Virus record (IMG/VR): IMGVR_UViG_3300027898_000004 | Location: 1-41,458 of that record | Reading direction: 5' to 3' (one strand) | DNA: 41,458 nt | Source: a virus | Part shown: positions 1 to 41,458 of the stretch, piece after piece | Layout: each line of letters begins with the position of its first letter | How positions within the stretch are numbered: position 1 is the first letter of the stretch | The notes under the pieces: model-generated | Database searches by the model: none | Seen by the model: only the letters and a program-made list of their open reading frames with translations | What the model was told of the DNA's origin: nothing | Program-made: the position numbers and the translations under genes

Positions 1-405
1 GGTAACTACTCTGCGAGCAGCGCCACAGGTTACAAATCTGCGAGCAGCGCCACAGGTAACTACTCTGCGAGCAGCGCCACAGGTAACTACTCTGCGAGCA
101 GCGCCACAGGTAACTACTCTGCGAGCAGCGCCACAGGTTACAAATCTGCGAGCAGCGCCACAGGTAACTACTCTGCGAGCAGCGCCACAGGTAACTACTC
201 TGCGAGCAGCGCCACAGGTGACAACTCTGCGAGCAGCGCCACAGGTAACTACTCTGCGAGCAGCGCCACAGGTGACAACTCTGCGAGCAGCGCCACAGGT
301 TACAAATCTGCGAGCAGCGCCACAGGTGACAACTCTGCGAGCAGCGCCACAGGTAACTACTCTGCGAGCAGCGCCACAGGTTACAAATCTGCGAGCAGCG
401 CCACC
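1..405 (+). repeat. Tandem 27-bp coding repeat array, 15 units
   Basis: There are fifteen in-phase 27-bp units starting at 1, 28, 55 and so on up to 379. Most of each unit is invariant (TCTGCGAGCAGCGCCACA). Variation is almost confined to codons 2 and 3: AACTAC, TACAAA or GACAAC. The unit order is N Y N N N Y N N D N D Y D N Y. DNA-level identity, rather than only protein similarity, indicates recent expansion or homogenisation by slippage or recombination. Confidence 0.97.
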
Positions 406-612
406 GGAGAGCAGGCAATCGCCGCAGCGTTCGGATTGGAATCGAAGGCGAAAGCTGATGAAGCCGGAATTATCGTGATTGCCTGGTGGGATGAAAGTGT
501 TGACCCGCCACGGAAGCGGCTGACAACTGGCTATGTCGGTGAGGGAAACATCGAACCGAATGTTTGGTATTCGTGTGATTCGGAAGGTAAATTGGTTGAG
601 GTGAAAGAGTGA
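1..612 (+). CDS. DUF7666-like repeat protein, C-terminal part (continues from 41003)
   Basis: This is the 3' part of a gene whose 5' part lies at 41003-41458. It is open from base 1 in frame 1 and ends at TGA 610-612. Positions 1-405 are 15 tandem 27-bp units, each coding nine residues of the form G-x-x-S-A-S-S-A-T, where x-x is NY, YK or DN. The last ~69 residues form a unique tail (AFGLESKAKADEAG... NVWYSCDSEGKLVEV). Tails of this kind, 'xPdvWY.ld.eGkpvev', are what I recall from phage and plasmid DUF7666 proteins. The molecular function of the family is not known to me. The repeats recall YadA-head-like or other beta-solenoid repeats, which is inference. The stop overlaps the GTG start of the DNA polymerase, suggesting coupling. 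Confidence 0.85.
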   Translation, partial: GNYSASSATGYKSASSATGNYSASSATGNYSASSATGNYSASSATGYKSASSATGNYSASSATGNYSASSATGDNSASSATGNYSASSATGDNSASSATGYKSASSATGDNSASSATGNYSASSATGYKSASSATGEQAIAAAFGLESKAKADEAGIIVIAWWDESVDPPRKRLTTGYVGEGNIEPNVWYSCDSEGKLVEVKE

Positions 613-2573
613 AAGCACTCCACATCGACTTTGAAACGTTCAGTGCCTGCGACTTACGGGCTGCAGGGCTGCACAACTATGCCACGCATCCTACAACTGG
701 CGTGCATTGTCTTGGCTATGCATTTGATGATGAACCCGTCCGGCTGATTCCAGAAGATGACTTTGATCTTGAGAAGCTGTTTGTCCGCGAACACGTTGCC
801 GCCGGTGGGATTGTGTACGCGCACAACGCAGCGTTTGAACTGGCTATCTGGAATAACATCATGGTCCCGCGGTACGGCTGGCCTGAACTGAAACCGAGCC
901 AGTGCCGTTGCACAATGGCGATGGCCTATGCAATGGCGCTCCCTGGTGCACTGGAAAAGGTTGCGCCTGCCCTTGGCCTTGGCGTCAATAAAGACGCGCT
1001 TGGTAAGCGGATTATGTTGAAACTTCGCCAGCCGGACAAAGACGGTAATTTTTACAGCCCTGAAAAATCCCCGGATGACTTCCAAAAATTATATGAATAC
1101 TGCAAGCAGGACGTTGTTGTTGAACGCGCAGTGCATGGTCGCCTGATGGAGTTGTCCCCTTATGAACAGAAAGTGTGGGAGTTAGATTATGAAATCAATC
1201 AGCGCGGTATTCAGGTCGATCTTGCGGCCATCGATGCAGCCATCAAACTGGTCGAATCTGAGAAGATCAGGCTTAACAAAGAAATGCTCATTGTCACGGG
1301 TGGCGTTGTTGGTTCGTGCACGGAAGTCCAATTACTTGTTAAGTGGATACGCTCGCAAGGCGTTCAGATCAAGGGCGTTGCGAAAGCAGACGTTATTGAC
1401 TCGCTTGACGGAGATTTACCGGAATGCGTCAGATCCGCGCTTGAGCTGCGCAGAGAGGCGGCTAAATCAAGCACTGCTAAACTCGTCGCCATGCGAGAAC
1501 GAGCTTCGGCAGATGGCCGTGTACGGGGTATCCATCAATACCATGGAGCAAGTACTGGAAGATGGGCAGGTCGTGGGGTTCAAACGCAAAATCTGCCCCG
1601 ACCTAGAAAAGGTATTAAACCTAAACACATCAACGACATCATCACGCATTTAAAAGACCGCGATTACGTTGATGCGATGTATGGGCCAGTTTTAGACGCC
1701 ATCAGCGATTGTGTCAGGGGGATGCTCATTGCGAAGCCAGGGCACGATCTGATTGAGGTGGACTTCAGTGCGATTGAAGCGCGGGTGTTGGCTTGGCTGG
1801 CCGGAGAAGAACGGGTATTGGAGATATTCAGAACACATGGAAAGATTTACGAACATGCGGCATCCGGCATTTATCATGTTGCCTTAGAGGACGTTGATGA
1901 GTTCATGCGCCAGATCGGTAAAGTCGCTGTGCTGGCTCTCGGATACGGTGGCGGCAAGGGCGCGTTTCAATCGATGGCAAAAAACTACAACGTCAAAGTC
2001 AGCGATGACGATGCTGAAGACATTAAAGTGAAATGGCGCGAAGCACATCCGGCCATCGTTCAATACTGGTACGACTTGGAAAACGCTGCGAAGCGTGCCA
2101 TGACAATGGGTGGTATTCATACCGCCGGTGCAGAAGGCCGTAAGGTGGCATTTACGGTCAACGGGTCTTTTCTGTGGTGCAGACTGCCATCCGGCCGTGT
2201 GATCTGCTATTGCTATCCGAAGTTTGTAGACAAAGAAACGCCATGGGGCCAGATGAAAGAATCGATCGCATTTATGGCGGTTGACGGTACATCCGGCAAA
2301 TGGGTTGAAACCACGACATATGGCGGGAGTCTTGCTGAAAACGTAACACAAGCCGTTGCCAGGGATTTACTGGTCAACGCGATGTTTACTCTAAAACAAG
2401 CCCTGTTCGATATCGTCATGCATATTCACGACAGCAACGTTGTGGAAATCGAATCATCGTGCGATAGTAGCATCTTGAAAAAAATTGAAGCACTGATGTG
2501 CGTGCTGCCTAAGTGGGCAGATGGGCTGCCAATTGCGGCAGAGGGTTGGAGAGCAAAGAGGTTTCAAAAATGA
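609..2573 (+). CDS. Family A DNA polymerase with 3'-5' exonuclease domain
   Basis: This is the replicative phage DNA polymerase, 654 aa. The GTG start at 609 overlaps the upstream TGA. The N-terminal DnaQ-like exonuclease shows motif I HIDFET (D7, E9) and motif III YCKQD. Motif II reads HNAAFELAIW, with E where D is usual, so proofreading efficiency is uncertain. The polymerase half shows STGRW...QNLPRP, motif A with D385 (EVDFSAIEAR), motif B with R434, K438 and the following GYGG, and motif C HDS (D608). The length fits phage-type PolA lacking a 5' nuclease. It follows a DUF2815 and DUF2800 pair and precedes a nuclease and a primase-helicase, a common phage replication order. Confidence 0.95.
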   Translation: MKALHIDFETFSACDLRAAGLHNYATHPTTGVHCLGYAFDDEPVRLIPEDDFDLEKLFVREHVAAGGIVYAHNAAFELAIWNNIMVPRYGWPELKPSQCRCTMAMAYAMALPGALEKVAPALGLGVNKDALGKRIMLKLRQPDKDGNFYSPEKSPDDFQKLYEYCKQDVVVERAVHGRLMELSPYEQKVWELDYEINQRGIQVDLAAIDAAIKLVESEKIRLNKEMLIVTGGVVGSCTEVQLLVKWIRSQGVQIKGVAKADVIDSLDGDLPECVRSALELRREAAKSSTAKLVAMRERASADGRVRGIHQYHGASTGRWAGRGVQTQNLPRPRKGIKPKHINDIITHLKDRDYVDAMYGPVLDAISDCVRGMLIAKPGHDLIEVDFSAIEARVLAWLAGEERVLEIFRTHGKIYEHAASGIYHVALEDVDEFMRQIGKVAVLALGYGGGKGAFQSMAKNYNVKVSDDDAEDIKVKWREAHPAIVQYWYDLENAAKRAMTMGGIHTAGAEGRKVAFTVNGSFLWCRLPSGRVICYCYPKFVDKETPWGQMKESIAFMAVDGTSGKWVETTTYGGSLAENVTQAVARDLLVNAMFTLKQALFDIVMHIHDSNVVEIESSCDSSILKKIEALMCVLPKWADGLPIAAEGWRAKRFQK

Positions 2574-2758
2574 GTGACATCATCGACGACGCGAACGAGC
2601 AGGCGGAATTAATTCTGGCGCTGCAGCTGCGCCAACGCCGTAAAGAAGGACAGGCACCAACTGGCAAGTGCCTGTGGTGCGACGAACCAGTAGCAGATCC
2701 GCGGCGCTGGTGCGATAAAGAGTGCATGGAAGATTACGAGCATTTTAATAGGAGGTAA
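2570..2758 (+). CDS. Small zinc-ribbon protein
   Basis: A 62-aa protein with a charged helical N-terminus and a C-terminal four-cysteine knuckle: C34-x2-C37 and C48-x3-C52 (CLWCDEP...WCDKEC). This resembles DUF2116-like zinc ribbons found in phage replication operons. The ATG at 2570 overlaps the polymerase TGA (ATGA), so translation is probably coupled. An in-frame extension to 2513 exists but would lie inside the polymerase gene. Its role is unknown; binding to nucleic acid or to the polymerase is inference. Confidence 0.8.
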   Translation: MSDIIDDANEQAELILALQLRQRRKEGQAPTGKCLWCDEPVADPRRWCDKECMEDYEHFNRR

Positions 2759-2759
2759 T

Positions 2760-3291
2760 GTGGAACAGATCAAAGCCATCCAAACGCACTACAAAGGCTA
2801 CTATTTCAGATCAAGATTGGAAGCTCGGTGGGCGGCGTTCTTTGACGCTCTCGGCATCAAATGGGAATATGAACCGGAGGGCTTTGAGCTGCCGAACGCG
2901 GACCGGTATCTACCTGACTTTTTTATACGGTGGACTGATCGAAATCAGCGTTTTAGCGAGCATCAAAACTGTGGCTACTGGATCGAGAATTAAAGGCACG
3001 CTCCCGACAGAAAGCGAGATACACAAGCTGAGCCTTATTAGCCAGCACACAAAACATCACGGATTCATTTTTACAGGGCTTCCAGGTGAAAAAGGCATTA
3101 TCGAGTGCTTTTTACAGGGCCATGTGCGTGACAATACCGGCGACGACCCCCACTGGCCCCCAGATCGCCAGATAACCTTTTCATCCTTGGTGGGTATGTG
3201 TTCGACGGTTTTGGAAAAGTGTTTCACAGGAGACATTTCGACTTATATAAGTGCCGCCCGCAGCGCTCGATTTGAATTTAACGGAAAATAA
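2760..3291 (+). pseudogene. PD-(D/E)XK nuclease, apparent +1 frameshift
   Basis: The first frame starts with GTG at 2760, just after AGGAGG at 2750-2755, and runs to a TAA at 2991. It encodes EARWAAFFDALGIKWEYEPEGF then LPDFF (P52, D53) and ends YWIE(N). The second frame, open to TAA 3289-3291, continues IKGTLPTESEIHKLSLIS... and FIFTGLPG. Dropping one A at 2988/2989 rejoins them as YWIEIKGTLP, giving the PD...ExK catalytic core of a phage/VRR-like endonuclease of about 176 aa. The cause may be a sequencing or assembly error in a short A pair, a true inactivating mutation, or recoding at the stop codon. The gene sits between the polymerase and primase genes, where such nucleases are usual. 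Confidence 0.75.
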
Positions 3292-3293
3292 TT

Positions 3294-5489
3294 ATGCGTT
3301 TAGAAACTGCGCTTAACCTGGCACGCAATGGGTTTTACATTTTTCCCTGCATCGCCAATCAGAAGGAACCGGCCATAAAAAATTGGCCAGCAAAAGCAAC
3401 GAGAGATGCAGCGCAAATCACGAAATGGTTCAGCAAGCACGACTATAATATTGGTATTTCCACATCGCATTACGAAGACAACATGGCGCTTGTCGTGGTT
3501 GACGTGGATAACAAAAATGGTAAAGACGGCGACACTGAAATTTTTCGGCTTGAGATGGAAGGCAAAGAGTTTCCGCCAACGTTTGAGCAGACAACTCCGA
3601 GTGGTGGGCGTCACCTTGTCTATGGCTGGACAAACGCATTAAAGCAGGGCGTTAACGTGCTTGGCAAGGGCTTGGATATTCGCAGCTCAGGCGGGTATAT
3701 CGTCGGCCCCGGCAGCGTATTGGATGGCGCTGAGTACAAATCTAACGTGGACTGGTTTCATCCGCGGTCGCCAACAGTTGCACCGGGCTGGCTTGTCGAT
3801 CGGCTTGGTGCACCGAAAGCGCCATCTGCAGCCAAGGGCGAAGTTCTGCCAGGCATTGACGCTGACCGCGCAGAGCGCCGCGCCATCAAGTATCTTGAAA
3901 CGGCACCGGTTGCCACTGAAGGAGATGGCGGCGACTTGGCAACGTTCAAAGTGGCGTGCAAGCTGAAAGATTTTGGCTGTGACGAATTGCAAGCCGCAGT
4001 TTTGATGATGACGCACTGGAACGATCGGTGCAGCCCACCGTGGGAACCAGATGAAATGGAAACCAAGGTTCACCACGCTTACCGATACGGCCAAGAACCG
4101 CGAGGTGCAGCAGCGCCAGAAGCGCAGTTCCCCCCAATCCCCGAAACAGAACCGTCAAAAAGCGGAACGAAATCCGCCAAACCTGAAACGCTGCACCCCT
4201 TTGCTGAGATGAATAAAGAGTTTGCCTTCGTCAAAAAGGGTGCGTTTGTACTGCAGGAAACCACTGATGACACAGATCAGTTCGTCACGGAACATCTGAA
4301 CATGGCGGAATTCCACGGATGGTTCGCAAACAAGATGTTTGCAGCAGCCAACAGCAAACCGAAGCCCCTCTCTGAATGTTGGCTCGCATGGTCGCAGCGC
4401 CGTGAATACGAAGCTGTGGTATTCAGGCCACAGGAAAATTGTGGGCCGCGCTGGTACAACTTATGGCGCGGGTTCTCCGTCGCGCCAGCAGCCACGGCAG
4501 ATCATCCAGCAGTTGCGGCGTTCTGTGAACATGCGCTGGTTAATGTTTGCGGCGGCGATGAGATGCTGTGTAATTGGTTGCTCGGATACTTTGCGCACAT
4601 GATCCAGAAGCCATGGGAAAAACCATTGGTTGCCCTGGTATTCAAGGGTAAAAAAGGAACCGGTAAAAACGCATTGGTTGAGCGCGTCGGTCAACTATTT
4701 GCAAGCCATTTTCTTGTTGCGGATGATGAGCGTTATCTGCTGTCAAATTTCAATAGCCATCTTGAATCGAACCTGTTCTTTGTGCTGGATGAAGCCAGTT
4801 GGGCGGGCGACAAACGGGCTGAAGGCAAGCTCAAGGGGCTGATCACAGGCCAACACCACAACATCGAACGCAAGGGCAAGGAAGCCTACAAGGTTAAGAA
4901 CCTGACCCGCGTTGCCATCATCGGTAACGAAGATTGGCTGGTCCCTGCGTCGGCAGATGAACGGCGCTTTGCTGTGTTCAACGTGGGCGACGGCCGCCGG
5001 CAGGATAGAAAGTTCTTTGAGGATATGCGCACCGGCATGGAACAGGGTGGTTATGCGCATCTGCTTAAATTCCTGCAGGACTTCGATCTGGGGGCCGTTG
5101 ACGTGAACGACGCACCAAACACAGTCGGCCTGATGGAACAAAAGATCGCGTCACTCGAGCCATTGGAACAGTGGTGGTATGGCTGCCTTGAAGCAGGCCA
5201 AGTGCTGTGCGGTGACTTCGGCAGCGATTGGCCAGAGCGTCTATCTATTAACCGGCTGCACGATGCGCTGGAACGGTACTACAAAAAACGCAATATCAAA
5301 TCACGCGCCCCGGATCGCAATGCATTGAGCCGGAAGCTGAAGGCGATGGCGCAGCATTACATAAAGAAAAAGAACATCAAGCGCGAATTAGGGGATGGCA
5401 CATACGCCTATTTCCATGCAGGCATTGATCAACTGCGCAGCGATTTTGATGCATACATGGGCGACACTTTGGAATGGGATGAACTATGA
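3294..5489 (+). CDS. Prim-Pol primase / D5-like helicase fusion
   Basis: A 731-aa bifunctional replication protein. Residues 1-180 look like an archaeo-eukaryotic primase (Prim-Pol) domain: LARNGFYIFPC, K-P-xx-W near residue 31, catalytic DVD (D70, D72), TPSGGRHLVY (H107) and GGYIVGPGS. The C-terminal half is a DUF5906/D5-like superfamily 3 helicase: Walker A GKKGTGKNA near residue 453, Walker B FFVLDEASWAG near 497, then sensor-like AIIGNEDWLVPASADERRF. It should prime and unwind the phage origin. ATG 3294 lies 3 nt after the previous stop. The end overlaps the next ATG. Confidence 0.93.
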   Translation: MRLETALNLARNGFYIFPCIANQKEPAIKNWPAKATRDAAQITKWFSKHDYNIGISTSHYEDNMALVVVDVDNKNGKDGDTEIFRLEMEGKEFPPTFEQTTPSGGRHLVYGWTNALKQGVNVLGKGLDIRSSGGYIVGPGSVLDGAEYKSNVDWFHPRSPTVAPGWLVDRLGAPKAPSAAKGEVLPGIDADRAERRAIKYLETAPVATEGDGGDLATFKVACKLKDFGCDELQAAVLMMTHWNDRCSPPWEPDEMETKVHHAYRYGQEPRGAAAPEAQFPPIPETEPSKSGTKSAKPETLHPFAEMNKEFAFVKKGAFVLQETTDDTDQFVTEHLNMAEFHGWFANKMFAAANSKPKPLSECWLAWSQRREYEAVVFRPQENCGPRWYNLWRGFSVAPAATADHPAVAAFCEHALVNVCGGDEMLCNWLLGYFAHMIQKPWEKPLVALVFKGKKGTGKNALVERVGQLFASHFLVADDERYLLSNFNSHLESNLFFVLDEASWAGDKRAEGKLKGLITGQHHNIERKGKEAYKVKNLTRVAIIGNEDWLVPASADERRFAVFNVGDGRRQDRKFFEDMRTGMEQGGYAHLLKFLQDFDLGAVDVNDAPNTVGLMEQKIASLEPLEQWWYGCLEAGQVLCGDFGSDWPERLSINRLHDALERYYKKRNIKSRAPDRNALSRKLKAMAQHYIKKKNIKRELGDGTYAYFHAGIDQLRSDFDAYMGDTLEWDEL

Positions 5490-5671
5490 ATTTATTACCA
5501 GCAGAAGCCGCAGAAAAACTGCGCATGTCAGTTAACACACTGGCGCATTGGCGCTGTACTGGTGAAGGCCCGAAGTACATCAAATTTGGCCGGAAGGTTT
5601 TGTATCCATTAAAGGAACTTGAAGCATTTGAAGCCAAGTGCTTGCGTAGTGCAACCAGCATCAACAACTAA
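5486..5671 (+). CDS. Excisionase/AlpA-like HTH protein
   Basis: A 61-aa DNA-binding protein of the HTH_17 (MerR-like, winged) type: LLPAEAAEKLRMSVNTLAHWRCTGEGPKYIKFGRKVLYPLKELEAFE. The W-R...G-P-x-(Y/F)-x-K-x-G-x-x-V-x-Y pattern is typical of excisionases and AlpA regulators. ATG 5486 overlaps the helicase TGA. It is about 1 kb from the integrase, so a role in excision (Xis) is plausible, but a purely regulatory role cannot be excluded. Confidence 0.8.
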   Translation: MNLLPAEAAEKLRMSVNTLAHWRCTGEGPKYIKFGRKVLYPLKELEAFEAKCLRSATSINN

Positions 5672-5682
5672 GGAGAAGTGAA

Positions 5683-6165
5683 ATGCAATCGTATGTCGGA
5701 ACCAAAACCCTCAAAGCAAAGCCGATGACTCGCGGCGAATACAACACATATCGCGGATGGAAGATGCCTGCCAATGAAGATCCGGCGGAAGCAGGCTACC
5801 TGGTCGAATACACAGATGGCGGAAAGCCAAATCACCAAGGCCACGCCGGGTATATTAGCTGGTCGCCAAAAGACGTATTTGAATATACGTATCGGCCAAC
5901 AACCGGCGCAACGTTCGGGTTGGCCGTTGGCGCGATGAAAGAGGGTTCATTCGCCACACGGGCGGGCTGGAATGGAAAGTCACAGTTCGTTTATTACGTT
6001 GAATCGTGGGAATATCCGCTTGGCGTCATCCATCGGGAATGCTTCGAGTTGAAAACGGTTGACGGTTCCGTTGTGCCCTGGGCCCCATCAGTATCAGACG
6101 CGCTGGCAGAAGATTGGCAGCTTATCGTTCCGGTCGAATCAGCCGAGCCCTACCAGTTTCAATAG
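5683..6165 (+). CDS. Two-domain protein with Tad2-like (DUF2829) C-terminal domain
   Basis: A 160-aa protein preceded by AAGGAGAAGTGAA and ATG 5683. Residues 1-72 form a domain I recall from many phage proteins (KPMTRGEYNxYRGW, GYLVEYxDGGKPNHxGHxGYISWSPKxVFExxYRP). Residues 77-150 match DUF2829: FGLAVGAMKEG, TRAGWNGK (92-99), FELKTVDGSVVPWAPSVSDALAEDWQ. DUF2829 includes Tad2, which sequesters the cyclic ADP-ribose signal of the Thoeris anti-phage system. The anti-Thoeris role is inferred from family membership. It is the last gene of the replication operon, a usual place for accessory anti-defence genes. Confidence 0.8.
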   Translation: MQSYVGTKTLKAKPMTRGEYNTYRGWKMPANEDPAEAGYLVEYTDGGKPNHQGHAGYISWSPKDVFEYTYRPTTGATFGLAVGAMKEGSFATRAGWNGKSQFVYYVESWEYPLGVIHRECFELKTVDGSVVPWAPSVSDALAEDWQLIVPVESAEPYQFQ

Positions 6166-6318
6166 CCAGTAGACCGGCCATATCGCGGACAGGAATACGT
6201 CAAGCGGTATGGCCAACACCCAATTCCATGCGGTATAAACGAAGCCGGCAAAGAACAGTTGGTACACCAGTGTTGCCAAGCCGCCCGCAAGCCACGCACC
6301 TTCCGCCGGTTTATTCAT
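6139..6318 (-). CDS. Small membrane protein
   Basis: A 59-aa very hydrophobic protein (MNKPAEGAWLAGGLATLVYQ...) with two likely membrane spans around residues 9-28 and 31-57. ATG 6318 has AAGGGG six bases upstream on the minus strand. An earlier GTG at 6321 is less well placed. It is convergent with, and overlaps by 27 bp, the end of the Tad2-like gene. No family is recognised. Superinfection exclusion or another membrane role is possible but unsupported. It could be a chance ORF, although the ribosome site and composition argue for a gene. Confidence 0.55.
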   Translation of the reverse strand: MNKPAEGAWLAGGLATLVYQLFFAGFVYTAWNWVLAIPLDVFLSAIWPVYWLLKLVGLG

Positions 6319-6378
6319 CACATCCCCTTAAATATTTGTTGCGGTATACTAAATTTTCTTGCACACCGTTTCAATCGT

Positions 6379-6397
6379 TGTTACACTCACCGTTACA
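6379..6397. promoter_or_regulatory. Degenerate 19-bp operator-like site upstream of integrase
   Basis: TGTTACACTCACCGTTACA matches 13 of the 16 fixed positions of TGTNACGATNATCGTNACA. Both outer half-sites are intact; the mismatches are in the core. It may allow the phage repressor or Cro to influence int. This is weaker than the four main sites. Confidence 0.35.
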
Positions 6398-6402
6398 AAA
6401 TC

Positions 6403-6423
6403 TTGCGACTAGTGTGCGACCAG
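6403..6423 (+). repeat. Direct repeat copy A (GCGACTAGTG type)
   Basis: This 21-bp element begins TTGCGACTAGTG and ends GCGACCAG. It matches copy B at 6588-6608 in 19 of 21 positions. Each copy contains two GCGAC(T/C)AG modules. It is a candidate integrase or excisionase arm-type site. Confidence 0.6.
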
Positions 6424-6568
6424 TTACATTGACCTACTAAGCAAACCCAACACCGGCGCGGGCTGTAGCCCCGATGTGTCGTGACCATAGATCAATTTAA
6501 ATGAGTTGTATCAACGTGCCGTAAGTTGGTTTAACGTGTGTAATCAATAGCTTACGGAGCCTTATGTT

Positions 6569-7708
6569 ATGACAACATCGAATACAATTGCGACTAGTGC
6601 GCGACTAGCTTTGGAATTAAACGAGAAAAATATCAGGTCCGCAGTGCCGGGAATAACGCTTCGTGATGCGAATATCAGCGGGCTACAACTGCAATGCTTT
6701 GCGAAAAGAAAATCATTTTATCTGTATTTCCGAACCAAAACCGGCAAGGAACGGCGGCCAAAACTCGGGGATTACGGCAGCATAACGCTTGCCCAGGCAC
6801 GCAAAATCGCACAGGAAATGTGGACTGAGATTGGCGCAGGTAAAGATCCGGTGGCCGAACGGGAAGTTGTCGAGGTCGAGCACACTCTGAATGATTTGTT
6901 CGATGAAGTCTACAAGCGCCACATAAGCAAAACCAAAACCGCCGTATGGCAAAAGAACAACTATATACGGTATTGTAAAGATACAATCGGAAAGAAGAAG
7001 CTTTCGCAAATTGATTACGCGGTCCTGTCCGACTTCCTTGACACCATGGCCAAGACTCCTACCATGGCCAATCGCGTTCGTGCGATGTTGTCAACGATGT
7101 TCAGCTTTGCTATTCATCCGCTAAAGTGGGTTGCGACACATCCGGTAACTCATGTCGCTAAAAACAAGGAAGATAAACGTAAGCGCTATATGTTGCCAGG
7201 GGAGGCGGCGGCGATATCGGCAGAGTTGATGGCAGCACAGGATAAAGAACCCGCGTCAGTCGCCTTCCTGTACCTGCTGATCTTGACCGGTGCCAGAAAG
7301 AGCGAGATTGCCAACGCGAAGTGGGAGTGGTTGCACGGTAACGTATTACGGCTGCCAGATTCAAAGACCGGCTGGAAACAAATCTACTTGCCGCAGGCCG
7401 CGATGGACGTGTTGGAGAAGCTGCCAAAGACCACAGGAACGCTCACAGGCATCACAGATCCGAAGGGGTTGTGGTACGTGGTGCGCAGGAAAGCGGGTTG
7501 CCCTGACCTGCGTATCCACGATCTACGGCACAGCTTCGCCAGTGCCGCTATCTCAGCCGGCCTGACGTTGGCGCAGATCGGGGAATTGCTTGGCCATAAA
7601 AATGCCCAGACGACCATGCGCTATGCTCACCTGATGGAAGATGCAGCGTCAGCGGCCGTGACTGCAACCGCTGATCAGATCATGGCGCGGATGAAACTGT
7701 CGGCTTGA
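6569..7708 (+). CDS. int: Tyrosine-family site-specific integrase
   Basis: A 379-aa phage integrase that recombines attP with the host attB. Residues 1-100 form a DUF4102-like arm-binding domain (RKSFYLYFRTKTGKERRPKLGDYGSITLAQARK). Residues 105-195 form the core-binding SAM-like domain. The catalytic domain shows R243 (LTGARKSEIANAKW), K266, H317-x-x-R320 (HDLRHSFAS), H343 (LGHKNAQTTM) and nucleophile Y352. All catalytic residues are present, so it is probably active. ATG 6569 has GGAG at 6556-6559. It is followed by the convergent late operon. Confidence 0.96.
   Translation: MTTSNTIATSARLALELNEKNIRSAVPGITLRDANISGLQLQCFAKRKSFYLYFRTKTGKERRPKLGDYGSITLAQARKIAQEMWTEIGAGKDPVAEREVVEVEHTLNDLFDEVYKRHISKTKTAVWQKNNYIRYCKDTIGKKKLSQIDYAVLSDFLDTMAKTPTMANRVRAMLSTMFSFAIHPLKWVATHPVTHVAKNKEDKRKRYMLPGEAAAISAELMAAQDKEPASVAFLYLLILTGARKSEIANAKWEWLHGNVLRLPDSKTGWKQIYLPQAAMDVLEKLPKTTGTLTGITDPKGLWYVVRRKAGCPDLRIHDLRHSFASAAISAGLTLAQIGELLGHKNAQTTMRYAHLMEDAASAAVTATADQIMARMKLSA
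6588..6608 (+). repeat. Direct repeat copy B inside the int start
   Basis: This 21-bp element begins TTGCGACTAGTG and ends GCGACTAG, 185 bp downstream of copy A. It lies within codons 7-14 of the integrase gene, so it is constrained both as code and possibly as a binding site. Confidence 0.6.
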
Positions 7709-7713
7709 TTCGC

Positions 7714-7732
7714 TGTTCGCAAACCGCGAACA
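7714..7732. terminator. Hairpin between convergent int and late operon
   Basis: A perfect 7-bp stem, TGTTCGC / GCGAACA, with loop AAACC, lies just after the integrase stop and just beyond the end of the late operon. It has no clear T tract on either strand, so it may be a weak or factor-assisted bidirectional terminator or an RNA-stabilising end. Confidence 0.4.
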
Positions 7733-7735
7733 AAG

Positions 7736-8893
7736 TTATGCGGCGAACATCTCAGGGCGCACGTTGGTTGTGGCGACGCGGCCACAGCTGGCGTGGTAGG
7801 TAACAAGGTTGGCCACGCGCTCTGACATATAGCCAGCGCGTGCGCCATGGGCATCGTTGGCCGCCAGGGTTTCGTGTTGCGTGATAACCATCCCTGAATG
7901 CCCCTTTTCTTCCGAGTGATGCAAGTGGCCGCAGTGACCGTACCGCTTCGTTGTGCTGCCCCACATTTCAGAAAACATGGTGGCAAAGAGTAATGGCAAT
8001 TCGTTCGGCTTGCATTTATGGCCGTGGTGAAATGCCAACATGACTTTGCCCCATTGGAAAGCGTAATAGGGAAGTTCAGAATCGTTGACAGACAAGCGGC
8101 TCTCGTCCTCATACACCACGGAAAATAGTTTGCGCATCCACATCGAACCGATCTCGTCATGGTTGCCTTCACAGATAACCAAGTGGACATTGACGTGGGT
8201 TTCAAGGGCGTGGCGAATCATCTGCCGGATAACCCGGATGGCAATGTCAACGATCTTTGGATACCGGCCAGCCGCGTCCAAGACGTGCTTGTGCGCTGGC
8301 GTCAATGGCAGCAAGCCATCTGTGTGCATGAAGTCGCCCTGTATGCAAAGGACCAGCGTGCCGGCTCGCGGGGCATTGTCTATAAGGTATAAAAAACTAT
8401 CTAACAGCAACTTCTCAGCGATGGCCAGATCCCAATCGGCCCCGCCTTCTTTGTGCCAGGCTAACATGCCGAGATGGTAATCCGTGAATACCAGCAGATT
8501 GCACAGGGAGTTGGTTGGTATTGTTGGCGCTAAGACTGGCAGCGCCTTCGGCAGATCCGCGCACATGGCGGCAATGGCTTCGCGCATAATCTCCATGCGC
8601 CGTTCATCGTCAGCCGAACTCTTTACCCACTGGCCACTGGCTTTGCCTTCTTTGTTGTAATAGGTTGACACGCCTTTAACTTTGAAACCATCCGGCACAA
8701 CTTTTGTCATGTCATGCTCAGGAGAGTAGCCCTGCAGCGCGGCTTTCTTTTTGATGGCGACTACGGCTTCCTGCACTGCCGTTTTGGATACGCCAAGCGC
8801 CGCTGCAGCTTTGCGCTGTGAGCCATGTTCTTCGATTGCGTCTATGTATTCCAACTGGCGGGGTGTTGCAAACTCTCTGAGTTTGATATCCAT
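7736..8893 (-). CDS. HTH-metallophosphoesterase
   Basis: A 385-aa protein. Residues 8-50 form a helix-turn-helix (TPRQLEYIDAIEEHGSQRKAAAALGVSKTAVQEAV). The rest is a calcineurin-like phosphoesterase with five metal motifs: D138-x-H140 (TDYHLG), GD 186-187, GNHDE 243-247, HHGH 289-292, and GHCGHLHH 319-326. It is predicted to hydrolyse a phosphodiester or phosphomonoester; the substrate is unknown. ATG 8893 overlaps the upstream TAA (TAATG), so it is coupled. It is the last gene of the late operon, immediately after the lysis genes. The DNA-binding domain suggests action on or near DNA. Confidence 0.88.
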   Translation of the reverse strand: MDIKLREFATPRQLEYIDAIEEHGSQRKAAAALGVSKTAVQEAVVAIKKKAALQGYSPEHDMTKVVPDGFKVKGVSTYYNKEGKASGQWVKSSADDERRMEIMREAIAAMCADLPKALPVLAPTIPTNSLCNLLVFTDYHLGMLAWHKEGGADWDLAIAEKLLLDSFLYLIDNAPRAGTLVLCIQGDFMHTDGLLPLTPAHKHVLDAAGRYPKIVDIAIRVIRQMIRHALETHVNVHLVICEGNHDEIGSMWMRKLFSVVYEDESRLSVNDSELPYYAFQWGKVMLAFHHGHKCKPNELPLLFATMFSEMWGSTTKRYGHCGHLHHSEEKGHSGMVITQHETLAANDAHGARAGYMSERVANLVTYHASCGRVATTNVRPEMFAA

Positions 8894-9099
8894 TAGTTCA
8901 TCGCCTTGAATTGTAGGCACCAGTGCGTGTCTGGTACAGGTGGGGAAGAGGACAGAATCAAACCGTTTTCGATATACATATGTGGCGGGTTAAGCCGGCA
9001 CTCGCCCATGTCCCGCTGGCCGCTGAACAGAACGAACGCGCCACAGTTTTTGCAACAGGATTTAGCGTCCTTCAGCGACACTGCTTTTTTGGTTGCCAT
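8893..9099 (-). CDS. Small cysteine-rich protein
   Basis: A 68-aa probable zinc-binding protein with C15, C16, C19, C34 and C61 (SCCKNCGAF...GECRLNPP...HWCLQF). ATG 9099 is preceded by GGAG on the minus strand. Its start overlaps the end of Rz and its stop overlaps the next gene. I do not recognise a defined family, though similar short CxxC...C...WC proteins occur in phage genomes. Confidence 0.65.
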   Translation of the reverse strand: MATKKAVSLKDAKSCCKNCGAFVLFSGQRDMGECRLNPPHMYIENGLILSSSPPVPDTHWCLQFKAMN

Positions 9100-9604
9100 A
9101 CGCACTCCGGTCATTGATGACGATGCCCTGACACAATTCAAGCTGGTCAACTATTTCGTTGTAGTCGGCGTATCGGCCAGCAAGTCTTGCTGCAACTGAT
9201 CTTGAGAGAGATGCTGCCGTTTCACCATTACTTCCTGTGGCGCTGGCAATAACGTTGGACAATTTGCTACCACCGGAATTAGCGGCGAGTTTGACGCGCA
9301 AGCTGCTAATGCCATCACGCAAATTAGCAACAGTGCTTTCTGTAATTGATCTTTCATTTTGAATCCTTTGTTCATAGTTGGCGATTAGCTTCTGCTGTTC
9401 CTCAGCGTTGGTGCGCTCAATCGATTCGACACGCAGATCCGCTGCATCCTTCGCGGCCGCCGCTTCCGCCACCTTGTTTGCATAGTCTGCTTTCAACGTG
9501 GCAATGGTTGATTCACTGAGCCGATGTTCTAAAGTAAAGCCCCCGGCGAAGCCAAGGGTCAGAAGAATGGCGGCGGCTGCCGCATAGATGTAGGGGCTGA
9601 TCAT
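9062..9604 (-). CDS. Rz: i-spanin (Rz-like)
   Basis: A 180-aa inner-membrane spanin subunit. An N-terminal membrane anchor (residues 4-23, YIYAAAAAILLTLGFAGGF) is followed by a long charged coiled coil (about 28-95) that would span the periplasm. ATG 9604 overlaps the holin-candidate stop (ATGA). Rz1 is nested entirely within it in another frame. With Rz1 it fuses inner and outer membranes in the last lysis step. Upstream in-frame codons up to 9736 are not needed. Confidence 0.88.
   Translation of the reverse strand: MISPYIYAAAAAILLTLGFAGGFTLEHRLSESTIATLKADYANKVAEAAAAKDAADLRVESIERTNAEEQQKLIANYEQRIQNERSITESTVANLRDGISSLRVKLAANSGGSKLSNVIASATGSNGETAASLSRSVAARLAGRYADYNEIVDQLELCQGIVINDRSAYGNQKSSVAEGR
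9151..9357 (-). CDS. Rz1: o-spanin lipoprotein (Rz1-like), nested in Rz
   Basis: A 68-aa outer-membrane lipoprotein. The signal peptide (KALLLICVMALAAC) ends in a lipobox L17-A18-A19-C20. The mature part is short and proline-containing, as in Rz1. The start at 9357 is preferred because AAAGGA sits 8 nt upstream; a further ATG at 9375 is possible. It lies completely inside Rz in a different frame, the classic lambda arrangement. Confidence 0.85.
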   Translation of the reverse strand: MKDQLQKALLLICVMALAACASNSPLIPVVANCPTLLPAPQEVMVKRQHLSQDQLQQDLLADTPTTTK

Positions 9605-9795
9605 TTTCTGATGTCCGGTAAGAAGGTTTTTATTGCACCTGAAATGGCACCGCCAAGCCCCGCCGCTTCGCCCCAATTCAATCCGGCTAAGTGGTGGCCG
9701 CTGAGAATGCCAACGAAGAAGCCAATGCCCTGCCACGTCCCTGGCTCGCCAAGCCTGTCCAACATATACCGCGTAGCGATGTTGAGCTTTTCCAT
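9601..9795 (-). CDS. Holin candidate
   Basis: A 64-aa small membrane protein: MEKLNIATRYMLDRLGEPGTWQG, then hydrophobic stretches at about 22-36 and 44-56, then a short basic tail TFLPDIRK. GTGAGGATTTT precedes ATG 9795. It lies between the M15 endolysin and Rz and overlaps the Rz start. Size, context and topology suit a holin that permeabilises the inner membrane, although the 52-aa protein two genes upstream could share or hold that role. Confidence 0.7.
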   Translation of the reverse strand: MEKLNIATRYMLDRLGEPGTWQGIGFFVGILSGHHLAGLNWGEAAGLGGAISGAIKTFLPDIRK

Positions 9796-9802
9796 AAAAT
9801 CC

Positions 9803-10216
9803 TCACGGATAGAAAACGTGGTGGCCGCTGCCGGGTGCGCGGTCAGACCAGTGACTCCAACCCGGCGTTGAATCTGGATGCTCAATGTAGATACCATAGA
9901 ATTCAAGTCTGTCCTGATGCGTCATAATCCAAGCGTCAATGTGTCCTTCAGGATCGAAGTGATCAACCGCGCGGGCTTCTTTGTGGCTGGAATTCGGTGC
10001 GCCATCTTTGGCATCCTGTGGTCGGAAGCCACCATCTGTCTCGCCGCTGATCTGCGAACCGGTCTTTGGGTTGACAGGGAACACAACGCCATCCGCTTCC
10101 ATTTCAGCTTGTAGGGCATTGCTGATTGGCAGGAACTTTCTGGCGTTCAGATTCATCTCGTCTGTACGATCCGGCGAGTCGGCATAGATGCCGAAGTATT
10201 GATCTTCGGTAATCAT
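9803..10216 (-). CDS. Endolysin, peptidase M15-like
   Basis: A 137-aa peptidoglycan peptidase. Zinc-ligand motifs of the M15 fold are visible: S77-H78...A83-V-D85 (SSHKEARAVDHFDP) and W120-S-H122 (GWSHWSDRAP). Substrate is probably the peptide stem of peptidoglycan. There is no signal peptide, so it needs a holin. The start ATG 10216 overlaps the stop of the previous small membrane gene (ATGA). The ORF extension to 10288 is disregarded. Confidence 0.8.
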   Translation of the reverse strand: MITEDQYFGIYADSPDRTDEMNLNARKFLPISNALQAEMEADGVVFPVNPKTGSQISGETDGGFRPQDAKDGAPNSSHKEARAVDHFDPEGHIDAWIMTHQDRLEFYGIYIEHPDSTPGWSHWSDRAPGSGHHVFYP

Positions 10217-10371
10217 TTCACCCACCCGTGCATCGCCAGGTACACAGCGCCAGCCAGCGCAGCGGAAAGCAAACCCGCCAGCGTCCATTTACCGAACGTG
10301 GCGAACTGCTTATCAAGCCATTCTTGCAGGGCCTCTTTAATGGCTTCTTTCGATTCGCTATCGATTGGCAT
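10213..10371 (-). CDS. Small single-span membrane protein of lysis cassette
   Basis: A 52-aa protein: an acidic/amphipathic N-terminus (residues 1-27), one membrane span at about 28-48 (WTLAGLLSAALAGAVYLAM), and a short tail. ATG 10371 is preceded by GGAG with nine-base spacing. It overlaps the tail spike end by 14 bp and the endolysin start by 4 bp. It may be a holin or antiholin partner. Confidence 0.7.
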   Translation of the reverse strand: MPIDSESKEAIKEALQEWLDKQFATFGKWTLAGLLSAALAGAVYLAMHGWVK

Positions 10372-12979
10372 TAGAATTCTCCAGTTGCTTGACACGCGCA
10401 GTTAGCTCTTGAATTGCCTTGACCATTGGACTGATGAACTCCTCGTATCGCAGGCCTTGTTCAGAGTCTGGATCACTCAGGTCGGTGATGATGTGGCCGC
10501 CGAAGTCAATGCCGGGTGGTACTGCTTCCAGCACCTGTTGAGAGCGGAATCCCCAGTGGACACGCTTACCCGGAATCGGCTCAGTGACGATCTCTGCAGG
10601 ACGTGCGTCGTCATGGGTGGGGGCGACCTCGTTACCGTCACGATCCCGATAAACCTGACGGATAACTTTGTTGCCGCCCACCTTGAACTTATACGAGACG
10701 GGCCGAAGCGCATTGATAAAGTCCAGCCCGAGGGTGGCGTCCTGAATTTCAGTTTTAGTTCTCTCGTCCGATGTTTGAATTGTTCCGTTGGCTGCCCATA
10801 TAGCCGACCAGCGCTTTCCGGCTGCCCCGCAGGTGTAGGCATTGTCTGGGATTGGGTAGAAGTTCCCCGCATTATCTATGGTGCAAATATCAACCATAGA
10901 TGTCGATCCCGTAGGGGTAGTGGAAAATATCAGTTTTCCCGGCATACTTCCCGCCGCAGGTGCGCCATCCACATTCACGCGAATCATGCCTGCATTTTGA
11001 AAAGCTGCGCCATCGTATCCAGCAAATCTATACGAGCCGAGAACGTTACCACTTGCAACTATTGCAGGAGAACTTGTTGTGCCTGTCGCATACTTAGCAA
11101 CAAAAGCTGGACCATTGCCCCCACCGACAGCAACACGATTCATCCAAACGGATTGCGTAAGTACCTGCTGCGCGGTTGACAGCACCCCGCCTGTACCCAA
11201 GCCGCCAGAAGGGATTGAGTTATAGAATATATTCTCCGCAATATTGACCTTCAATGCCGCAGCAGGATCTATTGAATAGACAACACCGGTTCCGCTAAGG
11301 GCAATAGAAACCCCTTCAATCGTGCAGGAAGTAATACTTGGGCCGCAATAGAGTCCTGCCACCGAAGTCACGCCATTGAAGTTACCACCTTTAATATTTA
11401 AAGTACCGGCAGAGTGGTAAACTTTATAACTGTTAATCGACCATGCAGCGCAACTGGTCATGGTTGTGACATCGGTGTTTGTAATACTGTAGTCACGCTC
11501 ATGGGATGAAGCAGAGCAGCCAATCAACTGGCAGTCTGTTGCGCCAACGTCGATGTTCCATCCGATACTTCCCGCCGGTAAGGTTGGATCGTACCCATCG
11601 CAGCCGCAAGCGATAAACCGCATTGCAGGTGATCCAACATAGAACCCTGTTTGGTAGCCAAACGAAAAACAGCTTACTAAAACTGACCAGTCATTTCCCG
11701 CATTGCCTAGGTTGTAGGCTGTGCCAGGTCGCCAGCTAATATTCGGATTGTTCGTTGTCGCAAAGTCCCAGAAGTGGCAGAACTGCGCACGGCCTACATC
11801 ATGCACATTATTAGTGTAAATACCGTTGTTGCAATCGCCAAGAATGTACTCAATAACATACCTGCCGCAGTAGCTGCCATACACGGCATAGTTAAAGCCA
11901 ACAATAAAGCAATGCCCAACGTAGCAATCGTTACCTGCCTGCGCTTGATTCGATCCGATTGTGACAGCCGTTCCTGAGTAATTAGCAATTAACGCTGTCG
12001 CTGTAGCGTCATTTGTCGGGAAGGCATAGCCAATATACCAAGTCGGGAATATGTAAAGCCCGCTTACACCACCGCTGCTACTTCCAACAGTCGGACAAAT
12101 ATCAATTGTGTAAGCTGGATTAAGATAAATTACACCGGTGATGGCTTGCACTGTTGCCGCTGTGTAGGGCGCTATGGCACCTGGCCTGATGTGTGGCCCT
12201 TTTAAATATGTTCTGCTTGGGATGTTGATATTCCCGCTGTTAACCAAGCATTTAAACGAGGCGGGAATTCTGACAATACCGCCGCCAGCGTTTCCAACAT
12301 ATGTCAATGCGGCATTAATCGCCGCCGTGTCATCCGTAGTACCATTACCAACCGCGCCGAAGTCTGCGACTGAGACTTCGATATCTACGGCAAGTTTGCT
12401 TTGCAAAGTTCGATTAACCGCACCTGTTCCGCCGTTGTTGAAAAATATGCTGGTCAAGTTGGTGATGGCCTGATATGCCACTTGCGTCAAATTCACCAGC
12501 TTAGTGCCTAGACTGTTCCAGCCGATTACTGAATTTGCGGCGGGCGCGGGGAGTGTCAGGGTAACGCCGCCAGGCACTGTGGTTGGGGCAAGTGCAACAG
12601 AACGGCTTGCTACTTCACTGACCTGCTGCATTGCCATCGTCAACTGATCGACGGTGCCTTCTGTTACAGCGGAAGGGAACGGATTGTTTGGCGTGTAATG
12701 TGCCAACTGCGTCATCGGTACGTTGCGCAAAATAGATAGGTTCATCAGCGCGGTTGGCGCGACTGCCATTGTCAACGAGCCACCGGCTTGGACGCCAGCG
12801 CCAGATACGGTGTAATCCGAATTCAAAGTAAGCGTTGTAACAACGGGTGTGCCAGTTGTGTTGTCCGTCTTATAGACGATCAGATGCGTAGGGTCCAGAA
12901 AGTAAAAGGGAACCGGGAACGCTGTTACCACGCCGTTGCCGGTGTAGTCTGCGCGGGTTGTGCTGGATTGAACGGTCAT
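10358..12979 (-). CDS. Tail spike with pectate-lyase-like fold and S74 chaperone
   Basis: An 873-aa receptor-binding protein. Residues 1-130 resemble the T7-type virion-attachment domain (YTGNGVVTAFPVPFYFLDPTHLIVY). Residues 204-225 (VADFGAVGNGTTDDTAAI) are the usual entry into a right-handed beta-helix, often a depolymerase. The C-terminus from residue 737 is a peptidase S74 intramolecular chaperone: S737-D-E-R-T-K, LDFINALRPVSYKF, HWGFRSQQ, and a final coiled coil (KAIQELTARVKQLE). Such domains trimerise the spike and cleave themselves off at the serine. No depolymerase active site could be assigned by eye. It is probably the main host-range determinant. Confidence 0.9.
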   Translation of the reverse strand: MTVQSSTTRADYTGNGVVTAFPVPFYFLDPTHLIVYKTDNTTGTPVVTTLTLNSDYTVSGAGVQAGGSLTMAVAPTALMNLSILRNVPMTQLAHYTPNNPFPSAVTEGTVDQLTMAMQQVSEVASRSVALAPTTVPGGVTLTLPAPAANSVIGWNSLGTKLVNLTQVAYQAITNLTSIFFNNGGTGAVNRTLQSKLAVDIEVSVADFGAVGNGTTDDTAAINAALTYVGNAGGGIVRIPASFKCLVNSGNINIPSRTYLKGPHIRPGAIAPYTAATVQAITGVIYLNPAYTIDICPTVGSSSGGVSGLYIFPTWYIGYAFPTNDATATALIANYSGTAVTIGSNQAQAGNDCYVGHCFIVGFNYAVYGSYCGRYVIEYILGDCNNGIYTNNVHDVGRAQFCHFWDFATTNNPNISWRPGTAYNLGNAGNDWSVLVSCFSFGYQTGFYVGSPAMRFIACGCDGYDPTLPAGSIGWNIDVGATDCQLIGCSASSHERDYSITNTDVTTMTSCAAWSINSYKVYHSAGTLNIKGGNFNGVTSVAGLYCGPSITSCTIEGVSIALSGTGVVYSIDPAAALKVNIAENIFYNSIPSGGLGTGGVLSTAQQVLTQSVWMNRVAVGGGNGPAFVAKYATGTTSSPAIVASGNVLGSYRFAGYDGAAFQNAGMIRVNVDGAPAAGSMPGKLIFSTTPTGSTSMVDICTIDNAGNFYPIPDNAYTCGAAGKRWSAIWAANGTIQTSDERTKTEIQDATLGLDFINALRPVSYKFKVGGNKVIRQVYRDRDGNEVAPTHDDARPAEIVTEPIPGKRVHWGFRSQQVLEAVPPGIDFGGHIITDLSDPDSEQGLRYEEFISPMVKAIQELTARVKQLENSNANR

Positions 12980-12994
12980 TTTGTCCTCACTGGT

Positions 12995-13013
12995 TTATGC
13001 GATTATCGCAATA
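12995..13013. promoter_or_regulatory. Weak operator-like palindrome before the tail spike gene
   Basis: TTATGCGATTATCGCAATA lies 16-34 bp upstream of the spike start. Its core GCGATNATCGC is a perfect palindrome and equals the core of the early operators, but only 11 of 16 fixed positions match. It could be a fortuitous operator, a late-gene control site, or an mRNA hairpin in the spike leader. Confidence 0.35.
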
Positions 13014-13034
13014 TATCGTGTAATTCGCAACACA

Positions 13035-15554
13035 TTAGTCGTGCCAAGCCTTGCTCAGATCCGGTGCGTGGATCTGGCTGTTTGCCCCAGGTGCCCAATA
13101 GTACGAAGCGCCCCGTGCCTCCATACGTTGTTGCTGCTTTGCCGATGATCCCGGCGACAAAGCGTCCTGCATGTTGTCATAAACTAAACGGTTGAACGCG
13201 GCTTTGGCGTACCAGATGTTGGCAAACGGCGTGGCATTTTGTTTGACAAAGCGCAGCGCAGCCAAAGAATAGGCGTGCTTCGATTGGCCTGATGCCATGG
13301 CGTCTTCCCGTGCCGTGTTGACTTCTCTCGCCAACGAAGCCAATGCGCTTGCGCCCGGACCGGCCAGCGCTTCCAACCCGCTGCCATATGTCGTTTTCCC
13401 GTTGACGAATAAATCACCATACAGTCCGAACCCGCCGCCACTTGCCAGCGCTTCCATCCAGAACTTCTTACCATCGTCCGTTTGAATGTTCATGTTGCGG
13501 GGATTCTGCCCGTTAATGCCGGCTTTCAGTTCCGTTGCCAGTGCGCCCATTAACGCACTGTATCCAACGAACTTCGCGCCGTAAGCTGCCTTGCTGCCCC
13601 ATCCATCCAGCGTCTGCATCCGTTCGTAGTGCTGCTTGAAAATGCCGAGTGGTACAGATTTGAATTGTGTCAGGAAGCGCATCATCTCACCGGCCACGGT
13701 TCCTGCTGGCAGCTTGTCCATGCCGAACGAGACCCGATCCGCCACACTTTGAGGTGATGCGCCGCGTGCGCCAAACTGCATATCAGCGTAGGCAATCTCG
13801 TACAGCTTTTTGATTGCCTGATCCTTCATGGTGTCAGTGACCTTTGGATCAGCGATGTCACGAATTCCTTGCGCAGTCAGCAAATTCTCGTTACCACGCA
13901 AGCCCTTGTCCAACTCGGCCTTTTTCCAAACGTCCCAATGCTCTTGCGTGACGCCCCGATCCTGCAGCAATCGTGGTGTACCATCAGCGCCCTCAAGCGT
14001 TGCGTGTTCTCTGGTGAACTTGCCGATCGTATCCAAAACAGTACGGCCAATTCCTGCACGCATACCCCTGTCGAACGCATTTAACCCCATAGCGATGTGC
14101 GTTGTGTGGTTCAGAAAGGTTCCCCAACCGTTTGCCAAACCATCTTCAGCAGCGCGGTTGTTCATGTGCTGAAAGCCTTCCTGCCAAATTCCCATCTTGT
14201 TCAGAAATTCCTGCTTTACCGCGCCTGATGCGATACCGTCAATGAAGTTTCTGAACACTCTCATCTGTGGTAAGCCGCTGTGTTCTGCTGCCAGTTTCAA
14301 TCCGGCCAGATCCGGCAGTGCGCCAACCAAGGAACCAAGCTGTGACGAAGCCATCAGCCCGCGCAGTTGCGCCATCAGGTTTGCTGCGCTCGCATTCTGT
14401 GGGGCGCTGGGTTTTGTGTATGCGTCATAAACACGCTGCGTCATTCGCTGCAGGTTTTCTAATTTCGCCAACTGTTTTTCCGCTTTGGCCGGGTCAGTCC
14501 CCTTGGCCACGTGTTCGTCCTGCATGGCTTTCTGATCGTTAACATACGCACGATCCGATGCTTGGCGCACATTGGCGTCAGCGTTTTTGCCAAACTGTTC
14601 AGCCGTGGCGATATCCTTAGACATGCCGTTGACATGGGATGCAATCAATTCGTACATGTTTGTCGTGCGGCCATACTTCTGCATAGCCTGCGACCACGAA
14701 TCCGCGTTCTTATAGAACAGTTGCCGTGGCGCGTTTGCTGACGAACCGACCAGATGGCTCTTGACTGGGCTGCCTTCGCCAACTGCCCGTTTGTTCGCGC
14801 CGTCTGTACCTATCGATGAATGCGATGCTTCCAGCATGGCACGCAGTTGATCGTTGCTCATGCGACTGCCATCTGGATTTACATAGGCGTTTTTGTCCAC
14901 CCAATTCATGTGATCTTCCACCCACGCTTTTGGGTTTGCTGCGACTTTCATTGAATCCTGCGGTTGCGGTAAGCGCCAATTCTCGCGTTTGTTCAATGAC
15001 AATCCGCTGCGCTGGAACCGATCAGCCAAACTGTCCAGCATCTTTGACAGCCCCTTCGCTGCGTGCGCCGCTTCCGGCGTTGTCTGTTCGCCAAACAAAC
15101 CCTTTGCGATGTCGTGCTGCTTCGCCGGATCTTGCAACAGCCCGAAGAACTTGCCGCCATCCGCTTCGTGCAAGCCTGTCAGTCGGCCATAGAATTCCGA
15201 CGCTATCCCTTTAGCCTGGTAATCGACTGAGAGTATTTTGCTTTTGAGATGCTGCAGTTGGCCGCGCAGCCCTGGCTTTACGCTATCCACGTCAGAAAAC
15301 AGCGCCGCCTTCCGGCTTGCTTCGACGATGGAACTTTCGTGCGCCCGAGTCACATCAGCCATCATGCGTTCCTTCGCCATCTTCGCAGCTTCAAGTCTGC
15401 GTTCAGCAAATGACATCGCGTTATATTTGTCTGGGTCAGCCATCGCCATATCGCGCATCGATCCGTGAATGCGTTCATCAATACCGTCCAGTTCGGCTTT
15501 TGATAGCTGCCGGCCAGCGGCAGAACTCAGTGCGTCAGCGCATTCTTGTTTCAT
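13035..15554 (-). CDS. Large internal virion / ejection protein
   Basis: An 839-aa, mostly helical protein without signal peptide. It lies where T7 gp16-like ejection proteins are encoded (after gp14- and gp15-like genes and before the spike). The N-terminus is rich in charged helices (DERIHGSMRDMAMADPDKYNAMSFAERRLEAAKMAKERMM). Glycine/alanine-rich hydrophobic stretches occur near the C-terminus (GYSALMGALATELKAGI, ALAGPGASALASLA). The assignment rests on position, size and composition; no catalytic motif was recognised. It overlaps its upstream neighbour by 4 bp. Confidence 0.65.
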   Translation of the reverse strand: MKQECADALSSAAGRQLSKAELDGIDERIHGSMRDMAMADPDKYNAMSFAERRLEAAKMAKERMMADVTRAHESSIVEASRKAALFSDVDSVKPGLRGQLQHLKSKILSVDYQAKGIASEFYGRLTGLHEADGGKFFGLLQDPAKQHDIAKGLFGEQTTPEAAHAAKGLSKMLDSLADRFQRSGLSLNKRENWRLPQPQDSMKVAANPKAWVEDHMNWVDKNAYVNPDGSRMSNDQLRAMLEASHSSIGTDGANKRAVGEGSPVKSHLVGSSANAPRQLFYKNADSWSQAMQKYGRTTNMYELIASHVNGMSKDIATAEQFGKNADANVRQASDRAYVNDQKAMQDEHVAKGTDPAKAEKQLAKLENLQRMTQRVYDAYTKPSAPQNASAANLMAQLRGLMASSQLGSLVGALPDLAGLKLAAEHSGLPQMRVFRNFIDGIASGAVKQEFLNKMGIWQEGFQHMNNRAAEDGLANGWGTFLNHTTHIAMGLNAFDRGMRAGIGRTVLDTIGKFTREHATLEGADGTPRLLQDRGVTQEHWDVWKKAELDKGLRGNENLLTAQGIRDIADPKVTDTMKDQAIKKLYEIAYADMQFGARGASPQSVADRVSFGMDKLPAGTVAGEMMRFLTQFKSVPLGIFKQHYERMQTLDGWGSKAAYGAKFVGYSALMGALATELKAGINGQNPRNMNIQTDDGKKFWMEALASGGGFGLYGDLFVNGKTTYGSGLEALAGPGASALASLAREVNTAREDAMASGQSKHAYSLAALRFVKQNATPFANIWYAKAAFNRLVYDNMQDALSPGSSAKQQQRMEARGASYYWAPGANSQIHAPDLSKAWHD

Positions 15555-16912
15555 ATTGTCCTCATAAAACAGGCGACCGCTACGTCATGCAGTAGCGAAT
15601 CTTTATTTGCTTTATCCATCGATGCTTGCAATTGCGTTTCCATGTCTGACGCTTTGACGGTGCGGCCATCCGGCAATTGCACTTCCATGTCGGGGTGCGC
15701 AGCGGCTAGTTGTTTCAATGACGAAGCGGCCGTGTCAGATAGTTTCGGTGCGGCAGTTTCGCCGGGCGCTTTTGGCTCTGGCACTGCTTCGCCCTTGACC
15801 TGCGTTTCCAGATCCGCTGTTGCTTTGGCCACGGCTTCATAGGGCAGGCGTTCTGGTTGCGTCATATCTGCAACAGCGCCATGCACATCGACCATCGCCT
15901 TTTCATAAGCGCCGGTGTATTCGAGACGCTCCGGGTCCAGCAGAGAGTGCTCTACGATGTTTTGCGCGTCTGTCGTCGAAACGTCCGAAGGTTGACCGCG
16001 CATCATGTTTCCAAGCGCTTCATCCTGCAGCCGTGAATCGAGATTGGCGTGTAGCGGGTCTGTCGGAATGCCGGGGCCCGCGCGACTCAACATTTCATCC
16101 CTGCGTGCATTCAGCGCAGTATCGATTAAATCCTTGGTTGGTGGCGCTTCGCCGTGTGTTAGATGTGCAAACCCGCCAAACGCCAACCCGAGAATTCCAT
16201 CAGCTATCATTGCTTGGGCATCCATTGGCTGATATTGCTTTGCCATTTCGGTATATCCCGCGTGGTTCAGTAACTCACTTGTCAAAGCACGCTGCGCAAT
16301 ACCTGTTCCGGTGTTGATCAACGCGCCGCCAGCCATTGACTTTGCCAGCCCGACTGCGCCGGTACTGCCAAACTTCATCGGCAGGAACGCACTGGCTGCG
16401 GCCAAGCTACCTGTCAACCCGGCTTTTTCTGCGGCGGTCGTCGGATCCATTCCCGCTTTAATGTTCTCCTGATAATCCGTGTGCGCTGTTGTACTGCCAA
16501 GTAATGCGCCAGCACCAACAGGGCCCGCTATCAACGAACCCGCGCCGGCTATCTCCAAGCCCTTTAGTGTTGCGCCACCGACCTGCGCCCACTTTCCTGT
16601 TGTTGCCGGGTCCATCTGCGACCATTCCTGAACACCCTTCAGGGTTTCTTCAAAATCAGGTTTGAACTCATCAGGGGTTTTGGCACCGCCAAGGGGTTCT
16701 GCTGGAAGCGGACCCGTGTACTTATCACCCCCCGCTTGCGCCAGGCCGCCCACCATACTCGACACATCAGCGATACCGCCAATGGCGCTTTTACCCAATG
16801 CTGAAGCCATGCCGTTGAAGGACCCGTCCGGATGCAGTTCCGTTACCGGATTTGACGCTCCCATAGCATCAATCAGGTAGTCGTCATTTGCGCGTGCTAT
16901 CGGCAGGCCCAT
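15551..16912 (-). CDS. Internal virion protein with membrane-active segments
   Basis: A 453-aa protein with several hydrophobic Gly/Ala-rich segments (about residues 117-140, 165-205 and 235-250) and a polar helical C-terminal third. This pattern, together with its position between the transglycosylase and the 839-aa protein, suits an ejected core protein that helps DNA cross the envelope. No family is recognised with certainty. The start and end overlap or abut neighbours, so it is part of one translational unit. Confidence 0.6.
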   Translation of the reverse strand: MGLPIARANDDYLIDAMGASNPVTELHPDGSFNGMASALGKSAIGGIADVSSMVGGLAQAGGDKYTGPLPAEPLGGAKTPDEFKPDFEETLKGVQEWSQMDPATTGKWAQVGGATLKGLEIAGAGSLIAGPVGAGALLGSTTAHTDYQENIKAGMDPTTAAEKAGLTGSLAAASAFLPMKFGSTGAVGLAKSMAGGALINTGTGIAQRALTSELLNHAGYTEMAKQYQPMDAQAMIADGILGLAFGGFAHLTHGEAPPTKDLIDTALNARRDEMLSRAGPGIPTDPLHANLDSRLQDEALGNMMRGQPSDVSTTDAQNIVEHSLLDPERLEYTGAYEKAMVDVHGAVADMTQPERLPYEAVAKATADLETQVKGEAVPEPKAPGETAAPKLSDTAASSLKQLAAAHPDMEVQLPDGRTVKASDMETQLQASMDKANKDSLLHDVAVACFMRTI

Positions 16913-19605
16913 TATTGAATCCTCCCTGCGTGTGATTCTGATGTGCCGTGGATACCATTCAAATCGACAACAACGGTTCTGCCGGTCAACGGACTTGTCA
17001 GCATCTGCGTTCCGTTTGCCATCAGGCCGTATTTGCCTTCCGCCAAATTGACATAGTGATACGCGCTCAAGTTATCCAGTGGAGTGCCGTGCAGTCCGGC
17101 GGTATTGATCGCTACCTGTGCAGCCTGTGGCAGATTGCGCAGAAACGTCGGTTCCGCCATCCCCCACGGTCTAAACAGATTGTCTCCATTCGGGGATTTA
17201 GTCACACCACCGGTCACGGCCGTTACCGCATTCTTCACCTGATCAGCTGTGATATTCGTCGGATCGCTGCCTGTGTGGTACAAGTCAGCCGCCAAGTAGC
17301 TTTTGACTGCTTGGTATGTGTCCGCCGCATCTGACGCGCCGCGCTGCGCATCCCCTGACTTGAATGCGTCAAAGCCGACCGCGTTCCAGAAGTTCGTACG
17401 AAACATTTTCTCATCAAAAGCGAAGGGCTTTCCTGTGTGTTGCGGATCGTCAATGTCTTTTCCTTGAAGGATGTGCGTACCTTCCAAAATATACTTACCA
17501 ACCGCGCCGCCATCTTGCGGGCCGGAGGAAGTTTGCACGGTGCCTTGCCGATTTGCCGCGACACCTGCCCAGGCAACAGTCGGATTCTTTGGCGCAATCT
17601 GCGCGATGGCATCTGAGTACCAAGCGTCCTGCCCCTTCGTTGCCGCGCTCAATGACTTCAGGTATTCGATCTGCTGCGCAGGTGCCGCATAGGACAAAAT
17701 GCCGCCAAGCTGATCTGCTTCATCCTTCGACAATAAGTGCGCGTCTGCAGCGTAATCTGTGCGGCCTGTGTTGGCGGGGCCAATTCTGCTAATGATACTT
17801 TTGCCGAAAGCATCAGCTGTACTAAAGTCAACCGGCTGAACGCCGGGAATTCTGCTTTTCGTTGCCCATGACATGTAGTCATCATTGCGCAGTTTTTGCG
17901 TTTGCTTAAATGCGTCCGCCGCCGCAATATAGATTGGCGACTTGTCGGCATATTCCGGCCCCGGTGCTGGGATCAAACCTTTAAGTGTGGCTGCAGCTTG
18001 CGCCACAGGCATAGTCGCCATCTGGCCCATGAAACCGCCAACGTTTTTGACATACTGCAACTGATCATAAATCCGGCCGCCATTATCAGGACCGAACAGT
18101 CGAGTGAAATTTGCTGCGCTGAACCTGGTATCGTCTAAGCCCGGATACCCCTGCCCTGACATAAGCGTCTCATGAACGTCTTTCAGTTCCTTTATCATGC
18201 TGCCACGATCCGTCGCCAAGTGGCCACCGACTGCAGCTTCCGCCTGCCGAACGGCATTGACCTTTTCTTGCCAAGTCAAATTCTGCCAGCCCGCGATTGT
18301 CGGACTCGCTTTTGCGATGTCGCCATCTGACAACGGTTCTACTTGCGGCAATTCTGCGCCGGGCGGCGGTGTAGCGCTCGCGTCCAGCATGGATCTGACC
18401 GATGCCAGATTTGCCGCGTATTGGCTTGTGTTAGCTCCCCACTTAGTACCATCTTCGCCGCCGTAGTACATCTTGTCGATCTGTGCAGTATCGCCATTGG
18501 CTTTGCCTTGGAACCCGGCAACCAGTTTTGCCATCGCATCGATTGACTGCGCTGGATCAGCGGGATTGATTCCCATGGCTTGCGCGGTTTTTGGCATAAA
18601 CTGCGCGATGCCGGTTGCGCCGGTCGGATTCGTTGCATTGGGATTCAGCCCCGATTCAACGGCTGCCCGCAACTTCAGTTCTGTCGGGTTGATGCCGTAC
18701 TTCTTACCGGCCGCATCGAACAGGTCATCGTACTGCGATGGCTGCTTTACTTGCTGGAAAATTTCTGACATCTTCGTCGTGCCGAACGGTTTGACCGTAT
18801 CGCCGCCCAAGTCGTCCGGCGCTGCAGTTACGGCGCCACCGGAAACGCTAGCGTCCCCGCCGGGTACTGCCCCTTTAGCCGAACCGCCCATCGTCAGCCT
18901 GCCGCCGCCAGCGTTCACATCAGCCAAGAATTCTTGCGGATGCGTTGCCGCTGCCACTTGAACTTGCGTGACAGATAATCCGTGTTTTATTTCATCAAGC
19001 CATTTCATCTTCGCAACCGGATCGACATTGCTGAGTCCTTTTATGAAGTCGTCCCGGTTCGCCAAAATTGCGCCAAAGTTTTCGTTGCTTGTGTTTTTTG
19101 AAATTAAATCCTGATCTGAGCGCATTCCATCTTTGACCAGTTCGCCGGTGTATTCGCCAGTAATGCGGGCTTGCTCGTGAATCGCCTGATTTAGCAGGAC
19201 GCGCCCGTAATTCGACATGTGCGATTCAACCAGCTTTGCAGCAGACTTCGATGGCGCTTGCTGCATCATGTCTTGCGTCACTTCATCGATGCGCGAACTG
19301 AAGTCTTTTGTGAGATTGCTGACGCTGGCTGTGAAGTCTGCCTGTGGTTGCGTTGGGTCAAGGGCATTAACCTTGTCAGTCAATTCTTGCTGCAGTCCCT
19401 GATAACCCTTGCTCGCTGCGTCATACCCCCAAATCCTGCCCTGATCTTGTTCCATGCGGAACGCAGCATGTGCAGCATCGCCAATGCCCGCGCCAATATT
19501 TTCCGTGGCTTGGCCGATGCCCGCACCAAAGTCAACAGGATTTGCCTGCGCTTGAATTGAACCTTGCGCCTGCACTTGCTCGTCATATTGCGGTATCTGT
19601 GCCAT
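16912..19605 (-). CDS. Internal virion protein with lytic transglycosylase domain
   Basis: An 897-aa protein. Residues about 290-415 form an SLT lytic transglycosylase domain: LFDAAGKKYGINPTELKLRAAVESGLNP with catalytic E317, TGATGIAQFMPKTAQAMGI, and DKMYYGGEDG. It would open peptidoglycan locally during DNA ejection, as T7 gp16 does. The remainder is helical and structural. There is no signal peptide, consistent with delivery in the virion. It is transcribed directly after the gp14-like gene. Confidence 0.88.
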   Translation of the reverse strand: MAQIPQYDEQVQAQGSIQAQANPVDFGAGIGQATENIGAGIGDAAHAAFRMEQDQGRIWGYDAASKGYQGLQQELTDKVNALDPTQPQADFTASVSNLTKDFSSRIDEVTQDMMQQAPSKSAAKLVESHMSNYGRVLLNQAIHEQARITGEYTGELVKDGMRSDQDLISKNTSNENFGAILANRDDFIKGLSNVDPVAKMKWLDEIKHGLSVTQVQVAAATHPQEFLADVNAGGGRLTMGGSAKGAVPGGDASVSGGAVTAAPDDLGGDTVKPFGTTKMSEIFQQVKQPSQYDDLFDAAGKKYGINPTELKLRAAVESGLNPNATNPTGATGIAQFMPKTAQAMGINPADPAQSIDAMAKLVAGFQGKANGDTAQIDKMYYGGEDGTKWGANTSQYAANLASVRSMLDASATPPPGAELPQVEPLSDGDIAKASPTIAGWQNLTWQEKVNAVRQAEAAVGGHLATDRGSMIKELKDVHETLMSGQGYPGLDDTRFSAANFTRLFGPDNGGRIYDQLQYVKNVGGFMGQMATMPVAQAAATLKGLIPAPGPEYADKSPIYIAAADAFKQTQKLRNDDYMSWATKSRIPGVQPVDFSTADAFGKSIISRIGPANTGRTDYAADAHLLSKDEADQLGGILSYAAPAQQIEYLKSLSAATKGQDAWYSDAIAQIAPKNPTVAWAGVAANRQGTVQTSSGPQDGGAVGKYILEGTHILQGKDIDDPQHTGKPFAFDEKMFRTNFWNAVGFDAFKSGDAQRGASDAADTYQAVKSYLAADLYHTGSDPTNITADQVKNAVTAVTGGVTKSPNGDNLFRPWGMAEPTFLRNLPQAAQVAINTAGLHGTPLDNLSAYHYVNLAEGKYGLMANGTQMLTSPLTGRTVVVDLNGIHGTSESHAGRIQ

Positions 19606-19606
19606 G

Positions 19607-20092
19607 TTATGTGCTTCCTGGTATCGGTGTGCCTTGTGGTGCAGGCGAACTGTTCATGTACGCGGCTGACGATCCGCCCCGCAATAAATCGCTGGTGCCA
19701 TTCATATATCCGGCCGCCATTGCATTTGATGCTCCAGACTGATCCAGCTGTGCCTGATCTTGGTAGCCCAAACCCCTCAGCTTGTAGTTGTATTGCGTGG
19801 TGAGATTGTCTAAAGCCATGCTGCTGGCGCTGGATGTCAGCACGTCAACTGCGCTGCCGCTGTCGCTCGTCACTCCTGATGCACCGTAGGCCGCTCGTAT
19901 CGCTCCGAGTCGCTGTTCATTCTGGCGACCTTGCAGGGCTGCGGCCGCGTTGCCTTGTTGCGCCGCGCCAAGGGCATTCTGGCGTGCGACTTCTGCCTGA
20001 TAGTTGAGCGTGTTCTGTTGCGCCTGTGCTGTGCGCACAGCGCCAACGGCGCTAACTACTGCGGATATCGCCATTAATGGAACAGCCATCAT
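19607..20092 (-). CDS. T7 gp14-like virion core protein
   Basis: A 161-aa protein with an N-terminal hydrophobic segment (MMAVPLMAISAVVSAVGAV) followed by Q/A-rich helix (RTAQAQQNTLNYQAEVARQNALGAAQQGNAAAALQGRQNEQRLGAI...) and YGASGV. This is the typical form of gp14-like internal virion proteins, which form the outer-membrane part of the ejection channel. It overlaps the end of the acetyltransferase-like gene by 4 bp. Confidence 0.8.
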   Translation of the reverse strand: MMAVPLMAISAVVSAVGAVRTAQAQQNTLNYQAEVARQNALGAAQQGNAAAALQGRQNEQRLGAIRAAYGASGVTSDSGSAVDVLTSSASSMALDNLTTQYNYKLRGLGYQDQAQLDQSGASNAMAAGYMNGTSDLLRGGSSAAYMNSSPAPQGTPIPGST

Positions 20093-20511
20093 TTCACCTT
20101 TGCGTAAAGTGCTGAATCGCCACCGTCAACCCGAAAGCATCTCATGCGTTCTGCTTCCAGCGTAAACCCCAACATGCGAAGCCAGCGGTGCCCTTCTTTA
20201 AATTCACAATCTGTTTCTGCTTCGATACGGCGATACGGTGCCGCATCTATGAAGTTTCTCGTTACCTTCGTTATTGCAAACAAATGTTCTTTTGCGCTTC
20301 GATCTAAGAACGACCAGAGCAGTGCACGGTCTTTCCATATCTCAGCCAACCCGCCGCATCCGATCGGCCTGCCATCGACCATCGCAGTAAACGAGAGCGA
20401 CGCTTCCAATGACTTGCAATACTCCGTTGTAACCAAGTCCCTTAAATACGCCTGCGCTTCCTGCGCTGTTATCGCCATTAAATGCTCGGCTTTGTACGGT
20501 ACGATAATCAT
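20089..20511 (-). CDS. gp13-like protein with acetyltransferase (GNAT) fold
   Basis: A 140-aa protein (MIIVPYKAEHLMAITAQEAQAYL...). Features of the GNAT fold include AMVDGRPIGCGGLAEIWKDRALLWSFLDR, RRIEAETDCEFKEGHRWLRMLGFTLEAERMR. The same fold is found in T7 gp13-like proteins at this position, where it is thought to be structural or assembly-related rather than enzymatic. ATG 20511 overlaps the tail tube B stop (ATGA). Whether acetyl-CoA is bound cannot be told here. Confidence 0.75.
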   Translation of the reverse strand: MIIVPYKAEHLMAITAQEAQAYLRDLVTTEYCKSLEASLSFTAMVDGRPIGCGGLAEIWKDRALLWSFLDRSAKEHLFAITKVTRNFIDAAPYRRIEAETDCEFKEGHRWLRMLGFTLEAERMRCFRVDGGDSALYAKVK

Positions 20512-23021
20512 CCTCCCTCGTCCGTTTCCATCAAAGCCGACACCATCAAAATATTCATTGGCAGCGGATCTGGTTGCGTCCAATTCAGCTGCCCGTCAGA
20601 ATCCCAAGTGCCTTCGTATGACCAGCGCTTGTCTCCTGTGAACAACGGTATTGCCTGATCCATATTCATCGAATCGTCGCGGAACGGTTCAGGGATCGAA
20701 GGAACGCCAAACACGTTCGGTGCCAACGTCGCGCCAACCGATTGGAAGAATCGGAATATAGCTGTACGGATTCGTTTGTATTTGCCTTGGCTCGGGCCTT
20801 CCTGACCACCGGCTTCAATCCGCATTGTCGTTGCCTGACTTGTGTAACCAAGCCCAACTTGCACAACACTTGCTGCGTATTGCAGTGTGATCGAACCTGT
20901 TGGGGAAACGACACACGTTGGGTGAACGCTGCCATCTGTCAGCACAGAAACTGTCTGCCCGACCAGCCAGGTTAAACCCGTCACTGTCGTTGTCGGTGCG
21001 CCGTTGTACACTGCACTGCAGTCAAGGAACACTGCGTTTGAAAGCGTGTCGCCATCTTCCCAAAACTTTGTTGCGTATTCGATTGTGCGCACAGTCGCGC
21101 CGTTGATGTAGCGCTGCACTGACATCCAAAGTTCATCGCGCGTGCCATCCGGGGATGGAATCACAGCGATGCTTTCAACAATGGGCGGCAAAGTTTGCGC
21201 TGCGTCAGAGTACCCACCAAGGGTGTGCTGGTGCCAACCGTTGACGTCTTGATCTTTATCATACGACAGGCCGATAAGATTCCCGTCCGTCCGTGCCAGC
21301 CAAACGATCTGCGCCGGTGCCAACGCAAATACCATCTGCGCGATACCGCCTTTGGTTAAATGCTCACCGATCAGCGAAATATCTGGCGCTTGGAAAGTGT
21401 TGTATAAATACTGATATGCCATCTCACGGATCTTGCGGCCGGCCTTCTGAATGAACAGCGTTGACTTACCAATCCGAATCGCCGGAACAGTTGAACAGCC
21501 GTGCGTTGTTGACTGCTTTGCCGAGATGTTTGTCGGGGTCATCGCTGTTTGCTGCGTGCTTGGCGATACCACCCACTCAGCGCCGGCCGTGCCGACCAGC
21601 AAGCCCCATTCATCAGATATCATCCAGCGCACCGCGTTGACCTGGTTCGCGTTCAGATTGAAGGATATCGCGCAGTTGTCGGATACCGTGCCATCGACAT
21701 TGGTTGGCGCAAAGTTTAAATAGTTGCCTGTCTGAGATCCGTCAATGCGATTCGGATAGGATGGCATCCCTCCCATGATCAAGCGGTCCTGATTAAACAC
21801 GCCTGTTGCCGGATACCCGTTGTTTGGGTTCCAAGCACCGAGTCGCCAGAAAGTTGTCGCGGTTCCGGCAGGAACGGCGGGGGCGCTGATCGTGACAGTA
21901 GGGGGACTTGAATACCCCGCACCTGTTACCGAGATCGGAATCCCTGAAACATAGCCCGCTGTGACTTGAGCGTATGCAATCGCTGCAGTCGAATAGCCGC
22001 CACCGGTCAACGTCACGGTTGGCGTTGTTGCGCCATAACCACCACCGGCGTCTGTTATGTTGATGTTGAAAACACTGCCACCTGATGTCGTAGCGGTAGC
22101 CGTTGCTTGCCGTGGGGTTTGCCCGCTGGCTGGCGTCATCACATTGACAGCAACACTGGTTGTGCTATTTACCGCCGTTATCCAGCCCCAATACCACGCG
22201 CCGGATTGCTGCCAACGAATCAAGCGCCCAACGTCAATAGCGCTGACGAACCCATATCCGCCTGTCGCGCCGAGATACCCGTTATTGATGCCATTCGTGT
22301 TGGCAAAATTAAGAGTTATCGAACCCGAATTCGCGGTTGGCGTGCAGGTGTTTGTCGTGATGTTCAGCGGTAGATATGGCCCATCCAAAATGGCCGGCGC
22401 GGAATTTGACCAACCCACGCCTGCCAAAGTCGTGTATGTCCACAACGTCTGCCCGCCGCGCTGCAGCATCGCTGGCGGGTGGTTTGGGTGGAAAATATAA
22501 AGCGTATCCGCAGATTGTACAAAGTTAAGTTGAAACAATTCGGCCTGCAAGTAGGGCGTCTGAACTTCCATGATCGTGCCGGTAAGCGGATACCAAACAC
22601 TTGTATTGCCGGCAGGTGCGCCAGCGCCGATGTTTTGGCCGATGGCCCAATAATTGATGCCAAGGTTACTGACAATTGAACCCGCTACCCACAACGAAAC
22701 ATTGTTCCACGCCGGAACGCTGGAAACCTGAAGCTGCCCCTCGTTGGCGTAGAACCGGACATAGCCCGCGCCAAACTCTAAGGTGTATGCTTGTGTAGTG
22801 CTGAACTCAAATTTTTGTAGGCGAACCGGTGCGCCAAACTGTTTGGCATAAGACGCATACCGAGTACCCGGGCGACGGGTCAGACCGCCTTGCGCCAACG
22901 GGACAAAGTTCAAGCATTTTGACAGCGCGTTTTTGTACTTGGCCAGATCGAAGCGGCCATATGTCAATGGCGACCATTCGCCGCCATTGAAATTATTCTG
23001 TACCCACGTTGCGCGTGCCAT
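20508..23021 (-). CDS. Tail tubular protein B (T7 gp12-like nozzle)
   Basis: An 837-aa structural protein. The opening MARATWVQNNFNGGEWSPLTYGRFDLAKYKNALSKCLNFVPLAQGGLTRRPGTRY is characteristic of tail nozzle proteins. Later stretches include HPNHPPAMLQR and QTAMTPTNISAKQSTTHGCS. The middle contains two GGGY/GAGYSSPPTVTI-type repeats (about residues 322-385), found in bacterial surface or viral adhesin-like folds. It forms the tail tip together with gp11-like protein. Confidence 0.92.
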   Translation of the reverse strand: MARATWVQNNFNGGEWSPLTYGRFDLAKYKNALSKCLNFVPLAQGGLTRRPGTRYASYAKQFGAPVRLQKFEFSTTQAYTLEFGAGYVRFYANEGQLQVSSVPAWNNVSLWVAGSIVSNLGINYWAIGQNIGAGAPAGNTSVWYPLTGTIMEVQTPYLQAELFQLNFVQSADTLYIFHPNHPPAMLQRGGQTLWTYTTLAGVGWSNSAPAILDGPYLPLNITTNTCTPTANSGSITLNFANTNGINNGYLGATGGYGFVSAIDVGRLIRWQQSGAWYWGWITAVNSTTSVAVNVMTPASGQTPRQATATATTSGGSVFNINITDAGGGYGATTPTVTLTGGGYSTAAIAYAQVTAGYVSGIPISVTGAGYSSPPTVTISAPAVPAGTATTFWRLGAWNPNNGYPATGVFNQDRLIMGGMPSYPNRIDGSQTGNYLNFAPTNVDGTVSDNCAISFNLNANQVNAVRWMISDEWGLLVGTAGAEWVVSPSTQQTAMTPTNISAKQSTTHGCSTVPAIRIGKSTLFIQKAGRKIREMAYQYLYNTFQAPDISLIGEHLTKGGIAQMVFALAPAQIVWLARTDGNLIGLSYDKDQDVNGWHQHTLGGYSDAAQTLPPIVESIAVIPSPDGTRDELWMSVQRYINGATVRTIEYATKFWEDGDTLSNAVFLDCSAVYNGAPTTTVTGLTWLVGQTVSVLTDGSVHPTCVVSPTGSITLQYAASVVQVGLGYTSQATTMRIEAGGQEGPSQGKYKRIRTAIFRFFQSVGATLAPNVFGVPSIPEPFRDDSMNMDQAIPLFTGDKRWSYEGTWDSDGQLNWTQPDPLPMNILMVSALMETDEGG

Positions 23022-23022
23022 C

Positions 23023-23682
23023 TTATTCCCTCACTGTCCACCATCCATCATCGGGCGGATCCGCCGGTAAAGTCTCGAACGCATCCGCTTTTTTCGCCGC
23101 GTTGACGGTATCTTTGTACTCCTCTTGCAACGCCTGTTTTTTTGGATTCGATTGTGTCAACGTTTCACAGATATCGATCGCCAACGACAGCGACATCAAA
23201 TCGTAAAAGTTGGAATCCCAAAGCGTGCAATCCTGAATGTCCGCTATGTACCGAAGGTTCAAAAAGACCGCCACTGTCGAGGTGCTGGTCGATCCAAGAC
23301 CCCCAGGCGGCACGTACACGGTTCCCAAAGATCCTGTGTTCGGGCTGTAGCCAAACGGAGACTGCATCGAATTCGTCAAAATCTTCCGGCCTTCAATCAC
23401 CCAATCCAGATAGGGATCGTTTGGCAGAATCACTCTGACGCAATCGGTTGGTAGCGTAAACTGATACGCATAATCGAAAGCGGGGCTCGCTGAATCCGGC
23501 GCAAGCTGAATCCGCTTTGTGGCGAAATTCCAATAGTGCTTTCGCAATTCGCTGCGACGGTTGCTGTCATATGCCAGGTTGCAGGCGCGAGCTTCACGGC
23601 TGTTGTCAGTCAGCGCAGTGATACTGGCAGCGCCAACTTTTTGTAAAGCGCTGTTGCAGCAGTCAACGACTGACTGTGACAT
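23023..23682 (-). CDS. Tail tubular protein A (T7 gp11-like gatekeeper/adaptor)
   Basis: A 219-aa protein. The sequence CNSALQKVGAASITALTDNSREARACNLAYDSNRRSELRKHYWNFATKRIQLAP is typical of gp11-like tail adaptors joining portal to nozzle. Later come YQFTLPTDCVRVI and LRYIADI. The ATG at 23682 overlaps the preceding stop (TAATG). It directly precedes the nozzle gene. Confidence 0.92.
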   Translation of the reverse strand: MSQSVVDCCNSALQKVGAASITALTDNSREARACNLAYDSNRRSELRKHYWNFATKRIQLAPDSASPAFDYAYQFTLPTDCVRVILPNDPYLDWVIEGRKILTNSMQSPFGYSPNTGSLGTVYVPPGGLGSTSTSTVAVFLNLRYIADIQDCTLWDSNFYDLMSLSLAIDICETLTQSNPKKQALQEEYKDTVNAAKKADAFETLPADPPDDGWWTVRE

Positions 23683-23993
23683 TAGCCTATCCCTGCCAAG
23701 TAGGCATACAGGCCAGTAGGCGTGCCGCCGGTTGACGCCATTCTGACGTTACATGCAGGCAGATCAATTTCTGTTTGTGCAAAGGGAAGCGTCGTAGTCG
23801 AAACTTGACTGTTGTTAAAAATACTTACGTTCGACCATGTCCCGTTAACCGTCTGCACTTGCAAACTGATTGCTGCCCCTGTTGGCGTACCTTCAGCGGT
23901 AAACAAATACGACCCGCCACGGATGGGCACCGAAGGACCGGTGGCAGACAAGTTGCTTGCCAGTATGTGTACATCTGCTGTTGCGCGTGTCAT
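23682..23993 (-). CDS. Hypothetical virion-module protein
   Basis: A 103-aa protein rich in beta-prone S/T/G/V (GGSYLFTAEGTPTGAAISLQVQTVNGTWSNV). It lies between the small 65-aa gene and gp11-like, with its stop overlapping the next start. It is not recognised. Composition and position suggest a minor structural or head-decoration protein; this is inference. Confidence 0.65.
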   Translation of the reverse strand: MTRATADVHILASNLSATGPSVPIRGGSYLFTAEGTPTGAAISLQVQTVNGTWSNVSIFNNSQVSTTTLPFAQTEIDLPACNVRMASTGGTPTGLYAYLAGIG

Positions 23994-24005
23994 TTCAGCC
24001 CCCGA

Positions 24006-24203
24006 TTAGATCAGCGGCCAAGTGCCTTGCAGAACCGCTGCACGCACCTTGTCGATTGCCATAAGGCACGTTTCTTTGTCAGGAATGTTCGCGGTCAAGA
24101 TGTTCAACTCAACATCTTTGCTCTGCGTTGACGAAGCAACTGTCGCAGGCTGATCCACAAAACCCTGAGTGTTGGATACACCCACGAATACGTTTGTTGC
24201 CAT
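24006..24203 (-). CDS. Small hypothetical virion-module protein
   Basis: A 65-aa protein (MATNVFVGVSNTQGFVDQPATVAS...VELNILTANIPDKETCLMAIDKVRAAVLQG). AGGAGC lies upstream of ATG 24203 on the minus strand, directly after a UUCG-loop terminator. It is not recognised. The strong ribosome site and conserved operon position support a real gene. Confidence 0.65.
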   Translation of the reverse strand: MATNVFVGVSNTQGFVDQPATVASSTQSKDVELNILTANIPDKETCLMAIDKVRAAVLQGTWPLI

Positions 24204-24214
24204 GATTTGCTCCT

Positions 24215-24246
24215 AAAAAGAATCCCTCCCGCCGAAGCGGGAAGGA
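24215..24246 (-). terminator. Rho-independent terminator with UUCG tetraloop
   Basis: On the minus strand this reads CCTTCCCGC-TTCG-GCGGGAGGG, then ATTC and TTTTT. The five-pair CCCGC/GCGGG stem is capped by TTCG and extended by further pairs. It follows the capsid and 145-aa gene and precedes the tail genes. A partial terminator here would give more capsid than tail mRNA. Confidence 0.8.
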
Positions 24247-24259
24247 AAGCACCAGCGTT

Positions 24260-24697
24260 TTAAGTTGGTGTGGAGAAGTACAGCTCAACAACCAAGTTAC
24301 CCGAAGCAGGCAAGTTGGCTACCAACACCTGCAGGAAAATAACTTCTTCTGCGGTGTACGCAGTAGCTTCTTCCTGAGCGACCAGAGAAAAGATCGTGGC
24401 CGTGTTGGTTCCGGTCAATACCTGTGCCGCAAGATACTTACCGACAGTACCGCTGATACCCACAGAAACAGTGGACGTACCGAGTGACGTGTCGGTATTG
24501 ATCATGCCGAAAGCAAAGGTCAGGCCGGCTGGAACTTTAGCGAGGATAATTTCATTACCCGCGCCAAACACCTGCGAAGCCAGCACGATTGACGCACGAT
24601 ACCGGCGCATCCGTGCGCCATAAGCTGCCGTAGCGGATGGCTTAACGGGTGGGTTGCTGGCAATACCGGCCAGTTCGTTTGAGTATGTCTGTGCCAT
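24260..24697 (-). CDS. Probable head decoration/structural protein
   Basis: A 145-aa protein with a polar N-terminus and a regular beta-rich body (YRASIVLASQVFGAGNEIILAKVPAGLTFAFGMINTDTSLGTSTVSVGISGT...). It is encoded just downstream of the capsid gene and before a strong terminator, implying high expression. AGGAG precedes ATG 24697. No family is named with confidence; a decoration or fibre-like head protein is inferred from position. Confidence 0.65.
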   Translation of the reverse strand: MAQTYSNELAGIASNPPVKPSATAAYGARMRRYRASIVLASQVFGAGNEIILAKVPAGLTFAFGMINTDTSLGTSTVSVGISGTVGKYLAAQVLTGTNTATIFSLVAQEEATAYTAEEVIFLQVLVANLPASGNLVVELYFSTPT

Positions 24698-24709
24698 GAT
24701 GAACTCCTA

Positions 24710-25606
24710 TTAAGCGCAGTTGATTTGAACAAAACGCTTTTCTTCCAAACGTGTGCCACCAAAAGTTCCGGTGACATACACTTGCCAAGAATTACGCTTA
24801 TCAGGACGCTTATCGACAGCGGCTTGCACATCGTTCCACATACCCAGGGCAACGCCTGACTTCGCCCAACATGGCACGTAGTACAGACCACCGGTATTGA
24901 TCGAACCGTTGTACGACAGACCGCCAGGGATACGCTCGGTATGGATAAAGTTGAAACCCATGAAGCTGCGGATACGACCTTCAACCAGAACTGGCTTGTC
25001 GTTGTAATCCAAGCTGATGGCCTGAACTTCATTCAACAAGTTGTCGTGCTGTTTTGCAGTGATACCAACAAACAGCTGCTCTGTATCCAGATCGATTTCC
25101 GATTGCATGATCAGCAGTTTTGCTGCACGCAACTTGGCAACGTTCAGACCGGTGTTACCTGTCGAACCGACAGTGGCAGCAACAGTTTGGGTAACGTTGT
25201 ATGTGGTCGAGCCGTTCTCGCCAGCTTGGTTTGCACCAAACATGCCGTTGATGATTTCATCATCTTGCGCACGGCCCAGAGCCCAAACGCCAGCCATGGT
25301 GTATGGACCGCTTGGGTCAACCAGCAAACGCAGTTTATCTTGTTGATCGATCAGGTCAGCCCAATCGTAATCCTGCGGATAACACCAGCGTTTATCTTGC
25401 GGGGTGCTGATCAGCGGGGTGTCCGAGTGGCGAGACTGATTCTTAACGGCATTGACCAGACCGAACTGTTCAAGAACAGATGCGGCTTTACCGTACAATT
25501 GGTATTCGGTCACTGCACCGCGAAGGCGGGAACCTTGCTGTTGCAGCAGCATGGAGATGTTCGTCGCATATTGCTGGACGAACGCATTGTTTACAAACTG
25601 TGACAT
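24710..25606 (-). CDS. Major capsid protein
   Basis: A 298-aa protein (MSQFVNNAFVQQYATNISMLLQQQGSRLRGAVTEYQLYGKAASVLEQFG...). The stretches DTPLISTPQDKRWCYPQDYDWADLIDQQDKLRLLVDPSGPYTM and DDEIINGMFG are typical of a phage capsid family found in BPP-1-like podoviruses. The gene follows the scaffold by two small genes. It has the strongest ribosome site of the operon (TAGGAGGACATAGCC then ATG), as expected for the most abundant virion protein. It should have the HK97 fold, which is not visible directly. Confidence 0.85.
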   Translation of the reverse strand: MSQFVNNAFVQQYATNISMLLQQQGSRLRGAVTEYQLYGKAASVLEQFGLVNAVKNQSRHSDTPLISTPQDKRWCYPQDYDWADLIDQQDKLRLLVDPSGPYTMAGVWALGRAQDDEIINGMFGANQAGENGSTTYNVTQTVAATVGSTGNTGLNVAKLRAAKLLIMQSEIDLDTEQLFVGITAKQHDNLLNEVQAISLDYNDKPVLVEGRIRSFMGFNFIHTERIPGGLSYNGSINTGGLYYVPCWAKSGVALGMWNDVQAAVDKRPDKRNSWQVYVTGTFGGTRLEEKRFVQINCA

Positions 25607-25697
25607 GGCTATGTCCTCCTAAAAGTCAAAACGAAAGTTGTTCAGCGTTCTAAGGTGCTGATTGCCTTCGGCTTGTCCTCAATAGGAGGGGCCAGCT

Positions 25698-25922
25698 TTA
25701 CTTCTTTTTTGGCCTTGCAGGGTCGCTAAAAATGCTCGGCGACTTGTCTGCGGTACTAATTGGTTCCTGCTTTTGGACGGATGCAGGAGAACCGTTGATG
25801 TGATTGTAAAACTCCGTTGAGATTTCCGCAATGCTTTTTCGATCTAAATGCAGCGATTCGGCTTTAGCTTGTGTTAAAGCTAACTTTAAACACTCTAAAC
25901 GGGCTTCGATATCGTCCATCAT
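25698..25922 (-). CDS. Small hypothetical protein
   Basis: A 74-aa charged protein (MMDDIEARLECLKLALTQAKAESLHLDRKSIAEISTEFYNHING...) with a helical N-terminal half and a Lys-rich end PARPKKK. It overlaps the preceding gene by 4 bp. It is not recognised. Similar short helical proteins occur between scaffold and capsid genes in related phages. Confidence 0.65.
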   Translation of the reverse strand: MMDDIEARLECLKLALTQAKAESLHLDRKSIAEISTEFYNHINGSPASVQKQEPISTADKSPSIFSDPARPKKK

Positions 25923-26191
25923 GAATCACTCGCACATTCTGCTGCGACAGTTGGATCGTTCACCGTTGTGTTGATGATGGTCGGCTCCGAACTATCGTTA
26001 CTGCTGTTTGCTGCCTGATCCGCAATATCGCGCAAACGGAAAATAATGCGGCCGGTCGAACCATCTTCGCGGGTTTCAACATAGTAATTCGCCATGTTGC
26101 CGAGATTGTTTGTGCGACGCGCCCAGTCCCACATGTAGTTTTGTGAGATGTTATTGTACGTATCGCCGTTCACTGTTTCTTGAATTGCCAT
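25919..26191 (-). CDS. Small hypothetical protein of the head module
   Basis: A 90-aa protein (MAIQETVNGDTYNNISQNYMWDWARRTNNLGNMANYYVETREDGSTGRIIFRLRDIADQ...). It starts 2 bp after the scaffold stop and overlaps the next gene. No motif is recognised. Head assembly is a guess from position only. Confidence 0.65.
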   Translation of the reverse strand: MAIQETVNGDTYNNISQNYMWDWARRTNNLGNMANYYVETREDGSTGRIIFRLRDIADQAANSSNDSSEPTIINTTVNDPTVAAECASDS

Positions 26192-26193
26192 GT

Positions 26194-27072
26194 TTATGCT
26201 CCTTCAGGGTATGCAAACTGGTGCAGACGCGCCATTTCCTTCACGGCATCCGCTTCTTTGTTCAGGTATCGGGTGACAAAAGTCTTGTCGTTCATTTTCG
26301 CTTTAATCTGGTCTTTGGCTTGACCCGGTGTCAATGCGGCTTCTCCGCCGCCTTTACCCGAGACAAAATCAGACTCCATCGATTTGCTGCCAATTTTCTG
26401 CAGCAGTTCCATTGTGGCTTTGTGCCCAAGGGTTGCAGAAAGCGCATCGACGGTTGGCGCATCCAACCCCAAACCGCGCATCGCAGCCTGGGCGTGTGCC
26501 AAGTTTTGTGTGAACGCGGCACCCCATTCGTTTTTCAATGCAAGTTGGTCAGCTTCAAAAGCCTGTTGCTTTTGCGCTGTCAGCCCTGTTTGCATTGTCG
26601 CCATTTGCTCGTTGTTCCACTTCGCCAGCGCTTCACCTTGCGTTTGTGTCAGGCCGAGTTCATGAAACTTCGCTGCAGCTGCGGTAGCAAAATCTTTATT
26701 GCCACCTTCGGGGATGTCCAGCTTGTAGCCAGTTGCATCGACGGGCCTGCCGAGCCGGTTGTAAAACGCATCGCGCTCGGCCTGTGTTGATTCTGCTTTC
26801 GGCAAGATAACGGCGTTACCTGCCTTATCCGCACCGAGCAATTTTTCTAAATTCTGGTACGACTGAACAGCATCAGCGCCGGTTTTCCAACCTTTATTTT
26901 GCACATAGCCAGTCGTCAATTCATCGGCTTGACCAAGCCATGATGCATCGGCCGCACTCGCAGCGGGCGCACTGGCTGGCGGGCTCGCCACTTGTGATCC
27001 GGCGGCAACGGTTTGAACAGATTCGGTTCCGCTTAACGCGGCGCTTGTACTTGCAGGGGCGGCATTACTCAT
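26194..27072 (-). CDS. Scaffolding protein
   Basis: A 292-aa protein with a low-complexity Ala/Ser/Pro-rich N-terminus (about 1-45), a helical, charged, Gln/Ala-rich body (LGLTQTQGEALAKWNNEQMATMQTGLTAQKQQAFEADQLALKNEWG) and a basic C-terminal region. These are general traits of scaffolds that guide procapsid assembly and then leave. The sequence GDKAGNAVILPKAES...AFYNRLGRPVDATGYKLDIPEG resembles known phage scaffold proteins. It lies directly upstream of the capsid group. Confidence 0.82.
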   Translation of the reverse strand: MSNAAPASTSAALSGTESVQTVAAGSQVASPPASAPAASAADASWLGQADELTTGYVQNKGWKTGADAVQSYQNLEKLLGADKAGNAVILPKAESTQAERDAFYNRLGRPVDATGYKLDIPEGGNKDFATAAAAKFHELGLTQTQGEALAKWNNEQMATMQTGLTAQKQQAFEADQLALKNEWGAAFTQNLAHAQAAMRGLGLDAPTVDALSATLGHKATMELLQKIGSKSMESDFVSGKGGGEAALTPGQAKDQIKAKMNDKTFVTRYLNKEADAVKEMARLHQFAYPEGA

Positions 27073-27358
27073 CGCTTATCCTTTGTTGTGGTTGGGGATT
27101 GGCACCGAAAATTTGCCATAGCTCGTCATCGGTAAGTTGGAGATGCTGTTGTATCCGTAAAAACACTTCGCGCCTGCCTTCAAGCAAAGCATGAATTCTT
27201 GGATCTGGGTGAAAGGCGGGCTCCCTGGCACGGCAAAACTTCGCCAAGTCCGCCAACACTTCCTGCCCTAATGGGCTATTGAAAGTTTTGACGAAAGCAT
27301 ATCTGCGCCGGCTGACAAAATTTCTGGCTGTGTCGATTAGGCCAAGTTTGATCATCAT
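27065..27358 (-). CDS. Bbp19-like protein
   Basis: A 97-aa protein (YAFVKTFNSPLGQEVLADLAKFCRAREPAFHPDPRIHALLEGRREVFLRIQQHLQLTDDELWQIFG). It matches the Bbp19-like family named from Bordetella phage BPP-1: F.tp.G..VL.DLa.FCr, DPR, EGRR.V..RI...L.l. Its function is unknown. Its position between portal and scaffold is the usual one. It overlaps both neighbours by a few bases. Confidence 0.8.
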   Translation of the reverse strand: MMIKLGLIDTARNFVSRRRYAFVKTFNSPLGQEVLADLAKFCRAREPAFHPDPRIHALLEGRREVFLRIQQHLQLTDDELWQIFGANPQPQQRISDE

Positions 27359-29037
27359 GCGCCCCCACTTGGTTGACCGGCGTTCGGCATAATCCCTTGC
27401 GGTGCAACGGCTTTGGCCATCTGCGCCATACCCGGCAATGCGTCAGAGATTTGCTGCGCCTGCTTATCCTGCTGGCGCTGCTGACGAATCGCGGCGACGG
27501 CTGCAGGATCTTTGATGTATCGATACGGCATGTTGTTGATGTCGGCCAAGTCAGGGATGATGGTGTCAACATCGAACCAATCCAACACACTCGGATCTTG
27601 CGTCTGGGCGGCAATCTCTGCTGCCCACTGGAATGTGCGCATGGCCCCGGCTGCCGTATCACTGCGCATCGCCCGATTCAACGGCGCATCGTACTCAACC
27701 TTATATTCCGCTTTGGCTTCTATCAACACTTGCGGCGGCTTCGGTATCAACCCTTGGAACATCAGCAAATCGAACTCACGCTGGATCTGGGGTCCGAGAG
27801 ATTCAGACTGGAAGCGCCCCATCGTTGGCGACAGCAACGCGCCTTTTTCTCTGGCGCGTTCCAACACTTCAGTCGCCGTCATTTGTGGCGTATCGACGAG
27901 GATTTGGAACAGCGTAACAAGGAAAGCATCATTGATCGCTGAGCGTTCATCGTCCATCAACTCTTTGCCGATCGCTATGTTTCCGGTAGGCAGGGCATGA
28001 ACCAATGGCCGGCCTTCGGAAGATACCGCGCCATAGTTGATGTCGCCGGGCTTGATGCTAAAGCCATTGATCACACCGTCGTCGTGGGCAAGTAAGACTG
28101 GATCGACAATCCGATGGCCTTGCTTGATGATGGTTTTCTTTTCTTCGTTCAGCACTTGAATGGACGGCAGCACATTCATCGCAGGGCTGCGGCCATATAT
28201 CTCGCCAGGGGCAGTGATGTACCGGCTGGTGGCGTAAGGGAAACAACGATAGCCACCTTCGTGCAAAATCTTTTTCTGGTCTTTCAAGACGTAATGGCTC
28301 GAGAACCGTTTGCCCTTTACATCGATGCGATGCGGCTCATATTGCGTGTTAGGTTTTACAACATGCAACACAAAATATTCTTCTTCGGGTTTGTCTTTCA
28401 ACCGACTTTGCAAGCCATCTGGCAAAACATCCGCCCCCCATTTTTGCGCAATCTGGCGCAGGGACATTTTGAACCGGCGGAACACTTTGTCGATCTGCCC
28501 TTGGTGATTTGTCGCAAAGAACAATTCGCCAAGATGGATATGCCGATATCGCAAACCCTTCATGCCGGGCTGTGTTGGATCGTTGAACTCATCGATGAAC
28601 AGGCCGCTTGAGCCAAACGCACCAAGGCTGATATAGCCGTCGTGCTGGTTGCTCTGGAAAGCTGAATTCGGGGAATAGCGATAGTGAAACAGTGCATCGT
28701 TGACAATGTCAAACCACATCTGCACTTCGCGGATTTTCATCAGGTTTGGATCGGTTGCCCGCAGCCGGTGCCACTTTGAACTGGCCGGTGTCAGCATGGA
28801 CTCCATCGCTGCACCAAATTTCCAGAGCGCGGCGTTCGCTGTGACATCGTATTGTTCGAGGTTGCGCTTTTGCCCGGGCACTGTGTTGCCTTGGCTGTAA
28901 AAGCTGGTCGAATAGTAGGGCAAGACTTTCTGCGCCACATCTTCCCAATAGCGCTCAAAGATTGTGCGCTTACCGGATACTTCGTCAAACTCTCTGCAGA
29001 GTTCATGGGCGAGTTCGTCAGGTACGCTGGTGTCCAT
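27355..29037 (-). CDS. Portal protein (T7 gp8-like head-tail connector)
   Basis: A 560-aa protein. ERYWEDVAQKVLPYYSTSFY, NAALWKFGAAMESMLTPASSKWHRL, GSSGLFIDE and PYATSRYITAPGEIYGRSPAMNVLPSIQVLNEEKKTIIKQGHRIVDP are characteristic of the podovirus head-tail connector family. It forms the dodecameric DNA gateway and docks terminase. Its start overlaps the stop of the proline-rich small gene (TGATG). Confidence 0.93.
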   Translation of the reverse strand: MDTSVPDELAHELCREFDEVSGKRTIFERYWEDVAQKVLPYYSTSFYSQGNTVPGQKRNLEQYDVTANAALWKFGAAMESMLTPASSKWHRLRATDPNLMKIREVQMWFDIVNDALFHYRYSPNSAFQSNQHDGYISLGAFGSSGLFIDEFNDPTQPGMKGLRYRHIHLGELFFATNHQGQIDKVFRRFKMSLRQIAQKWGADVLPDGLQSRLKDKPEEEYFVLHVVKPNTQYEPHRIDVKGKRFSSHYVLKDQKKILHEGGYRCFPYATSRYITAPGEIYGRSPAMNVLPSIQVLNEEKKTIIKQGHRIVDPVLLAHDDGVINGFSIKPGDINYGAVSSEGRPLVHALPTGNIAIGKELMDDERSAINDAFLVTLFQILVDTPQMTATEVLERAREKGALLSPTMGRFQSESLGPQIQREFDLLMFQGLIPKPPQVLIEAKAEYKVEYDAPLNRAMRSDTAAGAMRTFQWAAEIAAQTQDPSVLDWFDVDTIIPDLADINNMPYRYIKDPAAVAAIRQQRQQDKQAQQISDALPGMAQMAKAVAPQGIMPNAGQPSGGA

Positions 29038-29252
29038 CAGGAACCCAATAACGTTTTGGAGGTTGTGCCGAGACTGTCAAGTCCTGCGCCACCGGTCAGG
29101 ATCGTTGAAGTCAGCCCACCTTGCGCAGCGCGGGCTTGCTGCAGCGCGGCTGCATCTTGCACGGCACCGACACTCTGCTGGCTGGAATTAGGCGGCGGAG
29201 GGGGCGGCGTTGGCGCTGGTGGGGACTTCGGTGAGTGGAATAACGCAGCCAT
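29037..29252 (-). CDS. Small proline-rich protein
   Basis: A 71-aa protein with a Pro-rich N-terminus (HSPKSPPAPTPPPPPPNSS) and an Ala/Gln/Gly-rich remainder. Translation is coupled to the portal start. Short proteins of this composition are common between terL and portal in podoviruses, but no function is assigned. Confidence 0.65.
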   Translation of the reverse strand: MAALFHSPKSPPAPTPPPPPPNSSQQSVGAVQDAAALQQARAAQGGLTSTILTGGAGLDSLGTTSKTLLGS

Positions 29253-29302
29253 GTCGATCCTTTATGTCGGTGCGAAATACGAGATGTGGTGAGAATATCA
29301 CA

Positions 29303-30856
29303 TCACGACAACAAAGAATAGTCCCGACCAGTTGCAGCCTGAACTCTCCGGTTGAACTGCTGGCTGTGCCTATCGTCTTTTCGGGCAACAGGTTGTGCAA
29401 ACGTCATGATTAACGCTTCGGCAACGTCAGGGGAAGCCAGTCCGCGTTTCTTCATTTCGTCTTTTGACTCCAATTTGAGCTTATTCGTAACAGGGTGATA
29501 GCTGTACTGCGGCCCAACAAAGTCTTGCTGCAGTATGTCATTCACAGGGACTGTGCCAATCTCCAACCATTCTTTCGCCAAGCCCCACATTTCAGCGCGT
29601 TTGTTTGCGTACTTTTCGCCATCGAGCGGGCTGCCACCTGCCTGCACCTCAATGACCCTGTAGCCCCATGCTTTCAAGTTGTCCACCACGCCACCACCAA
29701 CGCCATTGCCATCGACGAAGATGCCGTCCGCTTTGTACTTGCCGGCCGCATCAGCGACGTGTCCTGCCAACGCCACAGTATCGATGCCGGTGTAAATCTG
29801 CCAAGGGATTGAAACTGCATCGCGGCCACGGCGGAAAGCGATAACCGACTTGTCCTCACCGAACCGTGCCACATCAACCCCGATCAGCAGCGGTGCGCCG
29901 TGGTCAGGTATGACGGGACGCGACTGTGCGTTTTGTACAACATCAGTCCGGATAAACTGATTTGTCGTTGAATTCGGGAACTGACCATAGACTTCGATCT
30001 TCGCTTCATCAGAGTTTTCGCCATGCGCCGCGATGATCGCATCATAGGTGTCCCGAGGAATTCCTTCCACTGTGCGGGCATCTATGTTACGAGTCCGCCA
30101 GAAGTTGCGTTGTTTGTTGAAGCATTCAAAGAACGCGCCAGAGTTTGACCGAGGATTACTGAACGCCAACCAGTACCGGTCAATCGTTTTCTCGGTGAAT
30201 ACACCCTGCGCCACGGTCCAGATCGGGGAGGGGATACCGCTGGCTTCGTCGAACAGATACATCTCGCCATGAACATTGTGGGCACCGGCAAACGCATCTG
30301 GGCTTTCTTCTGACCAGAGCTGTGCGTTGATGTACCAGTAGCGCGGATCGATCTTTCTGTCACGTTGCACGGCTTCTGCAAACCACTTGGCCGGAACAAT
30401 CGATGTGGCGTTCACGTCGAACCAATGACTATTGATCGACATGTTCACCCACTTTGCAATCTCAGGAAACGTTTTCGTTTTCAGTTGGGGCTCGCCATTC
30501 GCCGCCACCCATACTGACGAACCAAGTCTCGTACTGACAAGCCAATGCGCCAGCCAGGAAAACAGCGCTGACTTGCCGATACCGCGGCCGCTGGCAATCG
30601 CTTCCCGAAACATCTCTGGCAGTATCTTATCGACTTCAACGGATCGATTCGCTTTCAAGATGTATTCGGCGATTTCCTTCATCACGTCATCTTGCCACTG
30701 GCGGGGTGCCTGCTGATCTGCGAGTGGGGTGTTCTCTTGGCCCCAAGGATAAGCGAGTCGGACAAAATTTCTCGGGTCATTGGCGACAAGCGGATCCCAA
30801 AGTTCGACCATCAGCTTCTGTTCGTCTTCTGCGGAGTAGAGGGGCTGCGATGCCAT
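29303..30856 (-). CDS. terL: Terminase large subunit
   Basis: A 517-aa packaging motor. The ATPase domain has Walker A at residues 89-97 (SGRGIGKSA), WVAANGEPQLKTKTFPE, and Walker B MYLFDEASG. The RNase H-like nuclease domain has GVDVARFGEDKS (D328), DGIFVDGNGVGGGVVDNL and SPDVAEALIMTFA. It cuts concatemers and packages them through the portal. The leader just upstream is a pure A/T run (30869-30898). Confidence 0.95.
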   Translation of the reverse strand: MASQPLYSAEDEQKLMVELWDPLVANDPRNFVRLAYPWGQENTPLADQQAPRQWQDDVMKEIAEYILKANRSVEVDKILPEMFREAIASGRGIGKSALFSWLAHWLVSTRLGSSVWVAANGEPQLKTKTFPEIAKWVNMSINSHWFDVNATSIVPAKWFAEAVQRDRKIDPRYWYINAQLWSEESPDAFAGAHNVHGEMYLFDEASGIPSPIWTVAQGVFTEKTIDRYWLAFSNPRSNSGAFFECFNKQRNFWRTRNIDARTVEGIPRDTYDAIIAAHGENSDEAKIEVYGQFPNSTTNQFIRTDVVQNAQSRPVIPDHGAPLLIGVDVARFGEDKSVIAFRRGRDAVSIPWQIYTGIDTVALAGHVADAAGKYKADGIFVDGNGVGGGVVDNLKAWGYRVIEVQAGGSPLDGEKYANKRAEMWGLAKEWLEIGTVPVNDILQQDFVGPQYSYHPVTNKLKLESKDEMKKRGLASPDVAEALIMTFAQPVARKDDRHSQQFNRRVQAATGRDYSLLS

Positions 30857-30997
30857 GTTACGTGTCCTTAAAAAATTTTTATTTTAAAAAATTAAAAATG
30901 TGGCTGTAGCATGACCCCGGTGAAACGTAGCGGCCAAATCGCCGGGGGTGCCGGGTCGAATTCCAAAATGCGCAGCCGGGAAAGGGGACCCATTTTT
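30857..30997. other. terS-terL gap with pure A/T run
   Basis: A 141-bp non-coding gap. Positions 30869-30898 are A/T only, with self-complementary AAAAATTTTT. The terS side is by contrast G/C-rich (CGCCGGGGGTGCCGGG near 30940-30955). Packaging recognition sites often lie in or beside terS, so this is a candidate, without direct proof. Confidence 0.35.
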
Positions 30998-31504
30998 TCA
31001 GCTGAAAATATCCGGAATCGCTGCCGGAATTGATTCACAGTCAACGGATGCATCAGGCGCAAAGCCAATAGAATCAACAGGTTGCGCGTTTTCTATAACT
31101 AATGATTCGCTTACTGGTCGCAATAATCGGCTTTTCGCCTGGTTCAATGCCAGATCAATCGATACGGTTTGACTCACATTCAAATCAATGCGTTCACCAT
31201 ATCGTTTGTTATTTCGTTTTGATGCGAGCCATTGTCTAACTGTTGCCTGGTTGCGCGCTTTCGCCGGATCAACATCAGAATCAACGCATTCAAGCGCCTC
31301 ATCGGCTAAAACATCGGCGGATAATTCCATCGCGTTTGCGTAAGCAACAGCCAGCTTTCGCTCACTTTGAATAGCGGAATGAAACAAAGATATTGTCAAA
31401 CCTTCATTTTTTATCGCTGTTTTGAGATATTCACCGTTAACTATTCGATCAATAACGTCATAACATTTCGTGATAACTGCTGGATCGCTGCCGAGTAATC
31501 GCAT
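30998..31504 (-). CDS. terS: Terminase small subunit
   Basis: A 168-aa DNA-recognition subunit of packaging. It has an N-terminal helix-turn-helix-like region (YDVIDRIVNGEYLKTAIKNEGLTISLFHSAIQSERKLAVAYANAMEL), then DEALECVDSDVDPAKARNQATVRQWLASKRNNKRYGERIDLNV, typical of phage terminase small subunits. It is the first gene of the late operon; AAAGGTGG precedes ATG 31504. Confidence 0.88.
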   Translation of the reverse strand: MRLLGSDPAVITKCYDVIDRIVNGEYLKTAIKNEGLTISLFHSAIQSERKLAVAYANAMELSADVLADEALECVDSDVDPAKARNQATVRQWLASKRNNKRYGERIDLNVSQTVSIDLALNQAKSRLLRPVSESLVIENAQPVDSIGFAPDASVDCESIPAAIPDIFS

Positions 31505-31530
31505 AAACCACCTTTAAATTCATGTTGCAG

Positions 31531-31543
31531 ATTTGCAGCAAAT
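31531..31543. repeat. Palindrome in terS leader
   Basis: ATTTGCAGCAAAT is a perfect 13-bp odd-centred palindrome lying between the candidate late -10 and the terS ribosome site. A further TTGCAG occurs just beside it. It may be an operator or an mRNA hairpin. Confidence 0.4.
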
Positions 31544-31550
31544 ATACCAC
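31541..31550 (-). promoter_or_regulatory. Candidate late promoter for terS operon (extended -10)
   Basis: On the minus strand GTGGTATATT gives an extended -10 (TGGTATATT) about 37 nt before the terS ATG. No good -35 lies at 17 bp. A late promoter needing an activator or antiterminator would look like this. No other promoter is evident upstream of the 24-kb late operon. Confidence 0.4.
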
Positions 31551-31585
31551 AAAATTAGAGGGTTTATTCTAATCGACATAAACGT

Positions 31586-31604
31586 TGTAACGATTATCGT
31601 AACA
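31586..31604. promoter_or_regulatory. 19-bp operator, ardC-operon promoter (site 1, best match)
   Basis: TGTAACGATTATCGTAACA matches all 16 fixed positions of TGTNACGATNATCGTNACA. It ends 6 bp before a perfect -10. A protein bound here would block RNA polymerase at the -35 region. Confidence 0.85.
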
Positions 31605-31610
31605 TGGTTC

Positions 31611-31616
31611 TATAAT
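31611..31616 (+). promoter_or_regulatory. -10 box of ardC-operon promoter
   Basis: TATAAT is a perfect consensus -10. The -35 region at 17-bp spacing (TAACGA) is poor and lies inside the operator. Confidence 0.65.
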
Positions 31617-31669
31617 CCAACCCTCGACAGCCAATAACGGCCCGATAAATCACTCAAGGGAAAATCAAA

Positions 31670-31774
31670 ATGAACTCAATTTATACATCAAGCCGCTCAG
31701 TAATTACCGACGATGCAAAGCGCCTGGAATTAATCAAACAGCGGATTGCATCGCTTTTGGCTCAGTCGAAATAA
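31670..31774 (+). CDS. Very small leader protein of ardC operon
   Basis: A 34-aa ORF (MNSIYTSSRSVITDDAKRL...) beginning after CAAGGGAAAATCAAA. The same CACTC(A/G)AGGGAAAATCA-type leader precedes ardC (31823-31838), so the ribosome site appears duplicated. The product is charged and helical. It is not recognised and may be a real small protein or a leader peptide. Confidence 0.5.
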   Translation: MNSIYTSSRSVITDDAKRLELIKQRIASLLAQSK

Positions 31775-31838
31775 TCACGTCTATTGCATTGCTTTAATCA
31801 CATCACATCAATTTAATCTAATCACTCGAGGGAAAATC

Positions 31839-32684
31839 ATGGCTGATTTATATCAGGAAGTAACAAACAAAATCATTGAACAGATGGAAAACTGCAAAGG
31901 CAACTGGGTTATGCCGTGGAAAACATCCGGATCGATGCCACACAATGCCATCACTAAAAAACCATATCGCGGCATCAATCTGTTTTTGCTTTTCGCACCG
32001 GGCGAAGGCAACGGATGGCTGACATTCAAACAAGTTCAGGAAGTGGGCGCAAATATCCGCAAAGGTGAGCACGGCCAGAAAATTGTTTTCTTTTCTCAAT
32101 TTGCCATCACTGACAAAGACACCGGAAAAGAAAAAGCTATCCCCCTGCTGAAGCAATACACAGTTTTTCACACTTCGCAAATCGACAATCTGCCGGAAAA
32201 ATACCTTGATCAGCCATCAAAACCATTGACTGAATTTCAACGCATTGAACATGCGGATGCTTTAATCAATCAGGCCCGTGTTTTTTATGGTTCAGATAAA
32301 GCATTTTACAGACCAGCAACAGATTCTATTCATCTGCCCAGCGTGAATCAGTTCAACACCATTGACGATTTTTATTCAACCGCTTTGCATGAGTTAACCC
32401 ATTGGACCGGATCGGAAAAACGATGCAACCGCGAATTTGGAAAACGTTTTGGTGATTCAGCCTATGCCAGGGAAGAACTGGTGGCAGAGATGGGAAGCGC
32501 TTTTTTGATGGCATCAATTGGTTTCAATGGCAAAAATCAACATGCTGAATATTTGGCTAGTTGGATCAGCGTATTAAAAGCGGACAAGAAAGCCATTTTT
32601 GTGGCAGCCAGCGCAGCACAAAAAGCAACGGATTTTATTTTGACACCGGCAACTGTCGAATCTGAAGAACTGATCGCAGCGTGA
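31839..32684 (+). CDS. ArdC-like antirestriction protein
   Basis: A 281-aa protein with two domains. The N-terminal ssDNA-binding domain (DUF1738) shows GNWVMPWKTSG, PHNAITKKPYRGINLFLL, WLTFKQVQEVGANIRKGEHGQKIVFF. The C-terminal zincin-like domain has H184-E-L-T-H188-W-T-G and a downstream glutamate in AREELVAEMGSAFL. ArdC-type proteins protect incoming DNA from restriction. ATG 31839 follows GAGGGAAAATC. The gene is first or second in a short repressor-controlled operon, suggesting expression soon after entry. Confidence 0.9.
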   Translation: MADLYQEVTNKIIEQMENCKGNWVMPWKTSGSMPHNAITKKPYRGINLFLLFAPGEGNGWLTFKQVQEVGANIRKGEHGQKIVFFSQFAITDKDTGKEKAIPLLKQYTVFHTSQIDNLPEKYLDQPSKPLTEFQRIEHADALINQARVFYGSDKAFYRPATDSIHLPSVNQFNTIDDFYSTALHELTHWTGSEKRCNREFGKRFGDSAYAREELVAEMGSAFLMASIGFNGKNQHAEYLASWISVLKADKKAIFVAASAAQKATDFILTPATVESEELIAA

Positions 32685-32695
32685 AATAGCCAGGT

Positions 32696-32722
32696 AAAGC
32701 GGATTGTTGATCAGTCCGCTTT
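32696..32722 (+). terminator. Hairpin after ardC
   Basis: An 8-bp perfect stem, AAAGCGGA / TCCGCTTT, with an 11-nt loop. It is followed by GCCGGGTAATTTT, so the T tract is displaced. It may attenuate read-through to the next genes or protect the ardC mRNA end. Confidence 0.5.
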
Positions 32723-32761
32723 GCCGGGTAATTTTGCCCGATTTGATCCAAAGGTGAAAAC

Positions 32762-33076
32762 ATGAAAACGCATATCCGCACTATTTCAGATTCAATTCTG
32801 TTGAAAGCCAGTTACGAAAATGGTGTAAAAGTCCCGGCATTCATCAAGCCAGGGGAAACAGCCAAAAAAGCTATTCAACGCTTAATGGCCAATCGTCAAC
32901 GGGAAATTAAAACATGCCAGCGCAACTTTCCACGCTGGCAACCGAAGATGTCTATTGCGGATTATGTCGCACAGTTTGAATCAATGAATGCCTTACATCG
33001 ATCCAGCACAGTCCATTTAGAAGATGTGTTTATGACGATGCCTGAAGGCGATGAATGCATCGTCGAATCAATTTAA
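32762..33076 (+). CDS. Hypothetical protein
   Basis: A 104-aa protein (MKTHIRTISDSILLKASYENGVKVPAFIKPGETAKKAIQRLMANRQREIKTCQRNFPRWQPKMSIADYVAQFESMN...). AAAGGTGAAAAC precedes the ATG. It is basic in the middle and acidic at the C-terminus. It is not recognised. Being in the ardC operon it may be an accessory or anti-defence factor, which is inference. Confidence 0.7.
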   Translation: MKTHIRTISDSILLKASYENGVKVPAFIKPGETAKKAIQRLMANRQREIKTCQRNFPRWQPKMSIADYVAQFESMNALHRSSTVHLEDVFMTMPEGDECIVESI

Positions 33077-33082
33077 CCATAG

Positions 33083-33112
33083 TGATGCGATTTTAATATC
33101 ACATCATTTTTT
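33083..33112 (+). terminator. Rho-independent terminator-like hairpin
   Basis: TGATG-C-GAT-TTTAAT-ATC-A-CATCA is an imperfect 8-pair stem directly followed by TTTTTT. It lies 7 bp after the 104-aa gene. Confidence 0.6.
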
Positions 33113-33133
33113 CAACATCACAGGGGAAATACC

Positions 33134-33319
33134 ATGCAGATCGAAATAGAAGAAACCCTATTCAAAGACCTGATAGACTGGTCACTTGAATTTGCAGCGG
33201 ATTTAGAACAGGACATTTTGACCGATGGATCGGACTATTGGACGGCTGAAGAAAAGGTCGCACTGTTAAACCGCATCGCTAAGTTGAAAGAATTTGCCGA
33301 ACGCTCTGGTACGATCTGA
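33134..33319 (+). CDS. Small acidic hypothetical protein
   Basis: A 61-aa acidic protein (MQIEIEETLFKDLIDWSLEFAADLEQDILTDGSDYWTAEEKVALLNRIAKLKEFAERSGTI). CAGGGGAAATACC precedes the ATG. It is strongly negatively charged and helical. Small acidic phage proteins are often DNA mimics or inhibitors, but nothing specific is recognised. Confidence 0.7.
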   Translation: MQIEIEETLFKDLIDWSLEFAADLEQDILTDGSDYWTAEEKVALLNRIAKLKEFAERSGTI

Positions 33320-33342
33320 TCAGCCAGGGCGAACCGAGTCAA

Positions 33343-33365
33343 GCCGGGACTGCGCCCGGCATTTT
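33343..33365 (+). terminator. GC-rich hairpin after the 61-aa gene
   Basis: Stem GCCGGG / CCCGGC with loop ACTGCG, then ATTTTC. It would end the ardC operon transcript before the AT-rich block. Confidence 0.55.
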
Positions 33366-33486
33366 CGCATCCAGCGCCAAACCGGCTCACCAGTAATCGC
33401 TAGGCGCGGAGTTCAATCGCCTTTCACCCCGAATCAGTTTTCCTCCCGATCCGATTCAATCACAAAACCACCCCGCGCCAGATCAC

Positions 33487-33867
33487 ATTCTAAACATTCT
33501 ATGTTTCTTTTAATTAATAGAATACGTAACCCTTTGATTTTATTACCCTATTCTATATATTCTATATATTCTATTTATTTAAGTATTAGTAGTTAATATA
33601 TAGGGGTATAGGTTGCCGTACAGCCCTTGGCGGGTCAGTAATATCCCACACCACAAAATCTCCCGGCGGATTTGGAAAAAAAACGTAGAATTTGTAGAAT
33701 ATTAGAATATCACTTATAAATCAGTGACTTACAGCACAAAAAACATTCTAAAATATTCTAACATTCTAAGAATATGCGGTTTCGTCATTCCATAAAACGC
33801 AAAAAAGCCAAAAATCTCTCAACTTTTGGCTCTAATTTGACGCTTAATTTTATTCTAAAACATTCTA
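33487..33867. repeat. Cluster of 14 ATTCTA/TAGAAT hexamers
   Basis: ATTCTA starts at 33487, 33496, 33550, 33559, 33568, 33745, 33755, 33763, 33852 and 33862. TAGAAT starts at 33518, 33686, 33695 and 33703. Spacing is often 8-10 bp, and 33550-33576 is a tandem ATTCTATAT x3. Less than one copy is expected by chance in this length even allowing for A/T richness. Confidence 0.85.
33801..33831 (-). terminator. Rho-independent terminator of the repressor gene
   Basis: On the minus strand AGCCAAAA, a 10-nt loop, TTTTGGCT, then TTTTT. An 8-bp perfect stem with T run, 37 bp after the repressor stop. Confidence 0.8.
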
Positions 33868-34464
33868 TTATTGCTTCATCCAGATCACTGGCGATGCGGA
33901 AATTAACCCAACATTCGGGATAACTGGCGTATTCCAACCGCCTAAATTGTACTTTCCGACTTCATATCCACGGCTGACGGGCAAGATGTATGTCGGACCA
34001 TCTGGCTGTAATTTCACAACACATAATCGCCCGAGCGCTTCTAAGCTGATGCCATCGATCGGCCGGTAATAGATCAGCCAGCCATCGAACGGCTGCCCAG
34101 GCGCTTGCGTCCTGATCGCAACAACATCATCAAACCCACCAGGCGGCGATTCGCACACACCGGGGCCAGCAGGACGTTCAAACGATACTTCCTTGTCTGC
34201 GTTCATCCATCCAATGATAGGCGTCGAGGCCCCGCCTGTTGCCGCACTCACGTTGACGCCGGCATGACGTAGCACTTCATCGACAGTAACCCGCAGTAAC
34301 GATGCAATCTCGCCTGCTTCTGTGACACTCATTTTTCTTAAACCACGTAACATTAAACTCACCGCCGCTGGATCGAGATCCATTAATTTAGCCAGGCCAC
34401 GCTTTGATAGGCGTTGTTCTTCTAGCTTTTGGTTAAACCAAGTAACGTTAAAATCCGTAATCAT
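33868..34464 (-). CDS. XRE-family phage repressor (CI-like)
   Basis: A 198-aa protein. Residues about 15-68 form an HTH_3 domain (NQKLEEQRLSKRGLAKLMDLDPAAVSLMLRGLRKMSVTEAGEIASLL). The C-terminal half (about 105-190) resembles the S24/LexA-like fold by pattern (GWLIYYRP..DGIS...GRLCVVKLQPDGPTYILPVSRGYEVGKYNL), but no G-D-S-M serine nucleophile is visible, so it may serve only for dimerisation. AGAGGAGAGCGAC precedes ATG 34464. It is divergent from the Cro-like gene, as expected for a lysogeny repressor. Confidence 0.88.
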   Translation of the reverse strand: MITDFNVTWFNQKLEEQRLSKRGLAKLMDLDPAAVSLMLRGLRKMSVTEAGEIASLLRVTVDEVLRHAGVNVSAATGGASTPIIGWMNADKEVSFERPAGPGVCESPPGGFDDVVAIRTQAPGQPFDGWLIYYRPIDGISLEALGRLCVVKLQPDGPTYILPVSRGYEVGKYNLGGWNTPVIPNVGLISASPVIWMKQ

Positions 34465-34486
34465 GTCGCTCTCCTCTAAACACTAC

Positions 34487-34503
34487 GTTTACAACTTGTA
34501 AAC
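34487..34503. promoter_or_regulatory. 17-bp palindrome in repressor leader
   Basis: GTTTACAACTTGTAAAC is a perfect odd-centred palindrome just downstream of the repressor -10 on the minus strand. Its sequence differs from the 19-bp operators, so it may bind another regulator or form an mRNA hairpin around the repressor transcript start. Confidence 0.55.
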
Positions 34504-34505
34504 AT

Positions 34506-34534
34506 ATTGTAACGATTACCGTAACATCATACAA
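34506..34534 (-). promoter_or_regulatory. Repressor promoter (PRM-like)
   Basis: On the minus strand -35 TTGTAT (34529-34534), 17-bp spacer, -10 TACAAT (34506-34511). It is overlapped by operator site 2, so the repressor or Cro would control it. Confidence 0.7.
34508..34526. promoter_or_regulatory. 19-bp operator at the repressor promoter (site 2)
   Basis: TGTAACGATTACCGTAACA matches 15 of 16 fixed positions. It lies between -35 and -10 of the repressor promoter. Confidence 0.8.
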
Positions 34535-34606
34535 GAAAAGAATTGTTAAATCTACGTGACATGTCGTTAATCTCACCATTTATTTCACTCGGCAAATTAA
34601 AAAGGC

Positions 34607-34635
34607 TTTGCATATTGTAGCGATTATCGTATCAT
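34607..34635 (+). promoter_or_regulatory. Cro-operon promoter (PR-like)
   Basis: -35 TTTGCA (34607-34612), 17-bp spacer, -10 TATCAT (34630-34635); TTGCAT with a 16-bp spacer is equivalent. It is overlapped by operator site 3 and drives the genes from 34677 onwards. Confidence 0.7.
34616..34634. promoter_or_regulatory. 19-bp operator at the Cro promoter (site 3)
   Basis: TGTAGCGATTATCGTATCA matches 14 of 16 fixed positions and covers the spacer and -10 of the Cro-side promoter. It lies 90 bp from site 2 across the divergent promoter region. Confidence 0.8.
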
Positions 34636-34676
34636 GAGTCGTAAATCGCACTATAACGCTTCTAGGGGGCAACGAA

Positions 34677-34997
34677 ATGGCAGGGCAACGTGGTATCGGC
34701 AAATATGGACGCCCGACGTACAACCAGGCGCAGAAAGTCATTCGGAAATTTGGTGGCGAAGCGAAGTTGGCTGAAATTGTTGGTTGCTCCCGAATCAGCG
34801 CGTACCGCTGGCAATATCAACGGCCCTATGGCAGCGACGGGCTGATCCCAACAGCGATGGTGGAAAAGATCAACAGCGTTGCCCGCACCCATGGCGTGTT
34901 ACTGACCCCGATGGATTGGCTGCCTGAGCGTATCGACTATGAACCGGTTGCCGCTGACGTATTACACATTCCAGACATTACAAGGACAGCGTCATGA
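34677..34997 (+). CDS. Cro-like HTH regulator
   Basis: A 106-aa protein. Residues 17-75 (QAQKVIRKFGGEAKLAEIVGCSRISAYRWQYQRPYGSDGLIPTAMVEKINSVARTHGV) form a Cro/CI-type HTH, with LTPMDWLPER after it. ATG 34677 follows AGGGGGCAACGAA. First gene of the rightward operon and divergent from the repressor, so it is the likely opponent in the lysis-lysogeny decision. Confidence 0.85.
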   Translation: MAGQRGIGKYGRPTYNQAQKVIRKFGGEAKLAEIVGCSRISAYRWQYQRPYGSDGLIPTAMVEKINSVARTHGVLLTPMDWLPERIDYEPVAADVLHIPDITRTAS

Positions 34998-35302
34998 CTG
35001 ATGAGGAAAGAGCATTAAATGCCTGCCGCCGGTATGTTGAAACACAAACCGCTATTAAGACTGCCACACGAAACATCTCAGGATCGCTGGCGTTGTGCAC
35101 GCTGCATCACGTTTACACCGATACCGGCAAGACACATCTGAGCAATTTGTACGCAAGCCGGAGTGCCGGATACGGTGATTCAAATATTGAATTGTGCCCC
35201 CATTGCCAAAAAGCGGATGCGCTGATTCAGGAACGCAAGAAACTGCGATACACGCTTGGCGGCATCAAACGTACCTTTACAACCCTGGGCAGCCGAAAAT
35301 GA
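34994..35302 (+). CDS. Hypothetical protein with possible zinc site
   Basis: A 102-aa protein (MTDEERALNACRRYVETQTAIKTATRNISGSLALCTLHHVYTDTGKTHLSNLYASRSAGYGDSNIELCPHCQKADALIQERKKLRYTLGGIKRT...). CPHC plus C35 and HH could bind zinc. Its ATG overlaps the Cro-like stop (ATGA) and its stop overlaps the resolvase ATG. No family is recognised. Confidence 0.75.
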   Translation: MTDEERALNACRRYVETQTAIKTATRNISGSLALCTLHHVYTDTGKTHLSNLYASRSAGYGDSNIELCPHCQKADALIQERKKLRYTLGGIKRTFTTLGSRK

Positions 35303-35796
35303 CAACTTACATTATGGGGATTGATCCCGGTATCAGTGGTGCGATTGCGCTGTATGATCCTCAGACTCGGGAACTGATCGTGCACGATATCCCAACCGTT
35401 GCCGCATCGCGTGGCGCTGGTGGCGCGAAAGATATTGACGGGTACGCGCTTGGAATGTTGATCGATTCTTTGAAACCACACATCAACCGCTGCATTATTG
35501 AAAAGGTGGGGGGTATCGGAAAGCAGTCTGCAGCGAAGTCCTTTCAATTCGGGCTGAACACAGGGGTTATCCACGGCATCATCTATTCAAACCTGATTCC
35601 CTTGTCGTTTGTTACACCGCAAGTCTGGAAAGCGTATTTCAATTTAAAGCGCAAACCTGCGATGTCAGACTCAGCATACAAATCTCTTTCACGCAGTAAA
35701 GCATCCGCGCTGTTGTCACAGCACGCGCACTATTGGGCGATGGCAAAGCACGATGGCAGGGCAGAAGCAGCACTCATTGCGCTATATGGCGCTTAA
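35299..35796 (+). CDS. RuvC-like Holliday junction resolvase
   Basis: A 165-aa RNase H-fold nuclease. Acidic residues at expected places: D9 in MGIDPGISGA, E68 in CIIEKVGG, and D152 with E156 in KHDGRAEAALIALYG. It also has QVWKAYFNL between. It probably cleaves branched replication or recombination intermediates before packaging. ATG 35299 overlaps the preceding stop; the upstream ORF extension to 35194 is disregarded. Confidence 0.88.
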   Translation: MTTYIMGIDPGISGAIALYDPQTRELIVHDIPTVAASRGAGGAKDIDGYALGMLIDSLKPHINRCIIEKVGGIGKQSAAKSFQFGLNTGVIHGIIYSNLIPLSFVTPQVWKAYFNLKRKPAMSDSAYKSLSRSKASALLSQHAHYWAMAKHDGRAEAALIALYGA

Positions 35797-35814
35797 ACAA
35801 CCAGGAGAATAGTT

Positions 35815-35892
35815 ATGGGTTCCCTTTTATTACTTGGCCTGATCTTGATCATCATCGCCGTTCTCGCTTCACTCGGAGATGACGGCTTATGA
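35815..35892 (+). CDS. 25-residue membrane peptide
   Basis: MGSLLLLGLILIIIAVLASL plus DDGL. AGGAG lies at 35802-35806, and the stop overlaps the next ATG (ATGA at 35889-35892), so coupling supports it being translated. It is a single membrane span. Function unknown. Confidence 0.6.
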   Translation: MGSLLLLGLILIIIAVLASLGDDGL

Positions 35893-36167
35893 TGGATCAA
35901 CGACGGCCACCAGCGCCATTTGCCCCGATCCTTATATCAACGAATCTCGGTGTGGGTGGCGACGCACAAAATAAATATTTAAATTTGGGATGGTCAAAGC
36001 GGGAGCAGTTCGCCTGCCATGCGCCAGTCGATATTCCTGAGTGGTTCCAAGTCAAACCTAACGATGATTCTGTCCTTGCGATGGGATCAGAGATTGACCG
36101 GCAGCGCTATTTTATGTGGCGCTATTACTTTGCAGACATGATGCTCGAATATGGAGAATTGCAATGA
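35889..36167 (+). CDS. Hypothetical protein
   Basis: A 92-aa protein (MMDQRRPPAPFAPILISTNLGVGGDAQNKYLNLGWSKREQFACHAPVDIPEWFQVKPNDDSVLAMGSEIDRQRYFMWRYYFADMMLEYGELQ). It overlaps its neighbours by 4 bp on both sides. It is not recognised. The aromatic-rich C-terminus suggests a folded domain. Confidence 0.7.
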   Translation: MMDQRRPPAPFAPILISTNLGVGGDAQNKYLNLGWSKREQFACHAPVDIPEWFQVKPNDDSVLAMGSEIDRQRYFMWRYYFADMMLEYGELQ

Positions 36168-36787
36168 GCGAGAACCCACCTAAAATACCGCAGCACGTCA
36201 TAGAAGAAATGCGGCGCAGCGGCGGATGGCCATCGGCGGCGCTGAACAAGCCTGATCACAAACCGTTCGGCCTTGAAAGCATGGACGATGTAACCCCGTT
36301 TCGTCGCCGTATCTCTGATCCGCCAGCACCATTGGCAGAACACGTTGGGTGGCCACAATCCCCTTCGGCGGCGTCATTAGGGCGGCCCCGATCGCCATTT
36401 GAACCGCTTGGCCCAACACCAGCGTTGTCGCCTGAGCAGATCAGAGGGATGCTGAAGAACCACAATCCGTCCGGGAAACAGTCCGGCGGCCTGAAATACG
36501 ACGCAGAAAAACCCCCGATGGATCTGATCGATCGCCGTGCGATGGAACAGCTTGCAAACGTGTTGGCGTTCGGTGCGAAGAAATACGCTGCGCACAACTG
36601 GCGCTCAGGCATCCAGTATTCCAGACTGACCGCTGCAGCCCTGCGCCACATTCATGCGTTCAATGATGGCGAAACGTTTGACCCTGAGTCCGGCCTGCCG
36701 CATATCGCGCACGCTATGTGCTGCCTGATGTTCATTCTCGGGCAGCCAGGTACTGAAATGGACGACCGCCATCGCTCAGACGAATAA
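36164..36787 (+). CDS. DUF5664 dATP/dGTP diphosphohydrolase-like protein
   Basis: A 207-aa protein. Residues 108-193 carry the DUF5664 pattern: GGLKYDAEKPPMDLIDRRAMEQLANVLAFGAKKYAAHNWRSGIQYSRLTAAALRHIHAFNDGETFDPESGLPHIAHAMCCLMFILG, with E130-like, H161, D168 and D173/E175 as likely metal-site residues. Related phage proteins are annotated as dATP/dGTP diphosphohydrolases. Residues 1-107 are Pro-rich and probably disordered, longer than usual. No PurZ-like gene is present, so a 2-aminoadenine genome is not supported. It overlaps both neighbours. Confidence 0.78.
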   Translation: MSENPPKIPQHVIEEMRRSGGWPSAALNKPDHKPFGLESMDDVTPFRRRISDPPAPLAEHVGWPQSPSAASLGRPRSPFEPLGPTPALSPEQIRGMLKNHNPSGKQSGGLKYDAEKPPMDLIDRRAMEQLANVLAFGAKKYAAHNWRSGIQYSRLTAAALRHIHAFNDGETFDPESGLPHIAHAMCCLMFILGQPGTEMDDRHRSDE

Positions 36788-38163
36788 TGGATCTTGAAAC
36801 CCCATTTCCGTATCAGCTGACCGGCGCAGAGTTCTTATCACTGAAGCCGCACGCGCTTTTAGCTGACGAGATGGGGCTCGGCAAGTCGTGCCAGGGCGTG
36901 GTGGCCGCGGATTATGTTGGCGCAAAGTTGATCCTGATCGTCTGCCCCGCCAATGCCCGTATCAACTGGTCCCGCGAGTTTGAGCGTTTCAGTCCGTTTG
37001 ATCGGCATTGCAGCGTAGTGGTTGGCGACGCAGCAAAGATACCGACATTCGGGGTTGTCATCGTCAGTTACGATCTGTTCAGTTCAAAGAAGGCCAGAAA
37101 GCAGATCAGGGCAATCCAGTGGGATGTCGTCATATTGGATGAGTGTCATTATCTAAAGAATCGGCAGTCTGGTCGGACAAAGGCGGTGTATGGCGCGGAT
37201 ATTGCCGGTGGCGTCAAAGCAAAGTATCTGTGGCGGCTCAGTGGAACACCAGCGCCAAACGATGTATCCGAGATTTGGACACATCTGCGCCACGCTGGCG
37301 TTACAGAGAAATCGTATTGGGAGTTTGTTGCCGCGTATTGTAGCGGGTTCGACACAGACTACGGATTCAAGATCACCGGCACGAAAAACCCCGCCGCCAT
37401 GAAAGGTGGGCTCAGTGATTTTATGTTGCGAAGAAAAAAGGATGAAGTGATGAAAGACCTGCCCCCTATTACATTTCAAGATGTCACGATTGAGCGCAGC
37501 CCTGTCGAACTGGACCCTTATTTTTATGAGCACATTCGCGGATGTGGTGGGGACGTTGACGCTTTCCTGCAACAATTGAAAGACGCGGATTCGACGTTGA
37601 AAGCCGGTATCGACAATATCAGAAAACACCCAAAGGCCAATTTGGCTGATGTGTGCAAACTGCTGGAAAGCATGGAAACCAGCCAGATCACGTTGCGCCG
37701 GTATTTAGGCATGGCGAAAGTGCCTGTTTTCTGCGACATCATCAAAGAAGAACTGGACGAAAATCCCGGCATGAAGATCGTCATTTTCGCCATCCATAAA
37801 GACGTGATCGAGAATATCCGGATCGCCTTTTCAAAGTACGGCGCAGTAACGCTGTACGGTGGCACCCCGACTGAGAAACGCCAGGCGAATATTGATAAGT
37901 TCCAGAACAATCCGAAATGCCGGGTGTTTATCGGTAATGTCAAAGCGGCCGGCACAGCGATTACATTGACGGCATCGTGCGAAGTCGCGTTCATCGAAGC
38001 CAGTTGGGTGCCAGGCGATAACGCACAAGCCGCGATGCGCTGCCACAGGATCGGTCAAGAAAAACCCGTGCGCGTCCGGTTCTTCGCGTGTGCCGGTAGT
38101 GTTGATGAGCAGGTCATGTATGTCTTGCGTCGTAAATCGCACGAATTAGCAAAAATATTTTAA
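36787..38163 (+). CDS. SNF2-like DEAD/DEAH-box helicase
   Basis: A 458-aa superfamily 2 ATPase of the SWI2/SNF2 type. Motif I GLGKS (30-34), motif Ia VCPANARINWSREFERF, motif II DECH (118-121), motif III LSGTPAPN, motif V-like GTAITLTASCEVAFIEASW, motif VI AAMRCHRIGQ. It probably remodels DNA-protein complexes or aids recombination or replication. Its ATG shares the A of the preceding TAA. It ends the rightward operon. Confidence 0.92.
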   Translation: MDLETPFPYQLTGAEFLSLKPHALLADEMGLGKSCQGVVAADYVGAKLILIVCPANARINWSREFERFSPFDRHCSVVVGDAAKIPTFGVVIVSYDLFSSKKARKQIRAIQWDVVILDECHYLKNRQSGRTKAVYGADIAGGVKAKYLWRLSGTPAPNDVSEIWTHLRHAGVTEKSYWEFVAAYCSGFDTDYGFKITGTKNPAAMKGGLSDFMLRRKKDEVMKDLPPITFQDVTIERSPVELDPYFYEHIRGCGGDVDAFLQQLKDADSTLKAGIDNIRKHPKANLADVCKLLESMETSQITLRRYLGMAKVPVFCDIIKEELDENPGMKIVIFAIHKDVIENIRIAFSKYGAVTLYGGTPTEKRQANIDKFQNNPKCRVFIGNVKAAGTAITLTASCEVAFIEASWVPGDNAQAAMRCHRIGQEKPVRVRFFACAGSVDEQVMYVLRRKSHELAKIF

Positions 38164-38169
38164 ATAAAT

Positions 38170-38188
38170 TGTTGCGATAATCGTGACA
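38170..38188. promoter_or_regulatory. 19-bp operator at replication-operon promoter (site 4)
   Basis: TGTTGCGATAATCGTGACA matches 15 of 16 fixed positions. It lies immediately after the helicase stop and ends 6 bp before the -10, the same spacing as site 1. Confidence 0.8.
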
Positions 38189-38200
38189 CGGTGTAATAAT
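38172..38200 (+). promoter_or_regulatory. Replication-operon promoter
   Basis: -35 TTGCGA (38172-38177), 17-bp spacer, -10 AATAAT (38195-38200). The -35 lies inside operator site 4, so a bound repressor should silence replication genes in the prophage. Confidence 0.7.
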
Positions 38201-38253
38201 TAATACGCAAAATCAAATTCACAGTGCGGTAACGCACACAACCGGAGAAATAA

Positions 38254-38709
38254 ATGCACATCGCCTTACATGTCACGAATGCCCATCAAGCCGAACTCTT
38301 ATCAACACTTCTTTCAAGCTGGTATCACGAAAACGCCAAGCCGGTAGTGGCGGGTAACACCGAGCAGTCTGCGCCACTTTCCCTTTCCAATGGTGGTGAG
38401 CAGACCGAGAGCAAAACGTCGGAAGCGCCAAGTGTCAGCAACACCGATACGGCTTCCGACGCTCCCGTCAAACAGAAGCGAGCCAAGAAAGAAAAAGAAG
38501 TCGAATCACCGGTCGCGCCAGAACCGGCAAAAGAATCTGGCGCAAAAACACCGACTATTGATGACGTTCGTGCTGCGCTGCAGGGCTTTACTGAACGGCA
38601 TGATATGGCAAAAGGCATTGCAAAGCTGAAGGAATTTGGTGCGCAGCGTATCAGCGAATTGGCAGAAGGTTCGTATGTCAACTTCATCGCGGAGTGCACA
38701 AATGAGTGA
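38254..38709 (+). CDS. Hypothetical protein, disordered middle
   Basis: A 151-aa protein. N-terminal ~28 residues MHIALHVTNAHQAELLSTLLSSWYHENA, then a long Ser/Glu/Lys-rich disordered linker (about 35-98), then a small helical domain DVRAALQGFTERHDMAKGIAKLKEFGAQRISELAEGSYVNFI. The C-terminal motif recurs in phage proteins placed before DUF2800 nucleases, as I recall. The function is unknown. First gene of the replication operon. Confidence 0.72.
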   Translation: MHIALHVTNAHQAELLSTLLSSWYHENAKPVVAGNTEQSAPLSLSNGGEQTESKTSEAPSVSNTDTASDAPVKQKRAKKEKEVESPVAPEPAKESGAKTPTIDDVRAALQGFTERHDMAKGIAKLKEFGAQRISELAEGSYVNFIAECTNE

Positions 38710-39814
38710 CCACGCGAAACTTGGCCCCTCAAGTGCTGACCGTTGGATGCAATGCCCTGGCAGTGTGGTTTTGTCAGAAGGTATGCCACAGCGTACCAGT
38801 GAATTTGCTGCAGAAGGCACGGCAGCGCATGAACTGGCTGAAAAGCTGTTGAATGGTGGCAAACGTGGCGATGATATGGAAATGGCAGATCACGTTGTTA
38901 CATACGTTGACCATGTGCTTTATCTCGCCGGTACTGATGCGAAAAACACATTGCATATCGAAGTTCGCGTCAAAGTCAGCGACGATATTTGGGGAACAGC
39001 GGATGCGATTGTCTGGAACCCAGAAACCCGAGTGTTGTACGTCCGCGATTTGAAATATGGCGCTGGTGTACCGGTTGAAGTTAAGGGCAATACGCAGTTG
39101 AAGATTTATGCCTTGGCCGCGTTGCTGACGATGGCGTATCCGGCGCGGAAAGTGAATGTCGGTATTGTCCAACCGCGCTGCCCGCATCCAGACGGTTACA
39201 TCCGAGAAGTCGAATTCGATGTGATTGACCTGATCGACTTCAACGCTGAATTAGCGGATGCAGTCAAGCGGGTGAAAGCCGCCCAGGCTGCAACGCATTC
39301 AACTCTGCAGCAGGTTTATTTGAACCCGACTGAAAAGGGTTGCCGGTGGTGTTTGGCCGCCCCGAAATGTCCCGCGATTGCGAACAAAGCGCAGCAAGTG
39401 GCGAAAGTCGTGTTTGCACCTGGCTTGCCATACGACCCTGCTGCGTTGGCGGAAACGCTGGACTTCCTTCCAATCCTTGAAGGCTGGATCACCAACACCC
39501 GCGAGTTCGCCTATTCAGAAGCGGAGAAGGGCCATGCCATTCCGAATTGGAAGCTGGTGCCGAAACAGGCGCGTCGTAAATGGCGCAATGAAGCAGATGC
39601 AGCAAAAGTGCTTTTGGAATTTTTTGATAAAGAAGCGCTGTTTGAAACGGTGCAAAAAATGTTGAGTCCTGCAGAAGCTGAAAAATTGCTTGCGAAGGAT
39701 CAGCGCTCCGTCATCGGCAGTTTAGTGATCAAAGAAAGTTCTGGCCACACGTTGGTGCACGAATCAGATAAACGCGACGCAATCCGCGTCGATGCAAAAG
39801 CGGCTTTCGCATAG
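38702..39814 (+). CDS. DUF2800 RecB-like (Cas4-like) nuclease
   Basis: A 370-aa protein starting MSDHAKLGPSSADRWMQCPGS. PD-(D/E)XK-type motifs: H43 (GTAAHELAE), GTADAI (D101), D116-L-K118 and Q132...Y136 (QLKIYA). Cysteines CRWCLAAPKC near residues 217-226, with the earlier C18, could hold an iron-sulfur cluster as in Cas4/AddB. It is probably a recombination or replication exonuclease paired with the DUF2815 protein. ATG 38702 overlaps the preceding stop by 8 bp. Confidence 0.88.
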   Translation: MSDHAKLGPSSADRWMQCPGSVVLSEGMPQRTSEFAAEGTAAHELAEKLLNGGKRGDDMEMADHVVTYVDHVLYLAGTDAKNTLHIEVRVKVSDDIWGTADAIVWNPETRVLYVRDLKYGAGVPVEVKGNTQLKIYALAALLTMAYPARKVNVGIVQPRCPHPDGYIREVEFDVIDLIDFNAELADAVKRVKAAQAATHSTLQQVYLNPTEKGCRWCLAAPKCPAIANKAQQVAKVVFAPGLPYDPAALAETLDFLPILEGWITNTREFAYSEAEKGHAIPNWKLVPKQARRKWRNEADAAKVLLEFFDKEALFETVQKMLSPAEAEKLLAKDQRSVIGSLVIKESSGHTLVHESDKRDAIRVDAKAAFA

Positions 39815-39822
39815 GGGGATGT

Positions 39823-40047
39823 GTGTTGCCTTTGTTTGTAAGTCGGAAAGAGCTTGCTGCGTTTGGGATCGCGGTCCATGAAAACACAATTCGTCGTTGG
39901 CTTTGTGAAAAACGTATGCCGCCGGTTATTAAATTAAGCAGCCGAAAATACGTTTGGAAAACCGCTGAGATTGTGTCTCATTTAGGTTTGTCCGAGGCTG
40001 AAGCTGTCGCGGCGTGGAAACAATTTAAAGCAGCGTCCGTTAAATAG
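39823..40047 (+). CDS. Small HTH DNA-binding protein
   Basis: A 74-aa protein (MLPLFVSRKELAAFGIAVHENTIRRWLCEKRMPPVIKLSSRKYVWKTAEIVSHLGLSEAEAVAAWKQFKAASVK). The pattern R.elA...gi..n.tIrRW...k.mPp..kls.r...W is AlpA/excisionase-like. The start is GTG 39823 after GGGGGAT. Regulatory or recombination-accessory role. Confidence 0.75.
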   Translation: MLPLFVSRKELAAFGIAVHENTIRRWLCEKRMPPVIKLSSRKYVWKTAEIVSHLGLSEAEAVAAWKQFKAASVK

Positions 40048-40056
40048 GAGAAGAAC

Positions 40057-40320
40057 ATGGACCGTGAAACAAAGCAGCTGGTGGCGGCATCTTTCGCAGT
40101 TAGTGCGTTGTGTCGTTTGCTCGTCCTTGCTGAGGATGACGAACAGCTGCGCTTAACTCTGACAACGGCCATTATCCATATAACTGACGCACTCGGCTTT
40201 ACTCCGAAGGCATCCCCGATATGCGTAGTTTGCAATGCCGAAATGTTGGGTAAAAGACGCGGCGCAAAAACGTGCTCGGATAACTGCCGTAAATTAAGCA
40301 ACTCGAACAAAAAGAATTGA
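40057..40320 (+). CDS. Small protein with C-terminal zinc finger
   Basis: An 87-aa protein. The N-terminal half is helical (KQLVAASFAVSALCRLLVLAEDDEQLRLTLTTAIIHITDAL). The C-terminus has C56-x2-C59 and C73-x3-C77 (CVVCNAEMLGKRRGAKTCSDNCRK), a short treble-clef-like finger. AGGAGAAGAAC precedes the ATG. Probably nucleic-acid binding; not further recognised. Confidence 0.72.
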   Translation: MDRETKQLVAASFAVSALCRLLVLAEDDEQLRLTLTTAIIHITDALGFTPKASPICVVCNAEMLGKRRGAKTCSDNCRKLSNSNKKN

Positions 40321-40331
40321 AAAGCCGCCCC

Positions 40332-40353
40332 CGGTCGGATACCGGTTTTATTC
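40332..40353 (+). terminator. Weak terminator-like hairpin
   Basis: CCGGT-CGGAT-ACCGG then TTTTATT, between the zinc-finger gene and the ssDNA-binding gene. The stem is only 5 bp, so attenuation rather than full termination is likely. Confidence 0.4.
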
Positions 40354-40374
40354 ACTATTTTTAAAAGGTCCATT

Positions 40375-40938
40375 ATGTCTGACAATATGCTCACTCCTGA
40401 ATTTCGCGGTTGTTTTGTAACGCTGTTTAAACCCCGCGCATCGAAAAACGACGACGGCACAACCGGTGCGCCGAAGTATTCCATCAAAGCGGCTTTTCCC
40501 CCAGGTACTGATCTGTCCGCGATGAAACGCGCTGCAGAAGAAGCTGCCAAAGAAAAATGGGCGGACAAGATGCCGAAAGCGTTGCGCAGCCCTTTTCGTA
40601 CCAATGAAGAACTCGACAATCCGCTCGAAGGGATTGGTGACGATTGGACTGTTATGACGTTCTCCGCAGCCGAAGATCGCCGCCCAGGGCTTGTTGACGC
40701 AAAGCTGAATGACATCATCAATCAGGAAGACGTGTACAGCGGCGCATGGTTCCGCGCTCAGGTTCGCCCCTACGCTTATGACAACAAAGGCAATAAGGGT
40801 GTCGCGTTCGGATTGCAGAATGTGCAAAAAATCCGCGACGACGAGCCATTTGGCGCAGCCAGGGTGAAGGCAAGCCAAGCGTTCAGTGCAATTGAAGGCG
40901 CTGGTGAAAGTAAATCCGTCAGCAGCATCTTCGGATAA
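40375..40938 (+). CDS. DUF2815 ssDNA-binding protein
   Basis: A 187-aa protein. FRGCFVTLFKPRAS, GAPKYSIKAAFPPGTD, AAKEKWADKMP, LRSPFRTNEE, VYSGAWFRAQVRPYAYDNKGNKGVAFGLQNVQKIRDDEPFG match the DUF2815 pattern, an OB-fold family related to T7 gp2.5 ssDNA-binding proteins. It would coat single strands for the polymerase. AAAAGGTCCATT precedes the ATG. Neighbouring DUF2800 and polymerase genes are its usual partners. Confidence 0.88.
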   Translation: MSDNMLTPEFRGCFVTLFKPRASKNDDGTTGAPKYSIKAAFPPGTDLSAMKRAAEEAAKEKWADKMPKALRSPFRTNEELDNPLEGIGDDWTVMTFSAAEDRRPGLVDAKLNDIINQEDVYSGAWFRAQVRPYAYDNKGNKGVAFGLQNVQKIRDDEPFGAARVKASQAFSAIEGAGESKSVSSIFG

Positions 40939-40956
40939 TCAATAAACAGGAATAAG

Positions 40957-40979
40957 ACCGCGCTACGGCGTGGTTTTTT
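40957..40979 (+). terminator. Rho-independent terminator after ssDNA-binding gene
   Basis: ACCGCGC-TACG-GCGTGGT, a 7-pair stem (one G-T), runs into a six-base T run. It would limit transcription into the repeat protein and polymerase, so the ssDNA-binding protein may be made in excess. Confidence 0.8.
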
Positions 40980-41002
40980 ACCGGCTAAAAATGGAGAATA
41001 AA

Positions 41003-41458
41003 ATGCTTAAAGTCTATAAAGGTTTCAATAAAGATTGGACGTGCCGTGGATACCAATTCAAAGTTGGCGAAACGTTTGTTCATGAAGGCGACGCGAAAGT
41101 GTGCAATGCGGGCTTTCATGCGTGTGAATATCCCCTCGACATTTTTAATTACTATCCACCAACCGGTCAAATCGCTGAGTGCGAATTAGATGGCGTTGAC
41201 CCGAAAACAGACGGCGACACAAAACGCGCCGGCAACAATATTAATATCAAACTGTCGTTGACTATTCCAATGTTGATCGCGGCAGCCATCGAATACACAA
41301 CATCCCGTTGTAATCCTGCTGACGGCCAGCACGCCACAGGTTACAAATCTGCGAGCAGCGCCACAGGTAACTACTCTGCGAGCAGCGCCACAGGTAACTA
41401 CTCTGCGAGCAGCGCCACAGGTAACTACTCTGCGAGCAGCGCCACAGGTTACAAATCT
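41003..41458 (+). CDS. DUF7666-like repeat protein, N-terminal part (continues at base 1)
   Basis: MLKVYKGFNKDWTCRGYQFKVGETFVHEGDAKVCNAGFHACEYPLDIFNYYPPTGQIAECELDG... is the DUF7666-type N-terminal domain (about residues 1-110), then nine-residue repeats begin at 41339. ATG 41003 follows GGAGAATAAA. The frame is open to the end of the window and joins in frame to 1-612. After trimming the 39-bp overlap the full protein is about 342 aa with about 18 repeats. Function unknown. It lies between the ssDNA-binding protein and the polymerase. Confidence 0.85.
   Translation, partial: MLKVYKGFNKDWTCRGYQFKVGETFVHEGDAKVCNAGFHACEYPLDIFNYYPPTGQIAECELDGVDPKTDGDTKRAGNNINIKLSLTIPMLIAAAIEYTTSRCNPADGQHATGYKSASSATGNYSASSATGNYSASSATGNYSASSATGYKS
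41339..41458 (+). repeat. Tandem 27-bp coding repeats, right end
   Basis: Four full units (Y N N N, starting 41339, 41366, 41393, 41420) and 12 bp of a fifth (Y). They are the same units as at 1-405. The last 39 bp equal bases 1-39. Confidence 0.97.

Follow-up and report, generated by a model that had tools for sequence, protein, structure and literature searches.

Genes at the locus

The window, by which we mean the whole stretch of DNA analysed, is 41458 bases long and makes up an entire IMG/VR record, with one tandem repeat common to both of its ends. The source genome is that of a temperate, podophage-like virus and carries integrase, DNA polymerase, primase, portal-type adaptor, tail and tail-fibre genes. 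In the region considered here, terS (minus strand) is separated from a divergent pair of regulatory genes by a plus-strand left operon, in which the gene for an ArdC-like antirestriction protein of 281 aa (31839..32684; ArdcN, 3.9e-32; MPTase-PolyVal, 6e-45; phrog_7245) is followed by two more genes (32762..33319) whose products, of 104 and 61 aa, have no PHROG. The regulatory pair consists of a CI-like repressor of 198 aa on the minus strand (33868..34464) and a Cro-like protein of 106 aa on the plus strand (34677..34997). Further along the plus strand come an SNF2-type helicase of 458 aa (36787..38163) and the first genes of a replication and recombination operon (38254..40938), which encode a 151-aa protein, a DUF2800 nuclease and a Gp2.5-like SSB.

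Both regulators had been named as such in the original prediction, and both assignments stand. The 198-aa protein is CI-like by its HTH_3 domain, its profile matches and its predicted fold: a profile built from it and five relatives matched lambda repressor (3bdn) at E 1.8e-8 over parts of both domains, and the best match of its low-confidence model (pLDDT 64.9) was a lambda-186 hybrid repressor (E 3e-4, TM-score 0.32), a second alignment, VIA-align, covering mostly the HTH half. The C-terminal alignment is weak, and SOS self-cleavage of the repressor appears doubtful because the residues aligned with lambda's Ser/Lys cleavage pair are unconserved. For the 106-aa protein the predicted fold (pLDDT 79.9) agrees with a Cro-like assignment, with weak E-values; its best fold matches were Cro of Xfaso 1, N15 and P22 (E 0.04–0.25, none under 0.001).

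Megablast of the operator region against phages gave no match, and none of four proteins scored above the NCBIfam cut-offs. Relatives were gathered through the Cro-like protein because the single 198-aa repressor sequence, used as a query, retrieved no viral contig; the Cro-like protein found three loci as a single query, 17 as a two-sequence profile and 22 as a twelve-sequence profile. Among genome contigs, a single scan turned up one relative, carried by a 41861-base scaffold of Ensifer adhaerens ST2. Contigs that are long enough share one gene order, namely terS (minus), accessory genes, repressor (minus), cro (plus), SNF2 helicase, 151-aa-like protein, DUF2800 and SSB, with some members undetected in some of the contigs.

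A 19-bp dyad at four intergenic sites

The original prediction described a 19-bp operator, TGTNACGATNATCGTNACA, at four early promoters, and its four occurrences were confirmed with 16, 15, 14 and 15 of the 16 fixed positions matched. Putative operator 1 (31586..31604, plus strand, no mismatch) belongs to the left (ardC) operon, operator 2 (34508..34526, minus strand, one mismatch) to the repressor promoter, operator 3 (34616..34634, plus strand, two mismatches) to the Cro-like operon, and operator 4 (38170..38188, plus strand, one mismatch) to the replication operon, where the helicase gene precedes it. All four are intergenic: the first lies between terS (minus) and the ardC operon (plus), the next two between the repressor (minus) and Cro-like (plus) genes, and the last between the SNF2 helicase gene (plus) and the replication operon (plus). 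The dyad is built as 9+1+9, and 16, 14, 12 and 14 of the 19 positions equal their own reverse complement at sites 1–4, the centre being unable to match.

A scan of the window with the pattern, up to three mismatches being allowed, recovered these four strong sites and a fifth match, at 6379, with three mismatches; within the 41458-base window there is no further match to TGTNACGATNATCGTNACA with fewer than three. Five matches at up to three mismatches compare with a mean of 0.18 (maximum 2) in 100 dinucleotide shuffles of the window, none of which reached five.

Conservation at homologous borders

We searched the relatives with a test matrix trained solely on the window's four sites. Of the 18 relative contigs scanned, 13 had their top hit at one of the three homologous borders, and G014, G004, G017, L016 and L018 had it elsewhere; L016 lacked any good match, and that of G015 (L024) was weak. 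In a second comparison, the best score of each border was set against those of 2000 randomly drawn segments of that locus, matched in length. With border limits placed by hand, in line with homologous genes and once the sequences had been read, and with borders absent from truncated contigs uncounted, 39 of 40 border regions in 16 related contigs reached p ≤ 0.05. By class, these were the left-operon border in all 11 relatives tested, the repressor-Cro border in 15 of 16 (best site of the border) and the post-snf2 border, ahead of the replication operon, in 13 of 13; the sole failure was the repressor-Cro border of L016 (p = 0.083). Loci that are copies of tested loci or have the same operators (L006, L008, L017, L018, L019, L022, L032/L033 and L034) were left out of the region tests, as was L027, which is too distant. 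Two further loci that share operators, L015 and L020, are both in the border and spacing tests, and L015 was dropped from the control described below.

AT-rich intergenic DNA as an explanation was tested by permuting the matrix columns with their symmetry kept. Of 38 borders, 36 passed p ≤ 0.05 with the true matrix, against 0 to 12 with the 40 permuted matrices; set against the roughly two of 38 expected by chance, this means that composition makes a small contribution and cannot explain the result.

The classes differ in constancy. Left, Cro and replication sites are nearly always present in the relatives. The operator predicted at the repressor promoter, which is present in the window, is the least constant: it scores under 12 in eight of 16 genomes, and in several relatives whose repressor-class site is poor, a palindrome of different sequence, TGTTACNGTAACA, occupies this promoter.

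The operators also diverge jointly within each phage. With the window excluded, L020 left out and sites scoring under 12 dropped, operators of the same genome agreed at 13.76 positions, compared with 12.74 (sd 0.20) between genomes; the p-value of 0.0005 is the minimum possible with 2000 permutations, and it became 0.0015 under a stricter score cut-off (under 15 dropped) or without L024. Divergence in step is what would be expected if one protein reads all of the sites.

Overlap with putative promoters

On the plus strand, −10 hexamers lie 6 bp past operator 1 (TATAAT, 31611–31616) and 6 bp past operator 4 (AATAAT, 38195–38200), an equal spacing that had been predicted and that recurs in relatives. 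Positions 3–8 of operator 1 form a −35 candidate, TAACGA (31588–31593, plus strand), 17 bp upstream of its −10, and the same positions of operator 4 read TTGCGA (38172–38177, plus strand). At +6 from operator 3 there is a weak −10, GTAAAT (34641–34646, plus strand). Of the recognizable promoters claimed for every site, those at sites 1 and 4 are clear, that at the Cro site is weak and that at the repressor site is not borne out.

Refinement of the motif on 59 sites gave TGTTGCGATNATCGCAACA, with 16.2 bits and an uninformative centre. In the spacing analysis, which retained sites of every score, the −10 score over 43 left, Cro and replication sites peaked 6 bp past the operator (0.43 versus a mean of −4.2, sd 1.5). 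The left class is the clearest (3.57 at +6 versus a mean of −4.3, sd 2.3), followed by the replication class (−0.46 versus −4.1, sd 1.7); in the Cro class +6 ranks second, behind an offset within the motif itself, and the repressor class has no −10 peak at +6. A −10 at +6 makes operator positions 3–8 the −35, with a 17-bp spacing, and since a half-site coincides with the −35, a protein bound there should keep RNA polymerase out.

A variable operon behind a conserved site

Twenty other virus records, a set that includes many fragments, yielded no ArdC, and the Ensifer genome has two ArdC copies, both on contigs other than the phage scaffold. The left-operon products of the relatives include GP88 (L038), DUF7227 (L034), phrog_11344 proteins (L007, L023) and others without assignment; Pfam gave no family for eight of 10 such cargo proteins. 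Because ArdC was not detected in these records while the operator recurs, the slot is conserved and its cargo variable: the conserved feature is the predicted operator-controlled slot ahead of a variable accessory operon, and ArdC is particular to the window's phage. The idea that antirestriction falls under the common switch is accordingly supported in the window, by the predicted operator before the ardC operon, and does not extend to these other, often fragmentary records. As the cargo of a slot that would be under repressor control, ArdC here and GP88, DUF7227 and others in relatives are candidates for counter-defence screening.

Candidate sites elsewhere in the genome

The match at 6379, upstream of the integrase gene, was rejected as a further operator, as it was positive in just one of 10 relatives with either matrix. 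A site some 200 bp upstream of the major capsid gene (25815 in the window; also in G024, G015, G002 and G021) was likewise rejected: it encodes a conserved IAEIATxFYN-like peptide, recognized by eye from the sequence contexts, in a small gene, and it had looked non-coding because the crude gene caller skipped genes under 90 aa. For the same shortcoming of the gene caller, the non-coding enrichment of the remaining sites (23 of 44) was set aside.

Ahead of the tail-fibre gene, two weak dyads that adjoin each other (12995..13032, minus strand) form a possible late site. It reached p ≤ 0.05 in six of eight relatives with the window matrix and in seven of eight with the family matrix, and what the relatives preserve is mainly the half TTGCGATAAT. 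It is possibly an operator, and the preserved half could be an extended −10 instead. The regulon had been called genome-wide; four strong early sites are found, and beyond these the tail-fibre site is a possible member.

A similar dyad in cultured phages

Homologues of the repressor were found in 20 phage records at E ≤ 1e-5, with one place covering at least 80% in all 20. Identity to the repressors of Bcep22-like phages is 29.9–33.0% over 88–89%, and within part of BcepMigl the family matrix flagged dyads. At the repressor border of this phage the 19-mer with the greatest symmetry, written as TGGTNCGANNNTCGNACCA, has 13 genome matches at up to three mismatches, compared with 1, 1, 1, 4 and 3 in five BcepMigl shuffles. 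Eleven of the 13 are intergenic, against 5.4% of positions (p = 7e-13), and the sites precede terS, the major capsid gene, a DarB-like antirestriction gene and the holin gene, among others. As the pattern was written after the BcepMigl hits were known, DC1 and BcepIL02 offer the fairer test; here seven of seven matches in 21.8 kb of DC1 and five of seven in 20.7 kb of BcepIL02 are intergenic, although the three phages are close relatives and their results not independent. A tblastn search detected no Cro homologue in any of the three.

These Lessievirus phages (BcepMigl, DC1 and BcepIL02) thus resemble the window in having related repressors and a scattered 19-bp dyad of the same layout, and differ from it in their half-site (TGGTNCG), their larger number of sites, their genome of ~62 kb and their other replication genes. 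A dyad of PEp14 has four matches, none in shuffles, one of the four being intergenic; as an operator set it is suggestive at most. The openly accessible literature that we searched yielded no account of window-type or Burkholderia-phage operators, and the terms 'operator' and 'promoter' are absent from the accessible part of the JC1 paper (PMC9144972).

A predicted immunity switch

We consider it probable that the phage's own immunity switch uses the 19-bp dyad as its operator, with the CI-like repressor as its reader and the Cro-like protein as antagonist. Computation directly yields the sites, the conservation of their places, their divergence in step and the −10 spacing; from these we infer how the switch might work. 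The 198-aa repressor would bind the dyad, probably as a dimer that places a recognition helix on each half-site. In the promoters of the left and replication operons the 5′ half-site also fits a −35 element, 17 bp ahead of the −10, and repressor bound there would shut out RNA polymerase. Each early operon would have an operator of its own, namely the left accessory operon (ArdC here), the Cro-like and early genes, and the replication and recombination genes, and the extra operator at the repressor gene, found in some relatives only, may provide autoregulation. During lytic growth these sites are probably also contested by the Cro-like protein. The central element of the original prediction, one switch with dispersed operators, is supported by recurrence at the same borders, joint divergence and the −10 distance.

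It is unlikely, though worth weighing, that the Cro-like protein or another regulator mainly reads the sites, the action of the CI-like repressor being confined to its own promoter or to other places. Of the regulators, the Cro-like protein is the most strongly conserved, at 43–63% identity to the window's in 11 aligned relatives, while the repressor falls to 30%; in seven relatives (L013, L017–L021 and L023) the repressor keeps its N-terminal half and the remainder is replaced, with the operators retained, and in some relatives TGTTACNGTAACA takes the place of the usual palindrome at the repressor promoter. However, the retained part of the repressor is its DNA-binding half, and the three Lessievirus phages, with related repressors and without a detectable Cro homologue, carry a 19-bp dyad laid out in the same way; the two proteins may also simply have sites in common.

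Far less probable is a promoter element, reflecting a phage-chosen sigma factor or RNA polymerase preference, in place of a repressor operator. Half of the motif is a −35 at a fixed distance from the −10, and before the tail-fibre genes mostly TTGCGATAAT alone is kept, as such an element might be; yet the dyad extends through the spacer, where promoters need no symmetry, the motif also occurs at the repressor promoter, there without the −10 spacing, and it diverges jointly within each phage. Chance as the source of the sites is ruled out by the window shuffles and the permuted matrices.

An operator read by the CI-like repressor would mean that the operator of an immunity switch had been predicted from sequence alone, and it would supply a promoter-reading rule for a group of uncultured phages: the half-site as −35, with the −10 at +6. 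The prediction extends to cultured Burkholderia phages and is thereby directly testable.

Comparison with known systems

More tentatively, the repressor lineage that runs from the uncultured podophages to Lessievirus may have a distinct immunity build of its own, in which a lambda-type CI (plus Cro in the podophages) acts on symmetric operators that are single and dispersed and have the −35 itself as their half-site, and in which rapidly changing counter-defence genes gather in the slot that separates terS from the repressor gene. If so, the operator could be used to locate new counter-defence genes in that slot.

The lambda-type CI/Cro systems (lambda, P22, N15) share with the window divergent CI-like and Cro-like genes and symmetric operators between them. 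The operators of lambda are grouped as triplets; the window, in contrast, has one predicted operator per promoter at dispersed borders over ~6.6 kb. P1, for which the accessible part of one account lists 22 dispersed, asymmetric C1 sites of 17 bp (PMC8546580), is like the window's phage, as far as that account goes, in having one repressor with single operators dispersed over the genome; the latter differs in its symmetric 19-bp dyads and in the Cro-like protein opposite the repressor. In L5 and cluster A phages, many repressor sites are spread over the genome, within promoters and in short gaps between genes, and the L5 sites are more than twenty asymmetric 13-mers bound by a monomer, according to the part of the source available (PMC9283540). 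On that description L5 has multiple sites in promoters and intergenic spaces, as does the window's phage, whereas the latter has four strong symmetric sites. Repressors of the P1 and L5 type also block elongation, at stoperators, or carry two DNA-binding domains. As it departs from a defining feature of each known system, the predicted system of the window is best described as a variant of the dispersed-operator kind, P1- and L5-like in layout and lambda-like in its proteins and symmetric sites.

Operator-like sites in related phages

Three relatives carry operator-like sites beyond terS, toward terL, which were scored with a matrix trained only on the four sites of the window: in locus L025 at 5742-5760 (score 21.5), and in contigs G002 at 10714-10732 (19.2) and G005 at 4734-4752 (13.3). 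These sites on the terS-terL side are possibly a coincidence of coding sequence. In a fourth relative, contig G004, an operator-like dyad, TGTTGTGATCATCTCAACA, is located in the ssb-polA interval (11216-11234); immediately after it come a hairpin resembling a terminator and a T run.

A second palindrome, TGTTACNGTAACA, shorter than the operator, occurs in locus L023 as four exact copies spaced 32-34 bp apart directly behind the repressor gene (4836-4947), and again at the repressor promoter (5405-5417); L051, with its TGTTACNGTAACA copies, is the same phage as L023. One copy each was found at the repressor promoters of L021, L035 and G021 (L049), while L013 and L016 have it there with one mismatch. 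These copies might serve as iterons, form an operator array of their own or make up a partition site. As a side observation, in L013, L017-L021 and L023 a short, different tail replaces the C-terminal half of the repressor, with the helix-turn-helix half and the operators retained.

Small ORF and record ends

A small ORF on the minus strand of the window (6139-6318), hydrophobic by eye and with its own likely ribosome-binding site, lies opposite in strand between replication genes on one side and the integrase on the other. Positions 1-120 and 41339-41458 share one tandem repeat of 27-base units (GGTAACTACTCTGCGAGCAGCGCCACA plus a variant). Because both ends lie inside this same repeat, the join, and any gene within it, cannot be read from the record.

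Dyads in named phages

The cultured Burkholderia phage BcepMigl has 11 intergenic 19-bp dyads, scattered and in some cases upstream of late genes (L064: 2214, 3962, 7394, 15256, 18437, 18456, 19375, 30258, 42971 and 46788; L065: 11576). The nearest named phage record is MW202898.1 (L063). It contains two related 19-bp dyads, TGTTGATAATTTATCAACA and TGTTTATATATTATCAACT (4053-4071 and 4178-4196), adjoining a gene that by eye looks Cro-like, and their half-site is other than that of the window.

Follow-up and report, generated by a model that had tools for sequence, protein, structure and literature searches.

Judging from sequence comparison and predicted structures, we consider it very probable that a block of 14 ATTCTA hexamers in a temperate phage genome is the replication origin of that phage. 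The explanation that we favor overall, with good confidence, is an iteron origin loaded by the phage's own primase-helicase, and it is fairly probable that this enzyme itself reads the iterons. The window, by which we mean the whole stretch of DNA analyzed, comprises the 41,458 bases of one IMG/VR virus record and represents a temperate podovirus-like phage by gene content; portal and capsid, terminase, integrase, SNF2 helicase, ssDNA-binding protein and RuvC-like resolvase genes are present in addition to the features in Table 1. Both window ends (1-600 and 41200-41458) lie in one tandem repeat (GGTAACTACTCTGCGAGCAGCGCCACA...), which is part of a repeat gene; the assembly therefore probably opened a circular or permuted genome within that gene. 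Among the roles offered by the initial annotation, the iteron origin is supported by the same position of the array in relatives, by a shared layout beside distant primases and by coupling to the primase C-terminal domain, while the binders that it suggested are not favored and the centromere-like site is unlikely.

Table 1. Features of the window bearing on the putative origin (a dot marks features without strand).
Feature	Position	Strand	Basis
Family A DNA polymerase	609..2573	+	Pfam
PrimPol-DUF5906 (SF3) primase-helicase, proposed initiator	3294..5489	+	Pfam, PHROG, model, fold comparison
C-terminal winged-helix-like domain (codons 625-731), proposed iteron reader	5166..5486	+	
Iteron doublet ATTCTA-aac-ATTCTA, 9-bp step, left arm	33487..33501	+	exact matches
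Single inverted iteron (TAGAAT on +), left arm	33518..33523	-	exact match
Lowest-GC 60 bp (15% GC), overlapping left triplet	33537..33596	.	minimum-GC scan
Iteron triplet ATTCTATAT-ATTCTATAT-ATTCTA, steps 9, 9	33550..33573	+	
Spacer between the two inverted triplets, about 112 bp	33574..33685	.	
Inverted iteron triplet, steps 9, 8	33686..33708	-	
Second + triplet, steps 10, 8	33745..33768	+	
Terminator-like hairpin of repressor transcript, inside block	33804..33833	-	
Final iteron doublet, 10-bp step, abuts repressor stop codon	33852..33867	+	
CI-like repressor gene (HTH_3), conserved neighbor of the block	33868..34464	-	Pfam and homologues
Operator-like 25-bp repeat 1 (CATATTGTAACGATTACCGTAACAT), differs from iteron	34503..34527		
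Operator-like 25-bp repeat 2, 88% identical to repeat 1	34611..34635		
Cro-like gene, first gene of early operon, anchor for finding relatives	34677..34997	+	

The 14 exact copies of ATTCTA or TAGAAT reported in the 381 bp from 33487 to 33867 were all recovered, 10 on the plus strand and 4 on the minus strand. Dinucleotide shuffling of the block (2000 shuffles) gave a mean of 0.57 copies and a maximum of 4, and a phased-array score in which any hexamer could compete reached 30 for the block compared with at most 8 in 300 shuffles. The GC content of the block is 30%, and the rest of the window holds only seven further ATTCTA copies. The near-helical spacing described earlier was also borne out, since the start-to-start steps (9, 22, 32, 9, 9, 118, 9, 8, 42, 10, 8, 89 and 10) are mostly 8-10 bp inside groups. 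Written as arrows, the array reads >> < >>> (118) <<< >>> >>. The three tandem units said to lie within it do exist, but they are not identical: two are ATTCTATAT and the third is ATTCTATTT. As had been noted, the block sits between convergent genes, a small plus-strand gene ending at 33319 and the repressor gene converging from the other side, and the terminator-like hairpin of the repressor transcript lies in the 89-bp gap that separates the last triplet from the final doublet. Within the region upstream of cro, the 60 bp of lowest GC content fall inside the array, and this tract is likely the strand-opening element. A search of Rfam returned no credible match. GC skew, which had been recommended for locating the replication start, proved uninformative, because the cumulative minimum near the block (about 34-36.5 kb) is confounded with gene direction and is missing at third codon positions.

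The initial annotation had held that its reading would be refuted if relatives lacked repeat clusters at this place; such clusters are present, with changed letters. The closest relatives by Cro-like protein and primase agree in gene order (terS - gap - repressor - cro - ruvC - SNF2 - primase), and an array of the same kind often lies 3′ of the CI-like repressor gene or upstream of the Cro-like gene, usually built from one NTTCYA variant per phage. Locus L149 (contig G001, primase 54% identical) has 10 GTTCTA, L158 (G010, primase 59% identical) has 9 TTTCTA, L043 and L088 have 9 ATTCTA each, L385 has 10 GTTCCA and L398 has 7 TTTCCA. More distant members use other letters (CTGTTC in G046, ATTCCTA in G047, CCAAAATC in G015, TGTCCA in L337 and TGGGAC in L360). 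Because the letters change, ATTCTA alone would miss most relatives as a marker. The geometry is also shared: the distance from the last left copy to the first right copy is 118 bp in the window, L158 and L088 and 116 bp in L149, and the single inverted iteron stands at a near-equal offset in L456 and L149.

Across 41 dereplicated Cro-anchored loci, we counted NTTCYA in the 550 bp around the lowest-GC tract, using the reversed motif as a control. The mean was 4.9 copies compared with 1.1 for the control (Wilcoxon p 5e-6), at least five copies of one variant occurred in 11 loci compared with 1 for the control, and phased arrays were stronger upstream of cro than downstream (p 0.002). A strong NTTCYA array was absent from about 29 of the 41 loci, some of which have other repeats (G015, L405) and some of which yielded none, with an automatic array finder that does not work in several GC-rich relatives. 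In phages with related repressors (BcepIL02, JC1 and others), the genes 3′ of the repressor differ and no ATTCTA array is present, and exact peptide patterns retrieved no repressor relatives from viral contigs. Two relatives carry additional repeats. In L158, 13 GTAACA copies, many of them in TGTTACCGTAACA-like palindromes, span 4647-4992, with the iteron array on one side and the repressor gene on the other, and a second protein may bind beside the origin there. In the upstream region of L377, positions 3835-4099 (26% GC) hold 22 AACAAT in one orientation, mostly at 7-bp steps, an arrangement unlike the other arrays.

Scanning bacterial genomes with the primase alignment yielded 45 loci, many of them alphaproteobacterial prophages, with Rhodoblastus, Aureimonas and Paracoccus represented, and 42 were examined. 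In 20 of the 42, among which three pairs resemble near-duplicates, a hexamer array lies 11-386 bp 3′ of the primase match, as measured from the end of the tblastn match rather than from a mapped stop codon; about 0.7 would be expected, given 32 arrays and a share of 2.3% of the sequence. A layout like that of the window recurs there, written in different letters: TCCAAC x12 in Rhodoblastus sp. 17X3, GTCATA x13 in R. acidophilus, TCCTAG x12 in Aureimonas endophytica, TCCGAC x12 in Methylocella silvestris, GGTCCA x9 in a Rhodobacterales genome and GTCCCA x12 in a deltaproteobacterial genome. The steps in the left half of the window array (9, 22, 32, 9, 9) are nearly the same as in Rhodoblastus acidophilus (9, 21, 35, 9, 9), and alignment by eye brings most iterons into register on a TC core (ATTCTA, GTTCCA, TGTCCAA, GGTCCAA). 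The spacer between the inverted triplets is AT-rich in the window, where L448, L449, L452, L453, L454, L456 and L459 have long, Z-DNA-like alternating purine-pyrimidine tracts of 19-50 bp with one break, a length reached by less than 1% of same-size windows per locus.

Viral contigs selected by an ATTCTA-triplet pattern were not enriched for PrimPol genes (2 contigs, compared with 2 for the reversed pattern, ATCTTA); since two of the four PrimPol contigs came from the control pattern, the pattern search itself shows no enrichment. Nevertheless, in all four the array lies less than 400 bp from the primase gene, and the null count fits varied iteron letters because both control contigs carry a TAAGAT array beside the primase. 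The TAAGAT triplets (L215 2792-2813 and L226 7883-7908) stand about 100 bp from PrimPol-type primase genes and represent further iteron spellings. Among named phages, Vibrio phage VP2, which has a related primase, carries 12 TGTCCA within 283 bp, a long way upstream of its replication genes, and BPP-1 has two inverted TTGCCTCGT pairs (9-bp steps) at about 26610-26707; one gene follows the primase there, and the pairs lie in the gap past it. The VP2 array (L485 448-735; about 39119-39406 of the record) lies under the annotated hypothetical gene VP2p46, an annotation that may be spurious. The stretches examined of ZP6, RDJL3, M6, CN1, A1432 and Ab19 held no array, and a search of the open-licence literature found no paper describing arrays of this kind.

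The initial annotation had named small HTH and zinc-finger proteins as candidate binders; our data favor the primase-helicase instead. Its helicase is an SF3 AAA+ member of the D5/NrS-1 clade (PF19263, E 6.7e-20), and fold comparison of the whole model returned the NrS-1 C-terminal region (Z 24.3), the SaPI5 primase-helicase 7om0 (Z 18.4, spanning residues 297-704 of the window model) and PriRep1 with dsDNA, 7pds (Z 15.2). In the proteins scanned, Pfam and PHROG gave no match to any further initiator-like or helicase-loader family, which leaves the primase-helicase as the only candidate for origin melting. In AlphaFold2 models the C-terminal domain has a winged-helix topology (mean pLDDT 86.5); the isolated domain matches PDB entries weakly (best Z 5.8). 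Among close relatives it is the fastest-evolving part of the protein, with 30-43% identity compared with 74-89% in the SF3 core.

We then compared iterons and primases by partial Mantel tests on 24-26 primase/iteron pairs. With permutations that ignore phylogeny, the iteron distance correlated with the C-terminal distance given the core (0.45, p 0.0005), compared with 0.03-0.06 for the core distance given the C-terminal domain. By clade, the partial coupling was 0.46 (p 0.016) among near relatives and a nonsignificant 0.16 (p 0.10) among distant ones. A shift- and strand-free comparison of the iterons gave the same overall coupling as the by-eye TC-core alignment.

Based on these data, we propose a putative mechanism for initiation. 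ATTCTA would be the iteron, read by the winged-helix-like C-terminal domain of the PrimPol-SF3 primase-helicase; the two inverted triplets would load two helicase hexamers face to face, and the AT-rich tract next to the triplets would melt. The PrimPol domain would then prime synthesis, and the phage family A polymerase would extend the primers. The two hexamers, the melting of the AT tract and PrimPol priming are modeled on SaPI Rep and SCCmec Cch2, and we infer binding, melting, the order of loading and bidirectionality.

Several known systems bear on this proposal. The alpha protein of satellite phage P4 is a primase-helicase that binds iterons at its origin, and those iterons differ from the ones in the window. 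Alpha has a Toprim-type primase domain and has been compared with pRN1 (PMC4234260). In SaPI rep/pri, the helicase C-terminal domain recognizes an array of short iterons downstream of its own gene, as summarized in PMC7581432. The window resembles SaPI in combining a C-terminal domain with iterons, and its primase model matches the SaPI5 enzyme; in contrast to SaPI as known from that summary, its array has inverted triplets and 9-bp steps and lies about 11 kb from the gene. For SCCmec Cch2, binding of the C-terminal domain to 5-nt iterons (AAGTG) 3′ of the helicase gene has been shown biochemically (PMC7581432); Cch2 differs in having only three iterons and a helicase without a fused PrimPol, and in belonging to a mobile cassette rather than a phage. 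By analogy, the window origin would work like the SaPI and Cch2 origins but would be set apart by its layout of inverted triplets and by letters that change fast. Members of the window's clade have the array about 11 kb round the circle from the primase-helicase gene, not directly 3′ of the helicase gene as in 20 of the 42 distant relatives, so we claim a likeness in working rather than strict membership by gene order. NrS-1 matches the SF3 region of the window most closely in both fold and sequence; short single-strand priming motifs have been described for its PrimPol-helicase (PMC8718748), and we found no report of an iteron origin for NrS-1 in the literature searched.

The pRN1 protein ORF904 likewise joins PrimPol, SF3 helicase and a C-terminal winged helix. 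Its origin lies 3′ of the gene, and the required element is a 100-bp stem-loop without iterons (PMC4234260). For pRN1 and the BPP-1 group, a protein of this type has been proposed to read a stem-loop, following a search for repeats in BIP-1 that revealed no origin-like iterons (PMC4234260). Applied to the window, this proposal would make the repeats incidental or auxiliary. The block strand does fold better than its shuffles (z -2.9), owing to the inverted repeats. However, the centroid fold lacks a single large stem-loop, the conserved features are the number, phasing and orientation of the repeats rather than a hairpin, and BPP-1 itself has the inverted 9-bp-step doublets near its primase gene. 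We regard a stem-loop origin as very improbable here, and the window's clade and the prophages point to iterons instead.

Other roles would place the array outside replication initiation. A binding site for the repressor or the Cro-like protein, acting in immunity or early-gene control, is slightly easier to entertain but still highly unlikely: the array abuts the repressor gene in the window's clade, and in L158 several GTAACA palindromes sit immediately 3′ of the repressor, but the repressor-cro intergenic region has its own 25-bp repeats of different sequence, which are probable operators. Moreover, the array adjoins the primase gene in distant relatives, and the iteron letters track the primase C-terminal domain. 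The flanking genes in the window's clade, terS (about 2 kb off) on one side and the repressor on the other, would suit a packaging (pac) site read by the small terminase, which we judge about as improbable as the stem-loop, given the arrays directly 3′ of primase genes in distant relatives and the origin-like combination of inverted triplets and an AT-rich tract. Clustered short repeats in a gene-free AT-rich block might also form a partition or centromere-like site, as the initial annotation had suggested. This is the least probable reading of all, because the phage encodes an integrase and the proteins scanned gave no match to a ParA/ParB family; the arrays of distant relatives, again, adjoin primases.

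Returning to the iteron origin, a broader reading would extend it to PrimPol-DUF5906 phages and prophages in general, with one origin grammar whose letters and winged-helix domain change together, and with VP2 and BPP-1 as cultivated members. We are evenly divided on this extension, and we hold the grammar itself (doublet, inverted single, triplet, 70-120 bp spacer, inverted triplet, single, doublet, in 9-bp steps) with the same reserve. If the extension is true, a protein-DNA specificity code could be read from iteron/winged-helix pairs, and the stem-loop model for such phages would be replaced. The array offers a testable origin for widespread temperate phages whose replication start had been guessed at (stem-loop, BPP-1-type; PMC4234260). 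Additionally, the paired fast-changing iterons and winged-helix domains represent a natural set for studying how a self-loading helicase picks its origin, and they may yield a simple rule by which origins and replication-compatibility groups could be located in metagenomic phages and prophages.

Two further genes of the window were noted. A Tad2-like domain protein (PF11195, E 1.6e-19) is encoded at 5683-6165 on the plus strand, its family being named for counter-defense against Thoeris. Near the origin block, an ArdC-type antirestriction protein with a zincin-like metallopeptidase domain is encoded at 31746-32684, also on the plus strand.
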